Positions 1 to 64,000 of a stretch of 64,000 nt of DNA are shown piece after piece. How positions within the stretch are numbered: the stretch's first letter is position 1; the number at the start of each line of letters is the position of its first letter. The translations under genes and the position numbers were made by a program. This DNA comes from a virus, in the IMG/VR virus record IMGVR_UViG_3300020122_000089, positions 1 to 64,000 of that record; one strand, given 5' to 3'. The notes below the pieces were generated by a model. It had not been told where the DNA came from. It saw nothing but the letters and a program-made list of their open reading frames with translations, and ran no database searches.

Positions 1-120
1 ACTTGCGCGGCTCGGACTTGCGCGGCTCGGACTTGCGCGGCTCGGACTTGCGCGGCTCGGACTTGCGCGGCTCGGACTTGCGCGGCTCGGACTTGCGCGA
101 CTCGGACTTGCGCGGCCCGG
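1..120. repeat. 15-bp tandem repeat, about eight copies
   Basis: The unit ACTTGCGCGGCTCGG repeats head to tail from base 1. Units one to six are identical; the last two carry single substitutions (cgcgactcgg, cgcggcccgg). It encodes the pentapeptide repeats and may extend left of the window. Near-perfect DNA identity suggests recent slippage expansion. Confidence 0.9.
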
Positions 121-338
121 ACTTGTTTAGCCTTGGATTCGATCAACGTGGATATCACTTCCTCCTATACTTCGAGCCGAATCCGGTTATCCGTGCCGGG
201 TGTAGGACGTTCAACATTGTAGACGCGGAAAGGCATTGGAACAGCACCCACAATGACAGCCCGATGCTAAAGGCTGAAATCCTCGCAAAGATAGAATACG
301 CAAAGGCGATAATTGCAAGTCGAAAGGGGTTGAAATGA
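1..338 (+). CDS. Pentapeptide-repeat protein, 5' end cut by the window
   Basis: The reading frame is open from base 3 and continues beyond the left edge, so the true start is not visible. The first ~40 residues are eight near-identical S-D-L-R-G units encoded by a 15-bp tandem repeat, matching the A(D/N)LxX pentapeptide pattern that folds as a right-handed square beta-helix. The rest is a non-repeat domain (DQRGYHF, IRAGCRTF, AERHW) of a type I associate with phage pentapeptide proteins. The stop overlaps the next gene's ATG (ATGA), indicating translational coupling. The function is unknown; pentapeptide proteins can mimic DNA or bind partner proteins. Confidence 0.75.
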   Translation, partial: LRGSDLRGSDLRGSDLRGSDLRGSDLRGSDLRDSDLRGPDLFSLGFDQRGYHFLLYFEPNPVIRAGCRTFNIVDAERHWNSTHNDSPMLKAEILAKIEYAKAIIASRKGLK

Positions 339-688
339 CAGTTCAGCAATTACTAGACTCCCTTTCGCTGGTCAGCGACAAATCACTGGAAATCAAGTTA
401 GAGATTACCGATCTTGATGCCCTGAACATTGCTGGATGGATATGCGATTTTGATTCTTCTCATCCGTCAAATGGGAATTGGCAAATCGCCCTTGTCCTTA
501 CCGGCGAAGCTGAGGGCTATCTTACCGGCACAAAGCTACGCGAGACAATGGATCGGCGGCTTGGTGATTCCATAGTTCGCCCGGAATGCGCTCGATGCAG
601 GTCAGAATCAAGGAAGCTGGCTTTGGTAAATAACAATCAAGGGCCCGCCCTGTGCGGGCAGTGCGCGAATGAAGAGGAGGCGCTATGA
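335..688 (+). CDS. Hypothetical protein with C-terminal zinc ribbon
   Basis: A 117-residue protein whose ATG overlaps the previous stop. The C-terminal third has two Cys pairs (CARC and CGQC, about 25 residues apart) typical of a small treble-clef or zinc-ribbon fold. The N-terminal part is acidic and not recognised. It overlaps the next gene by 4 nt, so it belongs to the same rightward operon. No function can be assigned. Confidence 0.7.
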   Translation: MTVQQLLDSLSLVSDKSLEIKLEITDLDALNIAGWICDFDSSHPSNGNWQIALVLTGEAEGYLTGTKLRETMDRRLGDSIVRPECARCRSESRKLALVNNNQGPALCGQCANEEEAL

Positions 689-1017
689 GCGTTAGAGACG
701 AACGATGCGATAGTGGCGGTCATTACGGATGTAATTGTATGCCTGGATTTAGTGATGGGCGGTGCGAAGGTGGATATCATTACGGGTGTTCTTGCTTTAC
801 GCCGACTCCAAATCAAGGGCGAGCACTGCACTCTAGTATCATTGACATCCGCCGCAACGACCACGAGCCCGCCAACTCAAATCAGGTTGAACGCGACAAC
901 CCTACTCCAATAGAAATCAAGAACGAAATAGACCGCAATATGCGGAAGGCGATGCTGGAGGATGATAAGTACGATCCGAACAATGATCCGTGGCCGGGAT
1001 CTTCCGGAAGAAAATAA
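685..1017 (+). CDS. Small Cys-rich protein with duplicated motif
   Basis: A 110-residue protein. The N-terminus holds a duplicated motif of the form RC-(D/E)-G-G-x-H-Y-G-C-x-C at about residues 7-17 and 26-36, with Cys and His spaced as possible metal ligands. The C-terminus ends SSGRK, encoded by a copy of the dispersed palindrome directly before the stop. It has a 4-nt overlap with the upstream gene. Function unknown. Confidence 0.65.
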   Translation: MSVRDERCDSGGHYGCNCMPGFSDGRCEGGYHYGCSCFTPTPNQGRALHSSIIDIRRNDHEPANSNQVERDNPTPIEIKNEIDRNMRKAMLEDDKYDPNNDPWPGSSGRK

Positions 1018-1028
1018 AAGGAGGCAAC

Positions 1029-1355
1029 ATGCAAATCAAAGCGTTCGAGATACGAGACAAAGCAACATTCATTCCTGTTTGCGCGATTAAGATGTCTAGT
1101 GACGACGAAAAGGAGTCGTACCTGCTGCGCCGTGCTGGATTCGTTTCAGGCGATCACGTTGTACTCATGCGGTTTCACGACGATGAGTCGCACTATGATC
1201 CGTTTCGTTGGGATAACCGCCGCACAATGACAACCGCCCATCGGTATATCGCTGAGAATTTCGATTCACTCAAGTCCGGTGATGTCATTGACGTGCGCTT
1301 CATTCTGGGTGAGACAAACGATCCGGCGGCGTCCGAGCGATACTTCACGCCGTAA
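1029..1355 (+). CDS. Conserved phage hypothetical protein
   Basis: A 108-residue protein starting at ATG 1029, chosen because AAGGAGGC lies directly upstream; the longer reading frame from 990 would include the previous gene's palindrome. It is a soluble protein (MQIKAFEIRD, DPFRWDNRRTMTTAHRYI, DVIDVRFILGET) that resembles uncharacterised phage proteins. It is the last gene before an intergenic palindrome and a new promoter. Confidence 0.7.
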   Translation: MQIKAFEIRDKATFIPVCAIKMSSDDEKESYLLRRAGFVSGDHVVLMRFHDDESHYDPFRWDNRRTMTTAHRYIAENFDSLKSGDVIDVRFILGETNDPAASERYFTP

Positions 1356-1383
1356 AATTTCTTCCGGAAGATGAAGATTTACC

Positions 1384-1413
1384 TTGACATTCAGAATGTC
1401 ATCATGCTAGAAT
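1384..1413 (+). promoter_or_regulatory. Sigma70-type promoter for the MoxR operon
   Basis: TTGACA (1384-1389), an 18-nt spacer and TAGAAT (1408-1413). About 50 nt of leader precede ATG 1464, with a strong GGAGG at 1451-1455. This promoter would drive the small Cys-rich gene and the MoxR/VWA module. Confidence 0.75.
1386..1400. promoter_or_regulatory. Candidate operator, perfect inverted repeat over the -35 box
   Basis: GACATTCAGAATGTC is a perfect 6-bp inverted repeat with a 3-nt centre that overlaps the -35 hexamer and the spacer. Such placement is typical of a repressor operator. Its sequence is unrelated to the TTCTTCCGGAAGAA palindrome, one copy of which lies 14 nt upstream. Confidence 0.5.
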
Positions 1414-1463
1414 AGCAGCATTGAAGAGGTTTGAGAAAAGCACGTTAAACGGAGGTGGGTAAA

Positions 1464-1955
1464 ATGTCAGCATCGTACACAAAACTCCGGGACGGGTCTT
1501 GGGGTTTAAGAATTCAAGGATCGGCCCAAAAGGGTCAGTCCGTAATCGTCACAAAGAAATCGGGCGAAACCAAGACGGAGATAGTCGGCAAGATTCTTTG
1601 GTCCATGGAAAACGGCATCACGCTGGTGGCGATAGCGCAAAGCGGTAATAGTCACTCACGCTCTAGTGATGGTCGCCGGAGGGCTGGCTCTTGCGGGTGC
1701 GATTGCGAGGAATGCTCCGAGCGTTGCATGTGTGACCGTTCCTGCAATTGCAGGGGGGGGGTAATATTTATGACTGCTAACACCCCTCGACTCGTTAAGG
1801 CCTCGGAATCTCAATCCGCAGCCATTCAGCAACCGCAAAAAGTACCGCAAGTTCGATTCACTAATTGGGCTACCCAATTCAAGATTGAGCAAGCTAACAG
1901 ACCAAGCCCACAAATGCAATTCAGAAATCTGTTCAAGGAGGAGGTGGCGAACTAA
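1464..1955 (+). CDS. Small basic/Cys-rich protein, possibly two genes fused through a G9 tract
   Basis: A 163-residue frame from ATG 1464 (SD GGAGG at 1451). Residues 1-55 form a small beta domain (DGSWGLRIQG, VIVTKKSGETKTEIVGKI). Residues 75-98 are very Cys-rich (eight Cys). The remaining ~60 residues begin with an internal ATG at 1770 (MTANTPRL). The Cys-rich segment and the tail are joined through nine consecutive G (1753-1761). With eight G the frame would end CNCRGG-stop, and the tail could start at ATG 1770 with the G tract as SD. It overlaps the MoxR gene as TAATG. Confidence 0.65.
   Translation: MSASYTKLRDGSWGLRIQGSAQKGQSVIVTKKSGETKTEIVGKILWSMENGITLVAIAQSGNSHSRSSDGRRRAGSCGCDCEECSERCMCDRSCNCRGGVIFMTANTPRLVKASESQSAAIQQPQKVPQVRFTNWATQFKIEQANRPSPQMQFRNLFKEEVAN
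1753..1761 (+). repeat. Homopolymer G9 tract inside a gene
   Basis: Nine G in a row decide whether the upstream and downstream reading frames are fused (G9) or separated by TAA (G8 or G11). It may be a slippage or phase-variation site, or a sequencing length error. Confidence 0.6.
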
Positions 1956-3097
1956 TGAGTGAAGACGCTACAGTCAAACTCCGCCCACGCGACATTTCAA
2001 CGCTCTTGGCGCATTGTATCAAGCTAAGAAAGCCGATACTGCTGGTTGGTGCTCCCGGCGTTGGGAAAAGCGCACTCGTTGAGCAAGCGGCAAGCGCCGT
2101 CGGTGCGAAAACGATTATCAGCCATCCTGTAGTTGCTGACCCTACTGATGCTAAGGGCCTTCCGTGGCCTGACATGGATAAGCGCACGGCGCACTTTCTT
2201 CCTTTTGGCGAGCTTGCTGAAGCGTTGGCGGCAACTGAACCGACGGTCTGGTTTCTTGACGATCTCGGGCAAGCAAGCCCCGCTGTGCAAGCGAGCTTCA
2301 TGCAGTTGTTATTAGCGCGTCGAATCAATGGGCACGCCCTTCCTGGTTGCGTGACATTCATCGCAGCGACTAATCGCCGCACCGATCGCGCTGGCGTTTC
2401 AGGGATTCTTGAGCCTGTCAAGTCTCGGTTCGCTACGATAGTCGAACTGGAGGTCAACGTCGAAGATTGGTGCGATTGGTATCTTGATACAAATGGATCG
2501 CCCGAAGTGCTGGCGTTCATTCGCAACATTCGCCCTTCGCTTTTGCATGACTTCCACCCTACGGCGGATTTGAGCAACTCCCCCTGTCCGCGAGGATGGG
2601 CAAGTGTTGGTAGCTTTATTAACGCCGGGTTGTCTAAGGATATCGAACTGGCAGCCGTCAGCGGGTGTGTTGGTAAGGGTGCTGCGTCAGAGTTTATCGG
2701 ATATCTTCGGGTTTGGCGCGAATTTCCGCCTCTTGATGCTATTATCGCTGACCCGATGGCTGAGTCGTATAAACGGGATGGCGTTCGGATTGCGGCAATA
2801 CCACCACCAAACAATCCTTCCGCTCGATACGCCCTTGTTGCTGGGCTTGCGACTAAAGCTACCGTGCAAACGCTGCCAAACATCTTGAAGTATACAGAGC
2901 GCCTCTTGAAAGAGGCTGAGGCTGGCGAGTTCGCTGCCCTACTCTTGCGCGACATGCATAGGCGCGACCAAACACTTGTCGCGACGAATGATTGGCTCAA
3001 GATGACATTTAGGCCGCTAGGTAGATTGATAAGCGGAACGGATTTCACTGAGCCGTCAGAATCGAAGGCGGTTACGTCACGTAAAGCTAGGAGGTAA
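1955..3097 (+). CDS. MoxR-family AAA+ ATPase
   Basis: A 380-residue AAA+ protein. Walker A is GAPGVGKS (residues 32-39), Walker B is WFLDDL (around residue 100) and sensor 1 is AATNR. MoxR ATPases act as chaperones or metal-insertase motors paired with a VWA-domain partner. Here the partner is the gene at 4310, with a DUF3150-like gene between them. ATG overlaps the previous stop (TAATG). The substrate is unknown. Confidence 0.85.
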   Translation: MSEDATVKLRPRDISTLLAHCIKLRKPILLVGAPGVGKSALVEQAASAVGAKTIISHPVVADPTDAKGLPWPDMDKRTAHFLPFGELAEALAATEPTVWFLDDLGQASPAVQASFMQLLLARRINGHALPGCVTFIAATNRRTDRAGVSGILEPVKSRFATIVELEVNVEDWCDWYLDTNGSPEVLAFIRNIRPSLLHDFHPTADLSNSPCPRGWASVGSFINAGLSKDIELAAVSGCVGKGAASEFIGYLRVWREFPPLDAIIADPMAESYKRDGVRIAAIPPPNNPSARYALVAGLATKATVQTLPNILKYTERLLKEAEAGEFAALLLRDMHRRDQTLVATNDWLKMTFRPLGRLISGTDFTEPSESKAVTSRKARR

Positions 3098-3103
3098 GCA
3101 GCC

Positions 3104-3301
3104 ATGACGACCATTGAAGAGATCAAGCAAATGCCTATCAGCCTTGAGTCGGTGAAGCTACTCGTTGAATGGGTCTATTCGGACCCAAAACGATGTAGGA
3201 CTCAAGAGTGGATTTTAATGGCGTATTCGCCATTCGGCGAATACATTGTCAGCCCTTGGACGGTCCATGGTGCAGGTAGATTTTGTTACGGGCGCGATTA
3301 A
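3104..3301 (+). CDS. Small hypothetical protein
   Basis: A 65-residue protein preceded by AGGAGGTAAGCAGCC. No family recognised. Its last ~12 residues overlap the next frame (3267-3395), and joining the two frames by a single-base shift would give one continuous ~95-residue protein. It may therefore be the N-terminal half of a frameshifted gene. Confidence 0.55.
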   Translation: MTTIEEIKQMPISLESVKLLVEWVYSDPKRCRTQEWILMAYSPFGEYIVSPWTVHGAGRFCYGRD

Positions 3302-3395
3302 GTGGCTCGTACCAGAAGATACCGTCCTTCCTGAACTTCGTAAGGCCGTAGATGGACACGTTGCGGCGCTGTTCGCAAAGAAGGAGGCGAAATGA
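3267..3395 (+). CDS. Small hypothetical protein overlapping the upstream gene
   Basis: A 42-residue frame (starts MVQVDFVTGAIKWL, ends AALFAKKEAK) filling the otherwise empty stretch 3302-3391. Its TGA overlaps the next ATG (ATGA), and the AAGGAGG inside its end serves as SD for that gene. It has no good SD of its own, so it is either translated by coupling or is the C-terminal part of the preceding protein after a frameshift. Confidence 0.5.
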   Translation: MVQVDFVTGAIKWLVPEDTVLPELRKAVDGHVAALFAKKEAK

Positions 3396-4309
3396 AAGCG
3401 AATTCTTCCGGAAGAAATGGATCGGGCCCTTCTTACGATCTCTCGACACGGGCGATGCTTTCGTCCGTCGAAGTTCACGCCTGGACTGGTCGGCGGATGG
3501 ATAAGAAAGCATCTCAAGATGTTGCCCGCAAGTATGATCTTGGCGAGCGCACTGGAAGGTATTATAAGTGGCTCCTTTTGAAGGACGAAACCGGCGTACC
3601 GCCCGACGAGCTTGTGGCGGTTCATAATGCCGGAAACGCCGCTCGTGTTGTTCACTATGAACATACACTACCTTGGGCCGATGATGGCGCTCGGATTCTC
3701 CCTGTGTCAAATTTTCTTCCGTGGGCTTCGGCGGTACGAGAAAAGCAGTTTGCATTTGATGACGCCGTGAAAGTATTTGTCGAAGCATATCCCGGGTTAA
3801 AGCAGCACACGGAAGAAATCATGACGCATTACAAGCGTGGACTGTTCCGTGCGGATGATTACCCTGACGCTGGCGATCTTGCGAGACGTTTTTCGATGCG
3901 TATCAAGCATTTCCCGTTACCGTCGGCAAATGATTTCCGGGTTGACATTTCAGCGCCTCAAGCGGAGGCTATTCGTCAACAGATTGAGCGCGATTTGCAG
4001 GTTACGGTTCATGATGCTACCGCTGACCTATTCAAAAGGCTTGGCTCTATCGCTGAACGAGTTGCAAAGCTGAGTAACCCTAAAGGATCGGTGCGTGATT
4101 CTCTTGCGGATGACGTTGACGACATGTGCAAGCTGGTTGCTCGATTGAATCTCACGGGCAATCCTACACTGGAAGAGTTTCGATTGCGCGTGGAAAAAGA
4201 GTTGGCGTTTGACCCCGGTACGGTTCGCCGCATGCGTGGCGTTCGGAACTCGCTTGCTTCCCGGGCGGAAAAGATATATGATGATCTTGCAGGTTTCGTG
4301 GGTGAATAA
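3392..4309 (+). CDS. DUF3150-like protein of the MoxR/VWA module
   Basis: A 305-residue protein. The pattern ILPVSNFLPW, then FAFDDAVKVFVEAYPGL, then DDYPDAGDLARRFSMRIKHF, then DFRVD matches what I recall of DUF3150, a phage family encoded beside MoxR-type ATPases. The start at 3392 follows AAGGAGGCGA. Codons 4-8 (NSSGR) are a translated copy of the dispersed palindrome. It lies between the ATPase and the VWA/metallopeptidase gene, so it probably acts with them; the biochemical role is unknown. Confidence 0.7.
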   Translation: MKANSSGRNGSGPSYDLSTRAMLSSVEVHAWTGRRMDKKASQDVARKYDLGERTGRYYKWLLLKDETGVPPDELVAVHNAGNAARVVHYEHTLPWADDGARILPVSNFLPWASAVREKQFAFDDAVKVFVEAYPGLKQHTEEIMTHYKRGLFRADDYPDAGDLARRFSMRIKHFPLPSANDFRVDISAPQAEAIRQQIERDLQVTVHDATADLFKRLGSIAERVAKLSNPKGSVRDSLADDVDDMCKLVARLNLTGNPTLEEFRLRVEKELAFDPGTVRRMRGVRNSLASRAEKIYDDLAGFVGE

Positions 4310-5527
4310 ATGAATGAACAAGTCAAAAAGCGAATGCTGAATGCTAGGGTTCAATTGGTACTAAGAGAGCCCTTCTTCGGATCGTTAGCTTTACGATTAC
4401 AATTCGAGGAGGATTCAAATATGCCAATCCCCTCCATGGCGACTGACGGAGTGAAACTGAAATACGATCCTCAATTCGTAGAATCGCTCTCTCAATTTGA
4501 ACTGATTGGCGTTCTCGCCCATGAGACACTCCACTGCGCCAATCTTCACCCTTGGCGCATAGGTAATCGTGAACAATGGCGTTGGAATGCAGCCGCAGAC
4601 TTTAGCATTAACCCCATCATTCAAGACTGTATCGACACTAATTTAAGATCACCTCAGCAAGTAGTGACAATGAAGCTGCCGCAAGGTGTATTGCTTGATG
4701 ATCGCTTTCGTAATATGTCGGCTGAGCAAATCTATGAACTGCTACCGCCTACGCCTCAGAATCAAGGCGGAGGGGGCTATGGAAAGGGTCCGGGCGGTAT
4801 ACCATCTGAAATGATTGGCGGCGTTCAGCCCCCGCCCGGTGCTGGCGATGATTCTTCCGACAATGGTCAAGGCGGTGGCGGCCATAGCCCCGAGTCGCTA
4901 AAGGCTGATTGGGAAATCGCAACACTTCAAGCAGCGCAAGCGGCAAAAGCGATGGGTAGACTACCGGCCGGGCTTGAACGATTGATTGACTCGATAAAAA
5001 ATCCAAAGGTAGATTGGAGGGCAGTTCTGCGTCGATTTGTTCAGGAATGCGCTCGCAATGATTATACATGGAGACAGCCTTCACGGCGGTATATCGCTTC
5101 TGGATTGTATCTACCATCATTGCAATCTGAGCAAATGTCGCCAATTGTTTTGGCGGTCGATGCAAGCGGCTCTATTGGTGCAAAAGAACTTCAACGATTT
5201 GGTTCTGAAATGCAAAGCATTGTAGAAGAGTGCAAGCCGGAACGTGTTCATGTTATGTGGTGGGATACTAAAGTTCATAGCGTCGATACGTTTGAGCAAG
5301 GCGAACCGCTCGTACTAAAGCCTAAAGGTGGTGGCGGTACTGCGGTTGGCGATGTATTCGATCGTATTGAAAAGGATTGCATTGAACCTGCCTGTTTGAT
5401 AGTCCTCACCGACATGATGATAATGGACCTGAATAGCATTCAAGAACCGGAATACCCAACCCTCTGGGCGTCTACTACTAGACATTATAATGCTCCGTTT
5501 GGTGAGGTGATAGATATATCGGGGTAA
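4310..5527 (+). CDS. VWA-like protein with metallopeptidase-like N-domain (DUF2201 type)
   Basis: A 405-residue protein. The N-terminal domain has a zincin-like HETLH (residues 71-75) followed by WRWNAAADFSINP, as in DUF2201 putative metallopeptidases. A Gly/Pro-rich linker lies at about residues 150-195. The C-terminal VWA-like domain carries the MIDAS motif DASGSIG and a later TDMMI. It starts directly after the upstream stop. The HExxH suggests zinc-dependent hydrolysis, but activity is unproven and the module's target is unknown. Confidence 0.8.
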   Translation: MNEQVKKRMLNARVQLVLREPFFGSLALRLQFEEDSNMPIPSMATDGVKLKYDPQFVESLSQFELIGVLAHETLHCANLHPWRIGNREQWRWNAAADFSINPIIQDCIDTNLRSPQQVVTMKLPQGVLLDDRFRNMSAEQIYELLPPTPQNQGGGGYGKGPGGIPSEMIGGVQPPPGAGDDSSDNGQGGGGHSPESLKADWEIATLQAAQAAKAMGRLPAGLERLIDSIKNPKVDWRAVLRRFVQECARNDYTWRQPSRRYIASGLYLPSLQSEQMSPIVLAVDASGSIGAKELQRFGSEMQSIVEECKPERVHVMWWDTKVHSVDTFEQGEPLVLKPKGGGGTAVGDVFDRIEKDCIEPACLIVLTDMMIMDLNSIQEPEYPTLWASTTRHYNAPFGEVIDISG

Positions 5528-5532
5528 ATTTT

Positions 5533-5676
5533 ATGCGTAATAAACCACAAGACGCTGACTCTTTCGACTGGGCCGAGTTCGAGGATTCATTGGACAAAAT
5601 GGGTGTAGGCGAACAAGATGAGGACTGGATTGATTTATGGATGTTATGGAAAATGACAACCGCCGGTACAAGATAA
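5533..5676 (+). CDS. Small acidic hypothetical protein
   Basis: A 47-residue frame from ATG 5533 to TAA 5674-5676, acidic and Trp-rich (DSFDWAEFEDSLDKMG). It is the last rightward gene before the convergent boundary, starting 5 nt after the VWA gene. A longer frame in another phase at 5637-5870 runs antisense into the methyltransferase and is discarded. Confidence 0.55.
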   Translation: MRNKPQDADSFDWAEFEDSLDKMGVGEQDEDWIDLWMLWKMTTAGTR

Positions 5677-5690
5677 TTCTTCCGGAAGAA
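5677..5690. repeat. Dispersed palindrome at the convergent gene junction
   Basis: The exact TTCTTCCGGAAGAA fills the 15-nt gap between the rightward stop (5676) and the leftward stop (5692). It has no GC-rich stem or T-run, so it does not look like a standard terminator. Confidence 0.9.
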
Positions 5691-5691
5691 T

Positions 5692-6486
5692 CTATCCAAT
5701 CAAATCTAACAGGCTTGGTGTTACGGGACGTTGATTGCGAAGCGTCCCGTATTCTGTTTCTGGCATTTCCGATTCCGAGCTGTTCGTATTTCCTGTCATG
5801 TCTATTACGTTTTGTCCTAGCCTTACGACTGCGGAATAGCAATGCGCCTCCTCGACTTCAATACCTATAGCTCGCAATCCTAAGTCCTTAGCGGCACGAA
5901 GTGTCGTGCCGCTACCTAGAAATGGGTCTAATACAATCCCGCACTTAGGACATAGCGCGTTAAGCCACATACGTATCGGGTCGATAGGCTTTTGAGTAGG
6001 ATGTACCGCTTGGCGTAATTGATTAGGCGTTAATCCAATCCACGAATCAAGGGTGTATCCGCCGCCATACCACTGTCGATCACCTTTATACGACACTAGC
6101 GCCTGCTCAAAGGCGGTAGCAAATTTTGGACGCGGCGTAGGCGGTGGCGCTGATTTAACTATTGTACAAAAATGCCAAGGTACAAATCCACAATCACGAT
6201 GGCGGCTGATAAGCATCTCTAACGCTTCTGGATGGTTGCGTGTGAATTCCAGTAAATAGCCCTGCTTGATATTTACCAAGGGTAGCCATCCTTCAACACT
6301 CACATTATGCACCGCTTCACCCCAATCCTCAATGTCATCTTGGCGTCTGACTATAGCACTACCAGCGGGGATGCCGTAAGGTGGGTCGGTTAAGACTAGA
6401 TCGACGGGTTGTAGCTGCGGGAGGATTTCGCGGCAGTCGCCATGGTAGATGGTGATTCCAGCATGGCTGTAGTAGGGTTTTAACAT
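5692..6486 (-). CDS. Adenine-N6 or cytosine-N4 DNA methyltransferase (DPPY type)
   Basis: A 264-residue amino-methyltransferase. The catalytic motif TDPPYG is near the N-terminus and the SAM-binding motif DPFLGSGTT near the C-terminus, i.e. beta-class order. The start MLKPYYSHAGITIYHGDC is chosen because the palindrome-derived GGAAGAAAAATG lies directly before it and because the paralogue at 62673-63533 begins at the same point. It modifies DNA, probably for restriction evasion or as a solitary phage methylase. Recognition sequence unknown. Confidence 0.85.
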   Translation of the reverse strand: MLKPYYSHAGITIYHGDCREILPQLQPVDLVLTDPPYGIPAGSAIVRRQDDIEDWGEAVHNVSVEGWLPLVNIKQGYLLEFTRNHPEALEMLISRHRDCGFVPWHFCTIVKSAPPPTPRPKFATAFEQALVSYKGDRQWYGGGYTLDSWIGLTPNQLRQAVHPTQKPIDPIRMWLNALCPKCGIVLDPFLGSGTTLRAAKDLGLRAIGIEVEEAHCYSAVVRLGQNVIDMTGNTNSSESEMPETEYGTLRNQRPVTPSLLDLIG

Positions 6487-6671
6487 TTTTCTTCCGGAAG
6501 TATTCTTCTGTCCCTTCGATTGCGCAACCAAACCCGCGGTGCTGCATGGCGCGGGTGGTAATCGCCTAACCCTTTACGCTTCTTGATTATTGCACCTTGT
6601 AGGGTTAAGCCAGCACCTTTAAGGGCGGGGCCTAACACATCGCCAAGCGTCCAAAGCGGTGGCTCTTTAAT
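6480..6671 (-). CDS. Small basic hypothetical protein, start uncertain
   Basis: The frame ends ILPEEKC-stop, the palindrome being translated as LPEE, and overlaps the methyltransferase ATG by 7 nt. No ATG lies after the end of the upstream gene. In-frame candidates are ATT at 6671, which overlaps the upstream TAA, or a GTG further in. The longer ATG at 6803 would overlap the upstream gene by ~140 nt. The protein (LWTLGDVLGPALKG, LTLQGAIIKKRKGLGDY) is unrecognised. Confidence 0.45.
   Translation of the reverse strand: MKEPPLWTLGDVLGPALKGAGLTLQGAIIKKRKGLGDYHPRHAAPRVWLRNRRDRRILPEEKC
6488..6502 (-). promoter_or_regulatory. Palindrome copy serving as Shine-Dalgarno
   Basis: Core CTTCCGGAAG 6491-6500. 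Read leftward it gives GGAAGAAAAATG, placing a GGAAG ribosome site 5 nt before the methyltransferase start. Confidence 0.8.
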
Positions 6672-6867
6672 CCGGCTCGCCTTTAATCCTTGCCTGTTTT
6701 GCGATGGCGGGTTGTTCCGTAAGAAATTCTTGCCAGCATCGTTTACAGCAATCAGAAGGTGACCCGCATTGAAGCATTGACATTTCTGCAACGGGTATAT
6801 CACGGCGCTTACAATGCAGACATGTCATTGTAGTAGCGGTGCGTCTTTCTATTCTACTTAGCCCCAT
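6667..6867 (-). CDS. Small zinc-finger-like protein
   Basis: A 66-residue frame with TCLHC, a later Cys and CCKRC, a probable zinc-binding arrangement. An alternative start is Met14 (MTCLHCKRRD). It lies 6 nt after the upstream methyltransferase-like gene in the leftward operon. Function unknown. Confidence 0.55.
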   Translation of the reverse strand: MGLSRIERRTATTMTCLHCKRRDIPVAEMSMLQCGSPSDCCKRCWQEFLTEQPAIAKQARIKGEPD

Positions 6868-6873
6868 ATAATT

Positions 6874-7992
6874 CTAGCCCTTTTTGATTTCAAAAAACTT
6901 CTCACCTAGATCGCCTTGACGCCCTAGGCCGGCATTGTAGCCAATAAAGTTATCTATTTGACGGACTTGATAGCCTTGCTTTGCGCAATGCTGTTGCATT
7001 GATTGGGTGAGTGGATAACGGCGATCGCCTATATTTAGGATAAATACGGCTTCTGGCTTTAGCTGGCGCATGGTTTTGTCTATCAATGGATAGTAAAATC
7101 CTCTGCACCAGCTATAGTAATCCGCATAACGGTTTAAGGAGTTTGTTTCTTCGTCTGAGTATTTTTCGGTGTCGAAATATGGGGGTGAGGTTATTGCAAG
7201 GTCGTAATAATCCTCCATTTCATCTGATTCTTCAAAGGGGATAGGATTCACCAATGCGGTAAATGTTGGGCGAATACGGCGGATGAAGGATTCAAGACCC
7301 GCCAGGCCGTCGGCGGTCTTGGTGGATGGATCGTAGCAGGTGTAGCTATCTACTAATACAGAAACGCCTAGCATACGCCCACCCCACCCTGCACAAGGGT
7401 CGAGTACGTGACTTTCAGCAGTAAGCCCATACCTTTCGCATAGCCTATACGCTGCTATTGGAGGGAATTCGTTGCACCATTGCACAAAGTTAAATCCAAA
7501 CTGTAGGACTTGATACAGTAAATCAGACGACCGCCCTACATGAAGAAGTGTAGCTCTTGCGATATGTGGAAAGTATTGGGGGTTTTGTAGGGATTCATAA
7601 ATCGAAACATTGCCATTTCCACATTTGGTGGTGAGCCTATGTGGGTTGAATAGGAGCGAAGTTCGTCGGCAGGCGTCTTCGCCTTTACACAGCCTCGCGT
7701 ATTCAATCAGTTCGGTGTATTCGTTTGTAAGCATTGATACGAGTTTTTCAAGGCTAATGCCGCATAGGGTTTCTTCTAATGCTTTTGCGAGTAGATGGCG
7801 GTTTATTAGCGGTGTTTGAATTGGGCGGCCAAGCAGGTCTACGGTTTGCCCTAACAGGTCTTCCGTTGTGCCATCCTGAGGGTCAATTATCTGCTGCGCC
7901 GCTAGTTCAATTGGTAAATCATCTAAGCACACTTCTACTAATGGCGCTTCGGTGATATCGGTGTTGTATAGCTCGAATAGTGAGGTGCTCAT
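6874..7992 (-). CDS. SAM-dependent DNA methyltransferase-like protein (TSPPYF)
   Basis: A 372-residue protein. The N-terminal ~180 residues are unrecognised. The C-terminal half carries the SAM-binding motif DPCAGWGGRMLG and the catalytic-type motif TSPPYFDTEKY, seen in phage amino-methyltransferases. The start is fixed by the palindrome-derived GGAAGAAAAATGAGC. It is probably a base-modification enzyme; it could instead act on an unusual base. It is not closely similar to the two DPPY paralogues. Confidence 0.7.
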   Translation of the reverse strand: MSTSLFELYNTDITEAPLVEVCLDDLPIELAAQQIIDPQDGTTEDLLGQTVDLLGRPIQTPLINRHLLAKALEETLCGISLEKLVSMLTNEYTELIEYARLCKGEDACRRTSLLFNPHRLTTKCGNGNVSIYESLQNPQYFPHIARATLLHVGRSSDLLYQVLQFGFNFVQWCNEFPPIAAYRLCERYGLTAESHVLDPCAGWGGRMLGVSVLVDSYTCYDPSTKTADGLAGLESFIRRIRPTFTALVNPIPFEESDEMEDYYDLAITSPPYFDTEKYSDEETNSLNRYADYYSWCRGFYYPLIDKTMRQLKPEAVFILNIGDRRYPLTQSMQQHCAKQGYQVRQIDNFIGYNAGLGRQGDLGEKFFEIKKG

Positions 7993-7994
7993 TT

Positions 7995-8008
7995 TTCTTC
8001 CGGAAGAA
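7995..8008 (-). promoter_or_regulatory. Palindrome as complete intercistronic spacer and SD
   Basis: TTCTTCCGGAAGAA (core 7997-8006) lies between the stop of the 8010 gene and the ATG at 7992. GGAAGAAAAATG gives the ribosome site, so the palindrome is essentially the whole spacer. Confidence 0.85.
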
Positions 8009-8009
8009 G

Positions 8010-8297
8010 TTACATTACCCGGCCATTGCCATCGTCGCCATCTTCATCGCCAGGGTCGCGTTCGGTAATAAAGGCGTTTGCTGCTTTTATTTCTGCTTGC
8101 ACTTTGAAGAATTCAAGGATGCCTTGCATCTCCCAGATACGTAGGGGCGCATCATAGTGCCCGCTTAACTCTCCATTGGCACCTATTACGAAGGCTATGA
8201 TCCGAGAATCCTCTGGCTCGTTAGCAAGTGCTGATAGTAATAGTTCACGTCCTGACGGCCCGTGACCATCTTTAACTGTCGCCGATGGCTCATCCAT
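8010..8297 (-). CDS. Hypothetical protein, acidic C-terminus
   Basis: A 95-residue soluble protein with a compact central region (IIAFVIGANGELSGHYDAP) and an Asp-rich tail. No family recognised. It is separated by 2 nt from the upstream DUF4406-like gene. Confidence 0.6.
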   Translation of the reverse strand: MDEPSATVKDGHGPSGRELLLSALANEPEDSRIIAFVIGANGELSGHYDAPLRIWEMQGILEFFKVQAEIKAANAFITERDPGDEDGDDGNGRVM

Positions 8298-8299
8298 TT

Positions 8300-8626
8300 T
8301 TATTCAATCCTTTCATCTAATCGATCCATTCCTAACTGTAGGGCTATGAATACCTCTAGTCGAGCGCCCGGGGATTTTTCCCACCCCTTTAAGCAGTAAA
8401 CGGCATCGCACTCAAGCATTGCCTTAATGTCGTTCTTCATGTAATCCCGCCATTGCGCCGCACCGGCATGGTTAATCTCTACTGGCGACACCACGTAGTA
8501 CCCTTCTTTACCACGAAGCGTACTGGCTACGGAATGGAATCGCTGTATATTTTGTTCACGGCCAGACCCGTCGCCAATTGGGCCTGTAAGGTATACGGTT
8601 ATTTTACTCGCCTTCTTCTGCGGCAT
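8300..8626 (-). CDS. DUF4406 / nucleoside 2-deoxyribosyltransferase-like protein
   Basis: A 108-residue protein starting at MPQKKASK, chosen for AAGGATAGGG directly upstream. The pattern YLTGPIGDGSG, the conserved VVSPVEIN, and CLKGWEKSPGARLEVFIALQLGM matches DUF4406, a Rossmann-like family related to nucleoside deoxyribosyltransferases. It may act in nucleotide metabolism, possibly linked to base modification, but catalysis is not established. It overlaps the recA end by 23 nt. Confidence 0.75.
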   Translation of the reverse strand: MPQKKASKITVYLTGPIGDGSGREQNIQRFHSVASTLRGKEGYYVVSPVEINHAGAAQWRDYMKNDIKAMLECDAVYCLKGWEKSPGARLEVFIALQLGMDRLDERIE

Positions 8627-9644
8627 CCCTATCCTTATTTGATTCTTCCGGAAGAACATCCAGCCCTTTTATCTGTCGCACCGCCTTAGAGATAGTATCG
8701 GAGATTTCTGGGTTCTCACGGAGGAATGTGGCGCTAAAGGTTCTACCTTGCCCTAGGCGTTGCCCTCGAAACCCAAACCATGCCCCCGATTTCTCGATAA
8801 TTTTACAGTCAACACCAAGGTCTAAAAGATCCACCGCTGCATTGAATCCTTTTCCAAACGTCAATTCAACTTCGCATTTCTTAAAAGGTACGGCAACTTT
8901 GTTCTTTTTGATTTCGACTTTGACCTTGTTTGCGATATGCTGGTCGTCGCCATCTTTGATTGCGCCTATGTTACGGACTTCGATTCGCATTGAGGCGTAA
9001 AACTGAAGGGCAAAACCTCCGCTTGTTACGTCTTTAGGCCCTCCGTAACCACCCATACCTAAATCTTTTCGGATTTGATTTATGAATAAAAGGACAGTGT
9101 TCGATTTGCGGGTTACGCCACTGAGTTTTCGCATCGCTTGGGACATTAATCGGGCCTGTAGGGCGGGAAGTGATTGTCCCATTTCACCTTCAATAACCGC
9201 TCGTGGAACTAACGCATCAACGGAATCTATAACAACCATAGCCACATCACCGGAACGGATAATAGTCTCTACGATTTCGAGCGCCTCCTCCCCACAGTCC
9301 GGCTGGGAAAGGAATAGAGAATCAACATCAACACCTAAGGCCGCCGCATATTCCGGATCCAAGGCCTGCTCGACGTCCACATAAGCAACTAACCCCTCCC
9401 TCTGCGCTTGCACCGCCGTCTGAAGGGCTAATGTTGACTTACCGCCAGCAGGTCGTCCGTACACCTCTGTAACCCTGCCCTTCGGCAGTCCGCCTATGCC
9501 GGTGGCGATATCTACGCTTAGGCATCCCGTTGATATCGCCTCACGTCGAATAGGCGAATCTGAAAGCCGCATAATCGACCCTTCACCGTAATTCTTTCGG
9601 ATGATTTTTACCGCTTCATGGAAGTGGATATGCGATGCCGTCAT
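8604..9644 (-). CDS. recA: RecA recombinase homologue
   Basis: A 346-residue protein, the usual RecA length. The start resembles bacterial RecA (AVKIIRKNYGEGSIMRL). Walker A is GRPAGGKST (residues 63-71), a variant of the usual GPESSGKT. Walker B is VAMVVIDSVDALVP, followed by INQIRKDLG and a GGFALQFYASMRIEVR segment. It promotes strand exchange in homologous recombination. The C-terminus includes LPEE from a palindrome copy. Weak SD. It coexists with Erf and YqaJ genes in the same operon. Confidence 0.9.
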   Translation of the reverse strand: MTASHIHFHEAVKIIRKNYGEGSIMRLSDSPIRREAISTGCLSVDIATGIGGLPKGRVTEVYGRPAGGKSTLALQTAVQAQREGLVAYVDVEQALDPEYAAALGVDVDSLFLSQPDCGEEALEIVETIIRSGDVAMVVIDSVDALVPRAVIEGEMGQSLPALQARLMSQAMRKLSGVTRKSNTVLLFINQIRKDLGMGGYGGPKDVTSGGFALQFYASMRIEVRNIGAIKDGDDQHIANKVKVEIKKNKVAVPFKKCEVELTFGKGFNAAVDLLDLGVDCKIIEKSGAWFGFRGQRLGQGRTFSATFLRENPEISDTISKAVRQIKGLDVLPEESNKDRDAAEEGE

Positions 9645-9718
9645 ATTCGCTCAATCGTTACCGACACTCTAATGGTTAAAGGCAATTTCCAACCATGTGG
9701 CTCGCTTTGTAAATCTTT

Positions 9719-9886
9719 TCAGTTACGAATGTATCCGAAATGCTCATCGCGGTATCTCGCCGCCTCTTTGCGTGTCTTAAACAATGCAGGCTGTAAACCG
9801 TTATGGATAATGTGCTCGGTAACGCCGTCTAGCTTATTTCTCTGGCGCCATAATAACGCCCAATGCTTGCTAGTTTTGAGAATCAT
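9719..9886 (-). CDS. Small hypothetical protein
   Basis: A 55-residue basic protein (MILKTSKHWALLWRQ, ARYRDEHFGYIRN). The start is set by palindrome-derived GGAAGAAAATG (core 9890-9899). It overlaps the HNH gene end by 17 nt. About 74 nt without a clear gene separate it from recA. Confidence 0.6.
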   Translation of the reverse strand: MILKTSKHWALLWRQRNKLDGVTEHIIHNGLQPALFKTRKEAARYRDEHFGYIRN

Positions 9887-10319
9887 TTTCTTCCGGAAGA
9901 TTAGGTATAGTATCAACCAACAGCATGCCTGTACGCTTAGATTCTTCTATTAACCCCCTCGCGGCTTTTTGTTGATTGCAGGTTTCATTGCCAAACTTTG
10001 CATCATGTACGGCGGCGATGTTGCGCTCTTTGTGCTGCCCCCCTTTTGACCACGGAATAATATGATCCCCTGCTGCTTCTTCAAGTGCGATTGGTTCTTT
10101 ACAGATGTTGCATTTGCCGTTTTGGCGTATCCAGGCTTTTTTAATCCATGCCTTTGGAATTGGAGGTCTTGAGTCTTGATTGATTTGACCGTAAGGCGCT
10201 TTTTTGAATTTCTTATATGCACCGTGAATAGCATGCTCGCCTACCAGTGCGCATTCGGCAACTAGGTATTCGTAGATGCGCTGGGAGTCGGTGTTGGGGC
10301 TTGGGGTTCTTATGGGCAT
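9870..10319 (-). CDS. HNH endonuclease
   Basis: A 149-residue protein with the HNH zinc-finger pattern: CNIC, then GDHIIPWSKGG (first His plus Asp), an Asn-Ala-A-V segment and NETCNQQKAARG. It is predicted to cut DNA in a metal-dependent way, either as a homing enzyme or a phage maintenance nuclease. The C-terminal NLPEE comes from the palindrome. It lies 18 nt after the upstream gene. Confidence 0.8.
   Translation of the reverse strand: MPIRTPSPNTDSQRIYEYLVAECALVGEHAIHGAYKKFKKAPYGQINQDSRPPIPKAWIKKAWIRQNGKCNICKEPIALEEAAGDHIIPWSKGGQHKERNIAAVHDAKFGNETCNQQKAARGLIEESKRTGMLLVDTIPNLPEENDSQN
9888..9901 (-). promoter_or_regulatory. Palindrome copy serving as Shine-Dalgarno
   Basis: Core 9890-9899, also translated as LPEE at the end of the HNH gene. 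Read leftward it gives GGAAGAAAATG for the 55-residue protein, so one copy lies in one gene's 3' end and the next gene's ribosome site. Confidence 0.8.
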
Positions 10320-10337
10320 CCGCAGTTGTCCTTTTAC

Positions 10338-10832
10338 CTATTCGTCGATCATTTCGCCTACCATCTCCTCGATATCAGCCATCTCTAAATCCTCTTGGAT
10401 TTGACGGCGGTGCCAAAAGGCGTACCATCGAAATTGTAAATCGAATCTTAACGAACGTACGTATGTGCGTAGCACGTAAAGCACGGCGCCAAACGGTCCG
10501 GTCTGCGATATTACGCACAATAGCGAGATACTGGATTGTGTTTGTAGTCTGATTTGTAAGGTGCGGTTAGCAGCAATGCGCCGGTCAAATAGGTCTAATT
10601 CTAAGGATTCAGCCCTGCTATGAAACGCCGCCTTGCGCACTTCATGTAACATTTTATCCGTACACGGCTGCGCCGAATAAATCACCGGACCTTCCTCTTT
10701 GTTGAACTGTCCTGCAAAACGCTCTGCGGCTAATTTAGAGGTTAGTGGATGTCCATAGCCCCTTTCGCCGGTGGCGATATTGTGCGATGCCACTACGTAA
10801 TAATCTAGCTTTTTCTTCCGGAAGAATTTCAT
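10338..10832 (-). CDS. Hypothetical protein with palindrome-encoded N-terminus
   Basis: A 164-residue protein beginning MKFFRKKKLDYYVV; codons 3-6 are the palindrome read as FFRK. The start is supported by a 4-nt ATGA overlap with the exonuclease gene. A hydrophobic stretch near residues 103-121 could be a weak membrane segment, followed by an acidic C-terminus. Function unknown. Confidence 0.6.
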   Translation of the reverse strand: MKFFRKKKLDYYVVASHNIATGERGYGHPLTSKLAAERFAGQFNKEEGPVIYSAQPCTDKMLHEVRKAAFHSRAESLELDLFDRRIAANRTLQIRLQTQSSISLLCVISQTGPFGAVLYVLRTYVRSLRFDLQFRWYAFWHRRQIQEDLEMADIEEMVGEMIDE

Positions 10833-11455
10833 ATCGACACCTCAGGAAGAATCCGTTTTATCTCTTCGCGTTTTTTGAGCAATGTATCAATGAAGGCGTT
10901 CATCACGGCGTCGAGCTTGTTCTGATACGTACGGTCTGGAAGCACCCGAATCAGCACTGGCGGCATTTGGGGATGGAAGCTGATCCAATCCCAATACTCA
11001 GCACCGGTAATCCAAATCGATCCTTGTACTTGTGGAATGTATTTAGCAGGCATACTAGGGTTGAATAGGGTTTTGATGTGCGTACTCGCTTTAGGACATT
11101 TGATTTCAACACCGCCTTTATTATTGTCTATCAATCCGTCAGGGGAGCATCCTGTCATGCGCTGTTCATCTTTATAAACAAATCCTACTTGCTCGACTTT
11201 TGTATCTGCGCGGAATTCATAATAGGCCCTAGCTTCTGGTTCGCGTTCAGTGCCCTGCTCCATCCATTTGTTTGTGTAGTTATTTTCATGACTGCCAGTA
11301 GCCCACTCGGCGAGTAGTTCATACATATAAATTTCTGCTTGGCTAGATAGCTCGCCGCCTGGCGTGAGTATTCGGAAAAACTGACTAGCGGTAGGAATGC
11401 CTAGGTGCGCCTGAAACCACTCCTCGCTTTTTTGCTCGAACGTTTCTACTATCAC
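10829..11455 (-). CDS. YqaJ/lambda-exonuclease-type recombinase nuclease
   Basis: A 208-residue protein with YqaJ-family landmarks: GIPTASQFFRIL near the N-terminus, the catalytic CSPDGLI and the EIKCP beta-strand. Such 5'-3' exonucleases resect double-strand ends and load a single-strand annealing partner. The partner is the adjacent Erf-type gene, with which it overlaps by 4 nt. Together they form a phage recombination pair. Confidence 0.85.
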   Translation of the reverse strand: MIVETFEQKSEEWFQAHLGIPTASQFFRILTPGGELSSQAEIYMYELLAEWATGSHENNYTNKWMEQGTEREPEARAYYEFRADTKVEQVGFVYKDEQRMTGCSPDGLIDNNKGGVEIKCPKASTHIKTLFNPSMPAKYIPQVQGSIWITGAEYWDWISFHPQMPPVLIRVLPDRTYQNKLDAVMNAFIDTLLKKREEIKRILPEVSI

Positions 11456-12303
11456 TCGGATTTTCCTTGTGCCTGCTTGGTTTGTTCCCTTTCTTTTACC
11501 GCCTTAGCGCGGTCAGCTATCGCTCTAATAGCCTTGCCGTAAGCGGCGAGTGGTATATCATCTATTGTGGATACCTTGAGAAATGTCAAAAGCGATTGCT
11601 CATTTCCTTTCGTCTCGCGTAAGCTCTCTCGTATGTGGGCGGCTTGTTCTACTGTAATTTTATCGTCAGCGTCGGGCCCGATTCTTGCATCTATGTCGTC
11701 ATCGGCAGTGGCGATTCCAAGCGCGCCTATCAGCGTGTATCGCTGAAGATATTGAATGGTTGATCCGCGCTGCTGGATTGCATTCTTTCCGCCTGAGGCG
11801 TCGGCCTTACCGGTCATTTCCGCTTGCTCGCTATGCCCCATAGCGTGTGTGATGTGACACGTCACCGTGATTAGCTCGCCTTTATCCTCTATCACCCACC
11901 GCTTAGATAGGAGGCACGATTGCATTGTTTCTTTTATACATTCATCTATATCGCCGAGTGGCGCGTAGTAATACTCAGTCTTGCTACCGGTCGAGTTAGT
12001 AAAGCTGACCAGTTTTCTCCGTGGGATTCGCGGAATCTTCGATTGAAATTCAGCCAGAGCGTCATAATAGGCCGCTCGTGCCTGCCTTATTTGCCATCGC
12101 TCATACAGGTCCATGAGCTTTTGCAATTTTTCAATGTCGAAGTCCTTACGCACCGCAACTGCGAGTAGTTGAGAAGGGTCTGGCGTAGCGGCGATTGCTT
12201 GTATTTCAGGCACGGCCTCTGTCTTGGGCTGTTCAGTGGTCGTCGCCTCGTATCCCGTTACATCGGCGGCATCGAATAAGTTTTCTTCTATTGCAATGGT
12301 CAA
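11452..12303 (-). CDS. ERF-family single-strand annealing protein
   Basis: A 283-residue protein. The central region (RAAYYDALAEFQSKIPRI, YYYAPLGDIDECIK, the QQRGSTIQYLQRYTLIGALGI stretch with GIATADDDID) is characteristic of the ERF superfamily. TTG at 12303 is chosen as start: AAGGAGCG lies 5 nt upstream and TTGA overlaps the upstream stop, whereas the ATG at 12339 lies deep in the upstream gene. It anneals ssDNA in recombination-dependent replication and pairs with the YqaJ-type exonuclease. Confidence 0.85.
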   Translation of the reverse strand: MTIAIEENLFDAADVTGYEATTTEQPKTEAVPEIQAIAATPDPSQLLAVAVRKDFDIEKLQKLMDLYERWQIRQARAAYYDALAEFQSKIPRIPRRKLVSFTNSTGSKTEYYYAPLGDIDECIKETMQSCLLSKRWVIEDKGELITVTCHITHAMGHSEQAEMTGKADASGGKNAIQQRGSTIQYLQRYTLIGALGIATADDDIDARIGPDADDKITVEQAAHIRESLRETKGNEQSLLTFLKVSTIDDIPLAAYGKAIRAIADRAKAVKEREQTKQAQGKSE

Positions 12304-12635
12304 AGTATTCGCTCCTTTGTTCCGGCAGTTACGCCACAAATGCGACTGACGGTAAGATTCGTCAGCCCACGACCTTTATTGCACTCTTGCAATACCATTG
12401 TCATCGCTTTTTGCGGGCCTCTCGCTAGGGCGTATGCGACAAACGGGCCGTTGGTTTGCATTTTGGCCTTCACTTCATAAACACCCTTCGCCTGCCCTGC
12501 CAATCTTTTCGCCTTTCGCTTCTTATTACCGTAAACATACCGTAATGGTGTGACGTGTGATTTTGGCTGCTCAACATGCTCAAGGGCGGCCTGTTTCATT
12601 CTGTCGGCTATTGCTATCGCGGACTGAAAACTCAT
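12300..12635 (-). CDS. Basic hypothetical protein
   Basis: A 111-residue Lys/Arg-rich protein (KKRKAKRLAGQAKGVYEVKAKMQTNG). Overlaps both neighbours by 4 nt. Its place before the Erf gene and its basic charge would fit a nucleic-acid-binding role, but no family is recognised. Confidence 0.6.
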   Translation of the reverse strand: MSFQSAIAIADRMKQAALEHVEQPKSHVTPLRYVYGNKKRKAKRLAGQAKGVYEVKAKMQTNGPFVAYALARGPQKAMTMVLQECNKGRGLTNLTVSRICGVTAGTKERIL

Positions 12636-13177
12636 ACCCTATTCACCCTTGCAGGTTTTAATTGCGATCTCGGCCCGCCTTCTGGTGAATAAATCACGTC
12701 AGACTTGCGCTTTACTTCTCGCGGTGTACCGTATTGTGTTTTCTCGCAATTGCGGCATATAGCATGATCCTCGCAGGTGCCAAGCTCGCCTATAAACGAT
12801 CTGCATTCATTACAGTACAACGGTCGTTCTTCAAATCGACATAATGCCGGGCTACCGCCTATCGGCGGCTCGAATCTAAAGCATCGCCCACATCGATATG
12901 CTTCTGGATATGGACATTCCGGCGTTACACATTCATAGCTAATGCCGCATTCCGGACATGAATGCTCGTGCTCGATATTCCCGTAGAATACTGGAGGCTT
13001 TTTCTCGCCACAAAAAATCTTTGCTTCGTCAATAAGTTTGCCAATATTTACATCGTAGATATTTGTTTTTCGACTTAGTAACCCCTCTTGCTGCATGATT
13101 GGCACAAGATCGAATCTTGATAGATTCCAATAATCTCGGTGCTCTAATAGCCAATCTATGACTAGCTTGCGGTTCAT
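12632..13177 (-). CDS. Multi-zinc-ribbon hypothetical protein
   Basis: A 181-residue protein from ATG 13177 (SD GAAGGAAAAAG, ATGA overlap with the upstream gene). Four Cys pairs or clusters (CPECG, RCGRC, YCNEC, CRNC) indicate at least two zinc ribbons. The N-terminal ~60 residues look like a small helical domain (IDWLLEHRDYW). It may bind DNA or RNA; function unknown. Confidence 0.65.
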   Translation of the reverse strand: MNRKLVIDWLLEHRDYWNLSRFDLVPIMQQEGLLSRKTNIYDVNIGKLIDEAKIFCGEKKPPVFYGNIEHEHSCPECGISYECVTPECPYPEAYRCGRCFRFEPPIGGSPALCRFEERPLYCNECRSFIGELGTCEDHAICRNCEKTQYGTPREVKRKSDVIYSPEGGPRSQLKPARVNRV

Positions 13178-13536
13178 TCTTTTTCCTTCAACCAATCCGG
13201 CTCGCCATACGGCGTAGTTGGACGTAGATACGCTTCAATGTATTCTTCTGACACTTGACGGAATCGACACCACTTGACACTTGCGGCGAATGTGTCGCGG
13301 ACAGTGCGAATGCCGGTTTTCGGCTTATCACCAGATGATATCGTGGCAACAAACGCTGCGAAGTCTGGCAGCGTCCTCTCGAAATGCACCACCTCAAATA
13401 CCACAAAGGGGTATTCAATCGAAACGACGGTGATTGGCGTTCCGCCCGTTTTAAGCTCTGACCATCGCCGCGCTGATGCAACAATAACGGTCATGCCTTC
13501 TTTGAGTTCTTTTCCTTTGAGTAGGTGGTGGTTCAT
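13174..13536 (-). CDS. Hypothetical protein
   Basis: A 120-residue protein with a beta-rich first half (LKEGMTVIVASARRWSELK, VVSIEYPFVVFEVVHF). SD GGAG precedes the ATG, close to a palindrome (13548-13557). 4-nt overlaps on both sides. No family recognised. Confidence 0.6.
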   Translation of the reverse strand: MNHHLLKGKELKEGMTVIVASARRWSELKTGGTPITVVSIEYPFVVFEVVHFERTLPDFAAFVATISSGDKPKTGIRTVRDTFAASVKWCRFRQVSEEYIEAYLRPTTPYGEPDWLKEKE

Positions 13537-13850
13537 AAACGCTCCATCTTCCGGAAGAATCGAGCAAGACGGCTTCGGATTTTAATCTGACCATACAGCA
13601 TCTTGACAAATAACTGGTCGCTGTACATTGGGACATGCCCGTCTGGTATAGTGTCGATATCAGCTTGTGTTAAGAGGTTCGGATTGCGTGGCCTTGCGTA
13701 AAACAGCCTCACCGGTCGCCGTTCGCTGCCGTTGTGGAAAAGCAAAGGCGCACGTCTGCGTTTTCGCACCGCCTGTTTTGCAAGGCGTTTGGTTTCCTGA
13801 ATGCGCGTTTCTTGCGTGGCAGGTTTTTGCTTGAAGGCGATTACGCTCAT
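13533..13850 (-). CDS. Basic hypothetical protein with palindrome-encoded C-terminus
   Basis: A 105-residue Arg-rich protein. Its end, RFFRKMERL, is the palindrome (core 13548-13557) in the FRKM frame. ATGA overlap with the downstream gene. Function unknown. Confidence 0.6.
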   Translation of the reverse strand: MSVIAFKQKPATQETRIQETKRLAKQAVRKRRRAPLLFHNGSERRPVRLFYARPRNPNLLTQADIDTIPDGHVPMYSDQLFVKMLYGQIKIRSRLARFFRKMERL

Positions 13851-14065
13851 ATAGCAATACCCTCCTTCGGGGTGGGGTATTTTTCTTGATATTGGAGAAA
13901 GGTCATCGTTTTGCCCTTATAATCCTTCTGCCAAATATCAAGAAGTGCGTTTGCGATGATATTCTGGACGGTTTCACCATTGCCCGCCACTATCCGTTCA
14001 CGGATAATATCCGCCTGTCTATGCGCTTCTTGTACTTTTGCTGAGTCGTTACGAATGTTGGGCAT
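13847..14065 (-). CDS. Small hypothetical protein
   Basis: A 72-residue helical protein starting MPNIRNDSAK, chosen for AAGGAGGTTGGC upstream. It overlaps the upstream gene by 17 nt and the downstream gene by 4 nt. Not recognised. Confidence 0.6.
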   Translation of the reverse strand: MPNIRNDSAKVQEAHRQADIIRERIVAGNGETVQNIIANALLDIWQKDYKGKTMTFLQYQEKYPTPKEGIAI

Positions 14066-14246
14066 TGCCAACCTCCTTCTCAAAATATTCACTGAGAATC
14101 ACTCGCGGCTTTGCGTTTGGATTATTAGATTCGCAGGCAGTCCACCCCCCGGTAGGCTCAAGTAGTGTATATTGAGTGTTGAAAAACACCACCTCCGTGC
14201 CCGGCGGTAAAACTCTTGCCTCTTGCAATGGGATATGTTCTCTCAT
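14049..14246 (-). CDS. Small hypothetical protein
   Basis: A 65-residue protein (VLPPGTEVVFFNTQYTLLEPTGGW) with a small beta fold. Its ribosome site is the palindrome at 14252-14261 (GGAAGAATTAATG). Function unknown. Confidence 0.6.
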   Translation of the reverse strand: MREHIPLQEARVLPPGTEVVFFNTQYTLLEPTGGWTACESNNPNAKPRVILSEYFEKEVGNAQHS

Positions 14247-14264
14247 TAATTCTTCCGGAAGATT

Positions 14265-14687
14265 TCACGCAGCGCAAACGCGCATGCTTCCTATTACCTC
14301 GGCGGTTGTACGGGTTCTAGTAGCCGGGTCGAGAATCGACACTACCACCCGATGCTTATTTGGCTTTTCTTTGATGAAATATATTGGGGCGCCTATCACG
14401 TTTTCGTCAATATCGAATTCGTCTTTTACGGCTACGCCTATTGGGAAAGAATGTATCGGGCGTGATTCTGGCGATGCTGCCACCTTGCTAGGTGCGCGTT
14501 CACGAATCAATCTGCCATTCAATGGGCATTTCGGATTGCAATAGGCGTTTTCACGTCTGAGCGGTTCATAGTCAATGCAATAATCCCGTTGCTTATGAGA
14601 GCCTTCGTGGATTGAACATTCGCCAAGTCCGTAAGGGGGGATTGTGATTAGCCACCCACACTGCAAGCATTTTTGATTTTGATCCAT
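14265..14687 (-). CDS. Zinc-finger hypothetical protein
   Basis: A 140-residue protein. The first 70 residues hold Cys/His pairs (CLQCGW, CSIHEGSH, CNPKCPLNG) that could bind two zinc ions; the rest is a small beta domain. It is the first gene after the promoter at 14736-14764. The leader can form AAGGTT...AACCTT ending directly before the ATG, which may hide its weak ribosome site. Confidence 0.6.
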   Translation of the reverse strand: MDQNQKCLQCGWLITIPPYGLGECSIHEGSHKQRDYCIDYEPLRRENAYCNPKCPLNGRLIRERAPSKVAASPESRPIHSFPIGVAVKDEFDIDENVIGAPIYFIKEKPNKHRVVVSILDPATRTRTTAEVIGSMRVCAA

Positions 14688-14735
14688 AAGGTTTACGTGC
14701 TTAACCTTTCGTTCGTTTATCTAATCATCTTCACT

Positions 14736-14764
14736 ATTATACGATATTTAATTGCCAATGTCAA
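14736..14764 (-). promoter_or_regulatory. Consensus sigma70 promoter inside the leftward operon
   Basis: Read leftward: TTGACA (14764-14759), a 17-nt spacer and TATAAT (14741-14736). It overlaps the 3' end of the RusA gene and gives a ~42-nt leader before ATG 14687. It boosts or separately controls the distal recombination genes. Confidence 0.85.
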
Positions 14765-15317
14765 GCAAATTTTTTATGTCAGATTTCGATTCTTCTCTTA
14801 ATTGATGCTCGATTAACCATTCTTCTTCGAGCGAGTGCATTGATACCACTGTCCGCTCCGACTCGCCCGGTTCGGTATATCTGCGCTTGGCGTGCCAGTC
14901 GCAAATACGGCTATCGTTTCTAACCCAGCCCGCTATCTGTGCGGCGTCTCCGACTGCTCGTTGAATTTTATCCTGATCCTTTCCCTTATTACTCGCTGGA
15001 AACTTTGGCGCATCCGCCTTCAATACTCCGTTGCTCTTATAATGCGCCCTTGGCCGGTGAATATATACCGTCATAGTAAATGTCATCGCCTCATCGAATG
15101 GTTCGTCTGGCCTATCGTTGCGCATCTCAATTATCATTTCTTGACGCCAGTTACCAACATCCGTCTGTTCAATGAAATACCGCTCACCGGTCTTTTTATT
15201 CGTCACCGGTCGCTTTGACCCTTGAGTTTTTGCAGGGCCGTATACAATAGCAACGTATCGCAATACGGTGCGCTCATTTTCATCGGTATCAAATTCCTGC
15301 TCCAGTATCGCGCTCAT
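14748..15317 (-). CDS. RusA-family Holliday-junction resolvase
   Basis: A 189-residue protein. The order GPAKTQGSKRP, then MTVYIHRPRAHY, then KGKDQDKIQRAVGDAAQ, then VRNDSRICDWHAKRRY matches RusA, whose conserved Asp residues coordinate the catalytic metal. It resolves branched recombination intermediates. It sits between the SWIM-domain gene (4-nt overlap) and the internal promoter. Confidence 0.8.
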   Translation of the reverse strand: MSAILEQEFDTDENERTVLRYVAIVYGPAKTQGSKRPVTNKKTGERYFIEQTDVGNWRQEMIIEMRNDRPDEPFDEAMTFTMTVYIHRPRAHYKSNGVLKADAPKFPASNKGKDQDKIQRAVGDAAQIAGWVRNDSRICDWHAKRRYTEPGESERTVVSMHSLEEEWLIEHQLREESKSDIKNLLDIGN

Positions 15318-15721
15318 GCCGCCATATTCTCCATCTTTTCTTTTTCCAGTCTCAATCGTTCGCGCTGTACGGAAAAGATTTTTCTTGCGAATTTCAAGTA
15401 TTCTTCCGGTGAGTCTTTTACTGATTCAGCATGCGCTTGCGCTATAGCAATCAAATCTTCTTCGGATTCTGCGTGATACATATCATAGGATAATGCGACT
15501 ATTTCAGGAGCAAAACATGCTAGTCGATGCTTGCAAATTGCGGTGGGTTTGTTCTCGCCTATCCAACACGTACAGGAATCGGCGGTGACTGCGTATATTT
15601 TTTCTTTACCAAAAGTCTGCGACCAGCAGGTTATTACACCATCACCTTCGTAGCCTTGTACGTATCCTTCTCGGATAAGAAAAGCGGCTCGGTTTATTGT
15701 ATTTTCTGGCTTTAGCCTCAT
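15314..15721 (-). CDS. SWIM zinc-finger protein
   Basis: A 135-residue protein from ATG 15721 (ATGA overlap with the exonuclease gene; the longer frame is not needed). The SWIM pattern CTCW...AICKH (CxC, then CxH) is at about residues 49-65, followed by a long charged helix. SWIM domains bind nucleic acid or protein partners. A near match to the palindrome lies at 15400-15409. Confidence 0.7.
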   Translation of the reverse strand: MRLKPENTINRAAFLIREGYVQGYEGDGVITCWSQTFGKEKIYAVTADSCTCWIGENKPTAICKHRLACFAPEIVALSYDMYHAESEEDLIAIAQAHAESVKDSPEEYLKFARKIFSVQRERLRLEKEKMENMAA

Positions 15722-16422
15722 AATAACACGGCCTTGCTCACGGGGAAATCTAACGCCGCCGCCTCTTCGGATGTCATCTTTCGCGCCCAATGCCTCGGTA
15801 TGATTCTATCCCATATGAATCCATTCGCCTTATTGATATCATTCTTCTCAATTGGAAGATGTGACACGTAAATTTCTTTTGGCGTAAGAGCGTAATTGAA
15901 TACAGCCTGCAAGTCATCCTGTTTATCAAATATCGCAGCTATCAATCGGCAATCATCAAGCGCCCTATGCGCTTCAACTACTGGAACGTTATACGCCACG
16001 GCAATCTCGACAAGGCTGGTACTTTTTAACGCCTTTGGCCACCTACATTCTGTTTTAGTACAAATCCAATTATCAAATTCCGTCCACCCGATCTGTTTCA
16101 AGAACGCTTTATCAAACTCTGCATTATGCGCGCAGATAATATCGGAGGCTTCATACATCCACGCAAGGTGGTCATGCGCTAATTGATTGCCCTGTCCTTC
16201 AAAAAATTCTTCCGATGCTTTTATAGCGCCTACCGAGATGCGGTTGACTTCTTCGCAGGCGTTCGATGGTTCCTCCATTGTTAAAATAGATGAAAACTGT
16301 TGCAAGGTGGTACGGTGCTCAACTGAATATAAAATAGCCGCCACTTCAATAATCCTGTCGGTGTCAGGATTTAATCCATTCGTCTCCGTGTCTACAATGA
16401 GCACTCGTTTTATTTCTCTCAT
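15718..16422 (-). CDS. DnaQ-like DEDDh 3'-5' exonuclease
   Basis: A 234-residue protein. Exo I is VDTETNG, Exo II HNAEFDKAFL and Exo III HRALDDC, giving the D-E-D-D-h set. It is a probable proofreading or DNA/RNA-trimming exonuclease acting with the phage replisome. No polymerase gene is visible in this window, so the partner is unknown. Confidence 0.85.
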   Translation of the reverse strand: MREIKRVLIVDTETNGLNPDTDRIIEVAAILYSVEHRTTLQQFSSILTMEEPSNACEEVNRISVGAIKASEEFFEGQGNQLAHDHLAWMYEASDIICAHNAEFDKAFLKQIGWTEFDNWICTKTECRWPKALKSTSLVEIAVAYNVPVVEAHRALDDCRLIAAIFDKQDDLQAVFNYALTPKEIYVSHLPIEKNDINKANGFIWDRIIPRHWARKMTSEEAAALDFPVSKAVLL

Positions 16423-16568
16423 ATTCCCTCAGCGCGTTCTTGGCATAACCCTAAGTGGTACAACTTTTTGGATCGTGGGTTAAACCATGCTTCTTCGCCA
16501 ACATAAATTGTCTCCTGACAATAATCGCATAGACATTCGTAAATAACCTTGATTACAAAAAGGGTCAC
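16419..16568 (-). CDS. Small protein with Cys pairs, GTG start
   Basis: A 49-residue frame that fills the gap 16423-16573. From GTG 16568 it reads MTLFVIKVIYECLCDYCQ then GEEAWFNPRSKKLYHLGLCQ, a likely small zinc-binding fold (CLCDYC plus H and C). Its TGA overlaps the exonuclease ATG (ATGA), which strongly supports it. The ATG one frame over gives only a short frame. Confidence 0.65.
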   Translation of the reverse strand: MTLFVIKVIYECLCDYCQETIYVGEEAWFNPRSKKLYHLGLCQERAEGI

Positions 16569-16573
16569 ACATT

Positions 16574-16942
16574 TTATCCCGTTTCTTCCGGAAGATTTTC
16601 TTTTACCTTCAACCTCTCGGTGGTTTTCTTGAATTCACCATCTAGCCTTTTACGTTCTGCATGATGGATCGCCTCGCGTAAATTATGACCGTTGAATTTG
16701 TTGGTTTCAGCTTTTCCGTCTATAATCACGGCGGTATCGGCATCTATATCATGTGGGATTATTATCACCGTCCTTCCTGCTTCCACTTCATGTTTAAGCT
16801 GTTGCAAATACCACCTGAGACATCTTGCGGCAAATCCATTGCCGCTAAAATACCCTTGCTGTGATATTCCGAATTGCTTCTCACCGTATTCTAAGAACGA
16901 TTCAATAGCAGCTATCGTCTGTTCTCTGGTAAATTCTTCAAT
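16574..16942 (-). CDS. Hypothetical protein
   Basis: A 122-residue protein from ATG 16942, which overlaps the helicase stop; the longer frame runs into the helicase gene and is rejected. The C-terminal ENLPEETG is the palindrome (core 16585-16594) read as LPEE. Central strand VIIIPHDIDADTAVIIDG. No family recognised. Confidence 0.6.
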   Translation of the reverse strand: MEEFTREQTIAAIESFLEYGEKQFGISQQGYFSGNGFAARCLRWYLQQLKHEVEAGRTVIIIPHDIDADTAVIIDGKAETNKFNGHNLREAIHHAERKRLDGEFKKTTERLKVKENLPEETG

Positions 16943-18359
16943 CATCACCTGTCTCACCGTAATTGCCGCCATACGCCGAGGATCGTTTACGCCTGCGCTG
17001 TTGCGACTGCTCGTGTTTTGGCCAGTCATCCCAAGATAAATCTTCAAATCGAGTGTATTGGTCAATAAACGCCATGTGGACGTCTTCTTCGGTTGTGCCG
17101 TCGCGCTGTTTTAAGAATATCAGTGTAGCGCGTCCTTTGTCTGCATCATCACGTGTATACATCCATTTTCGGTAAAGCCCTATTACAACATCTGCAACTT
17201 TTTCAATATCTGACGAGTCTGCTAGATCGCTCAATTGCGGCCTATGATCGGGGCGTTCATCTGCCGCCCTGCTTAATTGCGCTGCCGCTAATACTGGAAC
17301 GTCTAGCATCCTACTAACCCGCCTGAGGCCCGTCATGACATGCCCTATCTTTTCTTGACGGGTACGGTAGGGTTTTCCTGGCTCCATTTCATGAATATGA
17401 TCTACTATGATAAGGTCAAGCCCAAATCGAGTTTTATGCTGACGCCCTTGACTGATAAGCATGTCTGGGGTCATATCCGCCGTATCGTCAATCATGAATT
17501 GAGTAATCGCCAATCGTGTTAGTGTTTCTTCTAGGCGCGACCATTCCTCACGGTCCATTCTACCTTGCCGCATAATATAGGAATCAACGCGGGATACTGA
17601 TGCTAAGATGCGTTGAACTATTTTCTCGGCGGAGGATTCTATAGAGGCCATGAGCACTGAACGGCCTTCAAGCGCCACATTCGTTGCAATATTAGTAACT
17701 AACGCCGTCTTCCCCATGCTGGTTCTAGCGGCCACGACAGACACGCCAGGCGTTAACCCTAATGTTCTCGCATTGATATCTGCAAACCCTGTATCTAGCC
17801 CTATCAGCGTCTTTCGATCTTGTGCTTTTGCTTCGTAAAAGTCCGCCAGTTTTGCGGCTACGGTAGCTACGTGCCTAGGGCCGCCTTCGGTATTACCCTC
17901 CGACATTTCGTAGACCATTTGTTCGGCAGAGCCAAGCATGCTATCGAAGTCGGTTTCATCTGTTAAAACCATCCGCTGAATGTCTGCGCCTACGGTTAAT
18001 AATTGTCGTTTTCTCCATGTATCTTTTACGATTTTGATATAAGGAGCTACCGTATCTGTTCGTGGAACCCCATCTATTAGTGAGGCAATATAAGTGGCGC
18101 CACCTACGCGCTCAAAGTCGCCACGGCGGCGTAGCTCATCTGAAAGTGTGATTAAGTCAACTGGCTGGTTGCTTTCTCTAACACTAAGGATTGCTTGATA
18201 GACACGCCTGTTCACGTCAAGGTATATTGATTCTGGCTGCAACAGTGATGTTACTTCATCTAGTACGCGATTGTCTAATAAAATAGCACCGCAGATAGAA
18301 CGCTCTGCGTCTACGCTACTTGGTAATCCTTTATCGTAAAATGGATCGCGTTGCATCAT
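16938..18359 (-). CDS. dnaB: DnaB-type replicative helicase
   Basis: A 473-residue protein, a full-length DnaB. The N-terminal domain starts SVDAERSICGAILLDN. Walker A is AARTSMGKT (residues 211-219) and Walker B IIVDHIHEM, followed by PVLAAAQLSRAADERPDHRPQLSDLADSS-type helicase motifs. It unwinds the fork ahead of the polymerase. No DnaC-like loader is recognised; nearby small genes or the initiator-like gene at 18716 may fill that role. No palindrome lies inside it. Confidence 0.93.
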   Translation of the reverse strand: MMQRDPFYDKGLPSSVDAERSICGAILLDNRVLDEVTSLLQPESIYLDVNRRVYQAILSVRESNQPVDLITLSDELRRRGDFERVGGATYIASLIDGVPRTDTVAPYIKIVKDTWRKRQLLTVGADIQRMVLTDETDFDSMLGSAEQMVYEMSEGNTEGGPRHVATVAAKLADFYEAKAQDRKTLIGLDTGFADINARTLGLTPGVSVVAARTSMGKTALVTNIATNVALEGRSVLMASIESSAEKIVQRILASVSRVDSYIMRQGRMDREEWSRLEETLTRLAITQFMIDDTADMTPDMLISQGRQHKTRFGLDLIIVDHIHEMEPGKPYRTRQEKIGHVMTGLRRVSRMLDVPVLAAAQLSRAADERPDHRPQLSDLADSSDIEKVADVVIGLYRKWMYTRDDADKGRATLIFLKQRDGTTEEDVHMAFIDQYTRFEDLSWDDWPKHEQSQQRRRKRSSAYGGNYGETGDD

Positions 18360-18584
18360 TTAGAAAAACCTATCGGATTTTTTACCGCCTGTTGATTGCT
18401 GTTGGCATTTACAAATGCCTGAACGCTTGCCCTTTTTCACCACTCCGGTATCATTACAAATAGTACAATCGTATTGCCGCGCTTCTTGCTCCGCTAACTG
18501 GCAGGCGGTGCGCTTTAATCTTTCAAGTACGCGGCGGGCGGCATCGCCAACGTGTACAGGGCCTGGTGTCTTATCGACTGACAT
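18360..18584 (-). CDS. Small zinc-finger protein
   Basis: A 74-residue protein with CTICNDTGVV...GICKCQ, a zinc-knuckle spacing similar to DnaJ-type repeats. Its stop is directly followed by the helicase ATG in the same frame. It may assist replication; function unproven. Confidence 0.65.
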   Translation of the reverse strand: MSVDKTPGPVHVGDAARRVLERLKRTACQLAEQEARQYDCTICNDTGVVKKGKRSGICKCQQQSTGGKKSDRFF

Positions 18585-18714
18585 ACGATGGATTAGGATT
18601 GTAAATCAACTCGTCCATAAACTCATTCAATCTCAAATGCAAGCAGATTTCTTTATGGTGCTGATCGCAATAAAGCCACAGGCGCGTACCTGTTCGCATT
18701 TCGGGTATTCGCAT
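18571..18714 (-). CDS. Small hypothetical protein filling the gap
   Basis: A 47-residue frame (starts MRIPEMRTGTRLWLYCD, includes QHHKEICLHLRLNEF) starting 1 nt after the upstream stop and overlapping the next ATG by 14 nt. It accounts for the otherwise empty stretch 18585-18715. Its Cys/His content (YCDQHHKEIC) suggests metal binding. Confidence 0.6.
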   Translation of the reverse strand: MRIPEMRTGTRLWLYCDQHHKEICLHLRLNEFMDELIYNPNPSYVSR

Positions 18715-18715
18715 A

Positions 18716-19471
18716 TCATTGTTTTCTACCGGTCTCTCGAATCCATTCCCCCGGAATAGGAGGGAGGTTCCCGTTATATCGTTCGCGGCAAAAATCAGCG
18801 TACTTACCCCAGTTTGACCAGGCGTTGTCGGGCCTCGGCGCGCTAAGTTTATCGCCTATTTTGATTCTGGATTCTTGCCAAACCCGAATTCCAAGAATAC
18901 GTTTTTGTAATCTTTCAAACTCTTCGTCTGGATATTTCTTGATAATGTTTTTGATAAACCGTTGTGCTTCTGCGGCATCACGTGGAATCAGTGGCGTATT
19001 GAAATTGCTCATCTTAATTACTACCGGCATTAAGGCGCGGTGAAGTTGTGATAGTTTTCCATCGCCATTTGATTTTGATGTGTTTTCTTCCGGAAGAATT
19101 GCTTCATGCGCATCTTCGATATCGCCATCGCCTAGTACAACTATGGATTCAAGGGTTTTGATTTTCACCCAATTAAGGCTAAGCCATTTTGTGGTATCTT
19201 TTGTCAGTAAGGAGGCATCTTCAATGTATAGAAAGTTCTTATCTTGCAATGCCTTTAATTCTTCTTTTATACCTGCCGTTGTTAGCCAAGGTAGTAGTCT
19301 TGCTAACTGCTTATTATCACGCGCTACCTTTTTACCGGACGGGGTATCCATTCCATATTCGGATATTTCTGCTTCTAGGGTTAGTAGGACCACCGACGAC
19401 GCTAACCCTATCTCTTTCGCTAGGGGCGGGTAGAAGGTTGGGTGATGTGCATTTGGAATCATGATTCTCAT
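18716..19471 (-). CDS. Probable replication initiator or replisome organiser
   Basis: A 251-residue protein. The N-terminal ~110 residues resemble the winged-helix domain of phage replication proteins (FYPPLAKEIGLASSVVLLTLEAEI, LPWLTTAGIKEELKALQD, FLYIED). A low-complexity linker holding LPEE from a palindrome (19087-19096) follows, then a helical C-terminal region. Its place two genes before the helicase supports an initiation or helicase-loading role. This is inference from architecture and context. Confidence 0.55.
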   Translation of the reverse strand: MRIMIPNAHHPTFYPPLAKEIGLASSVVLLTLEAEISEYGMDTPSGKKVARDNKQLARLLPWLTTAGIKEELKALQDKNFLYIEDASLLTKDTTKWLSLNWVKIKTLESIVVLGDGDIEDAHEAILPEENTSKSNGDGKLSQLHRALMPVVIKMSNFNTPLIPRDAAEAQRFIKNIIKKYPDEEFERLQKRILGIRVWQESRIKIGDKLSAPRPDNAWSNWGKYADFCRERYNGNLPPIPGEWIRETGRKQ

Positions 19472-19878
19472 GCTAACTTCTTTTGGTTTTGCCTTGCGAG
19501 CCTTTCCTCCATTTCAAGCATCAATCGCACTGCTACAACATGCGAGCATGGTGAATTTCCATTCCGGCAGTCGCACATATTACCGGCTGCATTTATACCT
19601 TCCGCCCCTTCGATGATTTCATGTGATTTTCCAGGGTCGGTATCGGGGTATGGAAAAACCTTGAATACTCGACGCCTTGTACCGCCATACATGCTATCAT
19701 CTAATCGCTCTACGCGCATTGACTGGGCGCGTTTCAATTTACGGTTATCTCTATAACGGCGCTTCTTTGTGATTTTCTTTGGACGTTTTTTGATAACGGA
19801 CGGATCGCGTGGTGGTGTTTCAATCATCGGTTTTAGATTCTGCGTTATTAACATCCTACCCCGGCGGTCTTGTTTCAT
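19468..19878 (-). CDS. SWIM zinc-finger protein, basic
   Basis: A 136-residue protein. The first 60 residues are Lys/Arg-rich; a SWIM motif (CDCRNGNSPCSHVVAVRLML) lies near the C-terminus. It is the second SWIM protein of this operon (the other is at 15314). Probably nucleic-acid binding. It overlaps the next gene by 4 nt. Confidence 0.7.
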   Translation of the reverse strand: MKQDRRGRMLITQNLKPMIETPPRDPSVIKKRPKKITKKRRYRDNRKLKRAQSMRVERLDDSMYGGTRRRVFKVFPYPDTDPGKSHEIIEGAEGINAAGNMCDCRNGNSPCSHVVAVRLMLEMEERLARQNQKKLA

Positions 19879-19881
19879 AGG

Positions 19882-20127
19882 TTAGTTTTTCTCAAATCCT
19901 CTGTATTCAACCGGTTTGTAGGTCGCTTCGATTGCTCGATGATCGGCGATGTATCTGCGGTATCTTTCTAACGCTTTACGGTCGCCAATCAGCGAGTGCT
20001 TTAACCTTGCCCTTACCTGCGTACTGCTCATTAAAGCTAAATCGGCATTGCCGACAAGATAACGGGCGGCGGATTGCCTTCCGGTGCGCTGACGCGCTGC
20101 GCGTTGATATGCGTTAGTTTTGCGCAT
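19882..20127 (-). CDS. Small basic hypothetical protein
   Basis: An 81-residue protein from MRKTNAYQRAARQ, chosen because palindrome-derived GGAAGAAAAGAATG lies upstream. Strongly basic (RQRTGRQSAARYL, LERYRRYIADHRAIEATY). It overlaps the upstream gene by 14 nt. Function unknown. Confidence 0.6.
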   Translation of the reverse strand: MRKTNAYQRAARQRTGRQSAARYLVGNADLALMSSTQVRARLKHSLIGDRKALERYRRYIADHRAIEATYKPVEYRGFEKN

Positions 20128-20368
20128 TCTTTTCTTCCGGAAGAAATTCATCCGCAAGCGCCCCGATTTCAGCACAGAGCCTTATGAACCTTGCGTCTTT
20201 CGCGTCGCCTATTGTATCTCGGAGTTCTTCGCGGATTGCGAATAGGTCGGATTGTACTTTCGAGATTCTTTCGTAAACAAGAGAACCTTCCGGAGCCGCC
20301 GCACGTTGATCAGTGGGTGTTGATCTAAGCAGCTCCGGAGGGTTCTCTGCCTGTTTCGATTCGTTCAT
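20114..20368 (-). CDS. Small helical hypothetical protein
   Basis: An 84-residue protein from ATG 20368 (SD GAGGTGGG; a GTG lies 3 nt upstream). Mostly one long helix (ISKVQSDLFAIREELRDTIG), ending EFLPEEKNAQN with the palindrome as LPEE. The gene holds a 17-bp inverted repeat (20280-20348) that would fold in its mRNA. Confidence 0.6.
   Translation of the reverse strand: MNESKQAENPPELLRSTPTDQRAAAPEGSLVYERISKVQSDLFAIREELRDTIGDAKDARFIRLCAEIGALADEFLPEEKNAQN
20280..20348. repeat. Imperfect inverted repeat, 17-bp arms, inside a gene
   Basis: Arms 20280-20296 and 20332-20348 pair with one mismatch around a ~35-nt loop. Both contain the TCCGGA core, so this is a stem-loop built around a partial palindrome element. 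It lies early in the transcript from the promoter at 20440-20468. Confidence 0.55.
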
Positions 20369-20427
20369 CACCCACCTCGCTTTTTACGTGCTACTCGCTG
20401 TTTCTTCCGGAAGAATCTTTCTTCCAT
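20368..20427 (-). CDS. Very short basic leader peptide
   Basis: A 19-residue frame (MEERFFRKKQRVARKKRGG) starting 12 nt after a consensus -10 box, nearly leaderless, and stopping as TGATG over the next start. FFRKK is the palindrome (core 20404-20413). It could be a leader peptide coupling translation to the next gene, or a chance frame. Confidence 0.4.
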   Translation of the reverse strand: MEERFFRKKQRVARKKRGG

Positions 20428-20439
20428 CAAAACAATGAC

Positions 20440-20468
20440 ATTATAGCATATTCATAATGCGTTGTCAA
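20440..20468 (-). promoter_or_regulatory. Perfect consensus sigma70 promoter
   Basis: Leftward TTGACA (20468-20463), a 17-nt spacer and TATAAT (20445-20440), between the clamp gene and the 20114 gene. Both hexamers match consensus. It should give strong transcription of the helicase cluster. Confidence 0.9.
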
Positions 20469-20477
20469 GCACTTTTT

Positions 20478-21821
20478 TCACCAAACCTCTTCTTCGTTTT
20501 CACTATCTAGCACTCGACGCGCTGCTTCTTCTGGTGATTCAGCCGGAACTTCTGGCTGTTTGACTTTTTCTGGTTTCTTTTCCGCCGTCTTCTTCTTTTC
20601 TGTAGGGGCAGGTGGTGCTGTCGCTATGTTTTCGTTGATTGACATGAGGATATAATCGCATTGAAAACCTTCAGTGCGGAGGTCGCCATCTGTCAATCTG
20701 AGTGGGTTTGCGGCATTTGTTCCACCTACTCGAATAATACTCGATCTTGCGTTGGTGAGAAAATCTAAAAGATAGCGATGATTAACGCGGACGGTTAAGT
20801 CTTTGCCTTCAACCGAAGATTCGTCTTTCACTTTGTACCCAATGTCAATATCGCCTCTATAGTCGCCACCGTCCGATAAATTCACTGCTTCGAGATGGAG
20901 AACACCTGATGGGTCGAAGTTGAGCTTTACGCCAGATTCACCACGCCCGTCTAGCACCATTGCCGCACTAGAAATAGCCGTTCGGAGCTTTTTCATATCA
21001 ACGGCGGCGAATTTCTCGGTCTTGATTTTTTGAAATATCGTTTTCCAGTTTGGAAACGTTCCCGCAAGTAACAGGCTAGATAGGATACGCCTTCCGTCTG
21101 TGGCGAAGATATGATTCTGTCCTTTTGAAAGAGTGATTACAGAACCACCAACCGAGGCCCGCGCCATAGAAGCGATTGCGCGGAGTCCTTTTTGTGGAAT
21201 CATCACGTCCCAAGGCGTAGTAAATTCACCTGTTCGTGTGGCTACTGAAAGCCTCAATCCATCGGTGGCGACAAATCTAATGGCGGCCGGTATTGGTGGT
21301 TTCACCTCTCCGGCGTCTTTGCTGACGGTAAACTCCATATAAGCACCGGGAAGGGTTTTACCAACCACTTCGTTTATTGCATAAGTGACGCCCTCGATAA
21401 GACTGGCAAGTCCAGTTGCAGGAACCTGGCTTTTCATTGCGCCTTCTTGTAGGGTTGGCTGTTGCGGAAAATCATCGGCGGCTCTACCTGGCATTCTAAA
21501 TCGAGATGCGCCTGACGATAGGTTTAGCCAATTTTGCTGGTCGGTTGATAGGGCGACTTCGTTTCCGTCCATTGATTTTACATAATCGTAAAATCGCTTT
21601 GCGTCTACAACCGCAATGCCTTCTTCTGAAATAGACAGACCGTTATCGTCGCACGTAGTGGTGAGTGATACCTCACCGTCGGTGGCGGATAATACCACCT
21701 TTCCTTCTTCCGCCTTGATATAAACGCAAGAGAGGATAGGCGAAACGGTTTTTTGCGCAGCTATGTCTTGTAGTAATACTAATTCGCGTTGTAGTGATTC
21801 TTGGCGAATGGCTAGATTCAT
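20478..21821 (-). CDS. dnaN: DNA polymerase III beta sliding clamp (DnaN)
   Basis: A 447-residue protein. It has the three-domain clamp layout: VSPILSCVYIKAEEGKVVLSATDGEVSL early, MARASVGGSVITLSKGQNHIFATDGRRI in the middle with FPNWKTIF, and YLLDFLTNARSSIIRVGG late. It is longer than the usual ~370 residues because of a Lys/Glu/Pro-rich tail of about 60 residues. It encircles DNA and tethers polymerase and repair enzymes. Phage-encoded DnaN is uncommon. It overlaps the upstream gene by one base and is followed by a promoter. Confidence 0.88.
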   Translation of the reverse strand: MNLAIRQESLQRELVLLQDIAAQKTVSPILSCVYIKAEEGKVVLSATDGEVSLTTTCDDNGLSISEEGIAVVDAKRFYDYVKSMDGNEVALSTDQQNWLNLSSGASRFRMPGRAADDFPQQPTLQEGAMKSQVPATGLASLIEGVTYAINEVVGKTLPGAYMEFTVSKDAGEVKPPIPAAIRFVATDGLRLSVATRTGEFTTPWDVMIPQKGLRAIASMARASVGGSVITLSKGQNHIFATDGRRILSSLLLAGTFPNWKTIFQKIKTEKFAAVDMKKLRTAISSAAMVLDGRGESGVKLNFDPSGVLHLEAVNLSDGGDYRGDIDIGYKVKDESSVEGKDLTVRVNHRYLLDFLTNARSSIIRVGGTNAANPLRLTDGDLRTEGFQCDYILMSINENIATAPPAPTEKKKTAEKKPEKVKQPEVPAESPEEAARRVLDSENEEEVW

Positions 21822-22318
21822 TACTTATTGTTCCCCTTTCCGTCATACGCGGCGACAAATGCTCTCACCTCGCTAATCGTCAGTGACTTTTTCAGCGGCC
21901 ACGGTCGGCAACCGGAGCGCTCATCATCATCAACGGCATCAAGGTACTCTATCGCGCCCATCTTATCGCGAATCGGCTGCACGGCGAGGCGGAGGCGTTC
22001 AATCTCTGCCTGTAGCCGTAGGATTTCGTTGTAAGTTGGCGATAACGTTTCGTCGCCCATTCTTTCTCCAATAGCTGACTGGATGCGCCTGGGTAGATCG
22101 GCAAGCTGCTGCTTCAACTCGGCAATTCCATCGCGGTCGATTAGTCCTTGGGCGATTGCAATAGCGCTTTCTGGCACACCGACTGATAAGAATGTTCCGT
22201 TGCCATTGATCAAAACAATATCGTTCCGCCTATAGACATACCAAGTATCACAGTCTCGATAGCGCTTTTCATTCAACACTTCAATCGCCTGCTCGACTGT
22301 CTCAATGTGGGTGGCCAT
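21821..22318 (-). CDS. Hypothetical coiled-coil protein
   Basis: A 165-residue protein starting MATHIETVEQAIEVLNEK. The start is set by palindrome-derived GGAAGAATTCATG (core 22324-22333). The first 50 residues are beta-rich (WYVYRRNDIVLINGNGTFLSVG); residues 75-125 form a probable coiled coil. Function unknown. Confidence 0.6.
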   Translation of the reverse strand: MATHIETVEQAIEVLNEKRYRDCDTWYVYRRNDIVLINGNGTFLSVGVPESAIAIAQGLIDRDGIAELKQQLADLPRRIQSAIGERMGDETLSPTYNEILRLQAEIERLRLAVQPIRDKMGAIEYLDAVDDDERSGCRPWPLKKSLTISEVRAFVAAYDGKGNNK

Positions 22319-22340
22319 GAATTCTTCCGGAAGAAAATCT

Positions 22341-22371
22341 CCGTGGCGCCGCCTTCTATTCGGCGCCACGG
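22341..22371. terminator. GC-rich hairpin, possible attenuator
   Basis: A perfect 11-bp stem (CCGTGGCGCCG / CGGCGCCACGG) with a 9-nt loop, just before a palindrome copy. Leftward it is followed by AGATTTTCTT, a broken T-run. It may be a partial terminator or mRNA-stabilising hairpin between the 22394 gene and the 21821 gene. Confidence 0.5.
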
Positions 22372-22393
22372 ATTTAACGGAGGTCTGTGCGGC

Positions 22394-23701
22394 CTACTGC
22401 TTACCTTTTGCTTTCTTCTTGCTGCTCGCGCCAGAGGATTTCTTCCCTAACGGGAGGCTCTCGGTGCTTGCGCCGGCTAGTTTTGCCTTCTTCTCTTTCG
22501 GGGCGAGCTTTGCGGCCGCCTTCTCTCGGAACTTCTCAGGATCGAGCTTCTCTTCCATTTGCTGGCGGAGTTTTTCGCGCTCTTCTTCAAGCATCTCGTT
22601 CGCAATTGCATCTTGAACGATTGGCTCGAATTGCTCTTTCGTCAAGTTCTCGTTTGCGGCGCGCTCAAGCAGCGCCTTGCGCACGTCTTCGTTCTTGATC
22701 TTAGCGACGAGTTGTTCGATTGACTTCTCTTTTTCTTTCTCTTCGCCAACTTCTTTCTTGTACGCCTTGACGGCTTCTTTTGCCGCCTCTTTTGTCATCT
22801 TAGTAACGGGTTTGCCGTCTGTTTTGATCTGTTCAAGCATCTCGGCGCGCTTCGCTTCGTCCTTGATGCCCTTATTGAAAATCTTCTCGACTGCAACGTA
22901 GTTCTCGTGGAGCGTCTTGACCTGCTTTACGACGTCCTTAAATGCGGTCGCATCGAGCGCAACGCCCTTTTCGAGAGTTTCACGCGCCAAGTCTTCGGGC
23001 AGCCCATCGACCGCCTTTTGCTTCGCTTCGTTCATCTCGCGCTCTTCGCCCTTCGACGGGTCGATGTAGTAGGGGAATTCCTCTTCGACCGTCTGTTTAC
23101 ATTCTTCTATAAATTGAGTCTGGTTGTCCTGTTCAGGATCGAAAGCGCGGAATTTCAAATGCCAAACGGGGTATTCTTTCTTTCCGGCGTCTTCTTTCGA
23201 TTTGCCAGAAAGTTCGTGGATGCGTCCTTGAAACTCGACCACGTTCAGTCCGAGTTTAAGGGCGCGTTTGAGTTCTTTGTTGCGCTGCGGCTCTTTCAGC
23301 CCTTGCGCCCTGACGTGGTGGTTGTGCGAGAGACCTTCAACGCGCTGTTCGGCGATCTTATCGGGAAAGCCATACGACTTCGATACCGACATCAATTTCC
23401 TGCCGTAGTTCTTCTGATCGTCGGAGTAGCCAATCTCCTCGAAGAACCGGTCTACAGCATCGTCGCCGTAGAGCTCCTTATAGGCGTTCGCGGTATCGCC
23501 TACGTACCAACCCCACACCACGTTGACCTCATTCAGGCCCTTTGCAAGCTTGATGAGATTGTCACGACCGGGGTCTACGAGTTTCAAATTTCCTTCCAAG
23601 TCGGTTTTGGTTTCAAACACGATACCAACTCGCGTGTTCTCCCAGCCGGGCTGCCACAACGATTCAATGTTGTTGCGCACGGCAATAGCTTCTGTACTCA
23701 T
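22394..23701 (-). CDS. Large charged coiled-coil protein, unknown function
   Basis: A 435-residue protein. Residues 1-160 form a folded N-domain (ESLWQPGWENTRVGIVF, NVVWGWYVGDTANAYKELYG). Residues 220-435 are Lys/Glu-rich helices with a Lys/Ser/Ala tail. Codon use looks more G/C-rich at third positions than its neighbours, suggesting a different history. It is the second gene after the block promoter, so probably an early, abundant DNA-interacting protein. This role is inference. Confidence 0.6.
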   Translation of the reverse strand: MSTEAIAVRNNIESLWQPGWENTRVGIVFETKTDLEGNLKLVDPGRDNLIKLAKGLNEVNVVWGWYVGDTANAYKELYGDDAVDRFFEEIGYSDDQKNYGRKLMSVSKSYGFPDKIAEQRVEGLSHNHHVRAQGLKEPQRNKELKRALKLGLNVVEFQGRIHELSGKSKEDAGKKEYPVWHLKFRAFDPEQDNQTQFIEECKQTVEEEFPYYIDPSKGEEREMNEAKQKAVDGLPEDLARETLEKGVALDATAFKDVVKQVKTLHENYVAVEKIFNKGIKDEAKRAEMLEQIKTDGKPVTKMTKEAAKEAVKAYKKEVGEEKEKEKSIEQLVAKIKNEDVRKALLERAANENLTKEQFEPIVQDAIANEMLEEEREKLRQQMEEKLDPEKFREKAAAKLAPKEKKAKLAGASTESLPLGKKSSGASSKKKAKGKQ

Positions 23702-23703
23702 AA

Positions 23704-23976
23704 TTAATTCACTCCTTCTTGGTTAGATTCGATTTCTTCCGGAAGAATTCCGGTGGCGGCGAGGATGCCGTGCGCGGCGATATAATTCATCATCGCGGCC
23801 TGCTCCTCTTCTTGCTTGCGGAAGTCTGGGCGTCTGCGGCGTGGGGTTGGGGGCATTCCCTCTCTGACATGTACCATCCATGCTTCACGGTCTGGGAATG
23901 GACCGGCGCCACATTTGCAGTTGATAACGCTAAGCGACGCTTCAGATGCAGACTGTATGCCCATGTTGATCCACAT
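23704..23976 (-). CDS. First gene of the leftward early operon
   Basis: A 90-residue protein. NCKCGAGPFPDREAWMVHVREG resembles a Cys2-His zinc finger. The C-terminus contains GILPEEIESN from a palindrome (23736-23745). The ATG is only 9 nt downstream of the -10 box, so the mRNA is probably almost leaderless. Function unknown. Confidence 0.6.
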   Translation of the reverse strand: MWINMGIQSASEASLSVINCKCGAGPFPDREAWMVHVREGMPPTPRRRRPDFRKQEEEQAAMMNYIAAHGILAATGILPEEIESNQEGVN

Positions 23977-23985
23977 GCAAAAGCG

Positions 23986-24014
23986 AGCATAGCATATTGA
24001 GGGATAGTTGTCAA
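23986..24014 (-). promoter_or_regulatory. Promoter of the leftward replication block, near-leaderless
   Basis: Leftward TTGACA (24014-24009), a 17-nt spacer and TATGCT (23991-23986), then ATG 9 nt on. It lies 2 nt beyond the T-run of the terminator ending the virion block, so this point separates two transcription units. Confidence 0.8.
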
Positions 24015-24016
24015 GT

Positions 24017-24047
24017 AAAAAATGCGGATAGTATTGTAACTATCCGC
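24017..24047 (-). terminator. Rho-independent terminator of the virion operon
   Basis: Leftward GCGGATAGT, loop TACAAT, ACTATCCGC (9-bp perfect stem, 24047-24024), then ATTTTTT. It lies ~100 nt past the tail-spike stop; a palindrome copy (24105-24114) lies between, and nothing else was seen in 24048-24143. Confidence 0.85.
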
Positions 24048-24143
24048 TACGATATTGCACTATGATAGAAGTATCACATTTTCTATCTTAAGGGCGATGT
24101 GATTCTTCCGGAAGAACTATAACCGACTGAGAAGGTGGTACCC

Positions 24144-27100
24144 CTAGAATAGTTTCTCCGTGGTTATCGTGAAGGTTACACTTCCCTGAGTCAAGGCATT
24201 CGTGTTCGCCGTCACGGTTGTCAGCCGAACGTTGATGTTCGTCGTTCCCGTCCAGCTTGGCAGGTCTCCACCCTGGACCGCCGCCGAACGTACAAGGGCG
24301 GTACCAAGATCAGCGTCGGTAAGTCCCCGCTGGATGGTCGCCGTCTTCACGTCGAACGATGCGAGATATTCCGCCCCGCCAACTGTTTTCCCTACGGTCA
24401 TCGTCGCAGCGGAAACCGCGCCGCCACTGAAGGTCTGAGTCACGTCTGCCGTGATGCCGACTAGCCGGGTCTTAGCTGGAAGGGTCGCGATTATCGAATC
24501 CGCTGTAAGCTGCGCGGCAGCGAGCGCTTGATAGGTTATGGTAACAGAATAGGTCTCTCGGCGGATCTCGCCAACATTGTTGATCGTGATCCCCGTTCCG
24601 CCGCCCGCCGTGATCTTCGGCGCACCTGCGTAGAGCGAGCCGCTGAAGGCTCCATTGCCAACCACGTCAAGCGCTTGGACGGGCGACGATGTGCCGATGC
24701 CGACAAGTCCGGTAGTTGCCGCGATAGTCAGGGCTGGGGTTGTGCCGCCATCTGAAAACAACTTAATAGGGTTGGCGTTCGTGATACCGCTTGTGAGATT
24801 GAGCCCGTTGTCGGCGCCTATAGAGAGCGCGGACTGTAGCGCGGCGGGGCTATTGAACGTCGAAGAATAAAGCGAGATATATCCGTTTAAGCTAGCATCG
24901 TTGGTGAGCAGAATGCGGCTTATAGCTGACGCGCTGTTCGACGTATTGTTTAACTGGAATAGTTTTACCCCCGCGACACTTTGAGCGGCGATGATATTAC
25001 CCCCGCTCAATACTCGTAGTGCTTCTGCTTGGCTGCCGGTTTTGAATAGGATCGCGTCCGTCGTACCGACGCCGGAGGTTGACTCTAGCGTTAATATTGA
25101 ACCCGCTCCCGCACCGCCGATATGTAGCGGCGTCGTAATGGAGGTCCCTATCGTCGGAGAGGCACTGAAGCTAGGAGCGCCCGCGTTGGCCACGAGAACG
25201 GTATTCGCTCCGCCCTGCGCCGTCGCGAGAATCGAGGTCGTTATGTTTCCGTAGAGCACGCCATTCAATGCGAATGTGCCTACGGCCGTCCCACCCTCAG
25301 CAACCGGAAGAATACTGTTCGCCGATGTTGGATTATTGTTTCGTCCGACCCATGCCGATGCTGCGATGCCCGTTGAGAAGTCGGCAACCCCAGAGCCGCT
25401 AATGTCCAAGTTGATTAGCCTGTGACCCGTGCCGCCTTGCAGAACTATGCCGAGATTGCTTTGTGCGCGGATTGTCAGGCTGTTCAGGCTCCAAGAGGCG
25501 TTATCAACCTCGATTCCAGTGGTTGCCGTTCCGGTCGTGGTCGTTGTTCCTGTCCCTGCGCCACCGATAAAAGTGTTTGAGACTGTGATGGCACCGCTAG
25601 CGCCCGCCGCGAGCTGGCCACCGCCGGTCGGAATGTGATCTTGGTGATTGTCGAGGAAGACACAGTTATCGACTACGACTCCGACACCGCCAAGGAATAT
25701 GGCGGGACCGCGCCAATTCCTGAACAACGAGTTGACAATCTGCGAACCGTCGAACGAACCATTGTTGAGCGCCATCCACAAGCCGTAAGTTGAGCCAGCG
25801 CCCACTCCACCGCCCGTGAAGATGCAGCTATCTACCCGCGCGCGTAGGCCGCCTTGTACGGCGACGCTGCTTACATTGTTTTTGACTTCGACTCGAAGTA
25901 ACGTTGAGTCCGTTCCGAGCGCAATATCGAGCCCCGTACTCGCGCCGTTGTTCGCTAGATTACCATCGACAGTAAGATCGCGGATTGAGTTTCCGACACC
26001 GACGCTCATGTCGAGCAGCACCGTACTGGTCGTTGCCTTGCGCTTGATGATCGTCGCGCCAATACCGCTGCCGACGAGATGTACGCCGGTTGGAATTTGC
26101 AGGGCGGATACGATGAACGTGCCGAATCCTACAACTACCCTTCCGCCTCCAGCCGCGACTGCTTTGGCTACCGCGCCAGTAAAAGCCGACGTGTTATCCG
26201 TTACTCCGTTGGGAATCGCGAGGACAGTAAATTCCGTCCCCCCATTATCAAACAGAGGAACCGTCAGCCGTTTTGTCGTGTTATCCCAGAAAAAATTCGC
26301 ATTGTCTTGCGCCAGCACTGGCCCGGTCGCTATGAACGGAACAGAACCCACAGTCCCGCTACCCACGCTTCCGCCGATAGCCATACCACCGCTGTTGCAG
26401 CCCGCACCCGCGCTGACGATATTCCCGTTCGCGTCGAACTTCGCGCAATCATTCGTCGCGGTCGCGCCCGTCTGCATCTGGACAATAGTCGAGTTGCCTT
26501 TCTTGCCGGTTACGTCTGTTAGATCAGTCAGGCCCCAGACTTGCTGTCCTTGCGCGAGCGCGAGCTTCCCGCCGCTCAGTCCTGCATATCCGCCCGCCGC
26601 GTTTTTGTTCGCTGCGTTCTCAGGCGTGAAGCCGAGCGCTGCTTGCTTCGCGTTGAACGTTGTATGGTCCGCTGCGCTCAGATAGCCATCCACGCTATTT
26701 GTTGCAAGGGGAATCGAGATAGTTTGTGCGATTATCCCCAGCGGCGCCGTGGCGGAGGTGACAACATTCGCCCCCAGGCCGATGGTCGGATTGCCAGCGA
26801 CACCATCCCCGTTTGCGACCGTCAGATTCGGGCTCGATCCGCTGGTGATTGATCGCGGTACAACCGTGTTCAGCGCTGTGCGTGAAAGCAGTCCGTTTGA
26901 GCCTGGATCATGGATACCCGACACCGTACCAGCAATAGCGGTGATTGCTGTCGCCATTTGTAATTGCGTCACGTAAACGTCTGGCGCAAGTGGCGGGGAG
27001 GGCGTGGAGGCTAAAACAAGATCATTCCATGTGGCGCATAATCCAATTGGCATACACCCCGAGGTGGAGACTATACTAGGCTGCACGTACAGATTTTGCA

Positions 27101-27476
27101 GGTAGGCGGTTGGCGATAATAACGCACCACTTGACGTATACCAATAGCAAGTGTAGGTTGCCGCCTTGGTTAAACTAGAGGCGTCCGTAGTGCTGTCCAG
27201 TGTAAACTGCGGGATAGTGACGGTGGTTCCGGACTGAGTGCAGACAATATCCCTATAAAACTGATTGTTGGTTGTGTTACCGCCTGGAATAAATACACCA
27301 TCTGAGGTGATGAAAGACGCAGAGGCGTATATCCTCAAATGCGGTGGATTCGTCGCGCTTGTTTGGCGGTATTGAAAGTTGCGGACCGTCTGGGCTTGAA
27401 TTGTTATCGAAGTGGCGCGAGCGGAAACGGACAGTCCTACTACTAATAGAACCAGGAGAAGGATTCGTTTGAACAT
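24144..27476 (-). CDS. Tail spike/fibre with pectate-lyase-like beta-helix and signal peptide
   Basis: A 1,110-residue protein. An N-terminal hydrophobic stretch with typical signal-peptide form (FKRILLLVLLVVGLSVSARA) is unusual for a phage tail protein. A fibre-like region follows, then a pectate_lyase_3-type parallel beta-helix start (DNTSAFTGAVAKAVAAGGG, VSALQIPTGVHLVGSGIGAT) at about residues 440-700, and a repetitive fibre-like C-terminal half. It probably binds or degrades host polysaccharide. SD AAGAGGTAAGC. Third-position GC is higher than in neighbours, suggesting capture from a host-like source. Confidence 0.75.
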   Translation of the reverse strand: MFKRILLLVLLVVGLSVSARATSITIQAQTVRNFQYRQTSATNPPHLRIYASASFITSDGVFIPGGNTTNNQFYRDIVCTQSGTTVTIPQFTLDSTTDASSLTKAATYTCYWYTSSGALLSPTAYLQNLYVQPSIVSTSGCMPIGLCATWNDLVLASTPSPPLAPDVYVTQLQMATAITAIAGTVSGIHDPGSNGLLSRTALNTVVPRSITSGSSPNLTVANGDGVAGNPTIGLGANVVTSATAPLGIIAQTISIPLATNSVDGYLSAADHTTFNAKQAALGFTPENAANKNAAGGYAGLSGGKLALAQGQQVWGLTDLTDVTGKKGNSTIVQMQTGATATNDCAKFDANGNIVSAGAGCNSGGMAIGGSVGSGTVGSVPFIATGPVLAQDNANFFWDNTTKRLTVPLFDNGGTEFTVLAIPNGVTDNTSAFTGAVAKAVAAGGGRVVVGFGTFIVSALQIPTGVHLVGSGIGATIIKRKATTSTVLLDMSVGVGNSIRDLTVDGNLANNGASTGLDIALGTDSTLLRVEVKNNVSSVAVQGGLRARVDSCIFTGGGVGAGSTYGLWMALNNGSFDGSQIVNSLFRNWRGPAIFLGGVGVVVDNCVFLDNHQDHIPTGGGQLAAGASGAITVSNTFIGGAGTGTTTTTGTATTGIEVDNASWSLNSLTIRAQSNLGIVLQGGTGHRLINLDISGSGVADFSTGIAASAWVGRNNNPTSANSILPVAEGGTAVGTFALNGVLYGNITTSILATAQGGANTVLVANAGAPSFSASPTIGTSITTPLHIGGAGAGSILTLESTSGVGTTDAILFKTGSQAEALRVLSGGNIIAAQSVAGVKLFQLNNTSNSASAISRILLTNDASLNGYISLYSSTFNSPAALQSALSIGADNGLNLTSGITNANPIKLFSDGGTTPALTIAATTGLVGIGTSSPVQALDVVGNGAFSGSLYAGAPKITAGGGTGITINNVGEIRRETYSVTITYQALAAAQLTADSIIATLPAKTRLVGITADVTQTFSGGAVSAATMTVGKTVGGAEYLASFDVKTATIQRGLTDADLGTALVRSAAVQGGDLPSWTGTTNINVRLTTVTANTNALTQGSVTFTITTEKLF

Positions 27477-27486
27477 TGCTTACCTC

Positions 27487-28347
27487 TTACAGGGGCCTTC
27501 TTCCGGAAGAATTTGCCCTATCAAGTATCAAGTCAAACAGTATTTGCGTATGGTGGCGCAATACTTTGTTTGACCGTATCAATGCAGCCCATCGCCTACC
27601 TATGATGCGGTAGAGTGTGGTAAACGCCTTTACTAACAGCGATGAATGGTTGAGTAGGTAGTTGCGTATGAGCATTTGCTCAATACCACCTTCGCCAAAT
27701 AGCTCCCCTGCAACCCAACAAATACCTGGGTTGCCGGGATTCCATGTGCTATTACCGGCGCCCATACCCGGGCCACCCATTGCTGGTATACCCATCGCCA
27801 TACCGCCTATCTGCGCGGCGGTGCCTGCAACCTGGCCGACGCGATCAAACCACCCAGGCTGTGTATTGTACTGTCCAGAGCCAAGCCTTGCGCGGGTGGC
27901 GGCATCGAGCGCGCCTAGCTGTTGATTTTCCTGCTGATTTAGAGCGCCTTGATACGTACCAGAGGCCTGGCCGTATAATTGCGGAATTGCTTGCCCGTAA
28001 GCCAATCCTTCGCCTTCTGCCATTTGACGACGGGTTTCATCTTCCAGTCCCGCCATTAACGCCGGCTGCGTACCTTGATACATAGCATTGGCGCCCATTT
28101 GATTGTTTCTGGTAAGTTCGCGCAACTGAGTGGCGTAGCGGTCGTGTATAGGGCTTAAAATTGTACCGGCTAGATTACCATAGTCGCCAGAGGACATCTG
28201 GTTAAGAATACCTTTGGCGGTTTTACCTGCCTTGCCAAGCCCTACGTTCTGGGCGTAATTTTCCAATCCGAGATAGCCGCCACCACCCGCAGACCCCGCC
28301 GCGTTCGGATTCTGGTTCCATTGTTGATGACTGAAAGCGTGGCCCAT
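27487..28347 (-). CDS. Virion-type protein, Gly/Ala/Met-rich
   Basis: A 286-residue protein. Residues 1-150 are Gln/Gly/Asn-rich and helical, 165-200 Gly/Met-rich, then CWVAGELFGEGG, resembling the CxxA-x-x-x-Y/F-G motif of phage and bacterial C-terminal domains. It ends RANSSGRRPL with the palindrome as SSGR. Probably a structural or ejection protein, by position between the giant protein and the spike. Confidence 0.55.
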   Translation of the reverse strand: MGHAFSHQQWNQNPNAAGSAGGGGYLGLENYAQNVGLGKAGKTAKGILNQMSSGDYGNLAGTILSPIHDRYATQLRELTRNNQMGANAMYQGTQPALMAGLEDETRRQMAEGEGLAYGQAIPQLYGQASGTYQGALNQQENQQLGALDAATRARLGSGQYNTQPGWFDRVGQVAGTAAQIGGMAMGIPAMGGPGMGAGNSTWNPGNPGICWVAGELFGEGGIEQMLIRNYLLNHSSLLVKAFTTLYRIIGRRWAALIRSNKVLRHHTQILFDLILDRANSSGRRPL

Positions 28348-28351
28348 AATT

Positions 28352-28729
28352 TCACCGCTCCTTTATGTATAAAACGCCTTTTGACTTTGACATTCCTAAT
28401 CTTTGCGCTATTCGCTCAGACGCTTCGGTTTCTGCTATCATTATAATACCGGGAAATATCCCGCCTTGCTGGCTGATTCTTTCTTGCATTGAATAGAGGG
28501 CATCTTCCCAGATTGTTGGGTTTGTCCTGTGGTCTGGACTGATCCATCCCGGCCCTAGATGTGGAAGCACTTCACATGAAACAAATGCTACTATTTCACC
28601 GGATTCGTTTTCTGCAACTCGGATTGAACCTACGGCAGGATGTGGAAGTGGCCAATCATGCTCGCGGAATATGTTTTCAAGTTTTTGAAATTCAGATGGA
28701 GGAAGCCATCTGAAATAGATTGCGCTCAT
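28352..28729 (-). CDS. GNAT-like acetyltransferase-fold protein
   Basis: A 125-residue protein from ATG 28729, which overlaps the giant gene's TGA (ATGA). SIRVAENESGEIVAFVSCEVLPHLGP and ASERIAQRLGMSKSKGVLYIKE resemble strands of small GNAT-fold phage proteins. Catalysis is unproven. Confidence 0.5.
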   Translation of the reverse strand: MSAIYFRWLPPSEFQKLENIFREHDWPLPHPAVGSIRVAENESGEIVAFVSCEVLPHLGPGWISPDHRTNPTIWEDALYSMQERISQQGGIFPGIIMIAETEASERIAQRLGMSKSKGVLYIKER

Positions 28730-31700
28730 TGATTCGCGGCGCGAGGTGCTGCCATTTGCCAAATCCCTGCCTGCTTTGCGCGTTCAATTTTCTGCATTAC
28801 AGAATCTACCTTGGTTTTTGGTAGCCTACCGGACTCTATGGCTTTTTCAAATGACTCTTCTTTTTCAAGAATAATAGGGGCTATTTCTTTGCGTTCTGAA
28901 TCTGTGGATTTGTTATCAAGGAAGGCGTCTAGCGCTGCTTCTAAATCTATACTTGGATTGTGTTTTACAAGATATTGGAGCGGCGTTAATTGTGCCCTAT
29001 CCTTAATACGATTCACCGTTGCGTTATCTGCGCCGTCCTTGCCGGGCGGTAGAACGCCTTTTTCAACATGTGTCTCGTAAAGTTTTTGGGCGTCTTGGTG
29101 TTTTCCGGCCTTGATAGCGTCAGAGATTTGTTTTTCAGCATCTATACGGGCTTTTGTATCTTCCGGAGGAACGGCATCGCCATGTTGCGCCCGTACTCTT
29201 TCTAGTAGATTTTTCTCCATTCCGGTCTTTGGTTCTTTTGTTTCGTAAGTATGCGACGACATGCCAAAAAAGGCGGGCGATGCTTTTGCCACGCCTATAG
29301 CGCCAGAGTCTTTCCATCCTTCATAAGCATCCTTGAAAAACATCGGGGTTATCAATTGTGCGATTTGATTCAATGGCGTTGCTTCTTTTCCTGTTACATC
29401 TTTTCCTTGATATAGATTTACTAGAACGCCTGGAGCGGGCGCTAGTCTGCCCCTTAAAAAGTGCAGCATTGAATCAGCGCCCTTTTTCATCTGACTAGCC
29501 ATGAAATACTTCGACATTAACATTGACTGGCGAACGTAAGGCGCTAATCCCGCTGTAAGGTCGTAATGGGTATTCCCTACTACGACTTTACCAAAATCTG
29601 AATCTTCTGGATTTAGCGTAACCTTTGCACCGGCCAAAGAGGCCATTCCTAGTGTGGTGGCGAGCACTCCTGTATATTCAAACATCTTCTTGAGGGCTAT
29701 CTTTCGTGTTGCAGGATCCATGTCCGTATAGGTTTTTGGATTCAAAACATCTAGCCTAGATTTGATATATCGAGGACTGAAAAACACTGCATTCGCGGCC
29801 TCCTTCCATGCTTCATTTATTTGGCCTAAATCACCGCGACCGGTGGCGGCGTTAACCCAACGCGCCATGTCGTAATAGGGTTTTGGGTCTTTGTTAAAAT
29901 CCTTACCGGCATCATCTAGCGCGTGGAAATACTTCGAGCCTACATTCAAACGCTGCGAGTTTAAGAAGGTCGTGAATGCCTGATCGGAGGATCGTACCCA
30001 AGGAATTTTATGTGCCAATCGACTCATGAATGCTTCTTCTGAACGGCCTAAACCATGCCCAGTAAATTCCACTCCAGTATCTCGGAGTCTTTGAAAATCT
30101 GGGTGCAATGCCAATTGTTTTTGAGCCTCTTTATAATTCTCTTTGTTCATAAAGAAGGCCTTGAGCATATCTTTGGCAGGTTTTGCTAATCCTTGAACTG
30201 GCTCTGTTAGTGAAAATATATCACCTTGGCGGAATACTGCATGTAAATTCCCGGTAGCAATCATCGTGCGCGGAATGTTTGCTATGTCTATCGCTCGGCG
30301 GATCGGAGATGCTCCTTGCCACCATTGTTTCATCGTTTGCGGTGGCGCTTCGTATGGTTCTGGGCCTTCTTCGCCTTCCTGATAGCTTTGTCTTGTAGGT
30401 GTTGGACCTCTCGTACCTATTGGCTGTTCGGTTCTGCCGGTTGGTGGAATCGCTTCGTCTATATCTAAATCGGTTGGCATTCCTTTTGGAATTCTTCCGG
30501 AAGATTGCCCTGCCACTTTTCGCTTGGCTATCTCGGCCTGTTGAAATACTCGATATAGATTCTTTTCAAGGGCGGGCGTGTATTTTTCGCCAAGATTCAC
30601 CTTCATGTAGCTTTGAAAGGTTTTGTAATCGCTACCGCCTCGGTCAAAGAATTCCTTAGCTGCATTTGTGGCCTCGTCTGAAACGCCTTTGATTTTAATA
30701 CCACCTAAAGATACCGCGCCTTCTTGGTTTGGTGATTCTACGTCCATTAACATTTTTATCTTTGCGTAGGTGGATTCAAGATGTGGACGGACTTGATTGC
30801 CAAGCTGTTTTATCATTTGATTAGACCAGCCGCCAAACTTCCTTGCTAGTTGGTAGGTTTTATACCCTGTAATCAATGCCATATCCGCCATATCTTGGAC
30901 CGGATTCATATTGAGATGTTTGCCAGACATTGACTCTGCGAGCCTGGCTCTTGCATCTACAACCATCGGAGGTTCGCCTTCGGACATGCCAAAGAGGGGC
31001 TGGCCGGTTTTTAGGATGGAGGCTTTCATTTCGGGGGTGATATCAAGCGAATGAACGGAGACGTTTTCACCTTGACGCTGGCGGTTTAGCGCGTCAATGG
31101 CCGATTCCCCTTCCCGTCCTTGTAGTTCGCCGGTAAATGGAATATGAATCTGTGTTTCACCAACCTTCCCACCCCACCTCTTTGTATATTTAGATAGGAA
31201 ATTAGGGATTAGGTTGTCGTATAGGGTTTTCTTGCCTTCGCCGCCAATTTTTAGGTCAATGCCCTTATAAACAGCGGCCGCCTCGCTACTGCCGTCAATC
31301 CTTTGCGCTAGTTCCTTTCCAACATAATCAGGCAGTCGAGACGCCTGGATATCACGTAGGTCAATCACGGGCGTTCTGCCGGATGTTTCGCCCTGATAGC
31401 CGCGCAGGTCATAAGTACCATTCTCGTTTCTATTCCATCCTAGCGAGTCAAGCTGTTCGGATAGACTATACCTATCCGCCACCTGCTGACCCGTAGCCCA
31501 TGATATTTTGTCGTATCCATTCCTAACCCCATAATCTAGTACACGCTTCATCGCCAATTCATGGGATTTGCCACGGAAAGGAAGGAGGGGTTCGAGGCGT
31601 TGTAATTCTTGCGCCACAGATTGCTTGTTGCCCGTTCCACCTACCGCCATAATTGCATCTTGCGGCGTAGGTGCGCTCCTTGTTTCACCTTCCACTTCGC

Positions 31701-34700
31701 CTGATTGATTTCGCACTATCCACTTTCTTGCATTATCATCAAATTCAGCCGTCCATCCATTTGTATCCTCTGGCGTCTCTGAAAGTTTTTTCTTTAGCCT
31801 CTGTATATCATTCTGCAAATCATCTTGATATTCGTCTAGGTGGAGGATTTTTTCACCGCTAGGACCTACCCTATCGTTTACACGGAGGAGGGCTATGCGG
31901 TTCGTGTCGGCCTCGGGGATACCGTAGGCGTGAGCACCGGGAACTACGTAGCCACCTTTCGGCCCAAGCCCCCCCTGCTGTTGAATGTACTTCCGTATGG
32001 CGTCATCTGGCGTATCCGCCGACGTAAATCTCCTACCTTGTCGATCCCGTACAACGTGTTTTCCATCTTCTTGTGCGACATAAAATCCATCGGGTAATTC
32101 TAGTGTTAATAGGGGTGTTCTATCAATCGGGAGTGATAGCGTTAGCTCCCTATGGTTTTCGCCGCCGGGGGTGGTCCATTGTGTAAACCGTGGCAACCCC
32201 TCTTGCTTTTCTAATGATCCAGCGATCAATCTTGCGTCTCGTCGAATACGAAGGGGCATTTCATCCGCTGTAAGAAAATCTGAGTGAGGAGCGGCGCCTC
32301 GCCTTACAAACACAACTGACGGATCAGCTCCAGGGACGACGTCCGTAATATATCCCGCCGCCTCTAGTCGCTGTCGGGCTGCGGCGTATTCTGGCGTACC
32401 CTGTCCACCAAACTGCCTTTCTTGCAGCTCCACCCTATTCTTCGCAAGATAATCTAATACTTCTTGTTTTGTTACGGGTTCTTTTGCGGAGGATTTGCGC
32501 TGGAGGAAATCATAAAGGCCAGTCCAATGCGCTTCATCGTTTGGGCGCTCTATTCCGCCTTCGCCTTTGACTATAAAACCACCGCTACGGAGAATACCTT
32601 TTACCTGCTCGGCGGATGCTTTGTTTGGCATTCTTAATTTAACGGCGTTTTCAAGAGGGCTGTACCATTGCGGTGCTTCGTTGTGAAGTTTTGACCAAAC
32701 ATCTTCTAGGTATGGACGCACTCTTTCCCCAAGGCGTTCTACCATATCCTTCGTCCATTCTTTGATATTATCTGCGGTGTATTTGCCGGCTTTGTAGGCG
32801 TCCCAACCTGTGATTATGGCGGTGTCGTATAGGGCGTGGATTGGGTTTGCGCTTAATGTGTTACCGCTTAATCCTTGGCGCAATCTGTCGCGGGATTTTT
32901 GCACGAATTCTGGCTCTTTCTCGGCGCCTTCCATTGACTGATCTATTGCTTCTTTCGCCGCCTTCTCGCCAATATATCCCTCAGCGTCATGAATATTTTT
33001 ATAGACTTGTGGAAAATGCTTTTGAAGTTCTGCATCTGATAAATCGGATAGTCTTGTCGCGTTTGGATTTACCCGTCTTACATCCGCCATTGTTGGATGT
33101 ACGTCTGAAAGAAGCCCTACATCGGGCCAGTCTATTTCTGGAACTTTTCCCATCGCCAAGCGGTCAGCACCTTTGATTCTAGTATTTCCTGTTTCGCCAA
33201 AAGGACTTTGTATTATACGTGTTTGCGCGTCAGGTGTCAAGACCATTAGCTTTTCACCACCGGGAAATCTTCCTACTACCGTATAATCAAGATTACGCCC
33301 ACCGCTTCTATATTGCACTATGGTGGAGGGCTGACGCCCGGTAGCGGCATCTATACCCCGTACAGTACCGGTCATTTGTACAGGGTCTTTGAACTCCATC
33401 CTCATCGCCTTAAAGGCGTCTAATCGCTGGCGTGCGTCAAGACCTGACTGTTGCATTTCCCTGTGAATATCTGGCACTTGTTCGGCGTTTATTTCGTCTA
33501 CTGCATTACGGTGAATGTTGTAGGTTTTTCCGGTTTGTGTATTTTGTACTTTGTACGCTTCGCCTTCTTGGCCAAGAACTTTTAATGGATTTCCGGTTCT
33601 GCGGTCGTATGCAGTACCAGTGGTTTCTTGACCATACTTCTTACGGAGGAATTCTCCTGCTTCTTGCGGGGTTGCGCTTTGTGGAATTACATTTTCCACT
33701 CGCTGCCCAGTGGTAGGTTTTTGAACCACCGGCGGCGGCACTCTTTTAGTAGGGGGCGTAACGCCTTTAGCAACACCTTGTTCTGTTGGTACATTTGCCG
33801 CACCTCGTTCGCCGTTCCAGGCCGTCATGCCATGTCGTATAAAATAAATACCGTTTTCGAGTGGCTTTTTATCGTCAAGGCTGATTCGTTCTAATCCCCA
33901 TTTTCCGTTCGCATCGGGTGCGAATTTCAACACTGTACCGGGAGGGTCGTCGCCTTTCGCTAACATGTGCGCTTCGTCAAAACGATTGTTGGTAACCCCC
34001 TTTTTCAGCCAAGCCTCTAGCATTTTCAAGTCGCGGTAGTGGGTGACAACGCCAACCTTTTGCGGATTATCTTCATAATCAGCCATCGCCTCGCGGAGGC
34101 CGCCTACAAAACGGTCACGGAAATTTCCAAAACTTTCACCTGGTTTTGTACTTGCTTCGCCACGCCCTTCGGCTGGAATTTGTGGGTTCTTAATCAAGCG
34201 GTGCATTTCGTCTAGGACGTCTTGAGTTGGCCTTCCTTCATGCTGACCTAAATACCAAGGATCGAAAGCATCGCGGCTGTCTAGCCTTTGTAGGTTTGGA
34301 TTTGACTCAGCTATTCCATCCTTGGTTTGACGGACGCGCTCCATCTGTTCATTGCCATACAGTACATCAAGACCGCCTTTTGCGGCTAGTTTTGCACCTA
34401 TTTCGCGGGCTTGCTGTACGCCTTCTGGCGCAAGTGGGATATTTGTAGAGCCACGGATTACATCAACGCCAGACTTCATTCCTGGCAGTTCACTCTGTCG
34501 CTTTTGATCTATTAGGCTAGGCAGTGCTTCGCGTCTTGCCGCCTCTAATTCTGGCGTCACCGCTGCGGGTTGGTATCCTTCTAGTCTTCTGTTGATTTCA
34601 TTTTGGACGTCAGTATCCATTCCTATTTTTGGCCTTCCCGCTGGTGGTAGTTTGGTTTCTTCCGGAACTGTCGGGGTACCGCCACGCTCCGTCGCCCCTA

Positions 34701-37389
34701 ACGCGGGCTTAGTATCAGAAGCAATGCTAGCAGCGTCGAATGGAATGTAGACCGTATGAGTTGTGTTGCCAAAGTCCGGCGAATCTCCGTCAGTAATGAA
34801 TCCGTCGTAACCTAGTTTGCGAAAGACCTCCCGGACATCGCGGTCGCCCAGTTGCTCAAAGAAATTATCATGCGGCTCGATGCCATGCTGCCCTAAGATG
34901 TCGTAGAAGTCGGGACCGCCATCCTCCGTTATCGTATAAGGGTTCCGCATTGTCACTTTCAGTTTCGTGACTTTCTCGCCGTATGCCTTAGCCGCCGAGC
35001 GTGAGTCCGTCAGGTACATGCCGTCACGGGCCTTAAACTCACCATCGGTTCCGTGATAAAGTGTCAGTTCTTTCCCCGAAGCGCGCACGGGCTCTGCGTT
35101 AGGTTGGACTGTAGGCGTCGTGCTCGATGGTTTTTCTGCGGACCTGCCTTCTTTCCAAAACCATTGATATCCACGTCTTGAGGTTGCAGGTGTTACTTTT
35201 GTCGTAGTGTTTGGGTTTGCCACTTCGTATCTTGCCGCTGCGGCTTCTGCGTTTTCTTTTGTGGAATATGGTACTGCGATTTCACGTCGCCACTCTGGTT
35301 TTTCTTTGTCAAGCCAACGTGGGTCGAATCTTTCAAGGCTGCCGTTTTCATGCCATGCTTCTACTATTCCATCTGGAAGGGCTTGTCTTACGTTAAGAGG
35401 TTCGCCGCTTCCTTTCAAATACATCTTGCCGGATGGTTCTTCTGTTAATGCTTTTGAGATTGGGTAGGTGTTCCCCGTCCGAGGATTTTTTACCACCCAA
35501 GCATTTCCTTGCTCACCCACACGGAGAAGTGGAAGCCCTAAGTCGCGATGATAAATTACATCTGCTGGCTTTGTCGTTGGAGGTGTAGCGGCTTCGGGCT
35601 GTACACCAACTTGCACTTTTAAGGATTCTGGTATTTGTACTCCTTCAGAACCTTTTCCAACCACGTCAAGATTTGGGCGTTTGTATCTTTCGGCTGAGTA
35701 TTTTCCTTTTGCGGGGCCTTCTGTTGGCGCTTCAAACGGGCCTCGCGCCATCTGCGCTAAAACTTCTGGCGGTGCAGGTGGAAGCCCTAGCCGTCGCTGC
35801 GCTTCGGCGAAGTCTTGCACCTCAGGCTTCGCGGCGCCACGTTCACGGGATATAAGCCCGGCCAACGGCAATAACCCCATTTGTACGGCGCCCGGTATTG
35901 CCGCCAAAGCCGCTTGGCCAGGTGTTGCGCCCTGCGTTGCGGCTTCAAGATACGGAGGCGCCGCACCTACACCCGCCATATACGGTGCTTGTACGCCTAT
36001 CGGTAGCTCACTGCCAGCATGTAGTGCGCCGCCTATTAGCGCGTTCATTGCGGCGGATTTTGCAGCTTCAGCAGGCCCACGGTGCGCTTGTTCTGCCGCG
36101 CCTAGCCCAGCGAATCCTAACGGACCACCTTCTGCCGCTAATAGATATTCTGGTAATTGAAATGCGCCTTGCGCTACGCCGCGGACAATTTGATGTCCGG
36201 GCCCTGGCGCTTGTTCTGCTTCTGCTTGAGCCTGTTCGGATAGTGTTTGCGCTAACGGGCTGACTGGCGGTCGTTGTAATAGCTGACTGGCGTTACCCGT
36301 AAGTGCCGGGACAACATAATGCGCGACGTTGCTGCCTAATTGAGCGAGACCTGCACCTGTCGATGTAGCGGTAGACTGAATATCACTGGCGAGTGGTGGT
36401 TGTTGTTTTGGCGTTGGAACAGAACGCTCGGCTTGCGCTACTTCTGGATTTAATAGCGGAGAGTTTCTTAGCTGTTCAAGTATTTTTGCGTTACGGGCGG
36501 ATAATGCAATGTTTAGCCTACCGTTTTGTTTTCCAATTTGTGCGGCTAACTGGTCGGGGGTTGCATCTAATTCAAACGGATCATATCCTTCATGCTCACC
36601 GGCGCCCCATTGGCGGGCTACTGGTACTTGCCAAGGTTCAAACCCTAGCCCCTGCGTGGCGTATAGCTGCGTCACTTGCGCCTTAAATTCTTCCGGAGTA
36701 ATTCGTTTTGCCTGATAGTCGGCTAGGATGCTGGAGGCGTCTATCGCGGTCGCCCCGCCTATTCTACGATAGGATTTTGGCGTTATCGGTTTTTCGGTAG
36801 GCGGGCCGGCGTTGATTGTGATTTCGCCCAGCTTTGGCAATAATCTCTTGACGTTGGCATCGCCAAACCTAGCAGGTATCCCTGTATCTGGCGCCGTACT
36901 AACCGAGCCTGTATTACTATACGCCTTAGAGCCTGCATATGGATTTGCTGGGGCGGCAGGTGTTGGTTCTTCATCATCTGCAAACTCTACGCCTTCTGGA
37001 AGTATGCCGGGTTGTGCCGTCTGGGATTGAAAACCCGGAATGGGTTCTAAATGCCAATGCGGGCCGGTGCTCCAAGATTCCTGCCCGGTTGATTTGATTG
37101 CTTTTAGCCCGTAGTTTGAGAGGTTTTGATCCATCCAAGAAAGATGCTCTGGCTGTAGGTTTTTCGTTCGCACATCGAACGCATCTCGCTTTGCAGGTGT
37201 GCGGTGCATTGGGTTGTTTGCTGTATCACCAGTAACATCAAGCGGACGTCCGAACTGAGACTGAAACGCCTGTTGGAATTTGTAGAAAGGCGTTTGTTCG
37301 CTGTCGTCGGCGAAGTCAACACCTTCTGGTAGGATTCCGGTCGGAGGTGGTGATGGCTGACTATTTGGTTGTTGCGGGTAGGAGGACAT
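28726..37389 (-). CDS. Giant polyvalent virion protein (2,887 residues)
   Basis: By rough residue: 45-120 a peptidase M15-like segment (MHRTPAKRDAFDVRT, TGPHWHLEP); 770-890 an ADP-ribosyltransferase-like domain (LTLYHGTDGEF, MYLTDSRSAAKAYG); 970-1195 a histidine-phosphatase-like domain with RHGMTAWN at its C-terminal side; 1500-1565 and 2155-2210 a duplicated motif (NPIHALYDTAIITGWDAYK and NPVQDMADMALITGYKTYQ); 2300-2750 a conserved C-terminal region typical of large phage polyvalent proteins. It is probably packaged and injected, with effector activities. A palindrome occurs mid-gene (30494-30503). The region near 34680-35150 differs in codon style. Confidence 0.7.
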   Translation of the reverse strand: MSSYPQQPNSQPSPPPTGILPEGVDFADDSEQTPFYKFQQAFQSQFGRPLDVTGDTANNPMHRTPAKRDAFDVRTKNLQPEHLSWMDQNLSNYGLKAIKSTGQESWSTGPHWHLEPIPGFQSQTAQPGILPEGVEFADDEEPTPAAPANPYAGSKAYSNTGSVSTAPDTGIPARFGDANVKRLLPKLGEITINAGPPTEKPITPKSYRRIGGATAIDASSILADYQAKRITPEEFKAQVTQLYATQGLGFEPWQVPVARQWGAGEHEGYDPFELDATPDQLAAQIGKQNGRLNIALSARNAKILEQLRNSPLLNPEVAQAERSVPTPKQQPPLASDIQSTATSTGAGLAQLGSNVAHYVVPALTGNASQLLQRPPVSPLAQTLSEQAQAEAEQAPGPGHQIVRGVAQGAFQLPEYLLAAEGGPLGFAGLGAAEQAHRGPAEAAKSAAMNALIGGALHAGSELPIGVQAPYMAGVGAAPPYLEAATQGATPGQAALAAIPGAVQMGLLPLAGLISRERGAAKPEVQDFAEAQRRLGLPPAPPEVLAQMARGPFEAPTEGPAKGKYSAERYKRPNLDVVGKGSEGVQIPESLKVQVGVQPEAATPPTTKPADVIYHRDLGLPLLRVGEQGNAWVVKNPRTGNTYPISKALTEEPSGKMYLKGSGEPLNVRQALPDGIVEAWHENGSLERFDPRWLDKEKPEWRREIAVPYSTKENAEAAAARYEVANPNTTTKVTPATSRRGYQWFWKEGRSAEKPSSTTPTVQPNAEPVRASGKELTLYHGTDGEFKARDGMYLTDSRSAAKAYGEKVTKLKVTMRNPYTITEDGGPDFYDILGQHGIEPHDNFFEQLGDRDVREVFRKLGYDGFITDGDSPDFGNTTHTVYIPFDAASIASDTKPALGATERGGTPTVPEETKLPPAGRPKIGMDTDVQNEINRRLEGYQPAAVTPELEAARREALPSLIDQKRQSELPGMKSGVDVIRGSTNIPLAPEGVQQAREIGAKLAAKGGLDVLYGNEQMERVRQTKDGIAESNPNLQRLDSRDAFDPWYLGQHEGRPTQDVLDEMHRLIKNPQIPAEGRGEASTKPGESFGNFRDRFVGGLREAMADYEDNPQKVGVVTHYRDLKMLEAWLKKGVTNNRFDEAHMLAKGDDPPGTVLKFAPDANGKWGLERISLDDKKPLENGIYFIRHGMTAWNGERGAANVPTEQGVAKGVTPPTKRVPPPVVQKPTTGQRVENVIPQSATPQEAGEFLRKKYGQETTGTAYDRRTGNPLKVLGQEGEAYKVQNTQTGKTYNIHRNAVDEINAEQVPDIHREMQQSGLDARQRLDAFKAMRMEFKDPVQMTGTVRGIDAATGRQPSTIVQYRSGGRNLDYTVVGRFPGGEKLMVLTPDAQTRIIQSPFGETGNTRIKGADRLAMGKVPEIDWPDVGLLSDVHPTMADVRRVNPNATRLSDLSDAELQKHFPQVYKNIHDAEGYIGEKAAKEAIDQSMEGAEKEPEFVQKSRDRLRQGLSGNTLSANPIHALYDTAIITGWDAYKAGKYTADNIKEWTKDMVERLGERVRPYLEDVWSKLHNEAPQWYSPLENAVKLRMPNKASAEQVKGILRSGGFIVKGEGGIERPNDEAHWTGLYDFLQRKSSAKEPVTKQEVLDYLAKNRVELQERQFGGQGTPEYAAARQRLEAAGYITDVVPGADPSVVFVRRGAAPHSDFLTADEMPLRIRRDARLIAGSLEKQEGLPRFTQWTTPGGENHRELTLSLPIDRTPLLTLELPDGFYVAQEDGKHVVRDRQGRRFTSADTPDDAIRKYIQQQGGLGPKGGYVVPGAHAYGIPEADTNRIALLRVNDRVGPSGEKILHLDEYQDDLQNDIQRLKKKLSETPEDTNGWTAEFDDNARKWIVRNQSGEVEGETRSAPTPQDAIMAVGGTGNKQSVAQELQRLEPLLPFRGKSHELAMKRVLDYGVRNGYDKISWATGQQVADRYSLSEQLDSLGWNRNENGTYDLRGYQGETSGRTPVIDLRDIQASRLPDYVGKELAQRIDGSSEAAAVYKGIDLKIGGEGKKTLYDNLIPNFLSKYTKRWGGKVGETQIHIPFTGELQGREGESAIDALNRQRQGENVSVHSLDITPEMKASILKTGQPLFGMSEGEPPMVVDARARLAESMSGKHLNMNPVQDMADMALITGYKTYQLARKFGGWSNQMIKQLGNQVRPHLESTYAKIKMLMDVESPNQEGAVSLGGIKIKGVSDEATNAAKEFFDRGGSDYKTFQSYMKVNLGEKYTPALEKNLYRVFQQAEIAKRKVAGQSSGRIPKGMPTDLDIDEAIPPTGRTEQPIGTRGPTPTRQSYQEGEEGPEPYEAPPQTMKQWWQGASPIRRAIDIANIPRTMIATGNLHAVFRQGDIFSLTEPVQGLAKPAKDMLKAFFMNKENYKEAQKQLALHPDFQRLRDTGVEFTGHGLGRSEEAFMSRLAHKIPWVRSSDQAFTTFLNSQRLNVGSKYFHALDDAGKDFNKDPKPYYDMARWVNAATGRGDLGQINEAWKEAANAVFFSPRYIKSRLDVLNPKTYTDMDPATRKIALKKMFEYTGVLATTLGMASLAGAKVTLNPEDSDFGKVVVGNTHYDLTAGLAPYVRQSMLMSKYFMASQMKKGADSMLHFLRGRLAPAPGVLVNLYQGKDVTGKEATPLNQIAQLITPMFFKDAYEGWKDSGAIGVAKASPAFFGMSSHTYETKEPKTGMEKNLLERVRAQHGDAVPPEDTKARIDAEKQISDAIKAGKHQDAQKLYETHVEKGVLPPGKDGADNATVNRIKDRAQLTPLQYLVKHNPSIDLEAALDAFLDNKSTDSERKEIAPIILEKEESFEKAIESGRLPKTKVDSVMQKIERAKQAGIWQMAAPRAANQ

Positions 37390-37413
37390 TCGATTAAAAT
37401 GGCCGGTGTGGCG

Positions 37414-37977
37414 TTAGGCGCATTGTCTCTTTGTACGTTTTATCAACCGTAGTTTTGCAGGTGTAGGCTTCCATTGCGGCGCTGGCGGCGGCTGTTTGTT
37501 CTCTTTTTTCTTCTTTTTTAATCTGTTCTGTTTTCTACTTTGCTTCAACGCCAGCCAGTACGCGGTCTCGCCTGATTCGTTTCTCGCAATTGTTTTATGA
37601 TATTCAACAACAGCTCGCGTTATCGCCGCTTCAAATATCCACGCTGAATAGTCAGGCTTGTCAATAATCTTTTCGATTGGATATGATTTTACGTTACTAT
37701 TTTGCAGCCGTACTACAGAGAATCCAAGCGATTTCAAAAACTCCGTTCGCCGCTTATCGTATACCACCGCATCAGGCGTTGAGTGCTGCTTGCCGTCTAT
37801 TTCAACGATTAGCATTTTCTCGGGTAGTACGAAGTCTGCTATATAGAATCCTATGACGTGCTGGCAATGGAAATTCAACCTCGCCATAGTAAGTCTTTTT
37901 GCAAAACGCCTTTCGTATTTAGTCTGCTCGTAGCGCATCTCTTTTGCGCGTGAGTGCAGTTCGTCTAATTGTAACAT
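37414..37977 (-). CDS. DUF559/VSR-like endonuclease
   Basis: A 187-residue protein. The order YIADFVLPEKMLIVEIDGKQH, then YDKRRTEFLKSLGFSVVRLQNSNV is the DUF559 fold of VSR-type nucleases (D and ExD-like catalytic residues). A basic C-terminal tail follows. It may be a homing or repair nuclease. It is served by a promoter ~190 nt upstream. Confidence 0.8.
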   Translation of the reverse strand: MLQLDELHSRAKEMRYEQTKYERRFAKRLTMARLNFHCQHVIGFYIADFVLPEKMLIVEIDGKQHSTPDAVVYDKRRTEFLKSLGFSVVRLQNSNVKSYPIEKIIDKPDYSAWIFEAAITRAVVEYHKTIARNESGETAYWLALKQSRKQNRLKKKKKENKQPPPAPQWKPTPAKLRLIKRTKRQCA

Positions 37978-38240
37978 GGCGGGAATCTTCCGGAAGATTT
38001 CATTCCTTGATTTTTGCTAGTAAGCCCTATGTGCGAATCCTAGTAAAATGAAGGATTGCGATTTTCGAGATTTCAATCGCCTATCTGTGCTTTACGTATT
38101 CATTACCATGTGGTATTTCATGGTATTAAGAATCGTATTTACTCCGGCGGCCGCGTGTTTCTACAGGTCCCTATTGTAGCATGGTTTCCTGTTAAAGTCA
38201 AGGTATTTTTTCTTACCGTTCTTCCGGAAGAAAATCCTCA
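37978..38240 (-). other. Non-coding stretch with promoter and long leader
   Basis: This 263-nt gap holds palindromes at both ends (37987-37996 and 38221-38230), a leftward promoter and a ~190-nt leader with two inverted repeats: TACCATG/CATGGTA near 38104-38126 and GCGATT/AATCGC near 38055-38085. No convincing frame was found on the minus strand. A 43-residue plus frame (38048-38179) is weak. A regulatory RNA or decayed gene is possible. Confidence 0.45.
38173..38201 (-). promoter_or_regulatory. Sigma70 promoter upstream of the VSR-like gene
   Basis: Leftward TTGACT (38201-38196), a 17-nt spacer and TACAAT (38178-38173). Unlike most promoters here, no start codon is nearby; the next gene starts ~190 nt on. 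Confidence 0.7.
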
Positions 38241-39623
38241 CTACCGCCAATCTATATCATACGTACCGTCAGCTTTGCGGGCTTTTATCACTCCGGTTTT
38301 ACCGTCTTTAGATTTGACAGCACGCCCTATGTTTTGGTCGTGTAAATTTGCAGAACCTGACGCCTTCTGTCTTTGCGCTAACTTAGCCGCTCGCATCGTT
38401 GCTTTTTCTTGTTCTATTGCGGCTTCGTTTGCCTGCTGCTGTTCGGGAGGGGCAAATACCGATACTTTATGCTTTGCTCTCGCATCTTTGTCGATTTGCT
38501 TTTCTTCTGAATCAGTGAGGCGTTGCTCTGAAACGGCACGGTTGGCTGAGGCAATGCCTTCGCGACTCTTAATGCCAGCCTCAGAACGTGCGTTGCGACC
38601 TGCTTCTTTTGTCGCCTCTGAGGAGGTTACGCCCGTCTGTTTTACCTCACCAGTCTGGAGGTTTAGAACACCAACACCAAAGTTCTTATCCACGACCTGC
38701 TTAATCGCGCCTGGGAGGAATTTAGGATCAATGTTTTCGGCGTTAGGGATTCCAGCCTTCTCAGCCATCGCTATGAGCCCATCTGGATCACCGTTTAACG
38801 CGCCACTATTATACGCCTTGATGAAGTTTTCAAAAGGAACATTAGCGTACTTCTCACGAATACCTTGAAGTCGGGCCGAGGTAATGTCTTTATAGGTTTG
38901 CGCACGGTCTTGAGCGACACCTAAACGCCCAAATGCTAGAGCATTCATGTAATCGCGATTCAAAGCGGTAGGGCCTCGAAGGCCAGTCATTGGGTCGATC
39001 CCCGTAAGGCCTTCTAGCTCTTGAGCACGTTTTAGCTGTGCTTGTCTTTGCTGTTCTTCTATCTGAGATGCTTGGGCTAAAGCGGGAAGATGTGACCGGT
39101 AGAAAGCTCGGTTAACGGTGGAAGGATCTACGCCACCATAAATAGCACCACCGAGCCCACCCATGAGAAGGCCCTTTCCAATTCCAGCAAGATGAGCTTT
39201 TAACCCATGTACGTCAGGGGGTGTATAAGCGCTCGCCTGCGCAAAGCGTTGTTCGGCGGGGCCGGGTTGATATAAAGACCTAAGATTAGCGGCCTGCTTC
39301 ATGTATTCTTGCGGGATTGGTTCACCCTGCCCGCCTACAGTACCACCTTGCGCCATTGCGGCAAGAGCGTTCATTAACCCCATGCGGTTTGCCATTTGAG
39401 GATCGGGGCCTGTAATACCTGGGATTTGTTGCGCACCACCACCGCCGTTCATGTCATACCCTGATTGTTGCTGAGGCGCCGCCACTGAGGCGCCCATGCC
39501 GGGAGGTGGGCCTCCGTACTGAGAAGGATCTGAAAATAATGTCACCGGTGGTAGTTGCGCGCCGGCGAGACGGGCAGCACCGCCCCAAGGGTCGGCAGGA
39601 TCAGCGGTAGGATCGTATGGCAT
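38241..39623 (-). CDS. Virion-type protein, unknown
   Basis: A 460-residue protein, Pro/Gly/Gln-rich for 120 residues, then helical (AFYRSHLPALAQASQIEEQQRQAQLKR) with a charged C-terminus ending in a small beta unit (GRAVKSKDGKTGVIKARKADG). Probably structural or ejection-related by position beside the giant protein. Not recognised. Confidence 0.55.
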   Translation of the reverse strand: MPYDPTADPADPWGGAARLAGAQLPPVTLFSDPSQYGGPPPGMGASVAAPQQQSGYDMNGGGGAQQIPGITGPDPQMANRMGLMNALAAMAQGGTVGGQGEPIPQEYMKQAANLRSLYQPGPAEQRFAQASAYTPPDVHGLKAHLAGIGKGLLMGGLGGAIYGGVDPSTVNRAFYRSHLPALAQASQIEEQQRQAQLKRAQELEGLTGIDPMTGLRGPTALNRDYMNALAFGRLGVAQDRAQTYKDITSARLQGIREKYANVPFENFIKAYNSGALNGDPDGLIAMAEKAGIPNAENIDPKFLPGAIKQVVDKNFGVGVLNLQTGEVKQTGVTSSEATKEAGRNARSEAGIKSREGIASANRAVSEQRLTDSEEKQIDKDARAKHKVSVFAPPEQQQANEAAIEQEKATMRAAKLAQRQKASGSANLHDQNIGRAVKSKDGKTGVIKARKADGTYDIDWR

Positions 39624-39652
39624 TGCTTTATCCTATGAATCTTCCGGAAGAA

Positions 39653-40159
39653 TTAAGACGCCTTTGATAGATACGCTTCGAGATTGAAGATTTGTTTACA
39701 ATTTGAGCAGGCGATTAAATGCGCCTGCTTGTGAAATATCTTTGCTGACGTTACACCGCCATCTGTATCGTGATCTACGAAACCGCTGAGTACAAGCACC
39801 ATCCTAGCGGGCGATTGAAATGTCTCTTTACAAAACATACATTCATATTCATGTTCACGCATTGCATAAGCGCCCTCTTTTGCCGCGATTGCGTCTTTTA
39901 ACGACGCCGCATGTCCATCAGGGTCATTAGTATGATGCGCTGCTGCGTTTATAAGTTCAAGCTGATAATGCGCTGAGGCGATTGCTTTAGCCCTGCTATC
40001 GGTGAATACATAAGGATGATTTAATGATTGCTGTTGACGTTCTTCTGCTAATGCGGATTCAAATTCACGAAGAAGCTCAACGCCATCCTCTTCTTCTTTA
40101 TCATTTAGAATAGAGAGGATTTTGAATCTAAGATCGTTTGCGCGTTGCGTTATATCCAT
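39653..40159 (-). CDS. Hypothetical protein with Cys pairs
   Basis: A 168-residue protein with ECMFC and ACSNC near the C-terminus, a possible zinc ribbon, and an N-terminal helical half. The ATG follows directly and in frame after the upstream TAA. A palindrome (39641-39650) follows its stop. Confidence 0.6.
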   Translation of the reverse strand: MDITQRANDLRFKILSILNDKEEEDGVELLREFESALAEERQQQSLNHPYVFTDSRAKAIASAHYQLELINAAAHHTNDPDGHAASLKDAIAAKEGAYAMREHEYECMFCKETFQSPARMVLVLSGFVDHDTDGGVTSAKIFHKQAHLIACSNCKQIFNLEAYLSKAS

Positions 40160-41293
40160 TTAGGTTCCAATGAATCCGCCTACGGCAGGAACGTCGCCAC
40201 CACCGCCACTGCCAAATTGCTGCTGCCCACCAATCCCACCGGTAGGGACTACGCTGAAAGGCTCTGATGCAACAGGATTTCCCGCTGTAATGCCTAAAGA
40301 ATTAGTGTTGCGCTCTTTTAGGTTCTTCCTTACAAACTGTACGGGGGTTTTACCCGTAACCTGCATCACCCTTGCGATTTGTAAGTATGGGCCTGCCGTG
40401 TTTATAGTAGTCGAAGTGCGGAAACAAAGATAAGTGTCCTTCGCCGTGAAGGCATCCGCTCTAATCATTGCCGTAGCTTCTACATAGAGAGGGGTGGTGG
40501 TGAATAGTGTACTTCCAAGCGAGATAATATCAGACTGCTGGACGGCAGCATGGACGGTTTGTACGGTCGCCGTTCCGCTAAGGTTTGGCGTTACTTCAAA
40601 CGACTGATCGTTTGTAATTGAAAGGACGGTGCGGACGTCATTGTTGATCGCCACCTCAGCGCCTACCCTTAGTTCGGAGGTTGCAAGACCTAATCCGTTG
40701 TGTGAATTAACGGTATGGAGGTTCGCGTTTATATCCCAAGTGTCTGTCAAATCAAAAAGACTCGCCAGTAATAGGTCGAGATTAGCGGTTAAGCTGCTAT
40801 TAGAGGATAAGAAGAAGGTCCAACTCTTGAAATCGCCTCTTACGATGTTGGTGAATAAATCCTGTATAATGTACGCCTTATTTGCGGCGGAATCATTTTG
40901 ACGCCAAAACGCTAAGTGGTTCGCTTGATCCCACCGGCCACGAGTGCTACCGGTTCCAATTCCAACAAATCCGCCCGTGGATATTCGCCACTGCTGCCAA
41001 TTGCCCATGGTGGTAGGGGTAGTGCCATCGTCGTTTGTAAAATCGCCATTCCATAGATCGTTGTCAAATGCCGTGTTAGGCGAATAATCAATCTGTCCAC
41101 TCAGGGCTGGTATCGCCACAGAGGCCGCGCTTGTAGTTTGACCAACTGAGTTAGTCAGTCGAAATTGGCATATAAGCTGGACGTCGCCAAACAGTTTCCT
41201 TAATCGTTTTAGCGAAATTGGAATGCTTACTATGGTACCACGATCCGTCACATCGTAAAATACTACACCTGCGGCGCTAGTTGGGTTATCCAA
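40160..41293 (-). CDS. C-terminal part of a virion protein after an in-frame TAG
   Basis: A 377-residue frame contiguous and in phase with 41294-42757, separated only by TAG. Its first codon is TTG with no SD. The start (DNPTSAAGVVFYDVTDRG, VQLICQFRLTNSVGQTTSA) reads as the second half of an Ig/FN3-like domain begun upstream of the TAG. It is probably made by readthrough, or is a broken gene; separate TTG initiation is possible but unsupported. Confidence 0.55.
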   Translation of the reverse strand: MDNPTSAAGVVFYDVTDRGTIVSIPISLKRLRKLFGDVQLICQFRLTNSVGQTTSAASVAIPALSGQIDYSPNTAFDNDLWNGDFTNDDGTTPTTMGNWQQWRISTGGFVGIGTGSTRGRWDQANHLAFWRQNDSAANKAYIIQDLFTNIVRGDFKSWTFFLSSNSSLTANLDLLLASLFDLTDTWDINANLHTVNSHNGLGLATSELRVGAEVAINNDVRTVLSITNDQSFEVTPNLSGTATVQTVHAAVQQSDIISLGSTLFTTTPLYVEATAMIRADAFTAKDTYLCFRTSTTINTAGPYLQIARVMQVTGKTPVQFVRKNLKERNTNSLGITAGNPVASEPFSVVPTGGIGGQQQFGSGGGGDVPAVGGFIGT

Positions 41294-42757
41294 CTAGTTT
41301 AGATTCAAGCTAGTAGTCGCTGCAAAATCCGAGATGTTTAACTCTACCAATTTAACAGAAGCGATATTCGTAGCGTTCGCCATTGGCAGCTTGCAATGTA
41401 ATTTGCCTCTTACAAAGAAAAACTTGGGCGCATCTGGAAGAACCGGCGCCGTTAAGTCCGCCGGTATATCGTCTGGTACGCCTGTCGAAAAAGAGGCTCG
41501 GGTAAATGTAAGCTGTAATCCACCTATCGCGGTAATTACCACCTGTAGATCGTAAGTCTGAGATGGCTTGAACCTTGCGCCATCTGCGATAACTATAGAT
41601 TGGGCACCTGCGACTACTAATTCATTATGTTTCAAGGTGGTTTTGTCTATAAAAAGAACATAAGCACCTACACTTTCAGAAGATAGCTTCCGGAAGACTT
41701 TGACATTTTTAGGCGCCACTGGCGTTGCAGGTTGCGTAAAATTTAAGGTTAACTTAGCCGCCTTTGAAGTGTAAGGAGGCGTTGTACTATCTATTGAAAG
41801 ACTTGGGCTAGTCAGTAGTGTAGGGTCAACTGAAAACCCTCCGGCTGAAAAAGTGCATCCACCGCCCGTACTTACGGATTTGTCATTTCCAATCCAGGTG
41901 ATGTTTGCGGTCCAGTTTATTTGATCGCCTGGAATGTATCCTGTCTGTGTGATGTCTACAAATCCTCGATTAACCTTAGTTGGGGAGTTTGGATCTACCT
42001 GTGTTAGCTCAACGCCATTCAAAACGTGTGTAATATGCTTTGCAACGAAACTACCTGATTTAGCCACTACCACGACGGTATCAGAATTTGAAGCACCCCA
42101 CGTTTGGGCATTACCAGATGCGTCGAGTGGTGCCCAAACCCTGTAAGTAACAATTGCTTTATAGTCTAGGTTTGGGTCTAATCCGTTTGCTGCAATTGCG
42201 CCTCCGACTATGCCACCCGTTATCCCTTGTATAAGTCCGCAGTTAGGATCCGATGGAACGCCAAACAGTGACCCTAACGAAAACGTAATGAGATAATCAG
42301 ATTCGTTTCTTGGTGAATCAGGAAAATCAATCGCAGGATTCTGTGTTCTCGCTCCATTTGAGTCTACAGAAACGAGCTTGATACAGCCATATTTCTTCCC
42401 TGCGTATAGCGGGATTGGAAAATCAAAGTCAAATACTGGCGGCGTCGGGGATGGTATTTCAATGTCGGCCGAGTTTATTCGCCATGTCACTGTGACGGGA
42501 CTACCGGTACCTGTATACTCTTCTAATACCACCTTGAGCTTATTAGTATTGAACGGAACTGCACATCTGAGAGTTACTATTACCCTGCCGTTTTTGCCAG
42601 GCTTTGTAGCCACAGGCCACGGGCCTATAGGCGTTAGGTCTGTAGGATTGCCCGCACCAGTAGTTCCTGTGCTTGAAGATTGCGCTGCAATTTGCTGGCG
42701 CAGGTCCTCAAGCATGTTCTGCGTCGTTGGATAATCTATGTCGCCGCCTATACCCAT
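41294..42757 (-). CDS. Virion protein with Ig/FN3-like domains, ends at an in-domain TAG
   Basis: A 487-residue protein. It looks like tandem beta-sandwich domains (RVIVTLRCAVPF, VTVTWRINSADIEIPSPTPP, KAAKLTLNFTQPATPVAPKNVKVF), as in tail or neck decoration. The ending, KLVELNISDFAATTSLNLN, stops at TAG while the same domain seems to continue in the next frame. Upstream AAGTAGGAA serves as SD and abuts the -35 box of the antisense LAGLIDADG gene. A palindrome lies mid-gene (41687-41696). Confidence 0.6.
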   Translation of the reverse strand: MGIGGDIDYPTTQNMLEDLRQQIAAQSSSTGTTGAGNPTDLTPIGPWPVATKPGKNGRVIVTLRCAVPFNTNKLKVVLEEYTGTGSPVTVTWRINSADIEIPSPTPPVFDFDFPIPLYAGKKYGCIKLVSVDSNGARTQNPAIDFPDSPRNESDYLITFSLGSLFGVPSDPNCGLIQGITGGIVGGAIAANGLDPNLDYKAIVTYRVWAPLDASGNAQTWGASNSDTVVVVAKSGSFVAKHITHVLNGVELTQVDPNSPTKVNRGFVDITQTGYIPGDQINWTANITWIGNDKSVSTGGGCTFSAGGFSVDPTLLTSPSLSIDSTTPPYTSKAAKLTLNFTQPATPVAPKNVKVFRKLSSESVGAYVLFIDKTTLKHNELVVAGAQSIVIADGARFKPSQTYDLQVVITAIGGLQLTFTRASFSTGVPDDIPADLTAPVLPDAPKFFFVRGKLHCKLPMANATNIASVKLVELNISDFAATTSLNLN

Positions 42758-42764
42758 TTCCTAC

Positions 42765-42793
42765 TTGACCTTTTGACGTAAATATGTTATATT
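42765..42793 (+). promoter_or_regulatory. Leaderless promoter of the LAGLIDADG gene
   Basis: TTGACC (42765-42770), a 17-nt spacer and TATATT (42788-42793), with ATG 8 nt later and no SD. The -35 box starts 8 nt from the divergent gene's ATG. Confidence 0.8.
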
Positions 42794-42801
42794 AAACACC
42801 G

Positions 42802-43704
42802 ATGACCAGAATACATACATTAAACGAGTCGCGTTTTGCACGGGTGGATTCTGAGGATGCGGCCTATTGGTTAGGCTTTATTGCCGCTGATGGATGCGTG
42901 ACCGACCAGGGTGATTTCGCCATACAGCTTGCCAGGCAGGATGAATGCCACCTCCATGATTTACGAGATTGGTTTGGCAGTACACACGCCATCAGTCGTA
43001 AAGAACTACCATACCCTTCTTCATCTTTTACATTTCGATCACGTATAATCGCTGATAATCTTGCCAGGTATGGGGTCACCCCTAGAAAATCCATAACCTT
43101 AAATTGGCCGTCAGAATTAAACCCCACCTTATATCGTCATTATATCCGTGGATATGTCGATGGCGGCGGAGGGTTATATTCCGGTAAGGCTCGATCAAAC
43201 CAATCAACCTTCCATTTTAGCGTCATCGCCACTAAAACATTTGCAGATAAGCTACAGTCGGTGCTGATGTCAGAGTGTCGATTAAAGAAAACTAAGCTAG
43301 GTAAAAGTAAGGCTGGAATGGTTATTGTTGAATACGGAGGATTCTTGCAAGTTAAGAGAATTTTTCATTATCTTTACGATGGCGCTACTGTTTATTTATT
43401 GCGTAAACGATTTCCGATTCAATTAGCATTAAGCATGCACGTAAGACCTTCTAGCCAACCAACCGACGAGCAGTATCAAAGGTGCGCAACATTGCCGCAT
43501 GATGAAATTTGCCAACTATATATCGATGGTGATAGCACTGTTGACCTTTCTCGTAAATATAATGTTTCCATTGGCGCTATAACAAGTATAGTAAGGAAAC
43601 ATGGGCTATTAAGATCAACCAAGGAGGGTACGAGACTATACTGGGTAAGAAAGGGTAGCGAAATTCTTCCGGAGGAAATCAAATCCGAACTGGATGTTCT
43701 ATGA
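42802..43704 (+). CDS. LAGLIDADG homing endonuclease
   Basis: A 300-residue protein on the strand opposite its neighbours. The first LAGLIDADG helix is AAYWLGFIAADGC, followed by a DNA-contact region (FAIQLARQDECHL); a second helix is YIRGYVDGGGGLY. The C-terminal part has a helix-turn-helix-like segment (DLSRKYNVSIGAITSIVRKHG). It is predicted to cut a long asymmetric site and spread itself. The end SEILPEEIK is a one-mismatch palindrome copy. It overlaps the minus-strand gene end by 26 nt. Confidence 0.85.
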   Translation: MTRIHTLNESRFARVDSEDAAYWLGFIAADGCVTDQGDFAIQLARQDECHLHDLRDWFGSTHAISRKELPYPSSSFTFRSRIIADNLARYGVTPRKSITLNWPSELNPTLYRHYIRGYVDGGGGLYSGKARSNQSTFHFSVIATKTFADKLQSVLMSECRLKKTKLGKSKAGMVIVEYGGFLQVKRIFHYLYDGATVYLLRKRFPIQLALSMHVRPSSQPTDEQYQRCATLPHDEICQLYIDGDSTVDLSRKYNVSIGAITSIVRKHGLLRSTKEGTRLYWVRKGSEILPEEIKSELDVL

Positions 43705-45391
43705 ACAAACCCTCCGCACCCACAACCTGCTTGCCGCCAGCATCGCTACCGCTCATCCCTATTGCAAAACTATGAATTTCCTGGATATCTAAATGCTTGA
43801 ACTGGCCTGTTTGATTCGCACCTTGAGAAATGTTTGTTCCTTGCGCATTTGACGTTGAGAGATTAAGATCGCTATAGATATCGAGCCGGTGGGCAACGTC
43901 TGCAATCGACTCGGCGCCTATAAAGGTTTTTCCAAACGCGGCAAAATCACCTGCTTGAAATTGAGATACTAAACTCCAACCTGTACCGCCGCCTGTTTCG
44001 GGGGTGTAAAGATTACCTGCCGAGTCAGAGAACAAAGCCCTTCCGTTTACAGTATCAGTTACCGCTGTAACTATCGAGGCAGGCATGTCCATTGGGGTGT
44101 TCCATTGGGCGAGATAACGATTGTAGGAGATACCGATCGAGCCATTAACATAAAATACACTATCCGATGCGGGGTCGTAACATACCACCACGTTGCCAGC
44201 GGCATACCCGTTAGCAGCAAAAAATTGCATAACAGGGGCGGCGAAAGAGGTTGCTTCGTCGTTCGGGTCGCGATAAGAGCTGCCACCTAAACTGTATCTA
44301 TCTCTGACAGGGCCGCGAGTGCCAAGCCAGGCGTATATCTCACCTCCAACGGTGGCGATTTGATTTGCACTTACCACACCTGTGGTTGGCCAAATTGGGT
44401 AGACGTTTAATGGGCTAATAGTGCTCTGTGATGCTGATACAAGATTCACACTTGAAGCGGTACAAACAAGGACCCGACCTTCAACGCCACTTCCTTTTAC
44501 AGCAGTAATCGTTCCACCGCCGGGAATGAATAATACAAAACTTACGGGATAGGCTTCTGGCTTGTTTGGGTACGAGGGGGATAATCCAGCACCACCATAA
44601 CATCCTGCCGCTACTATGACAGAATTGATTGCAAAACAAAAACCACAGGTGGGCGGAACGCTGAAGGTCTGAGGAGCTAAATCGCCAAGCTGCGCGTCTA
44701 TCCATCCAGGGGTTGTGTCGTTTGGTACTTGAATCGTATATGGAAGAGTCGGAATAGTAGTGTCGTAAAGATGAAAGTAAGGACCGATAGAACCAAACCC
44801 GCGCTTTGTAGCGTAAATGCCTATCTTGTTTGCACCAGCAGGAAGGCCGGGAAGGGCTGTGATATTTATTCCATGATTAGTGACTGATATGACATTTGAA
44901 GGTGCGCTGACGCTCGATTCGCCACCTGTTAAGGACCTGATTCCAGTAACGGCAATTGAATAAGCACCATTGTTATGCCCGGCGACGCCACTATCGGCTA
45001 TTGTTGGCGCGCCTGGTGGTAAGAGGCCAGCAGCTACGGCCGAGCTTCCTGTGTAAATCGTTACCGATCCGCCTTGAACAGCGCCAAGCGTTACGCCGCC
45101 AACCCTTGCAAATCCAGAGCCAGCGAAGAAATAAATTCCATTGCCAAAAGCCTGTACTATACTTCCGCCACCGCTTAACCCTCCATAAGTAGAGGCGACA
45201 TTTAATAGCGGATTCACGCCACCTGAACTAGCAACGGACCCACCAAAGCCTTTCGAGGTAATTAGTAACCCTTTACCACGTACCCATAGATTTTTACCGG
45301 CCAATAGGGTATGTGGTACGCCAAAGATTGGCGCAGTAGAGGGCCAATAGCCGTTTTCAAAGAAAAATCTCGCGGGTATTCTATCGCTCAT
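43679..45391 (-). CDS. Large virion-type protein, unknown
   Basis: A 570-residue beta-rich, Gly/Ser-rich protein (MSDRIPARFFFENGYWPST; WVRGKGLLITSKGFGG). It looks like a tail or capsid-surface protein, possibly a beta-propeller. The ribosome site is the palindrome (GGAAGAAAATG, core 45395-45404). No family recognised. Confidence 0.55.
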   Translation of the reverse strand: MSDRIPARFFFENGYWPSTAPIFGVPHTLLAGKNLWVRGKGLLITSKGFGGSVASSGGVNPLLNVASTYGGLSGGGSIVQAFGNGIYFFAGSGFARVGGVTLGAVQGGSVTIYTGSSAVAAGLLPPGAPTIADSGVAGHNNGAYSIAVTGIRSLTGGESSVSAPSNVISVTNHGINITALPGLPAGANKIGIYATKRGFGSIGPYFHLYDTTIPTLPYTIQVPNDTTPGWIDAQLGDLAPQTFSVPPTCGFCFAINSVIVAAGCYGGAGLSPSYPNKPEAYPVSFVLFIPGGGTITAVKGSGVEGRVLVCTASSVNLVSASQSTISPLNVYPIWPTTGVVSANQIATVGGEIYAWLGTRGPVRDRYSLGGSSYRDPNDEATSFAAPVMQFFAANGYAAGNVVVCYDPASDSVFYVNGSIGISYNRYLAQWNTPMDMPASIVTAVTDTVNGRALFSDSAGNLYTPETGGGTGWSLVSQFQAGDFAAFGKTFIGAESIADVAHRLDIYSDLNLSTSNAQGTNISQGANQTGQFKHLDIQEIHSFAIGMSGSDAGGKQVVGAEGLFIEHPVRI

Positions 45392-45392
45392 T

Positions 45393-45406
45393 TTCTTCCG
45401 GAAGAA
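45393..45406 (-). promoter_or_regulatory. Palindrome copy serving as SD between divergent genes
   Basis: Exact TTCTTCCGGAAGAA. Leftward it gives GGAAGAAAATG for ATG 45391; rightward it lies 9 nt upstream of the -35 box at 45415. Confidence 0.85.
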
Positions 45407-45414
45407 TTATTTTC

Positions 45415-45443
45415 TTGACATCTGATCGGAATTAACATATAGT
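45415..45443 (+). promoter_or_regulatory. Sigma70 promoter with downstream inverted repeat
   Basis: TTGACA (45415-45420), a 17-nt spacer and TATAGT (45438-45443). The 45-nt leader contains GACGAT-AGGA-ATCGTC (45454-45469), a perfect 6-bp inverted repeat near the transcription start, suggesting an operator or RNA hairpin. SD GGGAGGG precedes ATG 45489. Confidence 0.8.
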
Positions 45444-45488
45444 TAATAACGTAGACGATAGGAATCGTCAAAAGGGAGGGAAAGATCG

Positions 45489-45701
45489 ATGTCGTTCAAC
45501 ATTAAAGAAGAAATTGAAAAATTGCCGCTGTCGAAACAGCATGAATTACGTCACATCCTAGCGACCAATAGCTGGCCTGGATGGGACCTACTAAGACTTC
45601 TCGGAGAGGAATCAACATTGATGACCGTCGGTGAAGAATGGGTAGATGACGCTATGGGGTATTTTAATATTCCGCCTCATGGTACATCGTTTACGGGATA
45701 A
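45489..45701 (+). CDS. Antisense-inserted small gene
   Basis: A 70-residue acidic protein (MSFNIKEEIEKLPLSKQHELRHILA) with its own promoter and a good SD, unlike the leaderless inserts. Its TAA is directly abutted (0 nt) by the stop of the minus-strand gene. Function unknown; the operator-like repeat hints at regulated expression. Confidence 0.65.
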   Translation: MSFNIKEEIEKLPLSKQHELRHILATNSWPGWDLLRLLGEESTLMTVGEEWVDDAMGYFNIPPHGTSFTG

Positions 45702-46274
45702 TCAAAATAGCTTAGGTCTGTCCATTGGGCGGCCGTTAACCTTTGCGGCCGTCCTTGCGTATTCAATCGCCATAGTGCTGGTTTGTACACCAGAATAAGC
45801 GGCATGGAGTTCGTCTATGTCACCTTCGATTGATTGAACATGGCCGCAAAGATGGCATCTGTTAGCCCAAACCATCCCCCCATGGCTACTAGAGTAGTGG
45901 CGGAATATCCTTTGATAATGCGGATGCTGCTTTAGATCGGGCTCTCTTTCGCCTGCTTCGATTGCCTTTCCATGTTGAACGTAGTCCGTGGTATCAACCA
46001 TGTGAACGCAATCACACCGCTCGCGATCGTCTATTTCTTCGCCGTCTTTTAATGATTGAATGAACTTTAGATTCTCAGGGTCAACTTCTATTACAAGGGC
46101 CTCATTCCAACGCCCCATCCTCATGAGTGCTTCTACAAGCTGGGCGCGGCTGCCTACCTCTTGGCGTTGCGAGACGATGAGAATCTTATCGTCGATAGTG
46201 AGAGACTCCATCTCCGCTAAACTGCGCGGTTCTTCTATCGGCATATATGGTATTTTTTCGCTTGCTTTTGGCAT
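45702..46274 (-). CDS. Hypothetical virion-region protein
   Basis: A 190-residue protein with CHLCGH and CDCVH (possible zinc ligands) and an acidic helical middle. The start is uncertain: Met11 (46244) would leave the divergent promoter free. No SD is seen. Not recognised. Confidence 0.55.
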   Translation of the reverse strand: MPKASEKIPYMPIEEPRSLAEMESLTIDDKILIVSQRQEVGSRAQLVEALMRMGRWNEALVIEVDPENLKFIQSLKDGEEIDDRERCDCVHMVDTTDYVQHGKAIEAGEREPDLKQHPHYQRIFRHYSSSHGGMVWANRCHLCGHVQSIEGDIDELHAAYSGVQTSTMAIEYARTAAKVNGRPMDRPKLF

Positions 46275-46290
46275 TTGGTTGTGCTATACT
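46262..46290 (+). promoter_or_regulatory. Near-leaderless promoter
   Basis: TTGCTT (46262-46267), a 17-nt spacer and TATACT (46285-46290), with ATG 10 nt later and no SD. Confidence 0.65.
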
Positions 46291-46300
46291 AGCTCGCGTT

Positions 46301-47239
46301 ATGGATAGAAAACTTATTATCGAGGCGATGGACGGTAAATTAGCCGCAATAGCTAAGTGCGAATCCGATCTTCGTGTAAGAGCTGAATTGCGCCAACCGG
46401 AATATCGCCAAGAGGTTCAACGTGAACAAATGATGCTTGAGGCTGGCGAAATATATCGCTGGACGCAAGAAACGATTGGCATAGCAAAGGCTTCGACAGT
46501 AACATTTCCATTAGACGCCAAATTCGACAGGTCTTGGCTTTATACCCCTGCCGGATGGTGGTGGCTTGGTAGGGATGCAAATCTCATCGTGCATTCACCC
46601 GACCCTGCACATAACGGCATGCGCCAGCGTGTTTGCGCTATTTCGTATGGGCTATTTGACGGCGGCGCTGCGGCATTTTTATCTGACCGATCCGCCATTA
46701 AAGATTCGCTCAATAGTAAGCCGCTCGTTCTACTCGGTGCATTTACCTATGACCACCTTGAGAAGCAGATCGGGCCAGTTCCTAGCTGGTACGGATTTTG
46801 GCCAGAAGGCGAAACACTAGAACAGACATTGAAGCGCGAGACTAGCACCCCTGATAAATATCGAATATGGAGTAAAAACGGCATTCAGATTCTACCATTT
46901 TTCGCCGCCGCGAGCCTTTGGCTTCAGCAAAAGATTGTCTCTTTGCAATCTGTCAAGTACGACGGTAAGGGCAATCCGCCACGGCGATTCAGACGTAAGG
47001 ATGCGAAATGGAGCGTTCAAATTATTAGATTGCGCCGGCGTGAAAATATCTCGCAGTCTACTAATTCTCATGGCGATATTGAATGGACGTGTCATTGGGT
47101 CGTTAAAGGCCATTGGCGAAATCAATTTTATCCATCCACAAACACTCATCATCCGATATGGATCGACCCTTACTTAAAAGGCGACGAGACAAAGCCATTA
47201 AAACTTCATCCTGATCGTGTTTACGTAGTACAAAGGTGA
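46301..47239 (+). CDS. Antisense-inserted hypothetical protein
   Basis: A 312-residue protein starting MDRKLIIEAMDGK, chosen from the promoter and not from the longer frame at 46247, which includes the -35. Trp-rich C-terminal part (WTCHWVVKGHWRNQFYPS, HHPIWIDPYLKG) of a kind I recall from uncharacterised phage proteins. Function unknown. The next gene follows 7 nt later with SD AAAGGTG. Confidence 0.65.
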   Translation: MDRKLIIEAMDGKLAAIAKCESDLRVRAELRQPEYRQEVQREQMMLEAGEIYRWTQETIGIAKASTVTFPLDAKFDRSWLYTPAGWWWLGRDANLIVHSPDPAHNGMRQRVCAISYGLFDGGAAAFLSDRSAIKDSLNSKPLVLLGAFTYDHLEKQIGPVPSWYGFWPEGETLEQTLKRETSTPDKYRIWSKNGIQILPFFAAASLWLQQKIVSLQSVKYDGKGNPPRRFRRKDAKWSVQIIRLRRRENISQSTNSHGDIEWTCHWVVKGHWRNQFYPSTNTHHPIWIDPYLKGDETKPLKLHPDRVYVVQR

Positions 47240-47246
47240 AACCGCC

Positions 47247-47612
47247 ATGCCAATAGATTATGCCGCTATCGCAAAACGTCTTGATGAAAGAAAGAAGATT
47301 TACAATAAGCCGCATCCGTGGGAGGAAGGGTTTTCGATTGAATTGTATGCAATTGATTGGATGGAATACCGCATTCTAAAACTCAATAGAGAATCGGATG
47401 AATATGCTACGTGGTATGAATCCTATCGTGCCAATAATACAATGGGTAGATTCTTCCGAACGCATTGCGGCGTCTCTGCTATTGAATTACTCACAAAACT
47501 TCTTCATGGACAAATCACGCTACCGCACTCCGAACGCACGTTATGTCCTCGATGTAATCTAATCCGTGAACAAAGAAAGATGGCAAAGAATCTAAAGTGG
47601 AGTAAATCATGA
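47247..47612 (+). CDS. Antisense-inserted small protein with Cys pair
   Basis: A 121-residue protein, co-transcribed with the preceding gene. C-terminal LCPRCN plus an upstream HCG may bind zinc. It ends 9 nt from the stop of the opposing gene, leaving no room for a terminator. Function unknown. Confidence 0.6.
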   Translation: MPIDYAAIAKRLDERKKIYNKPHPWEEGFSIELYAIDWMEYRILKLNRESDEYATWYESYRANNTMGRFFRTHCGVSAIELLTKLLHGQITLPHSERTLCPRCNLIREQRKMAKNLKWSKS

Positions 47613-47621
47613 TGCCGCTTG

Positions 47622-48236
47622 CTATTGCGATGGTGCGCCAGGTAATTGGGGCGCTGCATCTGCTGTTTCCGCTTGTCTAATTACTTCATTCAATGCGCCG
47701 CTTTCAAGTATAATCGCTGCGCCGATGTCCGCGATATTGTCAAATAATTCCCCGTCAAATACTGCGTCTGTCAAATCCGCCGGAACTTTTTGCCCTACCA
47801 ATTGAATTGAGGTTCCGGCAGGGATACTGCCTAGGTTATCACGGACAAAAAGATTTTGCTCAAAAAAGGTATAGTAGAGGTAGTCATTGTCGGGTATGGG
47901 CGGTGGGTTCATTAGGTCATGATACGTAGGTCTGAATTTAAGTCCAAATCGCACTCCGGTCATGGTAATACGGATGTGTTTTCTAGCCTTACGTGAGAGT
48001 AGTAAGGTAGGTGCTAGATTATGAACAGGCACCTGCCCTGCGTTTAAGGTTAAATCCCATTCGTTTTGAAGAAGTGGAAAGAGATAGTCATCCGCCGCAA
48101 CACGGTCGGCTAGTCTTTGTAGGGCGGTTGGGATAGTGGACTGTATAGAAACGCGCCACAGTTTGCCTTGAGGTTGTGGAAGGCCTTTCGCCAGCCTTAG
48201 CCACACTGTATCTACATATTGCTGTACGGTTGCCAT
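47622..48236 (-). CDS. Hypothetical virion protein
   Basis: A 204-residue protein (MATVQQYVDTVWLRLAKG, WDLTLNAGQVPVHNLAPTLL, HIRITMTGVRFGLKF). Probably a connector- or tail-type structural protein by location only. Its SD is the variant palindrome TTCTTCCGGGAGAA (core 48243-48252), giving GGAAGAAACAAATG. Confidence 0.5.
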   Translation of the reverse strand: MATVQQYVDTVWLRLAKGLPQPQGKLWRVSIQSTIPTALQRLADRVAADDYLFPLLQNEWDLTLNAGQVPVHNLAPTLLLSRKARKHIRITMTGVRFGLKFRPTYHDLMNPPPIPDNDYLYYTFFEQNLFVRDNLGSIPAGTSIQLVGQKVPADLTDAVFDGELFDNIADIGAAIILESGALNEVIRQAETADAAPQLPGAPSQ

Positions 48237-48254
48237 TTGTTTCTTCCGGGAGAA

Positions 48255-48965
48255 TTAAGCCGCCTGACCTGCCATTTTTGCGGCAATGTTCTCCCTTACC
48301 TGAGAAGGAATCGACCCTTCGCCACTTGCAATTGCGCTTAATCCTTGTTGGAACATTTGACCCCAACCACCCATTGGGCCTACATTTTCCCCTTCCACCG
48401 GAACGGCAAGTGACATAGCGCCACAAGTGACCACCCATCTGTATTCATCTGCCGCTTGACAGGCTGAGGCTTGTGTGAATGTTGGGGCGGTTACATTAAC
48501 ACTCACCGATCCGCCGCCGCTACGAGCGGCTATCAAGGCACCGTTGTGGAAGATGACCTTGCCGTCTGTCGCATAGTGGCAATCGAAGTCTAGCCCTAAT
48601 GGATTAGCCGAGACATGGGTTAATTCGTATTGTATCTCGGCAGGGTCCCATTCGATGCCTGGACGGTTGCCTGGCGCCGTCCCTCCTGTTACCACAAATA
48701 CGACACTCGCCATTGGGCCGGCCATTGCCAATAGGGTGCCGCCATGCGCAAGACCGGATTGGGTGGAGTAGTAGAGGGCCGATCTGCCATTATCCTTATT
48801 TCTAAAGGTGGCCGCGCAGACTATAGCGTCCGCGGTTAGGATTAGGTCGGTAACCTGATTGGTATTCCAACGGGGGTCCACCACCACACCCGAATATTGG
48901 CCAGGGGTGCCGGCATTTAAGAGCGTGATGCAATCCGCGAGGACCGTTGCCAGGCTTACAGCCAT
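48255..48965 (-). CDS. Hypothetical virion protein
   Basis: A 236-residue protein, Ala/Gly/Val-rich and probably structural (SLATVLADCITLLNAG; GSVSVNVTAPTFTQASACQ). The ATG lies 8 nt from the -35 box of the antisense HNH gene. No family recognised. Confidence 0.5.
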   Translation of the reverse strand: MAVSLATVLADCITLLNAGTPGQYSGVVVDPRWNTNQVTDLILTADAIVCAATFRNKDNGRSALYYSTQSGLAHGGTLLAMAGPMASVVFVVTGGTAPGNRPGIEWDPAEIQYELTHVSANPLGLDFDCHYATDGKVIFHNGALIAARSGGGSVSVNVTAPTFTQASACQAADEYRWVVTCGAMSLAVPVEGENVGPMGGWGQMFQQGLSAIASGEGSIPSQVRENIAAKMAGQAA

Positions 48966-48972
48966 TTGCTAC

Positions 48973-49001
48973 TTGACTCCGTTTGGAAATAGTAGTATAA
49001 T
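48973..49001 (+). promoter_or_regulatory. Leaderless promoter of the HNH/AP2 gene
   Basis: TTGACT (48973-48978), a 17-nt spacer and TATAAT (48996-49001), with ATG 7 nt later and no SD. The upstream flank CTACTTGAC matches that of the LAGLIDADG gene. Confidence 0.85.
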
Positions 49002-49008
49002 ATAGCCC

Positions 49009-49890
49009 ATGCGTAGATTTAACCGAATCAAAAAAGAGTGCCTACATGATAAAGAGCCGGACGGCGCGGTGCATATTCCACTTGGACATGGGCAATGTGC
49101 TATAGTTGACATGGAAGATTATCCGACATTGATAGCATACAACTGGATGGGTGGGCGATATGCGTATACAGTCATCGGCGGACGTAAAAACCCCCAAAAA
49201 ATTTACATGCATCAACTAATACTATCAACACCAAATGGGCGTCAGGTGGATCATAGAGACAGGAATCGGATGAATAATAGACGTATAAATCTAAGGCCAG
49301 CCACCGCATCCGAACAGGGACATAACAAGTCGGTTAGTAGTTCTAGTACAACGGGCTATAAAGGCGTGTCGCGCTCTGGCAATAATTTTTGTGCATATAT
49401 TAAGACAAACGGGCATCGAATCATTCTTGGCACATTTATTACCGCAGAGGGTGCTGCGTATATCTATGACGATGCGGCTAGGATTCATTTTGGAGAATTT
49501 GCAGCCTGTAACCTTCCTCCCGATCCTCAGAAGGTAATTCAGGCAAAGCTCAGACAATGCAAAAGAAGGGGCCACCCTCTCCATATCGGCGTATATCGTA
49601 GGGGCGATAAATGGGCGGCGCAGTTCAAAAAGGATGGCGCATGGATTCATTTAGGTCTATTCGCGACAGAGCAAGAGGCGTACCAAGTAACGGTGTTGGC
49701 TACTAACGGAGATTTCACCAAAAAGAAACCAGGTGAAGCGCAAAGAAAATTCACAGCCGAACAGATACTGGATATCAGGAAAATGCGTCGCGACAAGGTG
49801 CCTTATTCTACCATCGCCACGTATTTCTCTACTTGTATTGCTACGATTCAAAGTATAGTTTCGTATAGGTCCTATAAGGATATCCCCTAA
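49009..49890 (+). CDS. HNH homing endonuclease with AP2-type domains
   Basis: A 293-residue protein. The HNH core is MHQLILSTPNGRQVDHRDRN with NRRINLRP. Two AP2-like DNA-binding repeats follow (TGYKGVSRSGNNFCAYIKTN, HIGVYRRGDKWAAQFKKDG). The C-terminus has a helix-turn-helix-like TAEQILDIRKMRRDKV. It is predicted to be a free-standing homing enzyme. Its stop overlaps the opposing small gene's stop by 3 nt. Confidence 0.88.
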   Translation: MRRFNRIKKECLHDKEPDGAVHIPLGHGQCAIVDMEDYPTLIAYNWMGGRYAYTVIGGRKNPQKIYMHQLILSTPNGRQVDHRDRNRMNNRRINLRPATASEQGHNKSVSSSSTTGYKGVSRSGNNFCAYIKTNGHRIILGTFITAEGAAYIYDDAARIHFGEFAACNLPPDPQKVIQAKLRQCKRRGHPLHIGVYRRGDKWAAQFKKDGAWIHLGLFATEQEAYQVTVLATNGDFTKKKPGEAQRKFTAEQILDIRKMRRDKVPYSTIATYFSTCIATIQSIVSYRSYKDIP

Positions 49891-50009
49891 CCAGCTAATT
49901 TCCACCCCTCACAATTTTCATTGCAATCATCAGCCAGCCACAACCTACCGCATTGGCATTTGAATACGTGAACTGATTCGGGCGGTAGAATTCTCTTGCA
50001 AATGCACAT
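49887..50009 (-). CDS. Very small zinc-ribbon protein
   Basis: A 40-residue frame: MCICKRILPPESVHVF, then CQCGRLWLADDCNENC, two Cys pairs typical of a minimal zinc fold. Its stop overlaps that of the HNH gene. Its 5' part contains the -35 box of the divergent plus gene. No SD seen. It explains the stretch 49891-50031, which otherwise lacks a gene. Confidence 0.6.
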   Translation of the reverse strand: MCICKRILPPESVHVFKCQCGRLWLADDCNENCEGWKLAG

Positions 50010-50025
50010 CGTTGTATGTTATAAT
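49996..50025 (+). promoter_or_regulatory. Leaderless promoter
   Basis: TTGCAA (49996-50001), an 18-nt spacer and TATAAT (50020-50025), with ATG 6 nt later. It lies inside the start of the divergent 40-residue gene. Confidence 0.75.
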
Positions 50026-50031
50026 GCGGCA

Positions 50032-50568
50032 ATGCTTTGGTGTTTATCTAACCGTTGTGATATACTTGCCTTACCGTTAGCTGATCGCCATTACAATCGC
50101 CAAAAGATAGGATCGCCACAATTCGTTCCGCCGGGCAGATGTATTGTCCTGCTAACCCCTCAAGCGGACGCTCTCTGGGTATCATCTTGGCCGTTAAAGG
50201 AATTCACAAAACATGCATGGTCTGGCGCATGGATCAATACATTATTCCGTAATGAATCTGATATTTTATCAAGCATACTAATTCAAGGGGCGGTAGCCAT
50301 CACCCGTGGTATTTGGGGCGACCCACCCCGATTAGGTATGGTGACGTTCATTGATAAAACCAAGGTAAAGAAGAAACGCGATTGGGGTAGATGCTACCGT
50401 CGAGCTGGATTTATTCCAGCGCAATGCCCGATTCATTATCCAGGGGTGACACGCGACTGCGCCTCTTGTCGTCATGAAACGTCTATCAACCATCTTTTTG
50501 CAGTACAGATGTTGCCGACGGCGATGCCCGAACCTAAGTATTTCCCGTCGTTATTTGACTATCTTTAA
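50032..50568 (+). CDS. Antisense-inserted hypothetical protein
   Basis: A 178-residue protein from ATG 50032 (MLWCLSNRCDILALPLADRHYN); the longer frame includes the promoter. His/Cys-rich C-terminal part (CPIHYPGVTRDCASCRHE). Not recognised; the N-terminal fold might be SOS-response-peptidase-like, but this is a guess. It overlaps the opposing gene end by 35 nt. Confidence 0.6.
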   Translation: MLWCLSNRCDILALPLADRHYNRQKIGSPQFVPPGRCIVLLTPQADALWVSSWPLKEFTKHAWSGAWINTLFRNESDILSSILIQGAVAITRGIWGDPPRLGMVTFIDKTKVKKKRDWGRCYRRAGFIPAQCPIHYPGVTRDCASCRHETSINHLFAVQMLPTAMPEPKYFPSLFDYL

Positions 50569-51169
50569 CCTTTGCAACATTCGCTGGGACAAAGTAATCC
50601 GTGTGGCAATCTTTGCATTGATGAACGAATCCGCCTGTTTCGCCAAGGATTTGTTTGTGTGCGGCATCTTCTTGCATGCCGTATTTTTTCATTGTTGAAT
50701 CTAGGCGTTCTTTGTACTTCGGGTTGTCGATTGGAGGGTGCCACGGCCCGGCGTCAGCACCACACGAAGGGCATTTTCCAGGCCCGTCGGCGGCATGCAC
50801 CATATCGCCTTCGTATACTTCGCGGCCGTCTACGATTAAGAATCCGTCACCGCAAGGGATTTTCTCGATGTTTTCATCCTTTGACATATCTTCGGTGGGC
50901 TCTTCGCTTGCCGCCATAGCTTTTGGTTCTTCCGGAAGATTGACAAAAACGGTTAGGATATCTTTGCCGTCAAATTGAAGTGTGTATGATTCTTGCGGAT
51001 CGACAAGAATAGAGCCAGCAGCGCCAACCTCACCAACCCCAGTAATCTCTATCTTATTGACAGGGGCGGATAAATACCAAGTGAGGCGCACTTTATCGCC
51101 CTCTACCTTAGCGGTAAAGCAGCTGATGATACTAGGCGGTGGTGGTTGCTCTATGTTGTCATCTGGCAT
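50534..51169 (-). CDS. Hypothetical protein with beta domain and zinc ribbon
   Basis: A 211-residue protein. The first ~80 residues look like a small Ig-like strand set (SCFTAKVEGDKVRLTWYLSA). A linker with LPEE from the palindrome (50929-50938) follows, then CPSCGAD...CKDCHT. TAATG overlap with the upstream gene. Function unknown. Confidence 0.55.
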   Translation of the reverse strand: MPDDNIEQPPPPSIISCFTAKVEGDKVRLTWYLSAPVNKIEITGVGEVGAAGSILVDPQESYTLQFDGKDILTVFVNLPEEPKAMAASEEPTEDMSKDENIEKIPCGDGFLIVDGREVYEGDMVHAADGPGKCPSCGADAGPWHPPIDNPKYKERLDSTMKKYGMQEDAAHKQILGETGGFVHQCKDCHTDYFVPANVAKVKDSQITTGNT

Positions 51170-51939
51170 TAGTAGCCCCCGGGCCAGCCCCTTCCAATTC
51201 TACCTGCACGGCTTTCGCCAAATATCTTGCGCCGTTGAGGCGTCTCACGCCTGAAGCCGCTCCAGCGAGCTTCTTCAAAGAGCGGGGCCCATTGCTGCAC
51301 CTTCTTTTCTTGCGCCTGCGCTAGTAGTTTTTGCCGCTCGTTCAGCCCTTTATCTGGGTCTGCTAGAAATGCAAAAAGGTTTAATGCGCAGTCAGCTATT
51401 AGAAAGAAGTGCTGCTCCTCGATTGGGAATAATGATGTATCATCGAAGATAGGCGGTACGCTCGCCGATCCGGTAGAATATGTTACCATATATACACAGG
51501 ACTGGCTATGCGCGGGCGTCCATAGCATTTTCCATTGCCCATCTTCGTTGATTGGCGCAAAACAGGCTGCTACGTGAGGATGCGCCCATCCACCACCTAT
51601 AGGTAAATTGTCAGGCCCGCTCCAGTAAGAGGTCATTTGATCGACCCTAACGGCGTCTATCATTCTTGGAATGTGATATGGATTGTTAGGGTCGTATGTC
51701 TTTATCATTACCACTTCGGCGAAATCGCCTAGGGTGATATTTGTTTCAGCGGGCAGTCCTGCATTGACAGGCATTGGCCATCGTTTTACCGACCAGCTTT
51801 CATGTGTTAAACGTAGCTTCGTTCGGTAGAAGGCGGTAACACCCCAGGCCTCCATTAAGATTTGGTCGTCGCCTAACTCTTGCTCGGACGGGTAGCCTAA
51901 GGCTCGTCTGACTTCGCCAATGAAAACGGCCATTAGCAT
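51169..51939 (-). CDS. Hypothetical virion protein
   Basis: A 256-residue protein (MLMAVFIGEVRRALGYPSEQ, FYRTKLRLTHESWSVKRW, IDAVRVDQMTSYWSGPD); the start could be Met3. Aromatic-rich, probably a structural protein. Its start lies 6 nt from the -35 of the antisense 51981 gene. Confidence 0.5.
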   Translation of the reverse strand: MLMAVFIGEVRRALGYPSEQELGDDQILMEAWGVTAFYRTKLRLTHESWSVKRWPMPVNAGLPAETNITLGDFAEVVMIKTYDPNNPYHIPRMIDAVRVDQMTSYWSGPDNLPIGGGWAHPHVAACFAPINEDGQWKMLWTPAHSQSCVYMVTYSTGSASVPPIFDDTSLFPIEEQHFFLIADCALNLFAFLADPDKGLNERQKLLAQAQEKKVQQWAPLFEEARWSGFRRETPQRRKIFGESRAGRIGRGWPGGY

Positions 51940-51944
51940 TTTGC

Positions 51945-51973
51945 TTGACCCCTTAGAACAAATGTGCTATACT
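51945..51973 (+). promoter_or_regulatory. Leaderless promoter
   Basis: TTGACC (51945-51950), a 17-nt spacer and TATACT (51968-51973), with ATG 7 nt later and no SD. Confidence 0.8.
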
Positions 51974-51980
51974 ACGAAAC

Positions 51981-52097
51981 ATGGAATCTTCCGGAAGAAA
52001 GAATTTCATTGTTCAACATCCAAATGGCGACCTCACCCTCTGCGGGCCTGGTAGATCGAAAACCTTCAACATACCATCTAAAATCACTCAACAGTGA
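51981..52097 (+). CDS. 38-residue protein with palindrome-encoded N-terminus
   Basis: Frame MESSGRKNFIVQHPNG...TQQ. Residues 2-6 are the palindrome (core 51988-51997) read as SSGR. The leaderless promoter and clean ends support it despite its size. Function unknown; it precedes the 52125 gene. Confidence 0.6.
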   Translation: MESSGRKNFIVQHPNGDLTLCGPGRSKTFNIPSKITQQ

Positions 52098-52124
52098 ATA
52101 CAGTTCCCATGCCTCAGAAGAAGC

Positions 52125-52373
52125 ATGCGGCACATCCTAGAACATGCTGAACCGTGCGAAGATGTACGGTATCAAGTAAAGATGGCGCTTTTGGTTGATG
52201 CCGCTCTTTTAGGGTGCGGCCAGCAAAACGATCCAGGTTGGCCGTACCTGCCTACTGAACCCATAGCATGCCTGCCAGTTTCAGATTTGTGGTTGAATGA
52301 AATCCTGGCATTGCCGCATATTGCTGAACGGATACAGAAATCTCATGACCCACTTACAGTGCCAGCCGATTAA
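52125..52373 (+). CDS. Antisense-inserted small protein
   Basis: An 82-residue protein (MRHILEHAEPCEDVRYQVKMALLVDAALLG), second gene of the 51981 transcript with a weak AGAAGAAGC site. Its TAA overlaps the TAA of the opposing gene by 3 nt. Function unknown. Confidence 0.6.
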   Translation: MRHILEHAEPCEDVRYQVKMALLVDAALLGCGQQNDPGWPYLPTEPIACLPVSDLWLNEILALPHIAERIQKSHDPLTVPAD

Positions 52374-53908
52374 CCGCCAAGAATAGACTTCAACACCTGA
52401 TCCTTTGCACCTTTTGGATCAAGTCTAGCGGCTATCTTTTCTATGTCGGCTTCGTCTTCGGGGGATAGTTTTACGGGTGGAGCCATTGGCCCTACCGATT
52501 CGTCATCGTCTTCTTGATTTGATTCCGTCGCCAATGGCATCGCTTTGTCCATTTCAATTGCCGCTTGAACGCCAGGCGATGGCTCGACAAAGGCCGTTGG
52601 CGCGTAGGGCGCTGCTGACTCACCTACTGGGCGGAATTCATACCCGCAATGGCGACACTTGCGAGGCGGCCCTCCGTTGATTGTGTTGATCTCCTCTGCG
52701 CAATCTGGACATTGCATTTTTTGGATAGTCGAGGCGGTAGCCGCAGGCTGTCCATTTCCCGCATTCTTCGCCACAACTGTTTCGATGTACATCTTGATTT
52801 CTTCCGGAGAAAGACCGCCACGGGTGGTGGATTCAAGAGTACGGCTTAGTGCAGTACGTTCGGGTTTGCGACCTAATAGCCACGCGAGCTTGAAGTAGTA
52901 ACGGTCGTAATTGTCCGTATTGTTAGGATTGCGCATCCTATCTTCAATTGCGGCTATTCTTGTTTCGGCGATGATTCTGAATTGGTCATTGGCGGGTATC
53001 ATGTAATCCATTATTGCGCGGTGCCACGCATCGCGCAGGAACGGCCTTGCGTCAATCACCCTGCGATGTGATTCAAGCATGCGGCCAGTTTCAAGACGTT
53101 CTACTGCATCTTGAAGCCAGCGGAGGCGGATGGCGAGCATACCTACCGCCTCTATCTCATTTCGCATGTCGGCGGGTTTGTCGAGTTCTTTTACTCGCGA
53201 AGGTCGAATCATTTCATTCAACGTGCTGTATTCAACGTCTATCTTATCGAATGGTTCGATATGCGCTAGGATATGTGACGTGATAGCGCGGTCTGATCTG
53301 AGGGCTTGAAGCGTAGTCCCGGCGGGGATTGCAATTACGTGCAACCTTCCTATCTCTTTTTGTTCGATTGGATGGCTTATCACCACCTCTTTGTGCGGAA
53401 CGGCTTGGTCGAGCCTACCGGCTAATACGGATTCTTCAATAGCGCCAATCCTGAACACTTCGCCGGCGGGGATTCTTGAATACGCAGGCGAGTGAAGCAT
53501 TGGCTGTAACCCTTCTGCGTCAATGCCTGGAATGTAAACATAATACGGGCCGGGTTCGGCGGTATTGATATCCCGCACCGTGATGCGTGGTTGCATTTCG
53601 TTTGGCACCATCGCATCTTGCCCAAGATTGTCAAAAACACTCTTTTCAACTGTCGCGCTACTCATGGTTGGTCTCCTTAAACTCTTTTTCTTTCTTCCGG
53701 AAGAATTCTTTAGGGCCGCTCCGGTGATTTCGGCCATTTTATGACGGATGACTTCGTAGGTGTCTTTTGAGGTGTTTAATTCTGTTTCACCTGAAACGCT
53801 TGACGCCCATTCAAGAAGGATTAAAAGGTTTTCATCGTTGAAACTTTCATGCGGAGAGGTTTGACGTGCGTTAAACCAAACGTCGCGGAGGTATCTTTCC
53901 CATGCCAA
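52370..53908 (-). CDS. Virion-region protein, probable fusion of two genes through a palindrome
   Basis: A 512-residue frame. Residues 1-81 (MAWERYLRDVW...) lead through NSSGRKKK, the palindrome at 53694-53703, into an internal ATG at 53665 that has its own SD (AAGGAGACCAACC). The downstream 431-residue protein (MSSATVEKSVFDNLG...) ends with a zinc ribbon (CPDC...CRHC) and an acidic tail. Either one long protein with an internal start is made, or a short upstream gene has lost its stop. Structural role likely, unproven. Confidence 0.6.
   Translation of the reverse strand: MAWERYLRDVWFNARQTSPHESFNDENLLILLEWASSVSGETELNTSKDTYEVIRHKMAEITGAALKNSSGRKKKSLRRPTMSSATVEKSVFDNLGQDAMVPNEMQPRITVRDINTAEPGPYYVYIPGIDAEGLQPMLHSPAYSRIPAGEVFRIGAIEESVLAGRLDQAVPHKEVVISHPIEQKEIGRLHVIAIPAGTTLQALRSDRAITSHILAHIEPFDKIDVEYSTLNEMIRPSRVKELDKPADMRNEIEAVGMLAIRLRWLQDAVERLETGRMLESHRRVIDARPFLRDAWHRAIMDYMIPANDQFRIIAETRIAAIEDRMRNPNNTDNYDRYYFKLAWLLGRKPERTALSRTLESTTRGGLSPEEIKMYIETVVAKNAGNGQPAATASTIQKMQCPDCAEEINTINGGPPRKCRHCGYEFRPVGESAAPYAPTAFVEPSPGVQAAIEMDKAMPLATESNQEDDDESVGPMAPPVKLSPEDEADIEKIAARLDPKGAKDQVLKSILGG
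53663..53703 (-). promoter_or_regulatory. Internal start with SD and palindrome
   Basis: Palindrome core 53694-53703, then AAGGAGACC and ATG at 53665 in frame with the upstream reading frame. The arrangement resembles the gene-boundary pattern seen elsewhere, except that the stop codon is missing. Confidence 0.6.
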
Positions 53909-53909
53909 G

Positions 53910-54857
53910 CTAATACACCTTTTGCCCTCCGCCTGCGGATGAGAATATCCAGGTAGATTTGCCTTTCCTGCTGGTGAATCTTTGCTTGTGCGTATTGAAG
54001 GCCGATCTGATGCGTAGCCGCATAGCTTCGCGCTCTTTTGCTTTTAATTCTTTATCGGTATCGGCTATGCGCATTAGATTCTTTCGCATCGCTTCTGGCG
54101 TAGGGGATTCTCGCCAATCATGTGTGTGAGTTTCTGCGTAGTTACGTCGCCAGAGTGCTTGTACGTATTCGAGGTCGAGGTCGGATGGTTCACGATACAG
54201 CCCAAAACATTTTCTTCTTTCTAGTTTTGCGCGTTCGCAACATAGATGTGAAACGTGCCTCCAAATGCCGTGAAAGCCAAGAAAGTAAAACCCCTCGCGT
54301 GGCATTGGACCCATGTCCGCCTCTTGCCCGGGGTGTCCAAACGTACCCATTACACGACGCCTCGCTTCATCCCATGGGCCTATGATTTCAGGCGGCGTGT
54401 ATTGACTTACCCACCAACGAGGAACGCCAATCTCTTGGTTGTATACCATTTGCGGATAAGGAAGCCCGTATTCTTCACCGTCAGGAAGCATCGCCTTTAA
54501 CTTACCGAATTCTTTTTTCAATGGGTAGGTTAAGGTTTTTACTGTTCTTCCGGAAGAATCACAGACGTCTACATGCCAGCCGATTTGCTCCTGAAGGATT
54601 ACCCTGTGTAGGTATTTCAACGCCCTTGTGAAGGGTGTCCATGTACAAATTGAACCCCATTCCAATCTAAGCATTGGCAGTCCATTTGGGGTTAATCCTG
54701 CAATGTTTATCAATTGGCGTTGAAACCAATCACACCCTTGAGGTGGATTAAAGTTTCTTGGCGGTGGCCATATATCGTAAGGATTCTCGGACATTTGAGA
54801 TGTACCGAGAACTAATGGCCTGTCTACGTCGATGAGGTATTTTTGTTCTGCGCTCAT
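53910..54857 (-). CDS. Hypothetical virion protein
   Basis: A 315-residue Trp/Pro-rich protein (NPYDIWPPPRNFNPPQGCDWF, GIWRHVSHLCCERAKLERRK). A palindrome is translated mid-gene as CDSSGRTV (54547-54556). No family recognised. 4-nt overlap with the upstream gene. Confidence 0.55.
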   Translation of the reverse strand: MSAEQKYLIDVDRPLVLGTSQMSENPYDIWPPPRNFNPPQGCDWFQRQLINIAGLTPNGLPMLRLEWGSICTWTPFTRALKYLHRVILQEQIGWHVDVCDSSGRTVKTLTYPLKKEFGKLKAMLPDGEEYGLPYPQMVYNQEIGVPRWWVSQYTPPEIIGPWDEARRRVMGTFGHPGQEADMGPMPREGFYFLGFHGIWRHVSHLCCERAKLERRKCFGLYREPSDLDLEYVQALWRRNYAETHTHDWRESPTPEAMRKNLMRIADTDKELKAKEREAMRLRIRSAFNTHKQRFTSRKGKSTWIFSSAGGGQKVY

Positions 54858-55504
54858 TTGATAAATGCCGTGTATGAAGGTGGGTAAGATATTGTCGATT
54901 GTGGAATTGAAGGGGCGACCCCTGCCGTCATCGGGCCATCAAAAGATACATCGATAGCGCATGGCGCTACGCCTTCGAGACGTTTATTCACCTCCATAAA
55001 CTGCTTTAATTTCTTCTTTGGGATTGATAAACAAAATCTGCCGTATTCAGTAGTTGGAAACTCGTGGTCATTCCAGCCTTGCATCCATCGTATGGTTCTA
55101 GTGCCAACACTCCAAAACCCAAAATATATCTTCCACGTTCCACGGTCGGTGGCGATACCAATAATAAAATCCTTGATGAAGAAGCTGATCTGGCAGCCCC
55201 ATTCGTACACGTCTCTATCACTAGAACGCTGAAGCCCTATGCCGTATTGCCAAACGGCGGCGTTGCCCTTGCCCCACCATAAGATTCGGTGCTTACTACC
55301 TTTTGCGTTCCGTACTGGACTTCCTTTACCTTCAATACGGAAGAATGGCCATGCGAGAGAAAACCCTAGCCAGTGCGTCTTAGAGGATACTAGAATACAG
55401 CCACCCCAGCCCCACGGATTATATCTAGGGCGCAGGAAATACATGCGGCGATAATACACGCCACCACTTTCGTCTGTTTTGAATTTCTTCCGGAAGAATT
55501 GCAT
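54854..55504 (-). CDS. Hypothetical aromatic-rich protein, palindrome at N-terminus
   Basis: A 216-residue protein beginning MQFFRKKFKTDES, where FFRKK is the palindrome directly after ATG (core 55487-55496); Met21 is an alternative start. Very Trp/Gly-rich (YNPWGWGGCILVSSK, VGTRTIRWMQGWNDHEF). Function unknown. Confidence 0.55.
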   Translation of the reverse strand: MQFFRKKFKTDESGGVYYRRMYFLRPRYNPWGWGGCILVSSKTHWLGFSLAWPFFRIEGKGSPVRNAKGSKHRILWWGKGNAAVWQYGIGLQRSSDRDVYEWGCQISFFIKDFIIGIATDRGTWKIYFGFWSVGTRTIRWMQGWNDHEFPTTEYGRFCLSIPKKKLKQFMEVNKRLEGVAPCAIDVSFDGPMTAGVAPSIPQSTISYPPSYTAFIK

Positions 55505-55509
55505 TGTGG

Positions 55510-55971
55510 TTACTTTGTGATATTTTCCAGCATCTCACGCATGTGGTCTTTGAAACGGGATATGGAAGGGGTATTTTCAATCGGGATTTTACATCCAGGC
55601 CAAATTGGCATGATAGCACCTGGCGCTGCGTTTGCCAGCCCCGCTATGTTACACATCTTTTCATCCTGCGCCTGGTCTTGCATTTGCTGCCAGACGGCCG
55701 CCATTTCGCGCTGCTGTTTTCTGAATTCACGTTCTTTCCACTCTACTTCTGTCAGCCTTTCTTTTGGCATTTCACCCGCCAACCTTCGATTAACTTCGGC
55801 GGCCAGTTCATCTGAATAAAGCAGCGCGTTTAGAATTTCTCCTTCCGGAAGACCGGTTTGCTCGACAAGTTCGGATAACATTCGCCCTATCGCGGCGAAT
55901 GCCCTATTGCTTTCGGCGGGTTCTAAGACGCGCTCGCGCTCTTGAACGTCGGGTTGTGATTGGGTGTCCAT
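55510..55971 (-). CDS. Hypothetical helical protein
   Basis: A 153-residue charged helical protein (TEVEWKEREFRKQQREMAAVWQQ). The core CTTCCGGAAG at 55842-55851 is translated within GLPEGE. Possibly a scaffold or chaperone-type protein by composition only. Confidence 0.5.
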   Translation of the reverse strand: MDTQSQPDVQERERVLEPAESNRAFAAIGRMLSELVEQTGLPEGEILNALLYSDELAAEVNRRLAGEMPKERLTEVEWKEREFRKQQREMAAVWQQMQDQAQDEKMCNIAGLANAAPGAIMPIWPGCKIPIENTPSISRFKDHMREMLENITK

Positions 55972-55972
55972 T

Positions 55973-56395
55973 TCAGACTATTATCACCTCGCCTGGCTTA
56001 CCCATCTTCTTTGCTTCTTTTACGGTCCAGCACCCACCACTCTTCACATGTTCATTCGTACCGCAATGGTAGCAGAGCTTGAATCGCATACCGTCGTAAT
56101 TTGGCGGTAGCTCTTTAACGGTAATACAAACAACCTTGTCGCTGTTTTGGGCTATCTTGAGATTGCGCTGTTTGTATCCACCTTCCCAGGATCGGCGCGC
56201 GGGAGGAAATTCCTCATATTCAAGCCCTAAAGATTTTGCCTCTTCTACGGCCCAAATATCAATGCCACCTAAGTGACATGCGCCACTGACTACTATATCG
56301 CCATGGCTGAGTAATGAACGAATAGTCTGGCGGGCTTTTGCTTCTGTGTCGGATGTGAACTTTGCAGCTTCGCTGCCAACGATTCCAATTCGCAT
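55973..56395 (-). CDS. SLOG/YspA-like Rossmann-fold protein
   Basis: A 140-residue protein from MRIGIVGSEAAKF, chosen because the longer start adds only five residues in the leader. Pattern RIGIVGS, then DIVVSGACHLGGIDIWAVEEAKSLG, then NLKIAQNSDKVVCI is typical of the SLOG superfamily (DprA/YspA-like), which bind nucleotides or related ligands. A structured leader lies upstream. Confidence 0.65.
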   Translation of the reverse strand: MRIGIVGSEAAKFTSDTEAKARQTIRSLLSHGDIVVSGACHLGGIDIWAVEEAKSLGLEYEEFPPARRSWEGGYKQRNLKIAQNSDKVVCITVKELPPNYDGMRFKLCYHCGTNEHVKSGGCWTVKEAKKMGKPGEVIIV

Positions 56396-56407
56396 GATTG
56401 CATTATG

Positions 56408-56479
56408 CAAGGGCCGTTACCTTATGTGCTATTTCATAAGAACCGTCTGGCTATTCACCGCGATGACGGCCAGCCCTTG
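56408..56479 (-). ncRNA. Candidate structured leader RNA (three-way junction)
   Basis: In the 71-nt gap before the SLOG-type gene, outer arms CAAGGGC/GCCCTTG (7 bp) enclose two hairpins: CTTATG/CATAAG (56421-56440) and CCGTC/GACGG (56443-56469). An alternative AGCCC/GGGCT hairpin at the upstream stop codon would compete with the outer stem. No known riboswitch consensus was recognised. Confidence 0.4.
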
Positions 56480-56481
56480 TT

Positions 56482-57210
56482 CTAGGGGCTCGATTTTCCA
56501 CACTCTTTCGCTATGCGTTTGACGAATAAGATATCAGCCTTTCGCGTTTCTTCTGCATCGGCGGCACGGCGAGCTTCTTGCGCTTCTTTTTCTTTATCTT
56601 CGGCTATCGCCTTTAATCGTTCTAGGTGCGTCTTACCGGCGTATTTATCTGGGGGTGGATACGTCCATGTCGTGCCGCTGCCACTAAACGTGATTACGCC
56701 CGTTAGGCCGCCTAGGTCGACGTAGTCCGGTATCTGCCTCGCCGCCTTTTGAATGGCTAAAAGGAGATTTTCCCGTGTGCACTCGATATCATTGCCAGTC
56801 TTGGCGGTGGTGGCCTTAGTTGCCGCCTCGCAGCAATCGTTGAATTCTTTAGTACCGGGCACACCACCGCACCCACATAGCCATTGAGTCTGAGTGGGCG
56901 GAAGCGTGAACGCAACCACCCTTCCGGTCATGCGTGATGGCTCTTGGATGTGTAGCACATGTAGCGCTTCATCTCGCCGACGCACCATATTAGCCCACGT
57001 ATTCTCGCGATTGAATTTCCTCCACTCTAAAACATCACCAATCTCAGGATGGGTGATGCCTTCACATTCAAGCGCCTTAGCCTCCCAAAGCATCGCTGCA
57101 CGTTCCCATTTGCTTGTAGCGTCTTGCCATGCGGATACGGATTGCGCATTGGCGGCGGTATGGATTAACGATATCGCAACCGTTAAGAATAAGAGGATTC
57201 GTAATTTCAT
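56482..57210 (-). CDS. Secreted protein with signal peptide, leaderless mRNA
   Basis: A 242-residue protein from MKLRILLFLTVAISL, chosen because the promoter's -10 lies inside the longer frame. Signal peptide at residues 1-23, cleavage expected near ANA-QS. The mature part has several Cys (CGCGG, CC) and a charged C-terminal helix. Likely exported to the periplasm or cell surface; candidate moron altering the host envelope or a late accessory. Function unknown. Confidence 0.65.
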   Translation of the reverse strand: MKLRILLFLTVAISLIHTAANAQSVSAWQDATSKWERAAMLWEAKALECEGITHPEIGDVLEWRKFNRENTWANMVRRRDEALHVLHIQEPSRMTGRVVAFTLPPTQTQWLCGCGGVPGTKEFNDCCEAATKATTAKTGNDIECTRENLLLAIQKAARQIPDYVDLGGLTGVITFSGSGTTWTYPPPDKYAGKTHLERLKAIAEDKEKEAQEARRAADAEETRKADILFVKRIAKECGKSSP

Positions 57211-57217
57211 GCAGAAC

Positions 57218-57246
57218 ATATTAACACACTATTTAGCATTTGTCAA
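57218..57246 (-). promoter_or_regulatory. Leaderless promoter of the secreted-protein gene
   Basis: Leftward TTGACA (57246-57241), a 17-nt spacer and TAATAT (57223-57218), with ATG 7 nt later and no SD. A palindrome (57254-57263) lies 7 nt upstream of the -35. Confidence 0.85.
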
Positions 57247-57268
57247 GAGAAATCTTCCGGAAGAAAGT

Positions 57269-58279
57269 TCACTTAACACCAATTCCTATTAGGATTGCTA
57301 CGCTTTGCGCGTCAATATCGGGGTGGTAATTATCTTCAAATGTCATCCGGATAGCTTCGCACATTGCTTGGTGTTTTTTTGGTGATGTTTCAGTGATTAT
57401 TTGCGCCGCTTCTTCGGTTGAATGATTGTCTAGGTCGATACAGGTTTCACCATCACGCCAAAACACCCCCGATCGCTGTCCTTCGTAGTATCGGGCATGG
57501 CCTATTAGCGGCCTTCCTATTGCAGCCCATGAATGAATACAGTGGCCGAAACCGTCGCCGGTTGGTTTGTCATGATAAGCCCAAGATGAACGCGCCATCT
57601 TTTCTGCGATTGAGGCCACCGGAGTTAAAAACCCATCAGGGCATTTATGGCCGTAGGATTTGAATTCGTAGCTTGGTAATAATTTTGACAGTTCGGCGAA
57701 AGGTTCATAGGATTCTGGAATTTGCGGGAGTAGATTAACAAAAGATGTAATCCTTTTCGATGCTTTTGGCGTACGGAAACGAAATATCGAAAGGCTATCA
57801 AATTCTTGTGAAATATGAACGTATTTGCCTTCCAATCGTCTGCTGGTGCTATCGAGTATCAACGGGCTGAGTTCGTGATTGATTCCCTGCCCTGCATTGC
57901 CGAGATGGTAAAGATATTTTGCGCCAATTTCTTGTGCGAAATTGTGAAAACCTTGCTGGTTTTCTTGAACTGATGCTAGTATAAAATCAAGCGACATTGT
58001 GCGGGCGCGTTCTAGGGTAACGCCATATATTGGGTGTTCTGGATGGCATTGATCGAATGTAATAAATAGCCCGGGTTCAACCTCTCGATATTTAGCGTCG
58101 ATATTAAGGTATTGCCTAGCAAGTCGGTCGTCGCCAAAGCATTCGCCAAACCTCCATATTCCTGCCGTCCACCATTCAAGTCCTAGTGGGGTATAAAGTT
58201 CGCATCCTAATCTGTCTTCAAATAGGCGCTGGAGGGAATAGTATAAATCTGAGTGATGTCGGTCGGCTAGGATGCGCAT
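57269..58279 (-). CDS. Glycosyltransferase-like protein (GT-B type)
   Basis: A 336-residue protein, Rossmann-type (ILASVQENQQGFHNFAQEIG, YHLGNAGQGINHELSP, then a C-terminal region with SWAAIGRPLIGHARYYEG and a donor-site-like DLDNHS). Part of a cluster with two further glycosyltransferases and an FkbM methyltransferase, so probably modifies phage or host glycans. Confidence 0.6.
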   Translation of the reverse strand: MRILADRHHSDLYYSLQRLFEDRLGCELYTPLGLEWWTAGIWRFGECFGDDRLARQYLNIDAKYREVEPGLFITFDQCHPEHPIYGVTLERARTMSLDFILASVQENQQGFHNFAQEIGAKYLYHLGNAGQGINHELSPLILDSTSRRLEGKYVHISQEFDSLSIFRFRTPKASKRITSFVNLLPQIPESYEPFAELSKLLPSYEFKSYGHKCPDGFLTPVASIAEKMARSSWAYHDKPTGDGFGHCIHSWAAIGRPLIGHARYYEGQRSGVFWRDGETCIDLDNHSTEEAAQIITETSPKKHQAMCEAIRMTFEDNYHPDIDAQSVAILIGIGVK

Positions 58280-58285
58280 TTTAAC

Positions 58286-58864
58286 CTACCAGCAAGAAGG
58301 AGGGGTGGAACACCACCTCCTATGACGCCCCTTATTAGCCCGGCTGATCTTACGTCTTTCTTCTTCGGTGTGTCTCCGTCTCGTTCCGGCGACTGATAAC
58401 TTCCTTCGCCACTCCTCAGAAAACGGTTCGCGAATCCTACCACGTAGAGATTTGGCAATCTTGGCGGCATGTTCCGGCGTTAAGCGCCTGCCGGTATTAC
58501 ATAAACGATTCAGGTGTCGGGCCACGTCGGAGACGCCCTGACCGCCCGTCGTAGTGTTAGTTAATCGTAAGCCCTCTGATTTTAATTTTTTAATCCATCG
58601 CTTTTCCGCCCCGTCCGGATCGGCGACGTTACTTTCTAGTATAATCAGTCCTGGCGGCGATGAAAGTGACCGAATCCAACGGGCCCGATAGGTATCATCG
58701 GCACGCCTCACCGTGATATGTGATCTATACCGTTTTTCCGGTTCGATAGACTGGCCTACGTATCTTATCTCACCCGTTTCCGGGTCGGTTAGTCCATATA
58801 TCGAACTTCGTTTCGTTTCTATTGATTCTAACCTGCGGAGAATTGCAAGATAGTCAATCGCCAT
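58286..58864 (-). CDS. GIY-YIG homing endonuclease with NUMOD3 motifs
   Basis: A 192-residue protein. GIY-YIG domain: SSIYGLTDPETGEIRYVGQS, catalytic Arg/Glu in EKRYRSH and AEKRWIKKL, TNTTTGGQG. C-terminal NUMOD3 DNA-binding repeats (GRRLTPEHAAKIAKSLRGR, HTEEERRKISRANKGRH). It is inserted co-directionally between two glycosyltransferase genes, probably as a free-standing homing element. Confidence 0.85.
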   Translation of the reverse strand: MAIDYLAILRRLESIETKRSSIYGLTDPETGEIRYVGQSIEPEKRYRSHITVRRADDTYRARWIRSLSSPPGLIILESNVADPDGAEKRWIKKLKSEGLRLTNTTTGGQGVSDVARHLNRLCNTGRRLTPEHAAKIAKSLRGRIREPFSEEWRRKLSVAGTRRRHTEEERRKISRANKGRHRRWCSTPPSCW

Positions 58865-58885
58865 TTATTACACCGTATAGCCTAC

Positions 58886-59890
58886 CTAGCCTAAAAACGC
58901 CTTCCACTCTTTTGCTATCTTTTCCTTTCCAAAAAGCTCAATAGCAATCCTGCGCTGTGCTTGAGATTGCCAATAGGCAGTTTCTTTACTCGATAATAGG
59001 CTTGACAGGATATTTCTTGCCTTTTTAGGATCGTCAGACCAGTATTGCGTAATTTGATGTCCTTCAAATAGGTCGGGACCGTAAGGAAATACCTGCATCC
59101 AGGAAGGGCCTATAGATACCACCGGAATACCCGTCATCATCGCTTCGATTAGCCCTAGCGTATAACTGGCGGGCTGTGTCCCGCAATATAAGTACGCCCT
59201 GTTACATCGAAGCGATTGCTTCATGTCGTCAAAGGACATTTCGCCTTTTCCACGGATAGATTCAGAGCCAGGCCCAATGGCTACGGCGTCTAATCCTTCG
59301 GTTGCTTCATCCCAGAAACTCCAGTTCGTATATGGCTCTCTCTGAAAAAGATTTTGAGTAATATTTATGACGGCGGGGATTTGGCCGGTCCAACCTTTCC
59401 ATTCTTCTGGGTCTTTATAAAATCTAATCCTGGCATCAGACCCAGCATATCCCGGAATGTTTACCTCCTTTGGCGAATATCTGACAATTTGAAGACCCTC
59501 TTTTCTAAGTGGCGCCATCATCCTTTCATTGCTTTCTACTGACTGCCCGACCGTTCTCCATATCACCCGCTTGTGTTTAATCCTGCTCCATTGGGGAAAA
59601 ATCCAAGCGTGTTCGTAGTGATGGCATATAATCGTGTCGCACCAGTCAAGTATGTCATCTGGTATGTACTGTTTTGCTGCTGCGATATTATCCTGCGTAT
59701 TTAACCCATCAACTATAGCCTGTAATTCTGGATGGTGTTTGACATCTGGTAATGCCGGGCGTTTTGGGTCGTGCGGGTGTGCGGGGTTGATGTATCCGCC
59801 AAGGCTAAAGCAATCATACCCAAGTTCGGATAAGAGTTTTAATTGGTCAAATTCCTCCACACTATGAGCAAGGAGCAGTAGTATGTTCAT
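58886..59890 (-). CDS. Glycosyltransferase (GT4/GT-B like)
   Basis: A 334-residue protein. N-terminal Rossmann part (MNILLLLAHSVEEFDQLKLL). The C-terminal donor region TLGLIEAMMTGIPVVSIGPSW is typical of GT-B enzymes. The ribosome site is a one-mismatch palindrome (TTCTTTCCGGAAGAA) giving GGAAAGAATTATG. It probably transfers a sugar to virion or host glycan. Confidence 0.7.
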   Translation of the reverse strand: MNILLLLAHSVEEFDQLKLLSELGYDCFSLGGYINPAHPHDPKRPALPDVKHHPELQAIVDGLNTQDNIAAAKQYIPDDILDWCDTIICHHYEHAWIFPQWSRIKHKRVIWRTVGQSVESNERMMAPLRKEGLQIVRYSPKEVNIPGYAGSDARIRFYKDPEEWKGWTGQIPAVINITQNLFQREPYTNWSFWDEATEGLDAVAIGPGSESIRGKGEMSFDDMKQSLRCNRAYLYCGTQPASYTLGLIEAMMTGIPVVSIGPSWMQVFPYGPDLFEGHQITQYWSDDPKKARNILSSLLSSKETAYWQSQAQRRIAIELFGKEKIAKEWKAFLG

Positions 59891-59910
59891 AATTCTTTCC
59901 GGAAGAATTT

Positions 59911-64000: not shown

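Follow-up and report, generated by a model that had tools for sequence, protein, structure and literature searches.

An in-frame amber codon in a presumed virion protein gene of an IMG/VR phage: interrupted gene, gene boundary or recoding?

In the virus record IMGVR_UViG_3300020122_000089 of IMG/VR, a minus-strand frame ends in an amber codon which is followed directly by TTG and by a second long open frame in the same phase (Table 1). Does this TAG interrupt a single gene, does it mark the boundary between two genes, or is it decoded to produce a longer protein? The window analysed here comprises bases 1-64,000 of the record, whose total length is 104,058 bases. We tentatively favour the view that ORF1 and ORF2 together form one gene, encoding a virion protein of about 865 aa, which has been cut by a recent amber mutation or by a consensus error. 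The weights given to this and to all other readings below are judgements and were not computed.

Table 1. Features at and around the amber codon and other annotated elements (window coordinates unless preceded by L002)
Feature	Position	Strand	Remarks
HNH_3 endonuclease-like gene	49009-49890	plus	strand opposite to neighbouring genes
Upstream gene	43679..45391	minus	presumed structural
LAGLIDADG_3 endonuclease-like gene	42802-43704	plus	strand opposite to neighbouring genes
ORF1	41297..42757	minus	487 codons, ATG start at 42757; N-terminal part, presumed virion protein
N-terminal segment	42302..42643	minus	residues 39-152; aligns weakly with the TAG-spanning segment
Predicted FN3/Ig-like beta-sandwich spanning the TAG	41093..41446 (approximate)	minus	residues 438-555; low confidence
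Perfect 8-bp hairpin CUAGUUGG-AUAAC-CCAACUAG	41277..41297	minus	contains UAG and UUG
In-frame TAG (amber)	41294..41296	minus	context AAC UAG UUG
ORF2	40160..41293	minus	377 codons counting the TTG (41291-41293), phase as ORF1, TAA at 40160-40162
First in-frame ATG of ORF2	41006..41008	minus	codon 96, without Shine-Dalgarno
Next gene	39653..40159	minus	ATG abuts the TAA of ORF2, same phase; ordinary gap-0 boundary
DUF559 endonuclease-like gene	37414-37977	minus	
Four group I introns	L002:333-576, 721-1637, 2376-3306, 4024-4969	minus	Rfam RF00028, 66-91 bits

Coding signal and possible starts on either side of the TAG

A reading made from the letters alone had described the two frames as contiguous, in phase and separated only by TAG followed by TTG, and both the coordinates and the coding signal agree with this. 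There is only one in-frame TAG across ORF1 and ORF2, and ORF2 is free of a second lesion. A stop-free run of 377 codons was found in none of 1500 dinucleotide shuffles (0/1500). The first 95 codons of ORF2, from the TAG up to its first ATG, were free of stops in 0.4% of 4000 shuffles; their codon-usage score is +8.4, a value reached by 0.2% of shuffles. Over the same codons, the other two sense frames include 8 and 6 stops, with codon-usage scores of -0.5 and -7.0. The score of the shared frame is positive on both sides of the TAG, including the part of ORF2 beyond its first 95 codons. Both flanks look coding in one phase, and at the level of the sequence the interruption is genuine.

Candidate starts for a separate ORF2 protein are poor. 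The TTG had been noted to be without a Shine-Dalgarno sequence (SD), and indeed its duplex energy is +0.4, which is equalled or bettered by 86% of random sites. The in-frame GTG (codons 15 and 59) and ATG (codon 96) triplets have no SD distinct from random sites either and, among later starts in ORF2, a strong SD is absent until codon 214. A possible start directly 3' of a stop, as in the TTG after the TAG, is expected by chance in a few percent of cases.

Searches for relatives of the interrupted gene yielded no usable homologue of ORF1 or ORF2 in single-sequence scans of IMG/VR with each frame separately or in GTDB genomes, and no usable match with a degenerate DNA pattern that spanned the TAG and left the stop codon free, by tblastn against phages and plasmids, or in PDB (phmmer), Pfam and PHROGs up to E=10. 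A catalase-like match to ORF2 (PDB phmmer E 0.011; Pfam 0.17) was taken as chance. Relatives of the phage itself were sought through TerL, DnaB, portal, a neighbouring gene and an ERF-like recombinase. One syntenic fragment, L007, was found (13,256 bases, DnaB 68% identical); it spans the replication region only, without the interrupted gene.

A predicted domain across the amber codon

To the sequence-only reading, the strands before and after the TAG had looked like one Ig/FN3-like domain. When residues are numbered across the junction with the stop read as Q, residues 433-562 align collinearly, before as well as after the TAG, to residues 39-152 nearer the N-terminus of this protein (p = 0.03 by shuffling). 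The internal-repeat score falls in the top 0.5-8% among windows of other phage proteins, varying with the scoring scheme, and the alignment of each side of the TAG alone is not significant.

For residues 425-570, AlphaFold2 run on the single sequence gave a low-confidence model (pLDDT 46.6, pTM 0.41); a full-length model was useless (pLDDT 32) and was set aside. With the model of residues 425-570, the best Foldseek match had an E of 0.065, and C2, potassium-channel and FN3 domains were mixed at the top. The best VIA-align alignments were mostly to FN3/Ig-like folds, with Z up to 6.9, although values under 8 may reflect a mere common arrangement. They span model residues 14-131, around the TAG at model residue 64. 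Among the top matches, at Z 6.7-6.9, is the tail tip of T5/DT57C (PDB 7zhj, 8hqz), whose FN3/Ig-like domains are like the low-confidence model of residues 438-555 in fold but share no sequence similarity with it. Pfam and PHROGs gave no match for an FN3/Ig-like domain across the TAG. The repeat alignment and the model folds speak for the proposed domain, the former being weak and the latter of low confidence; together they suggest that one FN3/Ig-like beta-sandwich spans the TAG, a reading which we regard as likely.

If ORF1 and ORF2 are one gene, the single amber codon would have arisen either by a nonsense substitution, recently acquired in the phage population that was sampled, or by a metagenomic consensus error, and would fall inside this predicted domain. 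The main translation product would then have 487 residues, while production of the remaining 377 at the C-terminal end would depend on rare suppression events or on a weak restart at the neighbouring TTG. This is consistent with the coding signal in one phase on both sides of the TAG, with the poor starts in ORF2 before codon 96, with the alignment of the TAG-spanning segment to the N-terminal segment and the likeness of its model to FN3/Ig-like domains, and with an ORF2 that carries no second lesion, as expected if the change is recent. It is also consistent with the state of the TAG itself: no recoding elsewhere, no tRNA found, and a UAG-U context that is not leaky (PMC5289835). A nonsense mutation had been among the options listed earlier and stays the simplest of them: a single TAG in an otherwise intact frame of about 865 codons; a nonsense change, or a tight gene boundary, is the simplest account because no mark of programmed readthrough was found.

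Several points weigh against the one-gene reading. The domain evidence is weak (pLDDT 47, pTM 0.41, best Foldseek E 0.065, mixed beta folds), no homologue with a sense codon at the position of the TAG was found, and the stop is followed, as it happens, by a possible start codon. In addition, a contig consensus normally mirrors the majority of molecules, and C-terminal loss from a virion protein should be costly. We infer the single domain across the TAG, the recency of the change and the identity of the product as a virion protein.

Termination, reinitiation and recoding at the UAG

The opposite possibility is that the TAG is a true gene end. ORF1 and ORF2 would then be two translationally coupled cistrons, in which ribosomes end ORF1 at the UAG and reinitiate at the adjacent UUG, with ORF2 being a protein in its own right and the hairpin over UAG-UUG closing the UUG unless ORF1 is translated. 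This was missing from the options of the sequence-only reading, and yet the genome offers precedents. Genes are densely packed, with many -4 and -1 overlaps besides gap-0 boundaries, and in the window three in-phase gap-0 boundaries read TAAATG (62673/62672, 40160/40159 and 18360/18359). At the last of these begins a DnaB-type helicase, which is also present in the relative L007. Contiguous in-phase stop and start codons are not diagnostic, because these three normal boundaries share the arrangement; "contiguous, in phase, poor SD" is simply a description of normal boundaries in this genome. All three have a weak SD but, unlike the TAG-TTG site, start with ATG. Non-ATG starts also occur elsewhere, in at least one gene. 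The ERF-like gene at 11452-12339 (named from the look of its sequence and not by a family search) has its first ATG at codon 76, within the conserved region and beyond residues conserved in L007; this recombinase gene probably starts at codon 13, a TTG preceded by a strong SD.

As in known cases of termination-reinitiation coupling (PMC10666635, PMC6728339), the two frames are same-strand neighbours with zero spacing between stop and start, coupling being dependent on overlaps or very short gaps (PMC10666635), and both codons are located in the hairpin stem, which could serve coupling by hiding the UUG. The site differs from those cases in having a gap of 0 and not the common -4 or -1 overlap (PMC10666635, PMC6728339), and in having a UUG without SD and a predicted domain divided between the two products. 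Each half would receive an incomplete beta-sandwich if the evidence for one domain holds. The missing SD lowers the probability of coupling but does not abolish it, since coupling may work without one. With TAG-TTG in place of TAA-ATG, a complete absence of SD and a possible division of a domain, the site would still be unusual among the boundaries of this genome, and we regard two coupled cistrons, the second reading in our ranking, as somewhat unlikely.

Decoding of the TAG as sense throughout the genome can be dealt with more briefly. TAG terminates 11 of the 33 tallied ORFs, ORF1 included, which bears out the earlier view that it is a normal stop elsewhere and that global recoding is unlikely. 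ARAGORN detected no tRNA in 104,000 of the 104,058 bases of a record which may be incomplete, and Rfam detected none; the proposal of a suppressor tRNA, for which a search for a CUA anticodon had been recommended, fell on this result, and a phage-borne suppressor tRNA-CUA was rejected. Because of the 11/33 ORFs ending in TAG and the lack of tRNAs, genome-wide recoding is excluded in practice. As in amber-recoded code 15 phages (PMC10879173), an in-frame TAG is found here in a presumed late structural gene; in contrast to them, the present case involves a single TAG, TAG is still a common stop and no suppressor tRNA was found. The idea that TAG is a sense codon in phage or host, by code-15-like recoding with a suppressor tRNA, would fit the presence of only one in-frame TAG, and a tRNA in an unassembled part or a suppressor host is conceivable, but neither would leave TAG as a common stop. 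It is largely refuted already, and we give it next to no weight.

Recoding confined to this one UAG is a different matter. The A1 protein of Q-beta is an extension of a virion protein by programmed readthrough of a stop codon. Programmed or leaky amber readthrough in this manner, which the sequence-only reading had also proposed, would here yield a virion protein of 487 aa as the major form and one of 865 aa as the minor form. As in Q-beta, a single stop is followed by a long stretch of coding sequence in phase, here in the gene of a presumed virion protein; this part of the proposal is real, the 377 codons being intact and having coding signal from the first codons on. The site at the stop is also structured, the hairpin having a z of -2.4 to -2.6 in short windows, although this fades to -0.8 in a 131-nt window. 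The usual stimulator of readthrough is an RNA structure a few bases downstream of the stop. The TAG hairpin does not look like one of this kind because the stop sits within it, so that a terminating ribosome would melt it, and no canonical stimulator is found at the usual downstream distance. Known readthrough products extend a complete protein; here, the stop is apparently inside a domain. No homologue shows conservation of the arrangement. Finally, a U at +4, as in the UAG-U found here, reduces readthrough in E. coli (PMC5289835). In contrast to Q-beta A1-type readthrough, the context is one of strong termination, without a canonical downstream stimulator and with the stop apparently in mid-domain, and programmed readthrough is poorly supported; we consider readthrough, programmed or leaky, improbable.

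A hairpin-dependent hop, loosely like that in T4 gene 60, would also produce the long protein. Peptidyl-tRNA-Asn would leave the AAC before the UAG and land on an in-phase AAC nine bases downstream of the first base of the stop (AAC UAG UUG GAU AAC). The UAG directly follows the would-be take-off codon and is inside a perfect stem-loop, an arrangement shared with the take-off site of gene 60 (PMC11194080) and the sole respect in which the hairpin resembles that site. A matching in-phase codon is available downstream. Unlike gene 60, there is an in-phase open frame in place of a 50-nt non-coding gap, no KKYK-like peptide precedes the stop and the landing codon is within the same hairpin. Moreover, it is not unusual to meet a matching codon within ten positions. 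The 104 kb contain 23 perfect hairpins of at least 8 bp, so that the chance of one covering a given codon is about half a percent, and this one drew attention only in hindsight; at least one of the others spans an ordinary gene end (L003:7358-7381). Equally, a quasipalindrome-templated mutation could have generated both the TAG hairpin and the stop within it. We see only a very slim chance for a hop and, taken jointly, readthrough and hopping remain distinctly unlikely.

If a full-length protein is nevertheless made from this UAG, it would be by an unusual type of recoding which completes a domain and does not extend a finished protein. The specific form of this, structure-dependent recoding (readthrough or a short hop) at a hairpin-held UAG in the middle of an FN3-like domain, with the folded virion protein arising as the recoded product only, would be quite a long shot. 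As it stands, the main lesson of the case is that frames lying end to end in one phase say little in favour of readthrough in phage genomes with dense gene packing, in which gap-0 in-phase stop/start boundaries are ordinary.

Introns, a giant protein and dispersed palindromes

Four group I introns are found within 5 kb elsewhere in the record (Table 1), three of which hold mutually related endonuclease-like ORFs. The gene which they interrupt probably encodes the major capsid protein, as judged by look and place only. Such an intron was also considered for the TAG site and rejected; none is present in the window, and the frames are in phase. At 28726-37389 the window encodes a protein of 2887 aa in which a histidine phosphatase domain is accompanied by an ART-PolyVal match below threshold; it may be a giant polyvalent protein that travels in the virion.

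The palindrome CTTCCGGAAG is present in 57 copies in the 104-kb record (35 in the window, 7 in L002 and 15 in L003), mostly as TTCTTCCGGAAGAA or one base off. Sites in the window, where 35 were observed against 0.04 in window shuffles, include those at 7997, 45395, 61862 and 62678. In the window and L003 together, 40% of the sites precede an ORF start by no more than 40 nt, compared with about 5% of random positions. They are possibly operator- or stoperator-like sites, or hairpins near ribosome-binding sites. The relative L007 has six palindrome sites (743, 2789, 3761, 7261, 11058 and 11811), all six with TG/CA at the centre and not CG (TTCTTCYRGAAGAA), whereas no full site of the present phage is centred in this way.

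What the first reader, a model, noticed from the sequence alone, without database searches (positions are those of the whole stretch)
42765..52373. Antisense gene cassettes inserted without any free space
Six rightward units are embedded in the leftward virion operon. Their promoters begin within ~8 nt of the divergent gene's start codon, and their stops overlap or abut the opposing stops (overlap 26 nt at 43679-43704, 0 nt gap at 45701/45702, 9 nt gap at 47612, overlaps at 49887-49890, 50534-50568 and 52370-52373). No terminator fits. They look like morons, two of them homing endonucleases, and their transcripts must run antisense into virion genes, so they could repress late genes.
Basis: partly seen in the sequence, partly recalled or inferred. 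Interest (0 to 1): 0.72.

Follow-up and report, generated by a model that had tools for sequence, protein, structure and literature searches.

The report
Antisense self-promoted genes inside phage operon
An uncultured phage carries six small gene units, two of them homing-endonuclease genes, slotted backwards into the junctions of a long gene array, each with its own host-type promoter and almost no spare DNA; they look like hitch-hiking mobile cassettes, and a related cassette in another phage family is present in some relatives and missing in others.

Summary
The window is part of a 104-kb uncultured virus record whose genes from 5.6 kb on run leftward except these six rightward units (plus two antisense intron-borne endonuclease genes just past the window). 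Five of the six strongest rightward sigma-70-type promoters in 64 kb sit exactly at unit starts. In five units the start codon falls 6-10 nt after the -10 box, so their mRNAs should be leaderless; only ten genes in the record share this design, seven of them antisense.

Unit 1 is a LAGLIDADG endonuclease that lost its second catalytic aspartate, unit 4 an HNH-AP2 endonuclease, unit 5 a GNAT-like protein. 'No terminator fits' is partly wrong: the best rightward intrinsic terminator of the window lies inside the opposing gene after unit 5.

No relative of this virus was found, so empty sites could not be tested here. But unit-5 homologues occur antisense in virion operons of unrelated phages, and in one family a 746-bp promoter-to-stop antisense cassette is present in some relatives and absent from ~95%-identical ones.

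Verdict: compact moron and homing-gene cassettes in antisense; precedents are the P22 ant moron and T4 segD. New variant of a known kind. Antisense repression of late genes remains untested and less likely than collateral interference.

The parts
42765..42793 (+). Unit 1 promoter TTGACC-N17-TATATT with extended -10 (TG); 7 nt from the divergent start codon at 42757; ATG 8 nt after the -10
42802..43704 (+). Unit 1: free-standing LAGLIDADG homing-endonuclease-like gene, 300 aa, HTH-like C-terminus; second catalytic D replaced by G (DGGG against DGDG in four relatives); overlaps the opposing stop by 26 nt
   Evidence: PF14528 26.1 bits over cut-off 22.5; phrog_4645 3.6e-44; PDB 2dch E 0.008; alignment
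45415..45443 (+). Unit 2 promoter TTGACA-N17-TATAGT
45489..45701 (+). Unit 2: 70-aa ORF; the only unit with a 5' leader (about 39 nt) and a Shine-Dalgarno-like GGGAGG; stop abuts the opposing stop
   Evidence: coding score 0.45; no family match
46262..46290 (+). Unit 3 promoter TTGCTT-N17-TATACT with extended -10 (weakest, 11.5); overlaps the start of leftward gene 45702-46274
46301..47239 (+). Unit 3 first gene, 312 aa, phrog_15934-like C-terminus; predicted leaderless
   Evidence: 4.8e-18; homologous segments in actinobacterial phages
47247..47612 (+). Unit 3 second gene, 121 aa, unknown; stop 9 nt from the opposing stop
48973..49001 (+). Unit 4 promoter TTGACT-N17-TATAAT, 7 nt from the divergent start at 48965
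49009..49890 (+). Unit 4: HNH-AP2 free-standing homing-endonuclease-like gene, 293 aa, predicted leaderless; 4-nt stop overlap
   Evidence: PF13392 27.3 bits over cut-off 24.8; phrog_99 4.3e-40; AP2 match in PDB
49996..50025 (+). Unit 5 promoter TTGCAA-N18-TATAAT with extended -10, inside the leftward 40-aa ORF
50032..50568 (+). Unit 5: 178-aa GNAT-like protein (phrog_24928 family), predicted leaderless; 35-nt overlap with opposing gene 50534-51169
   Evidence: phrog_24928 6.3e-42; 80 homologous loci; AlphaFold pLDDT 86, best PDB match acetyltransferase 1yvk prob 0.94, E 0.06
50660..50690 (+). Intrinsic terminator (stem-loop then TTTTTT) inside opposing gene 50534-51169, about 90 nt past the unit 5 stop; best rightward terminator score in the 64-kb window
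51945..51973 (+). Unit 6 promoter TTGACC-N17-TATACT with extended -10, 5 nt from the divergent start at 51939
51981..52097 (+). Unit 6 first ORF, 38 aa, predicted leaderless
52125..52373 (+). Unit 6 second ORF, 82 aa, unknown; weakest gene call; TTAA stop overlap with 52370-53908
   Evidence: not called by the coding score
49887..50009 (-). Leftward 40-aa ORF that opposes units 4 and 5
56482..57210 (-). Leftward leaderless self-promoted gene of the same promoter design, sense orientation
62673..63533 (-). Leftward leaderless self-promoted DNA methylase (PF01555), sense orientation
23704..23976 (-). Leftward leaderless self-promoted 90-aa gene, sense orientation

Best explanation
The six units are acquired cassettes of the moron and free-standing homing-endonuclease kind, inserted in antisense between the stop codon of one leftward gene and the start codon of the next. 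Each carries only what it needs: a sigma-70-type (mostly extended -10) promoter and one or two ORFs, usually with no 5' leader. Host RNA polymerase would read them independently of the leftward operon, probably early or constitutively. Because of their orientation they are never part of the late polycistronic mRNA, and heavy leftward transcription should switch them off by collision and promoter occlusion. Conversely their transcripts run into virion-region genes, which is tolerated and in one case (U5) limited by a terminator embedded in the opposing gene. U1 and U4 owe their presence to homing (U1 now probably impaired as a nuclease). The others would be kept for their own functions; U5 is a GNAT-like protein often found near phage DNA methylases. 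Shown: orientation, promoters, families, fit in the junctions, and presence/absence of a homologous cassette elsewhere. Inferred: acquisition in this phage, leaderless expression, timing, interference.
For: Apart from the early block at 1-5.6 kb, rightward genes occur only here and in two introns just past the window. Strong rightward promoters in the window coincide with unit starts. Ten leaderless self-promoted genes exist in the record, including four homing endonucleases and a DNA methylase. Family matches: U1 and U4 endonucleases, U3 phrog_15934, U5 phrog_24928. Unit coding scores are lower than those of leftward neighbours, p=0.003. Each unit fills exactly the space between a leftward stop and the next leftward start, and leftward neighbours elsewhere in the array also nearly abut. 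The same U5-type gene sits antisense and leaderless next to a major-head-protein gene in unrelated phage L168 (-35 box 10 nt from the divergent start). In L210 and its relatives a 746-bp antisense cassette (promoter -35 about 7 nt inside one border, TTAA stop overlap at the other) is present, while L212 has 6 bp at the site and L211 an unrelated ~125-bp stretch.
Against: No relative of this virus was found, so no empty site is shown for any of the six units themselves. Lower coding scores could partly reflect strand bias, since the early rightward genes also score low. U2 has a normal score and a leader, and U6 rests on weak gene calls. Most U5 homologues in other phages are not antisense on both sides (8 of about 71 with both neighbours visible). 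Promoters are consensus matches only, and the host and its sigma factor are unknown.
Confidence: 0.75

Rival explanations
1. The antisense arrangement is itself a regulatory device: early rightward transcription represses or times the leftward late genes, and has been kept for that purpose.
For: The promoters overlap the divergent genes' start regions, and most units lack a terminator at their stop. In P22 the ant moron is thought to affect read-through into the tailspike gene (PMC2629481).
Against: No RNA data. U5 has a terminator that would cut its antisense transcript short. The units encode unrelated, mostly mobile-type proteins, and U5-type cassettes in other phages sit at varied sites and can be absent in ~95%-identical relatives, which a needed regulator would not do.
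Confidence: 0.12
2. Ordinary compact phage gene packing: native genes that happen to lie on the other strand, with no recent insertion.
For: No empty site is shown in this lineage; U2 and the early rightward genes show that native rightward genes exist.
Against: Isolation of the units in a leftward array, homing-endonuclease content, shared stand-alone promoter design and lower coding scores.
Confidence: 0.12

Closest known systems
[quoted passage not shown]
   Same: Independently expressed genes inserted within a virion-gene operon, variable between relatives; affects read-through into the next gene (PMC2629481, PMC8022706)
   Different: One location only per phage, several genes with known regulators; here six separate junctions in 10 kb, promoter-plus-ORF units without spare DNA, and two homing endonucleases
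T4 segD, free-standing homing endonuclease
   Same: Antisense to the flanking capsid genes 23 and 24 (PMC2988022)
   Different: No segD promoter was found and its transcript is thought to be nearly absent; here each antisense endonuclease gene has a strong host-type promoter and no leader. T4 endonuclease promoters are middle or late, never early.
Morons sensu lambdoid and mycobacteriophages
   Same: Autonomous ORF with its own promoter inserted between genes contiguous in relatives (definition quoted in PMC3029335)
   Different: Classic morons have a terminator at their end; these end in the opposing stop codon, one with a terminator inside the opposing gene
Antisense homing-endonuclease genes in nuclear rDNA group I introns of myxomycetes
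   Same: HEG on the strand opposite to its host gene, needing its own promoter (PMC9548176)
   Different: Eukaryotic, with two polymerases; here a phage, and the window's HEGs are not in introns (the two just outside the window are)

Membership tests
Moron (autonomous inserted phage gene) | Own promoter independent of the surrounding operon | tested here: met
   (sequence prediction only)
Moron (autonomous inserted phage gene) | Own terminator | tested here: not met
   Only U5 has a good one, and it lies inside the opposing gene; the other units have none at their stops. So 'moron-like' rather than strict morons.
Moron (autonomous inserted phage gene) | Present in one genome and absent from a relative at the same junction | tested here: inconclusive
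   No relatives of this virus; met for a homologous U5-type cassette in L210 against L211/L212
Free-standing LAGLIDADG homing endonuclease (U1) | Two LAGLIDADG motifs with catalytic acidic residues | tested here: not met
   Motif 1 intact (LGFIAADG), motif 2 DGGG in place of DGDG; the family profile matches, so a family member that is probably catalytically impaired
Free-standing HNH homing endonuclease (U4) | HNH domain plus DNA-binding modules, outside an intron | tested here: met
   HNH_3 over cut-off, AP2, no intron match in the window
Free-standing homing endonuclease (U1, U4) | Cuts a cognate allele and is copied into it | not testable with these tools
   needs bench assay
Leaderless mRNA genes | Start codon at or within a few nt of the transcription start | tested here: inconclusive
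   -10 to ATG distance 6-10 nt for five units; transcription starts not mapped
GNAT acetyltransferase superfamily (U5) | GNAT fold | tested here: inconclusive
   AlphaFold pLDDT 86, best match a GNAT at prob 0.94 but E 0.06 and TM 0.52

The most novel reading that the evidence does not exclude
A general class of minimal antisense cassettes in phages (extended -10 sigma-70 promoter plus leaderless ORF) that enters stop/start junctions of virion operons and the P8 region of group I introns. They stay expressed early from the host polymerase and are shut off automatically when late transcription sweeps through from the other side, so orientation replaces a regulator.
Probability: 0.3. Interest if true: 0.8.

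Novelty: new variant of a known kind. Interest (0 to 1): 0.58.

Why it matters
Mobile genes in phage late operons must be expressed without wrecking virion production. T4 uses middle/late promoters and hidden ribosome sites, and its one antisense endonuclease gene (segD) seems silent. Here is a phage with seven antisense leaderless self-promoted cassettes in one record, at least four of them homing-endonuclease genes, with parallels in unrelated phages. This makes it testable whether antisense placement is a selected way to keep mobile genes on early and off late, and how much antisense transcription a virion operon tolerates.

Tried and rejected
Relatives of this virus: megablast and tblastn in phages, pattern-seeded scans of viral and genome contigs with several proteins, all without a usable relative. 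Scan of viral contigs with the palindrome TTCTTCCGGAAGAA: chance single hits only. Tunturiibacter phage Tunturi_4 has a similar terminase but is a differently organised siphovirus. Unit 3 protein: no viral contig hit. Structure of leftward protein 51169-51939 without an alignment: unusable, pLDDT 32. Profile comparison of leftward protein 43679-45391 with the head-closure family of L210: no similarity. In L210, ORF 'g255' first looked like a virion gene interrupted by the cassette. The real gene there is antisense and nuclease-like, so the L210 insertion lies at a convergent stop/stop junction, not between two same-strand genes. The first gene call missed two antisense HNH genes; the promoter-first search recovered them. 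Single-gene integrase and sigma-factor searches of the record were negative; the RNA polymerase search had no working control.

Full report
What the sequence shows. The window is bases 1-64000 of a 104,058-base IMG/VR virus record. An ORF list and a codon-pair gene call show rightward genes at 1-5.6 kb and then leftward genes to the end, interrupted only by the reported units and, as found later, by two rightward HNH genes at about 64.8 and 68.1 kb just past the window. I correct two starts: U3 begins at 46301 and U5 at 50032, since the longer ORFs start inside or upstream of the promoter. U3 and U6 hold two ORFs each.

Promoters. Scored with a sigma-70 matrix, the + strand of the 64-kb window has six sites of score 13 or more; five are at U1, U2, U4, U5 and U6 and the sixth at the early block (1384). 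Random sequence of the same composition gives about one. U3 has a weaker one (11.5). Four of the six carry the extended -10 TG. In U1, U3, U4, U5 and U6 the ATG follows the -10 box by 6-10 nt, so the transcript should start 0-4 nt before the start codon. Over all 141 called genes only eight have this arrangement at score above 11, with a clear gap to the next. A promoter-first search independent of gene calls finds ten credible cases in the record, seven rightward and three leftward (56482-57210, 62673-63533 a DNA methylase, 23704-23976), against about 0.7 per 64 kb in simulated sequence. U2 differs: it has a leader of about 39 nt with a ribosome-binding site.

Fit into the junctions. Each unit occupies exactly the space between the stop of one leftward gene and the start of the next. 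The distance from divergent start codon to -35 box is 7, 23, -13, 7 and 5 nt for U1-U4 and U6. In U1, U4 and U6 the complement of the -35 box (GGTCAA, AGTCAA, GGTCAA) lies within about 5-8 nt upstream of the leftward ATG, where a ribosome-binding site would be expected. Leftward genes elsewhere in this array also nearly abut, so a precise excision would restore a normal operon spacing. This is inference; no empty site was seen in this lineage.

Terminators. Intrinsic terminators are absent at the unit stops, as claimed, but the best-scoring rightward terminator of the whole window lies about 90 nt past the U5 stop, inside the coding region of opposing gene 50534-51169. So one unit does have an end signal, written into the opposing gene.

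What the units encode. U1: LAGLIDADG endonuclease family, with the second catalytic aspartate replaced by glycine, whereas four phage relatives keep it. U4: HNH endonuclease with AP2 modules. U3: phrog_15934-like. U5: phrog_24928, common in uncultured phages (80 loci kept of 156). Its alignment has an invariant ADRHYNRQK block, and the predicted fold resembles GNAT acetyltransferases. A link to DNA modification (Mom-like GNATs) is my guess from memory and from its frequent closeness to DNA methylases. U2 and U6: unknown. The label 'virion operon' for the flanking genes is weakly supported: only 50534-51169 has a weak structural-protein match, though portal and terminase genes lie on the same strand elsewhere in the record.

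Comparison. No relative of this virus could be found. The U5 family offered an indirect test. In L168, an unrelated contig, the U5 homologue is antisense, leaderless, with TTGACA 10 nt from the start codon of a divergent major-head-protein-like gene. In L210/L196 it is antisense to a small gene that follows a head-closure gene, sharing a TTAA stop overlap. Eighteen relatives of that operon were fetched. L211 and L212, about 95% identical on the far side of the site, lack the cassette: L212 has 6 bp and L211 an unrelated stretch of about 125 bp where L210 has 746 bp. The inserted piece runs from about 7 nt before a TTGACA-N17-TATTGT promoter, through a 54-aa ORF and the U5 homologue, to the shared stop. 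In L226 the U5 homologue sits at a different convergent junction of the same region. Most other U5 homologues are not antisense on both sides.

Related elements outside the window. Record positions 64.3-69.0 kb hold four group I introns on the leftward strand. Two contain HNH endonuclease genes on the opposite strand with leaderless sigma-70 promoters (L002:802-1434 and 4103-4768), and a third contains one in sense. So antisense, self-promoted endonuclease genes are a theme of this virus, not an oddity of one site.

Mechanism. Best supported: acquired autonomous cassettes read by the host polymerase independently of the leftward operon, with late leftward transcription likely to silence them by interference. 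Shown here: architecture, promoter enrichment, families, and an empty site for a homologous cassette elsewhere. Inferred: timing, leaderless translation, interference and its direction. Antisense repression of late genes as a selected function is possible but nothing here supports it specifically.

Known precedents. P22-like phages carry a variable 'ant moron' in the late operon, at one location only (PMC2629481). T4 segD is an antisense free-standing endonuclease gene between capsid genes, without a recognisable promoter, and T4 endonuclease promoters are middle or late, never early (PMC2988022). Antisense endonuclease genes within group I introns are described in nuclear rDNA introns (PMC9548176). 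Searches of the held papers for leaderless or antisense morons in phage late operons found nothing matching, which is weak evidence of novelty.

Noticed in passing
window, 35 sites; whole record 57 sites (e.g. 45395, 39641, 27500, 7997): The perfect palindrome CTTCCGGAAG occurs 57 times in 104 kb; every other palindromic decamer listed for the window occurs once. Half lie within 60 nt upstream of leftward start codons, often 3-17 nt, like the start-associated sequences of Cluster K mycobacteriophages (PMC3203893) but palindromic; function unknown. None lies directly upstream of the start codon of a leaderless rightward unit.
   Followed up: partly
L002:333-576, 721-1637, 2376-3306, 4024-4969 (minus strand; record about 64.3-69.0 kb): Four group I introns close together (RF00028, E 1e-14 to 3e-22), interrupting a leftward gene region that looks capsid-like by eye only. 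Two hold HNH endonuclease genes on the opposite strand with leaderless sigma-70 promoters, one holds one in sense. Antisense endonuclease genes in phage group I introns would be unusual.
   Followed up: partly
window 43156-43180: U1 second LAGLIDADG motif reads VDGGGG where relatives have DGDG, so a catalytic aspartate is lost while the 300-aa frame stays open; perhaps a DNA-binding or nicking remnant.
   Followed up: partly
window 20478-21821: Phage-encoded bacterial-type DNA polymerase III beta clamp, only 22-31% identical to phage records.
   Followed up: no
window 28726-37389: A 2887-aa leftward ORF, the largest protein of the window, not searched against any family library.
   Followed up: no
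L168:3692-8091: Two major-head-protein-like genes (415 and 521 aa, both phrog_2263) separated by an endonuclease VII-like gene and the antisense U5 homologue.
   Followed up: no
L212:2479-2856 minus strand: Antisense nuclease-like gene (VRR-NUC-like by eye, not confirmed by Pfam) ending in a 4-nt stop overlap with a small gene that follows the head-closure gene.
   Followed up: partly
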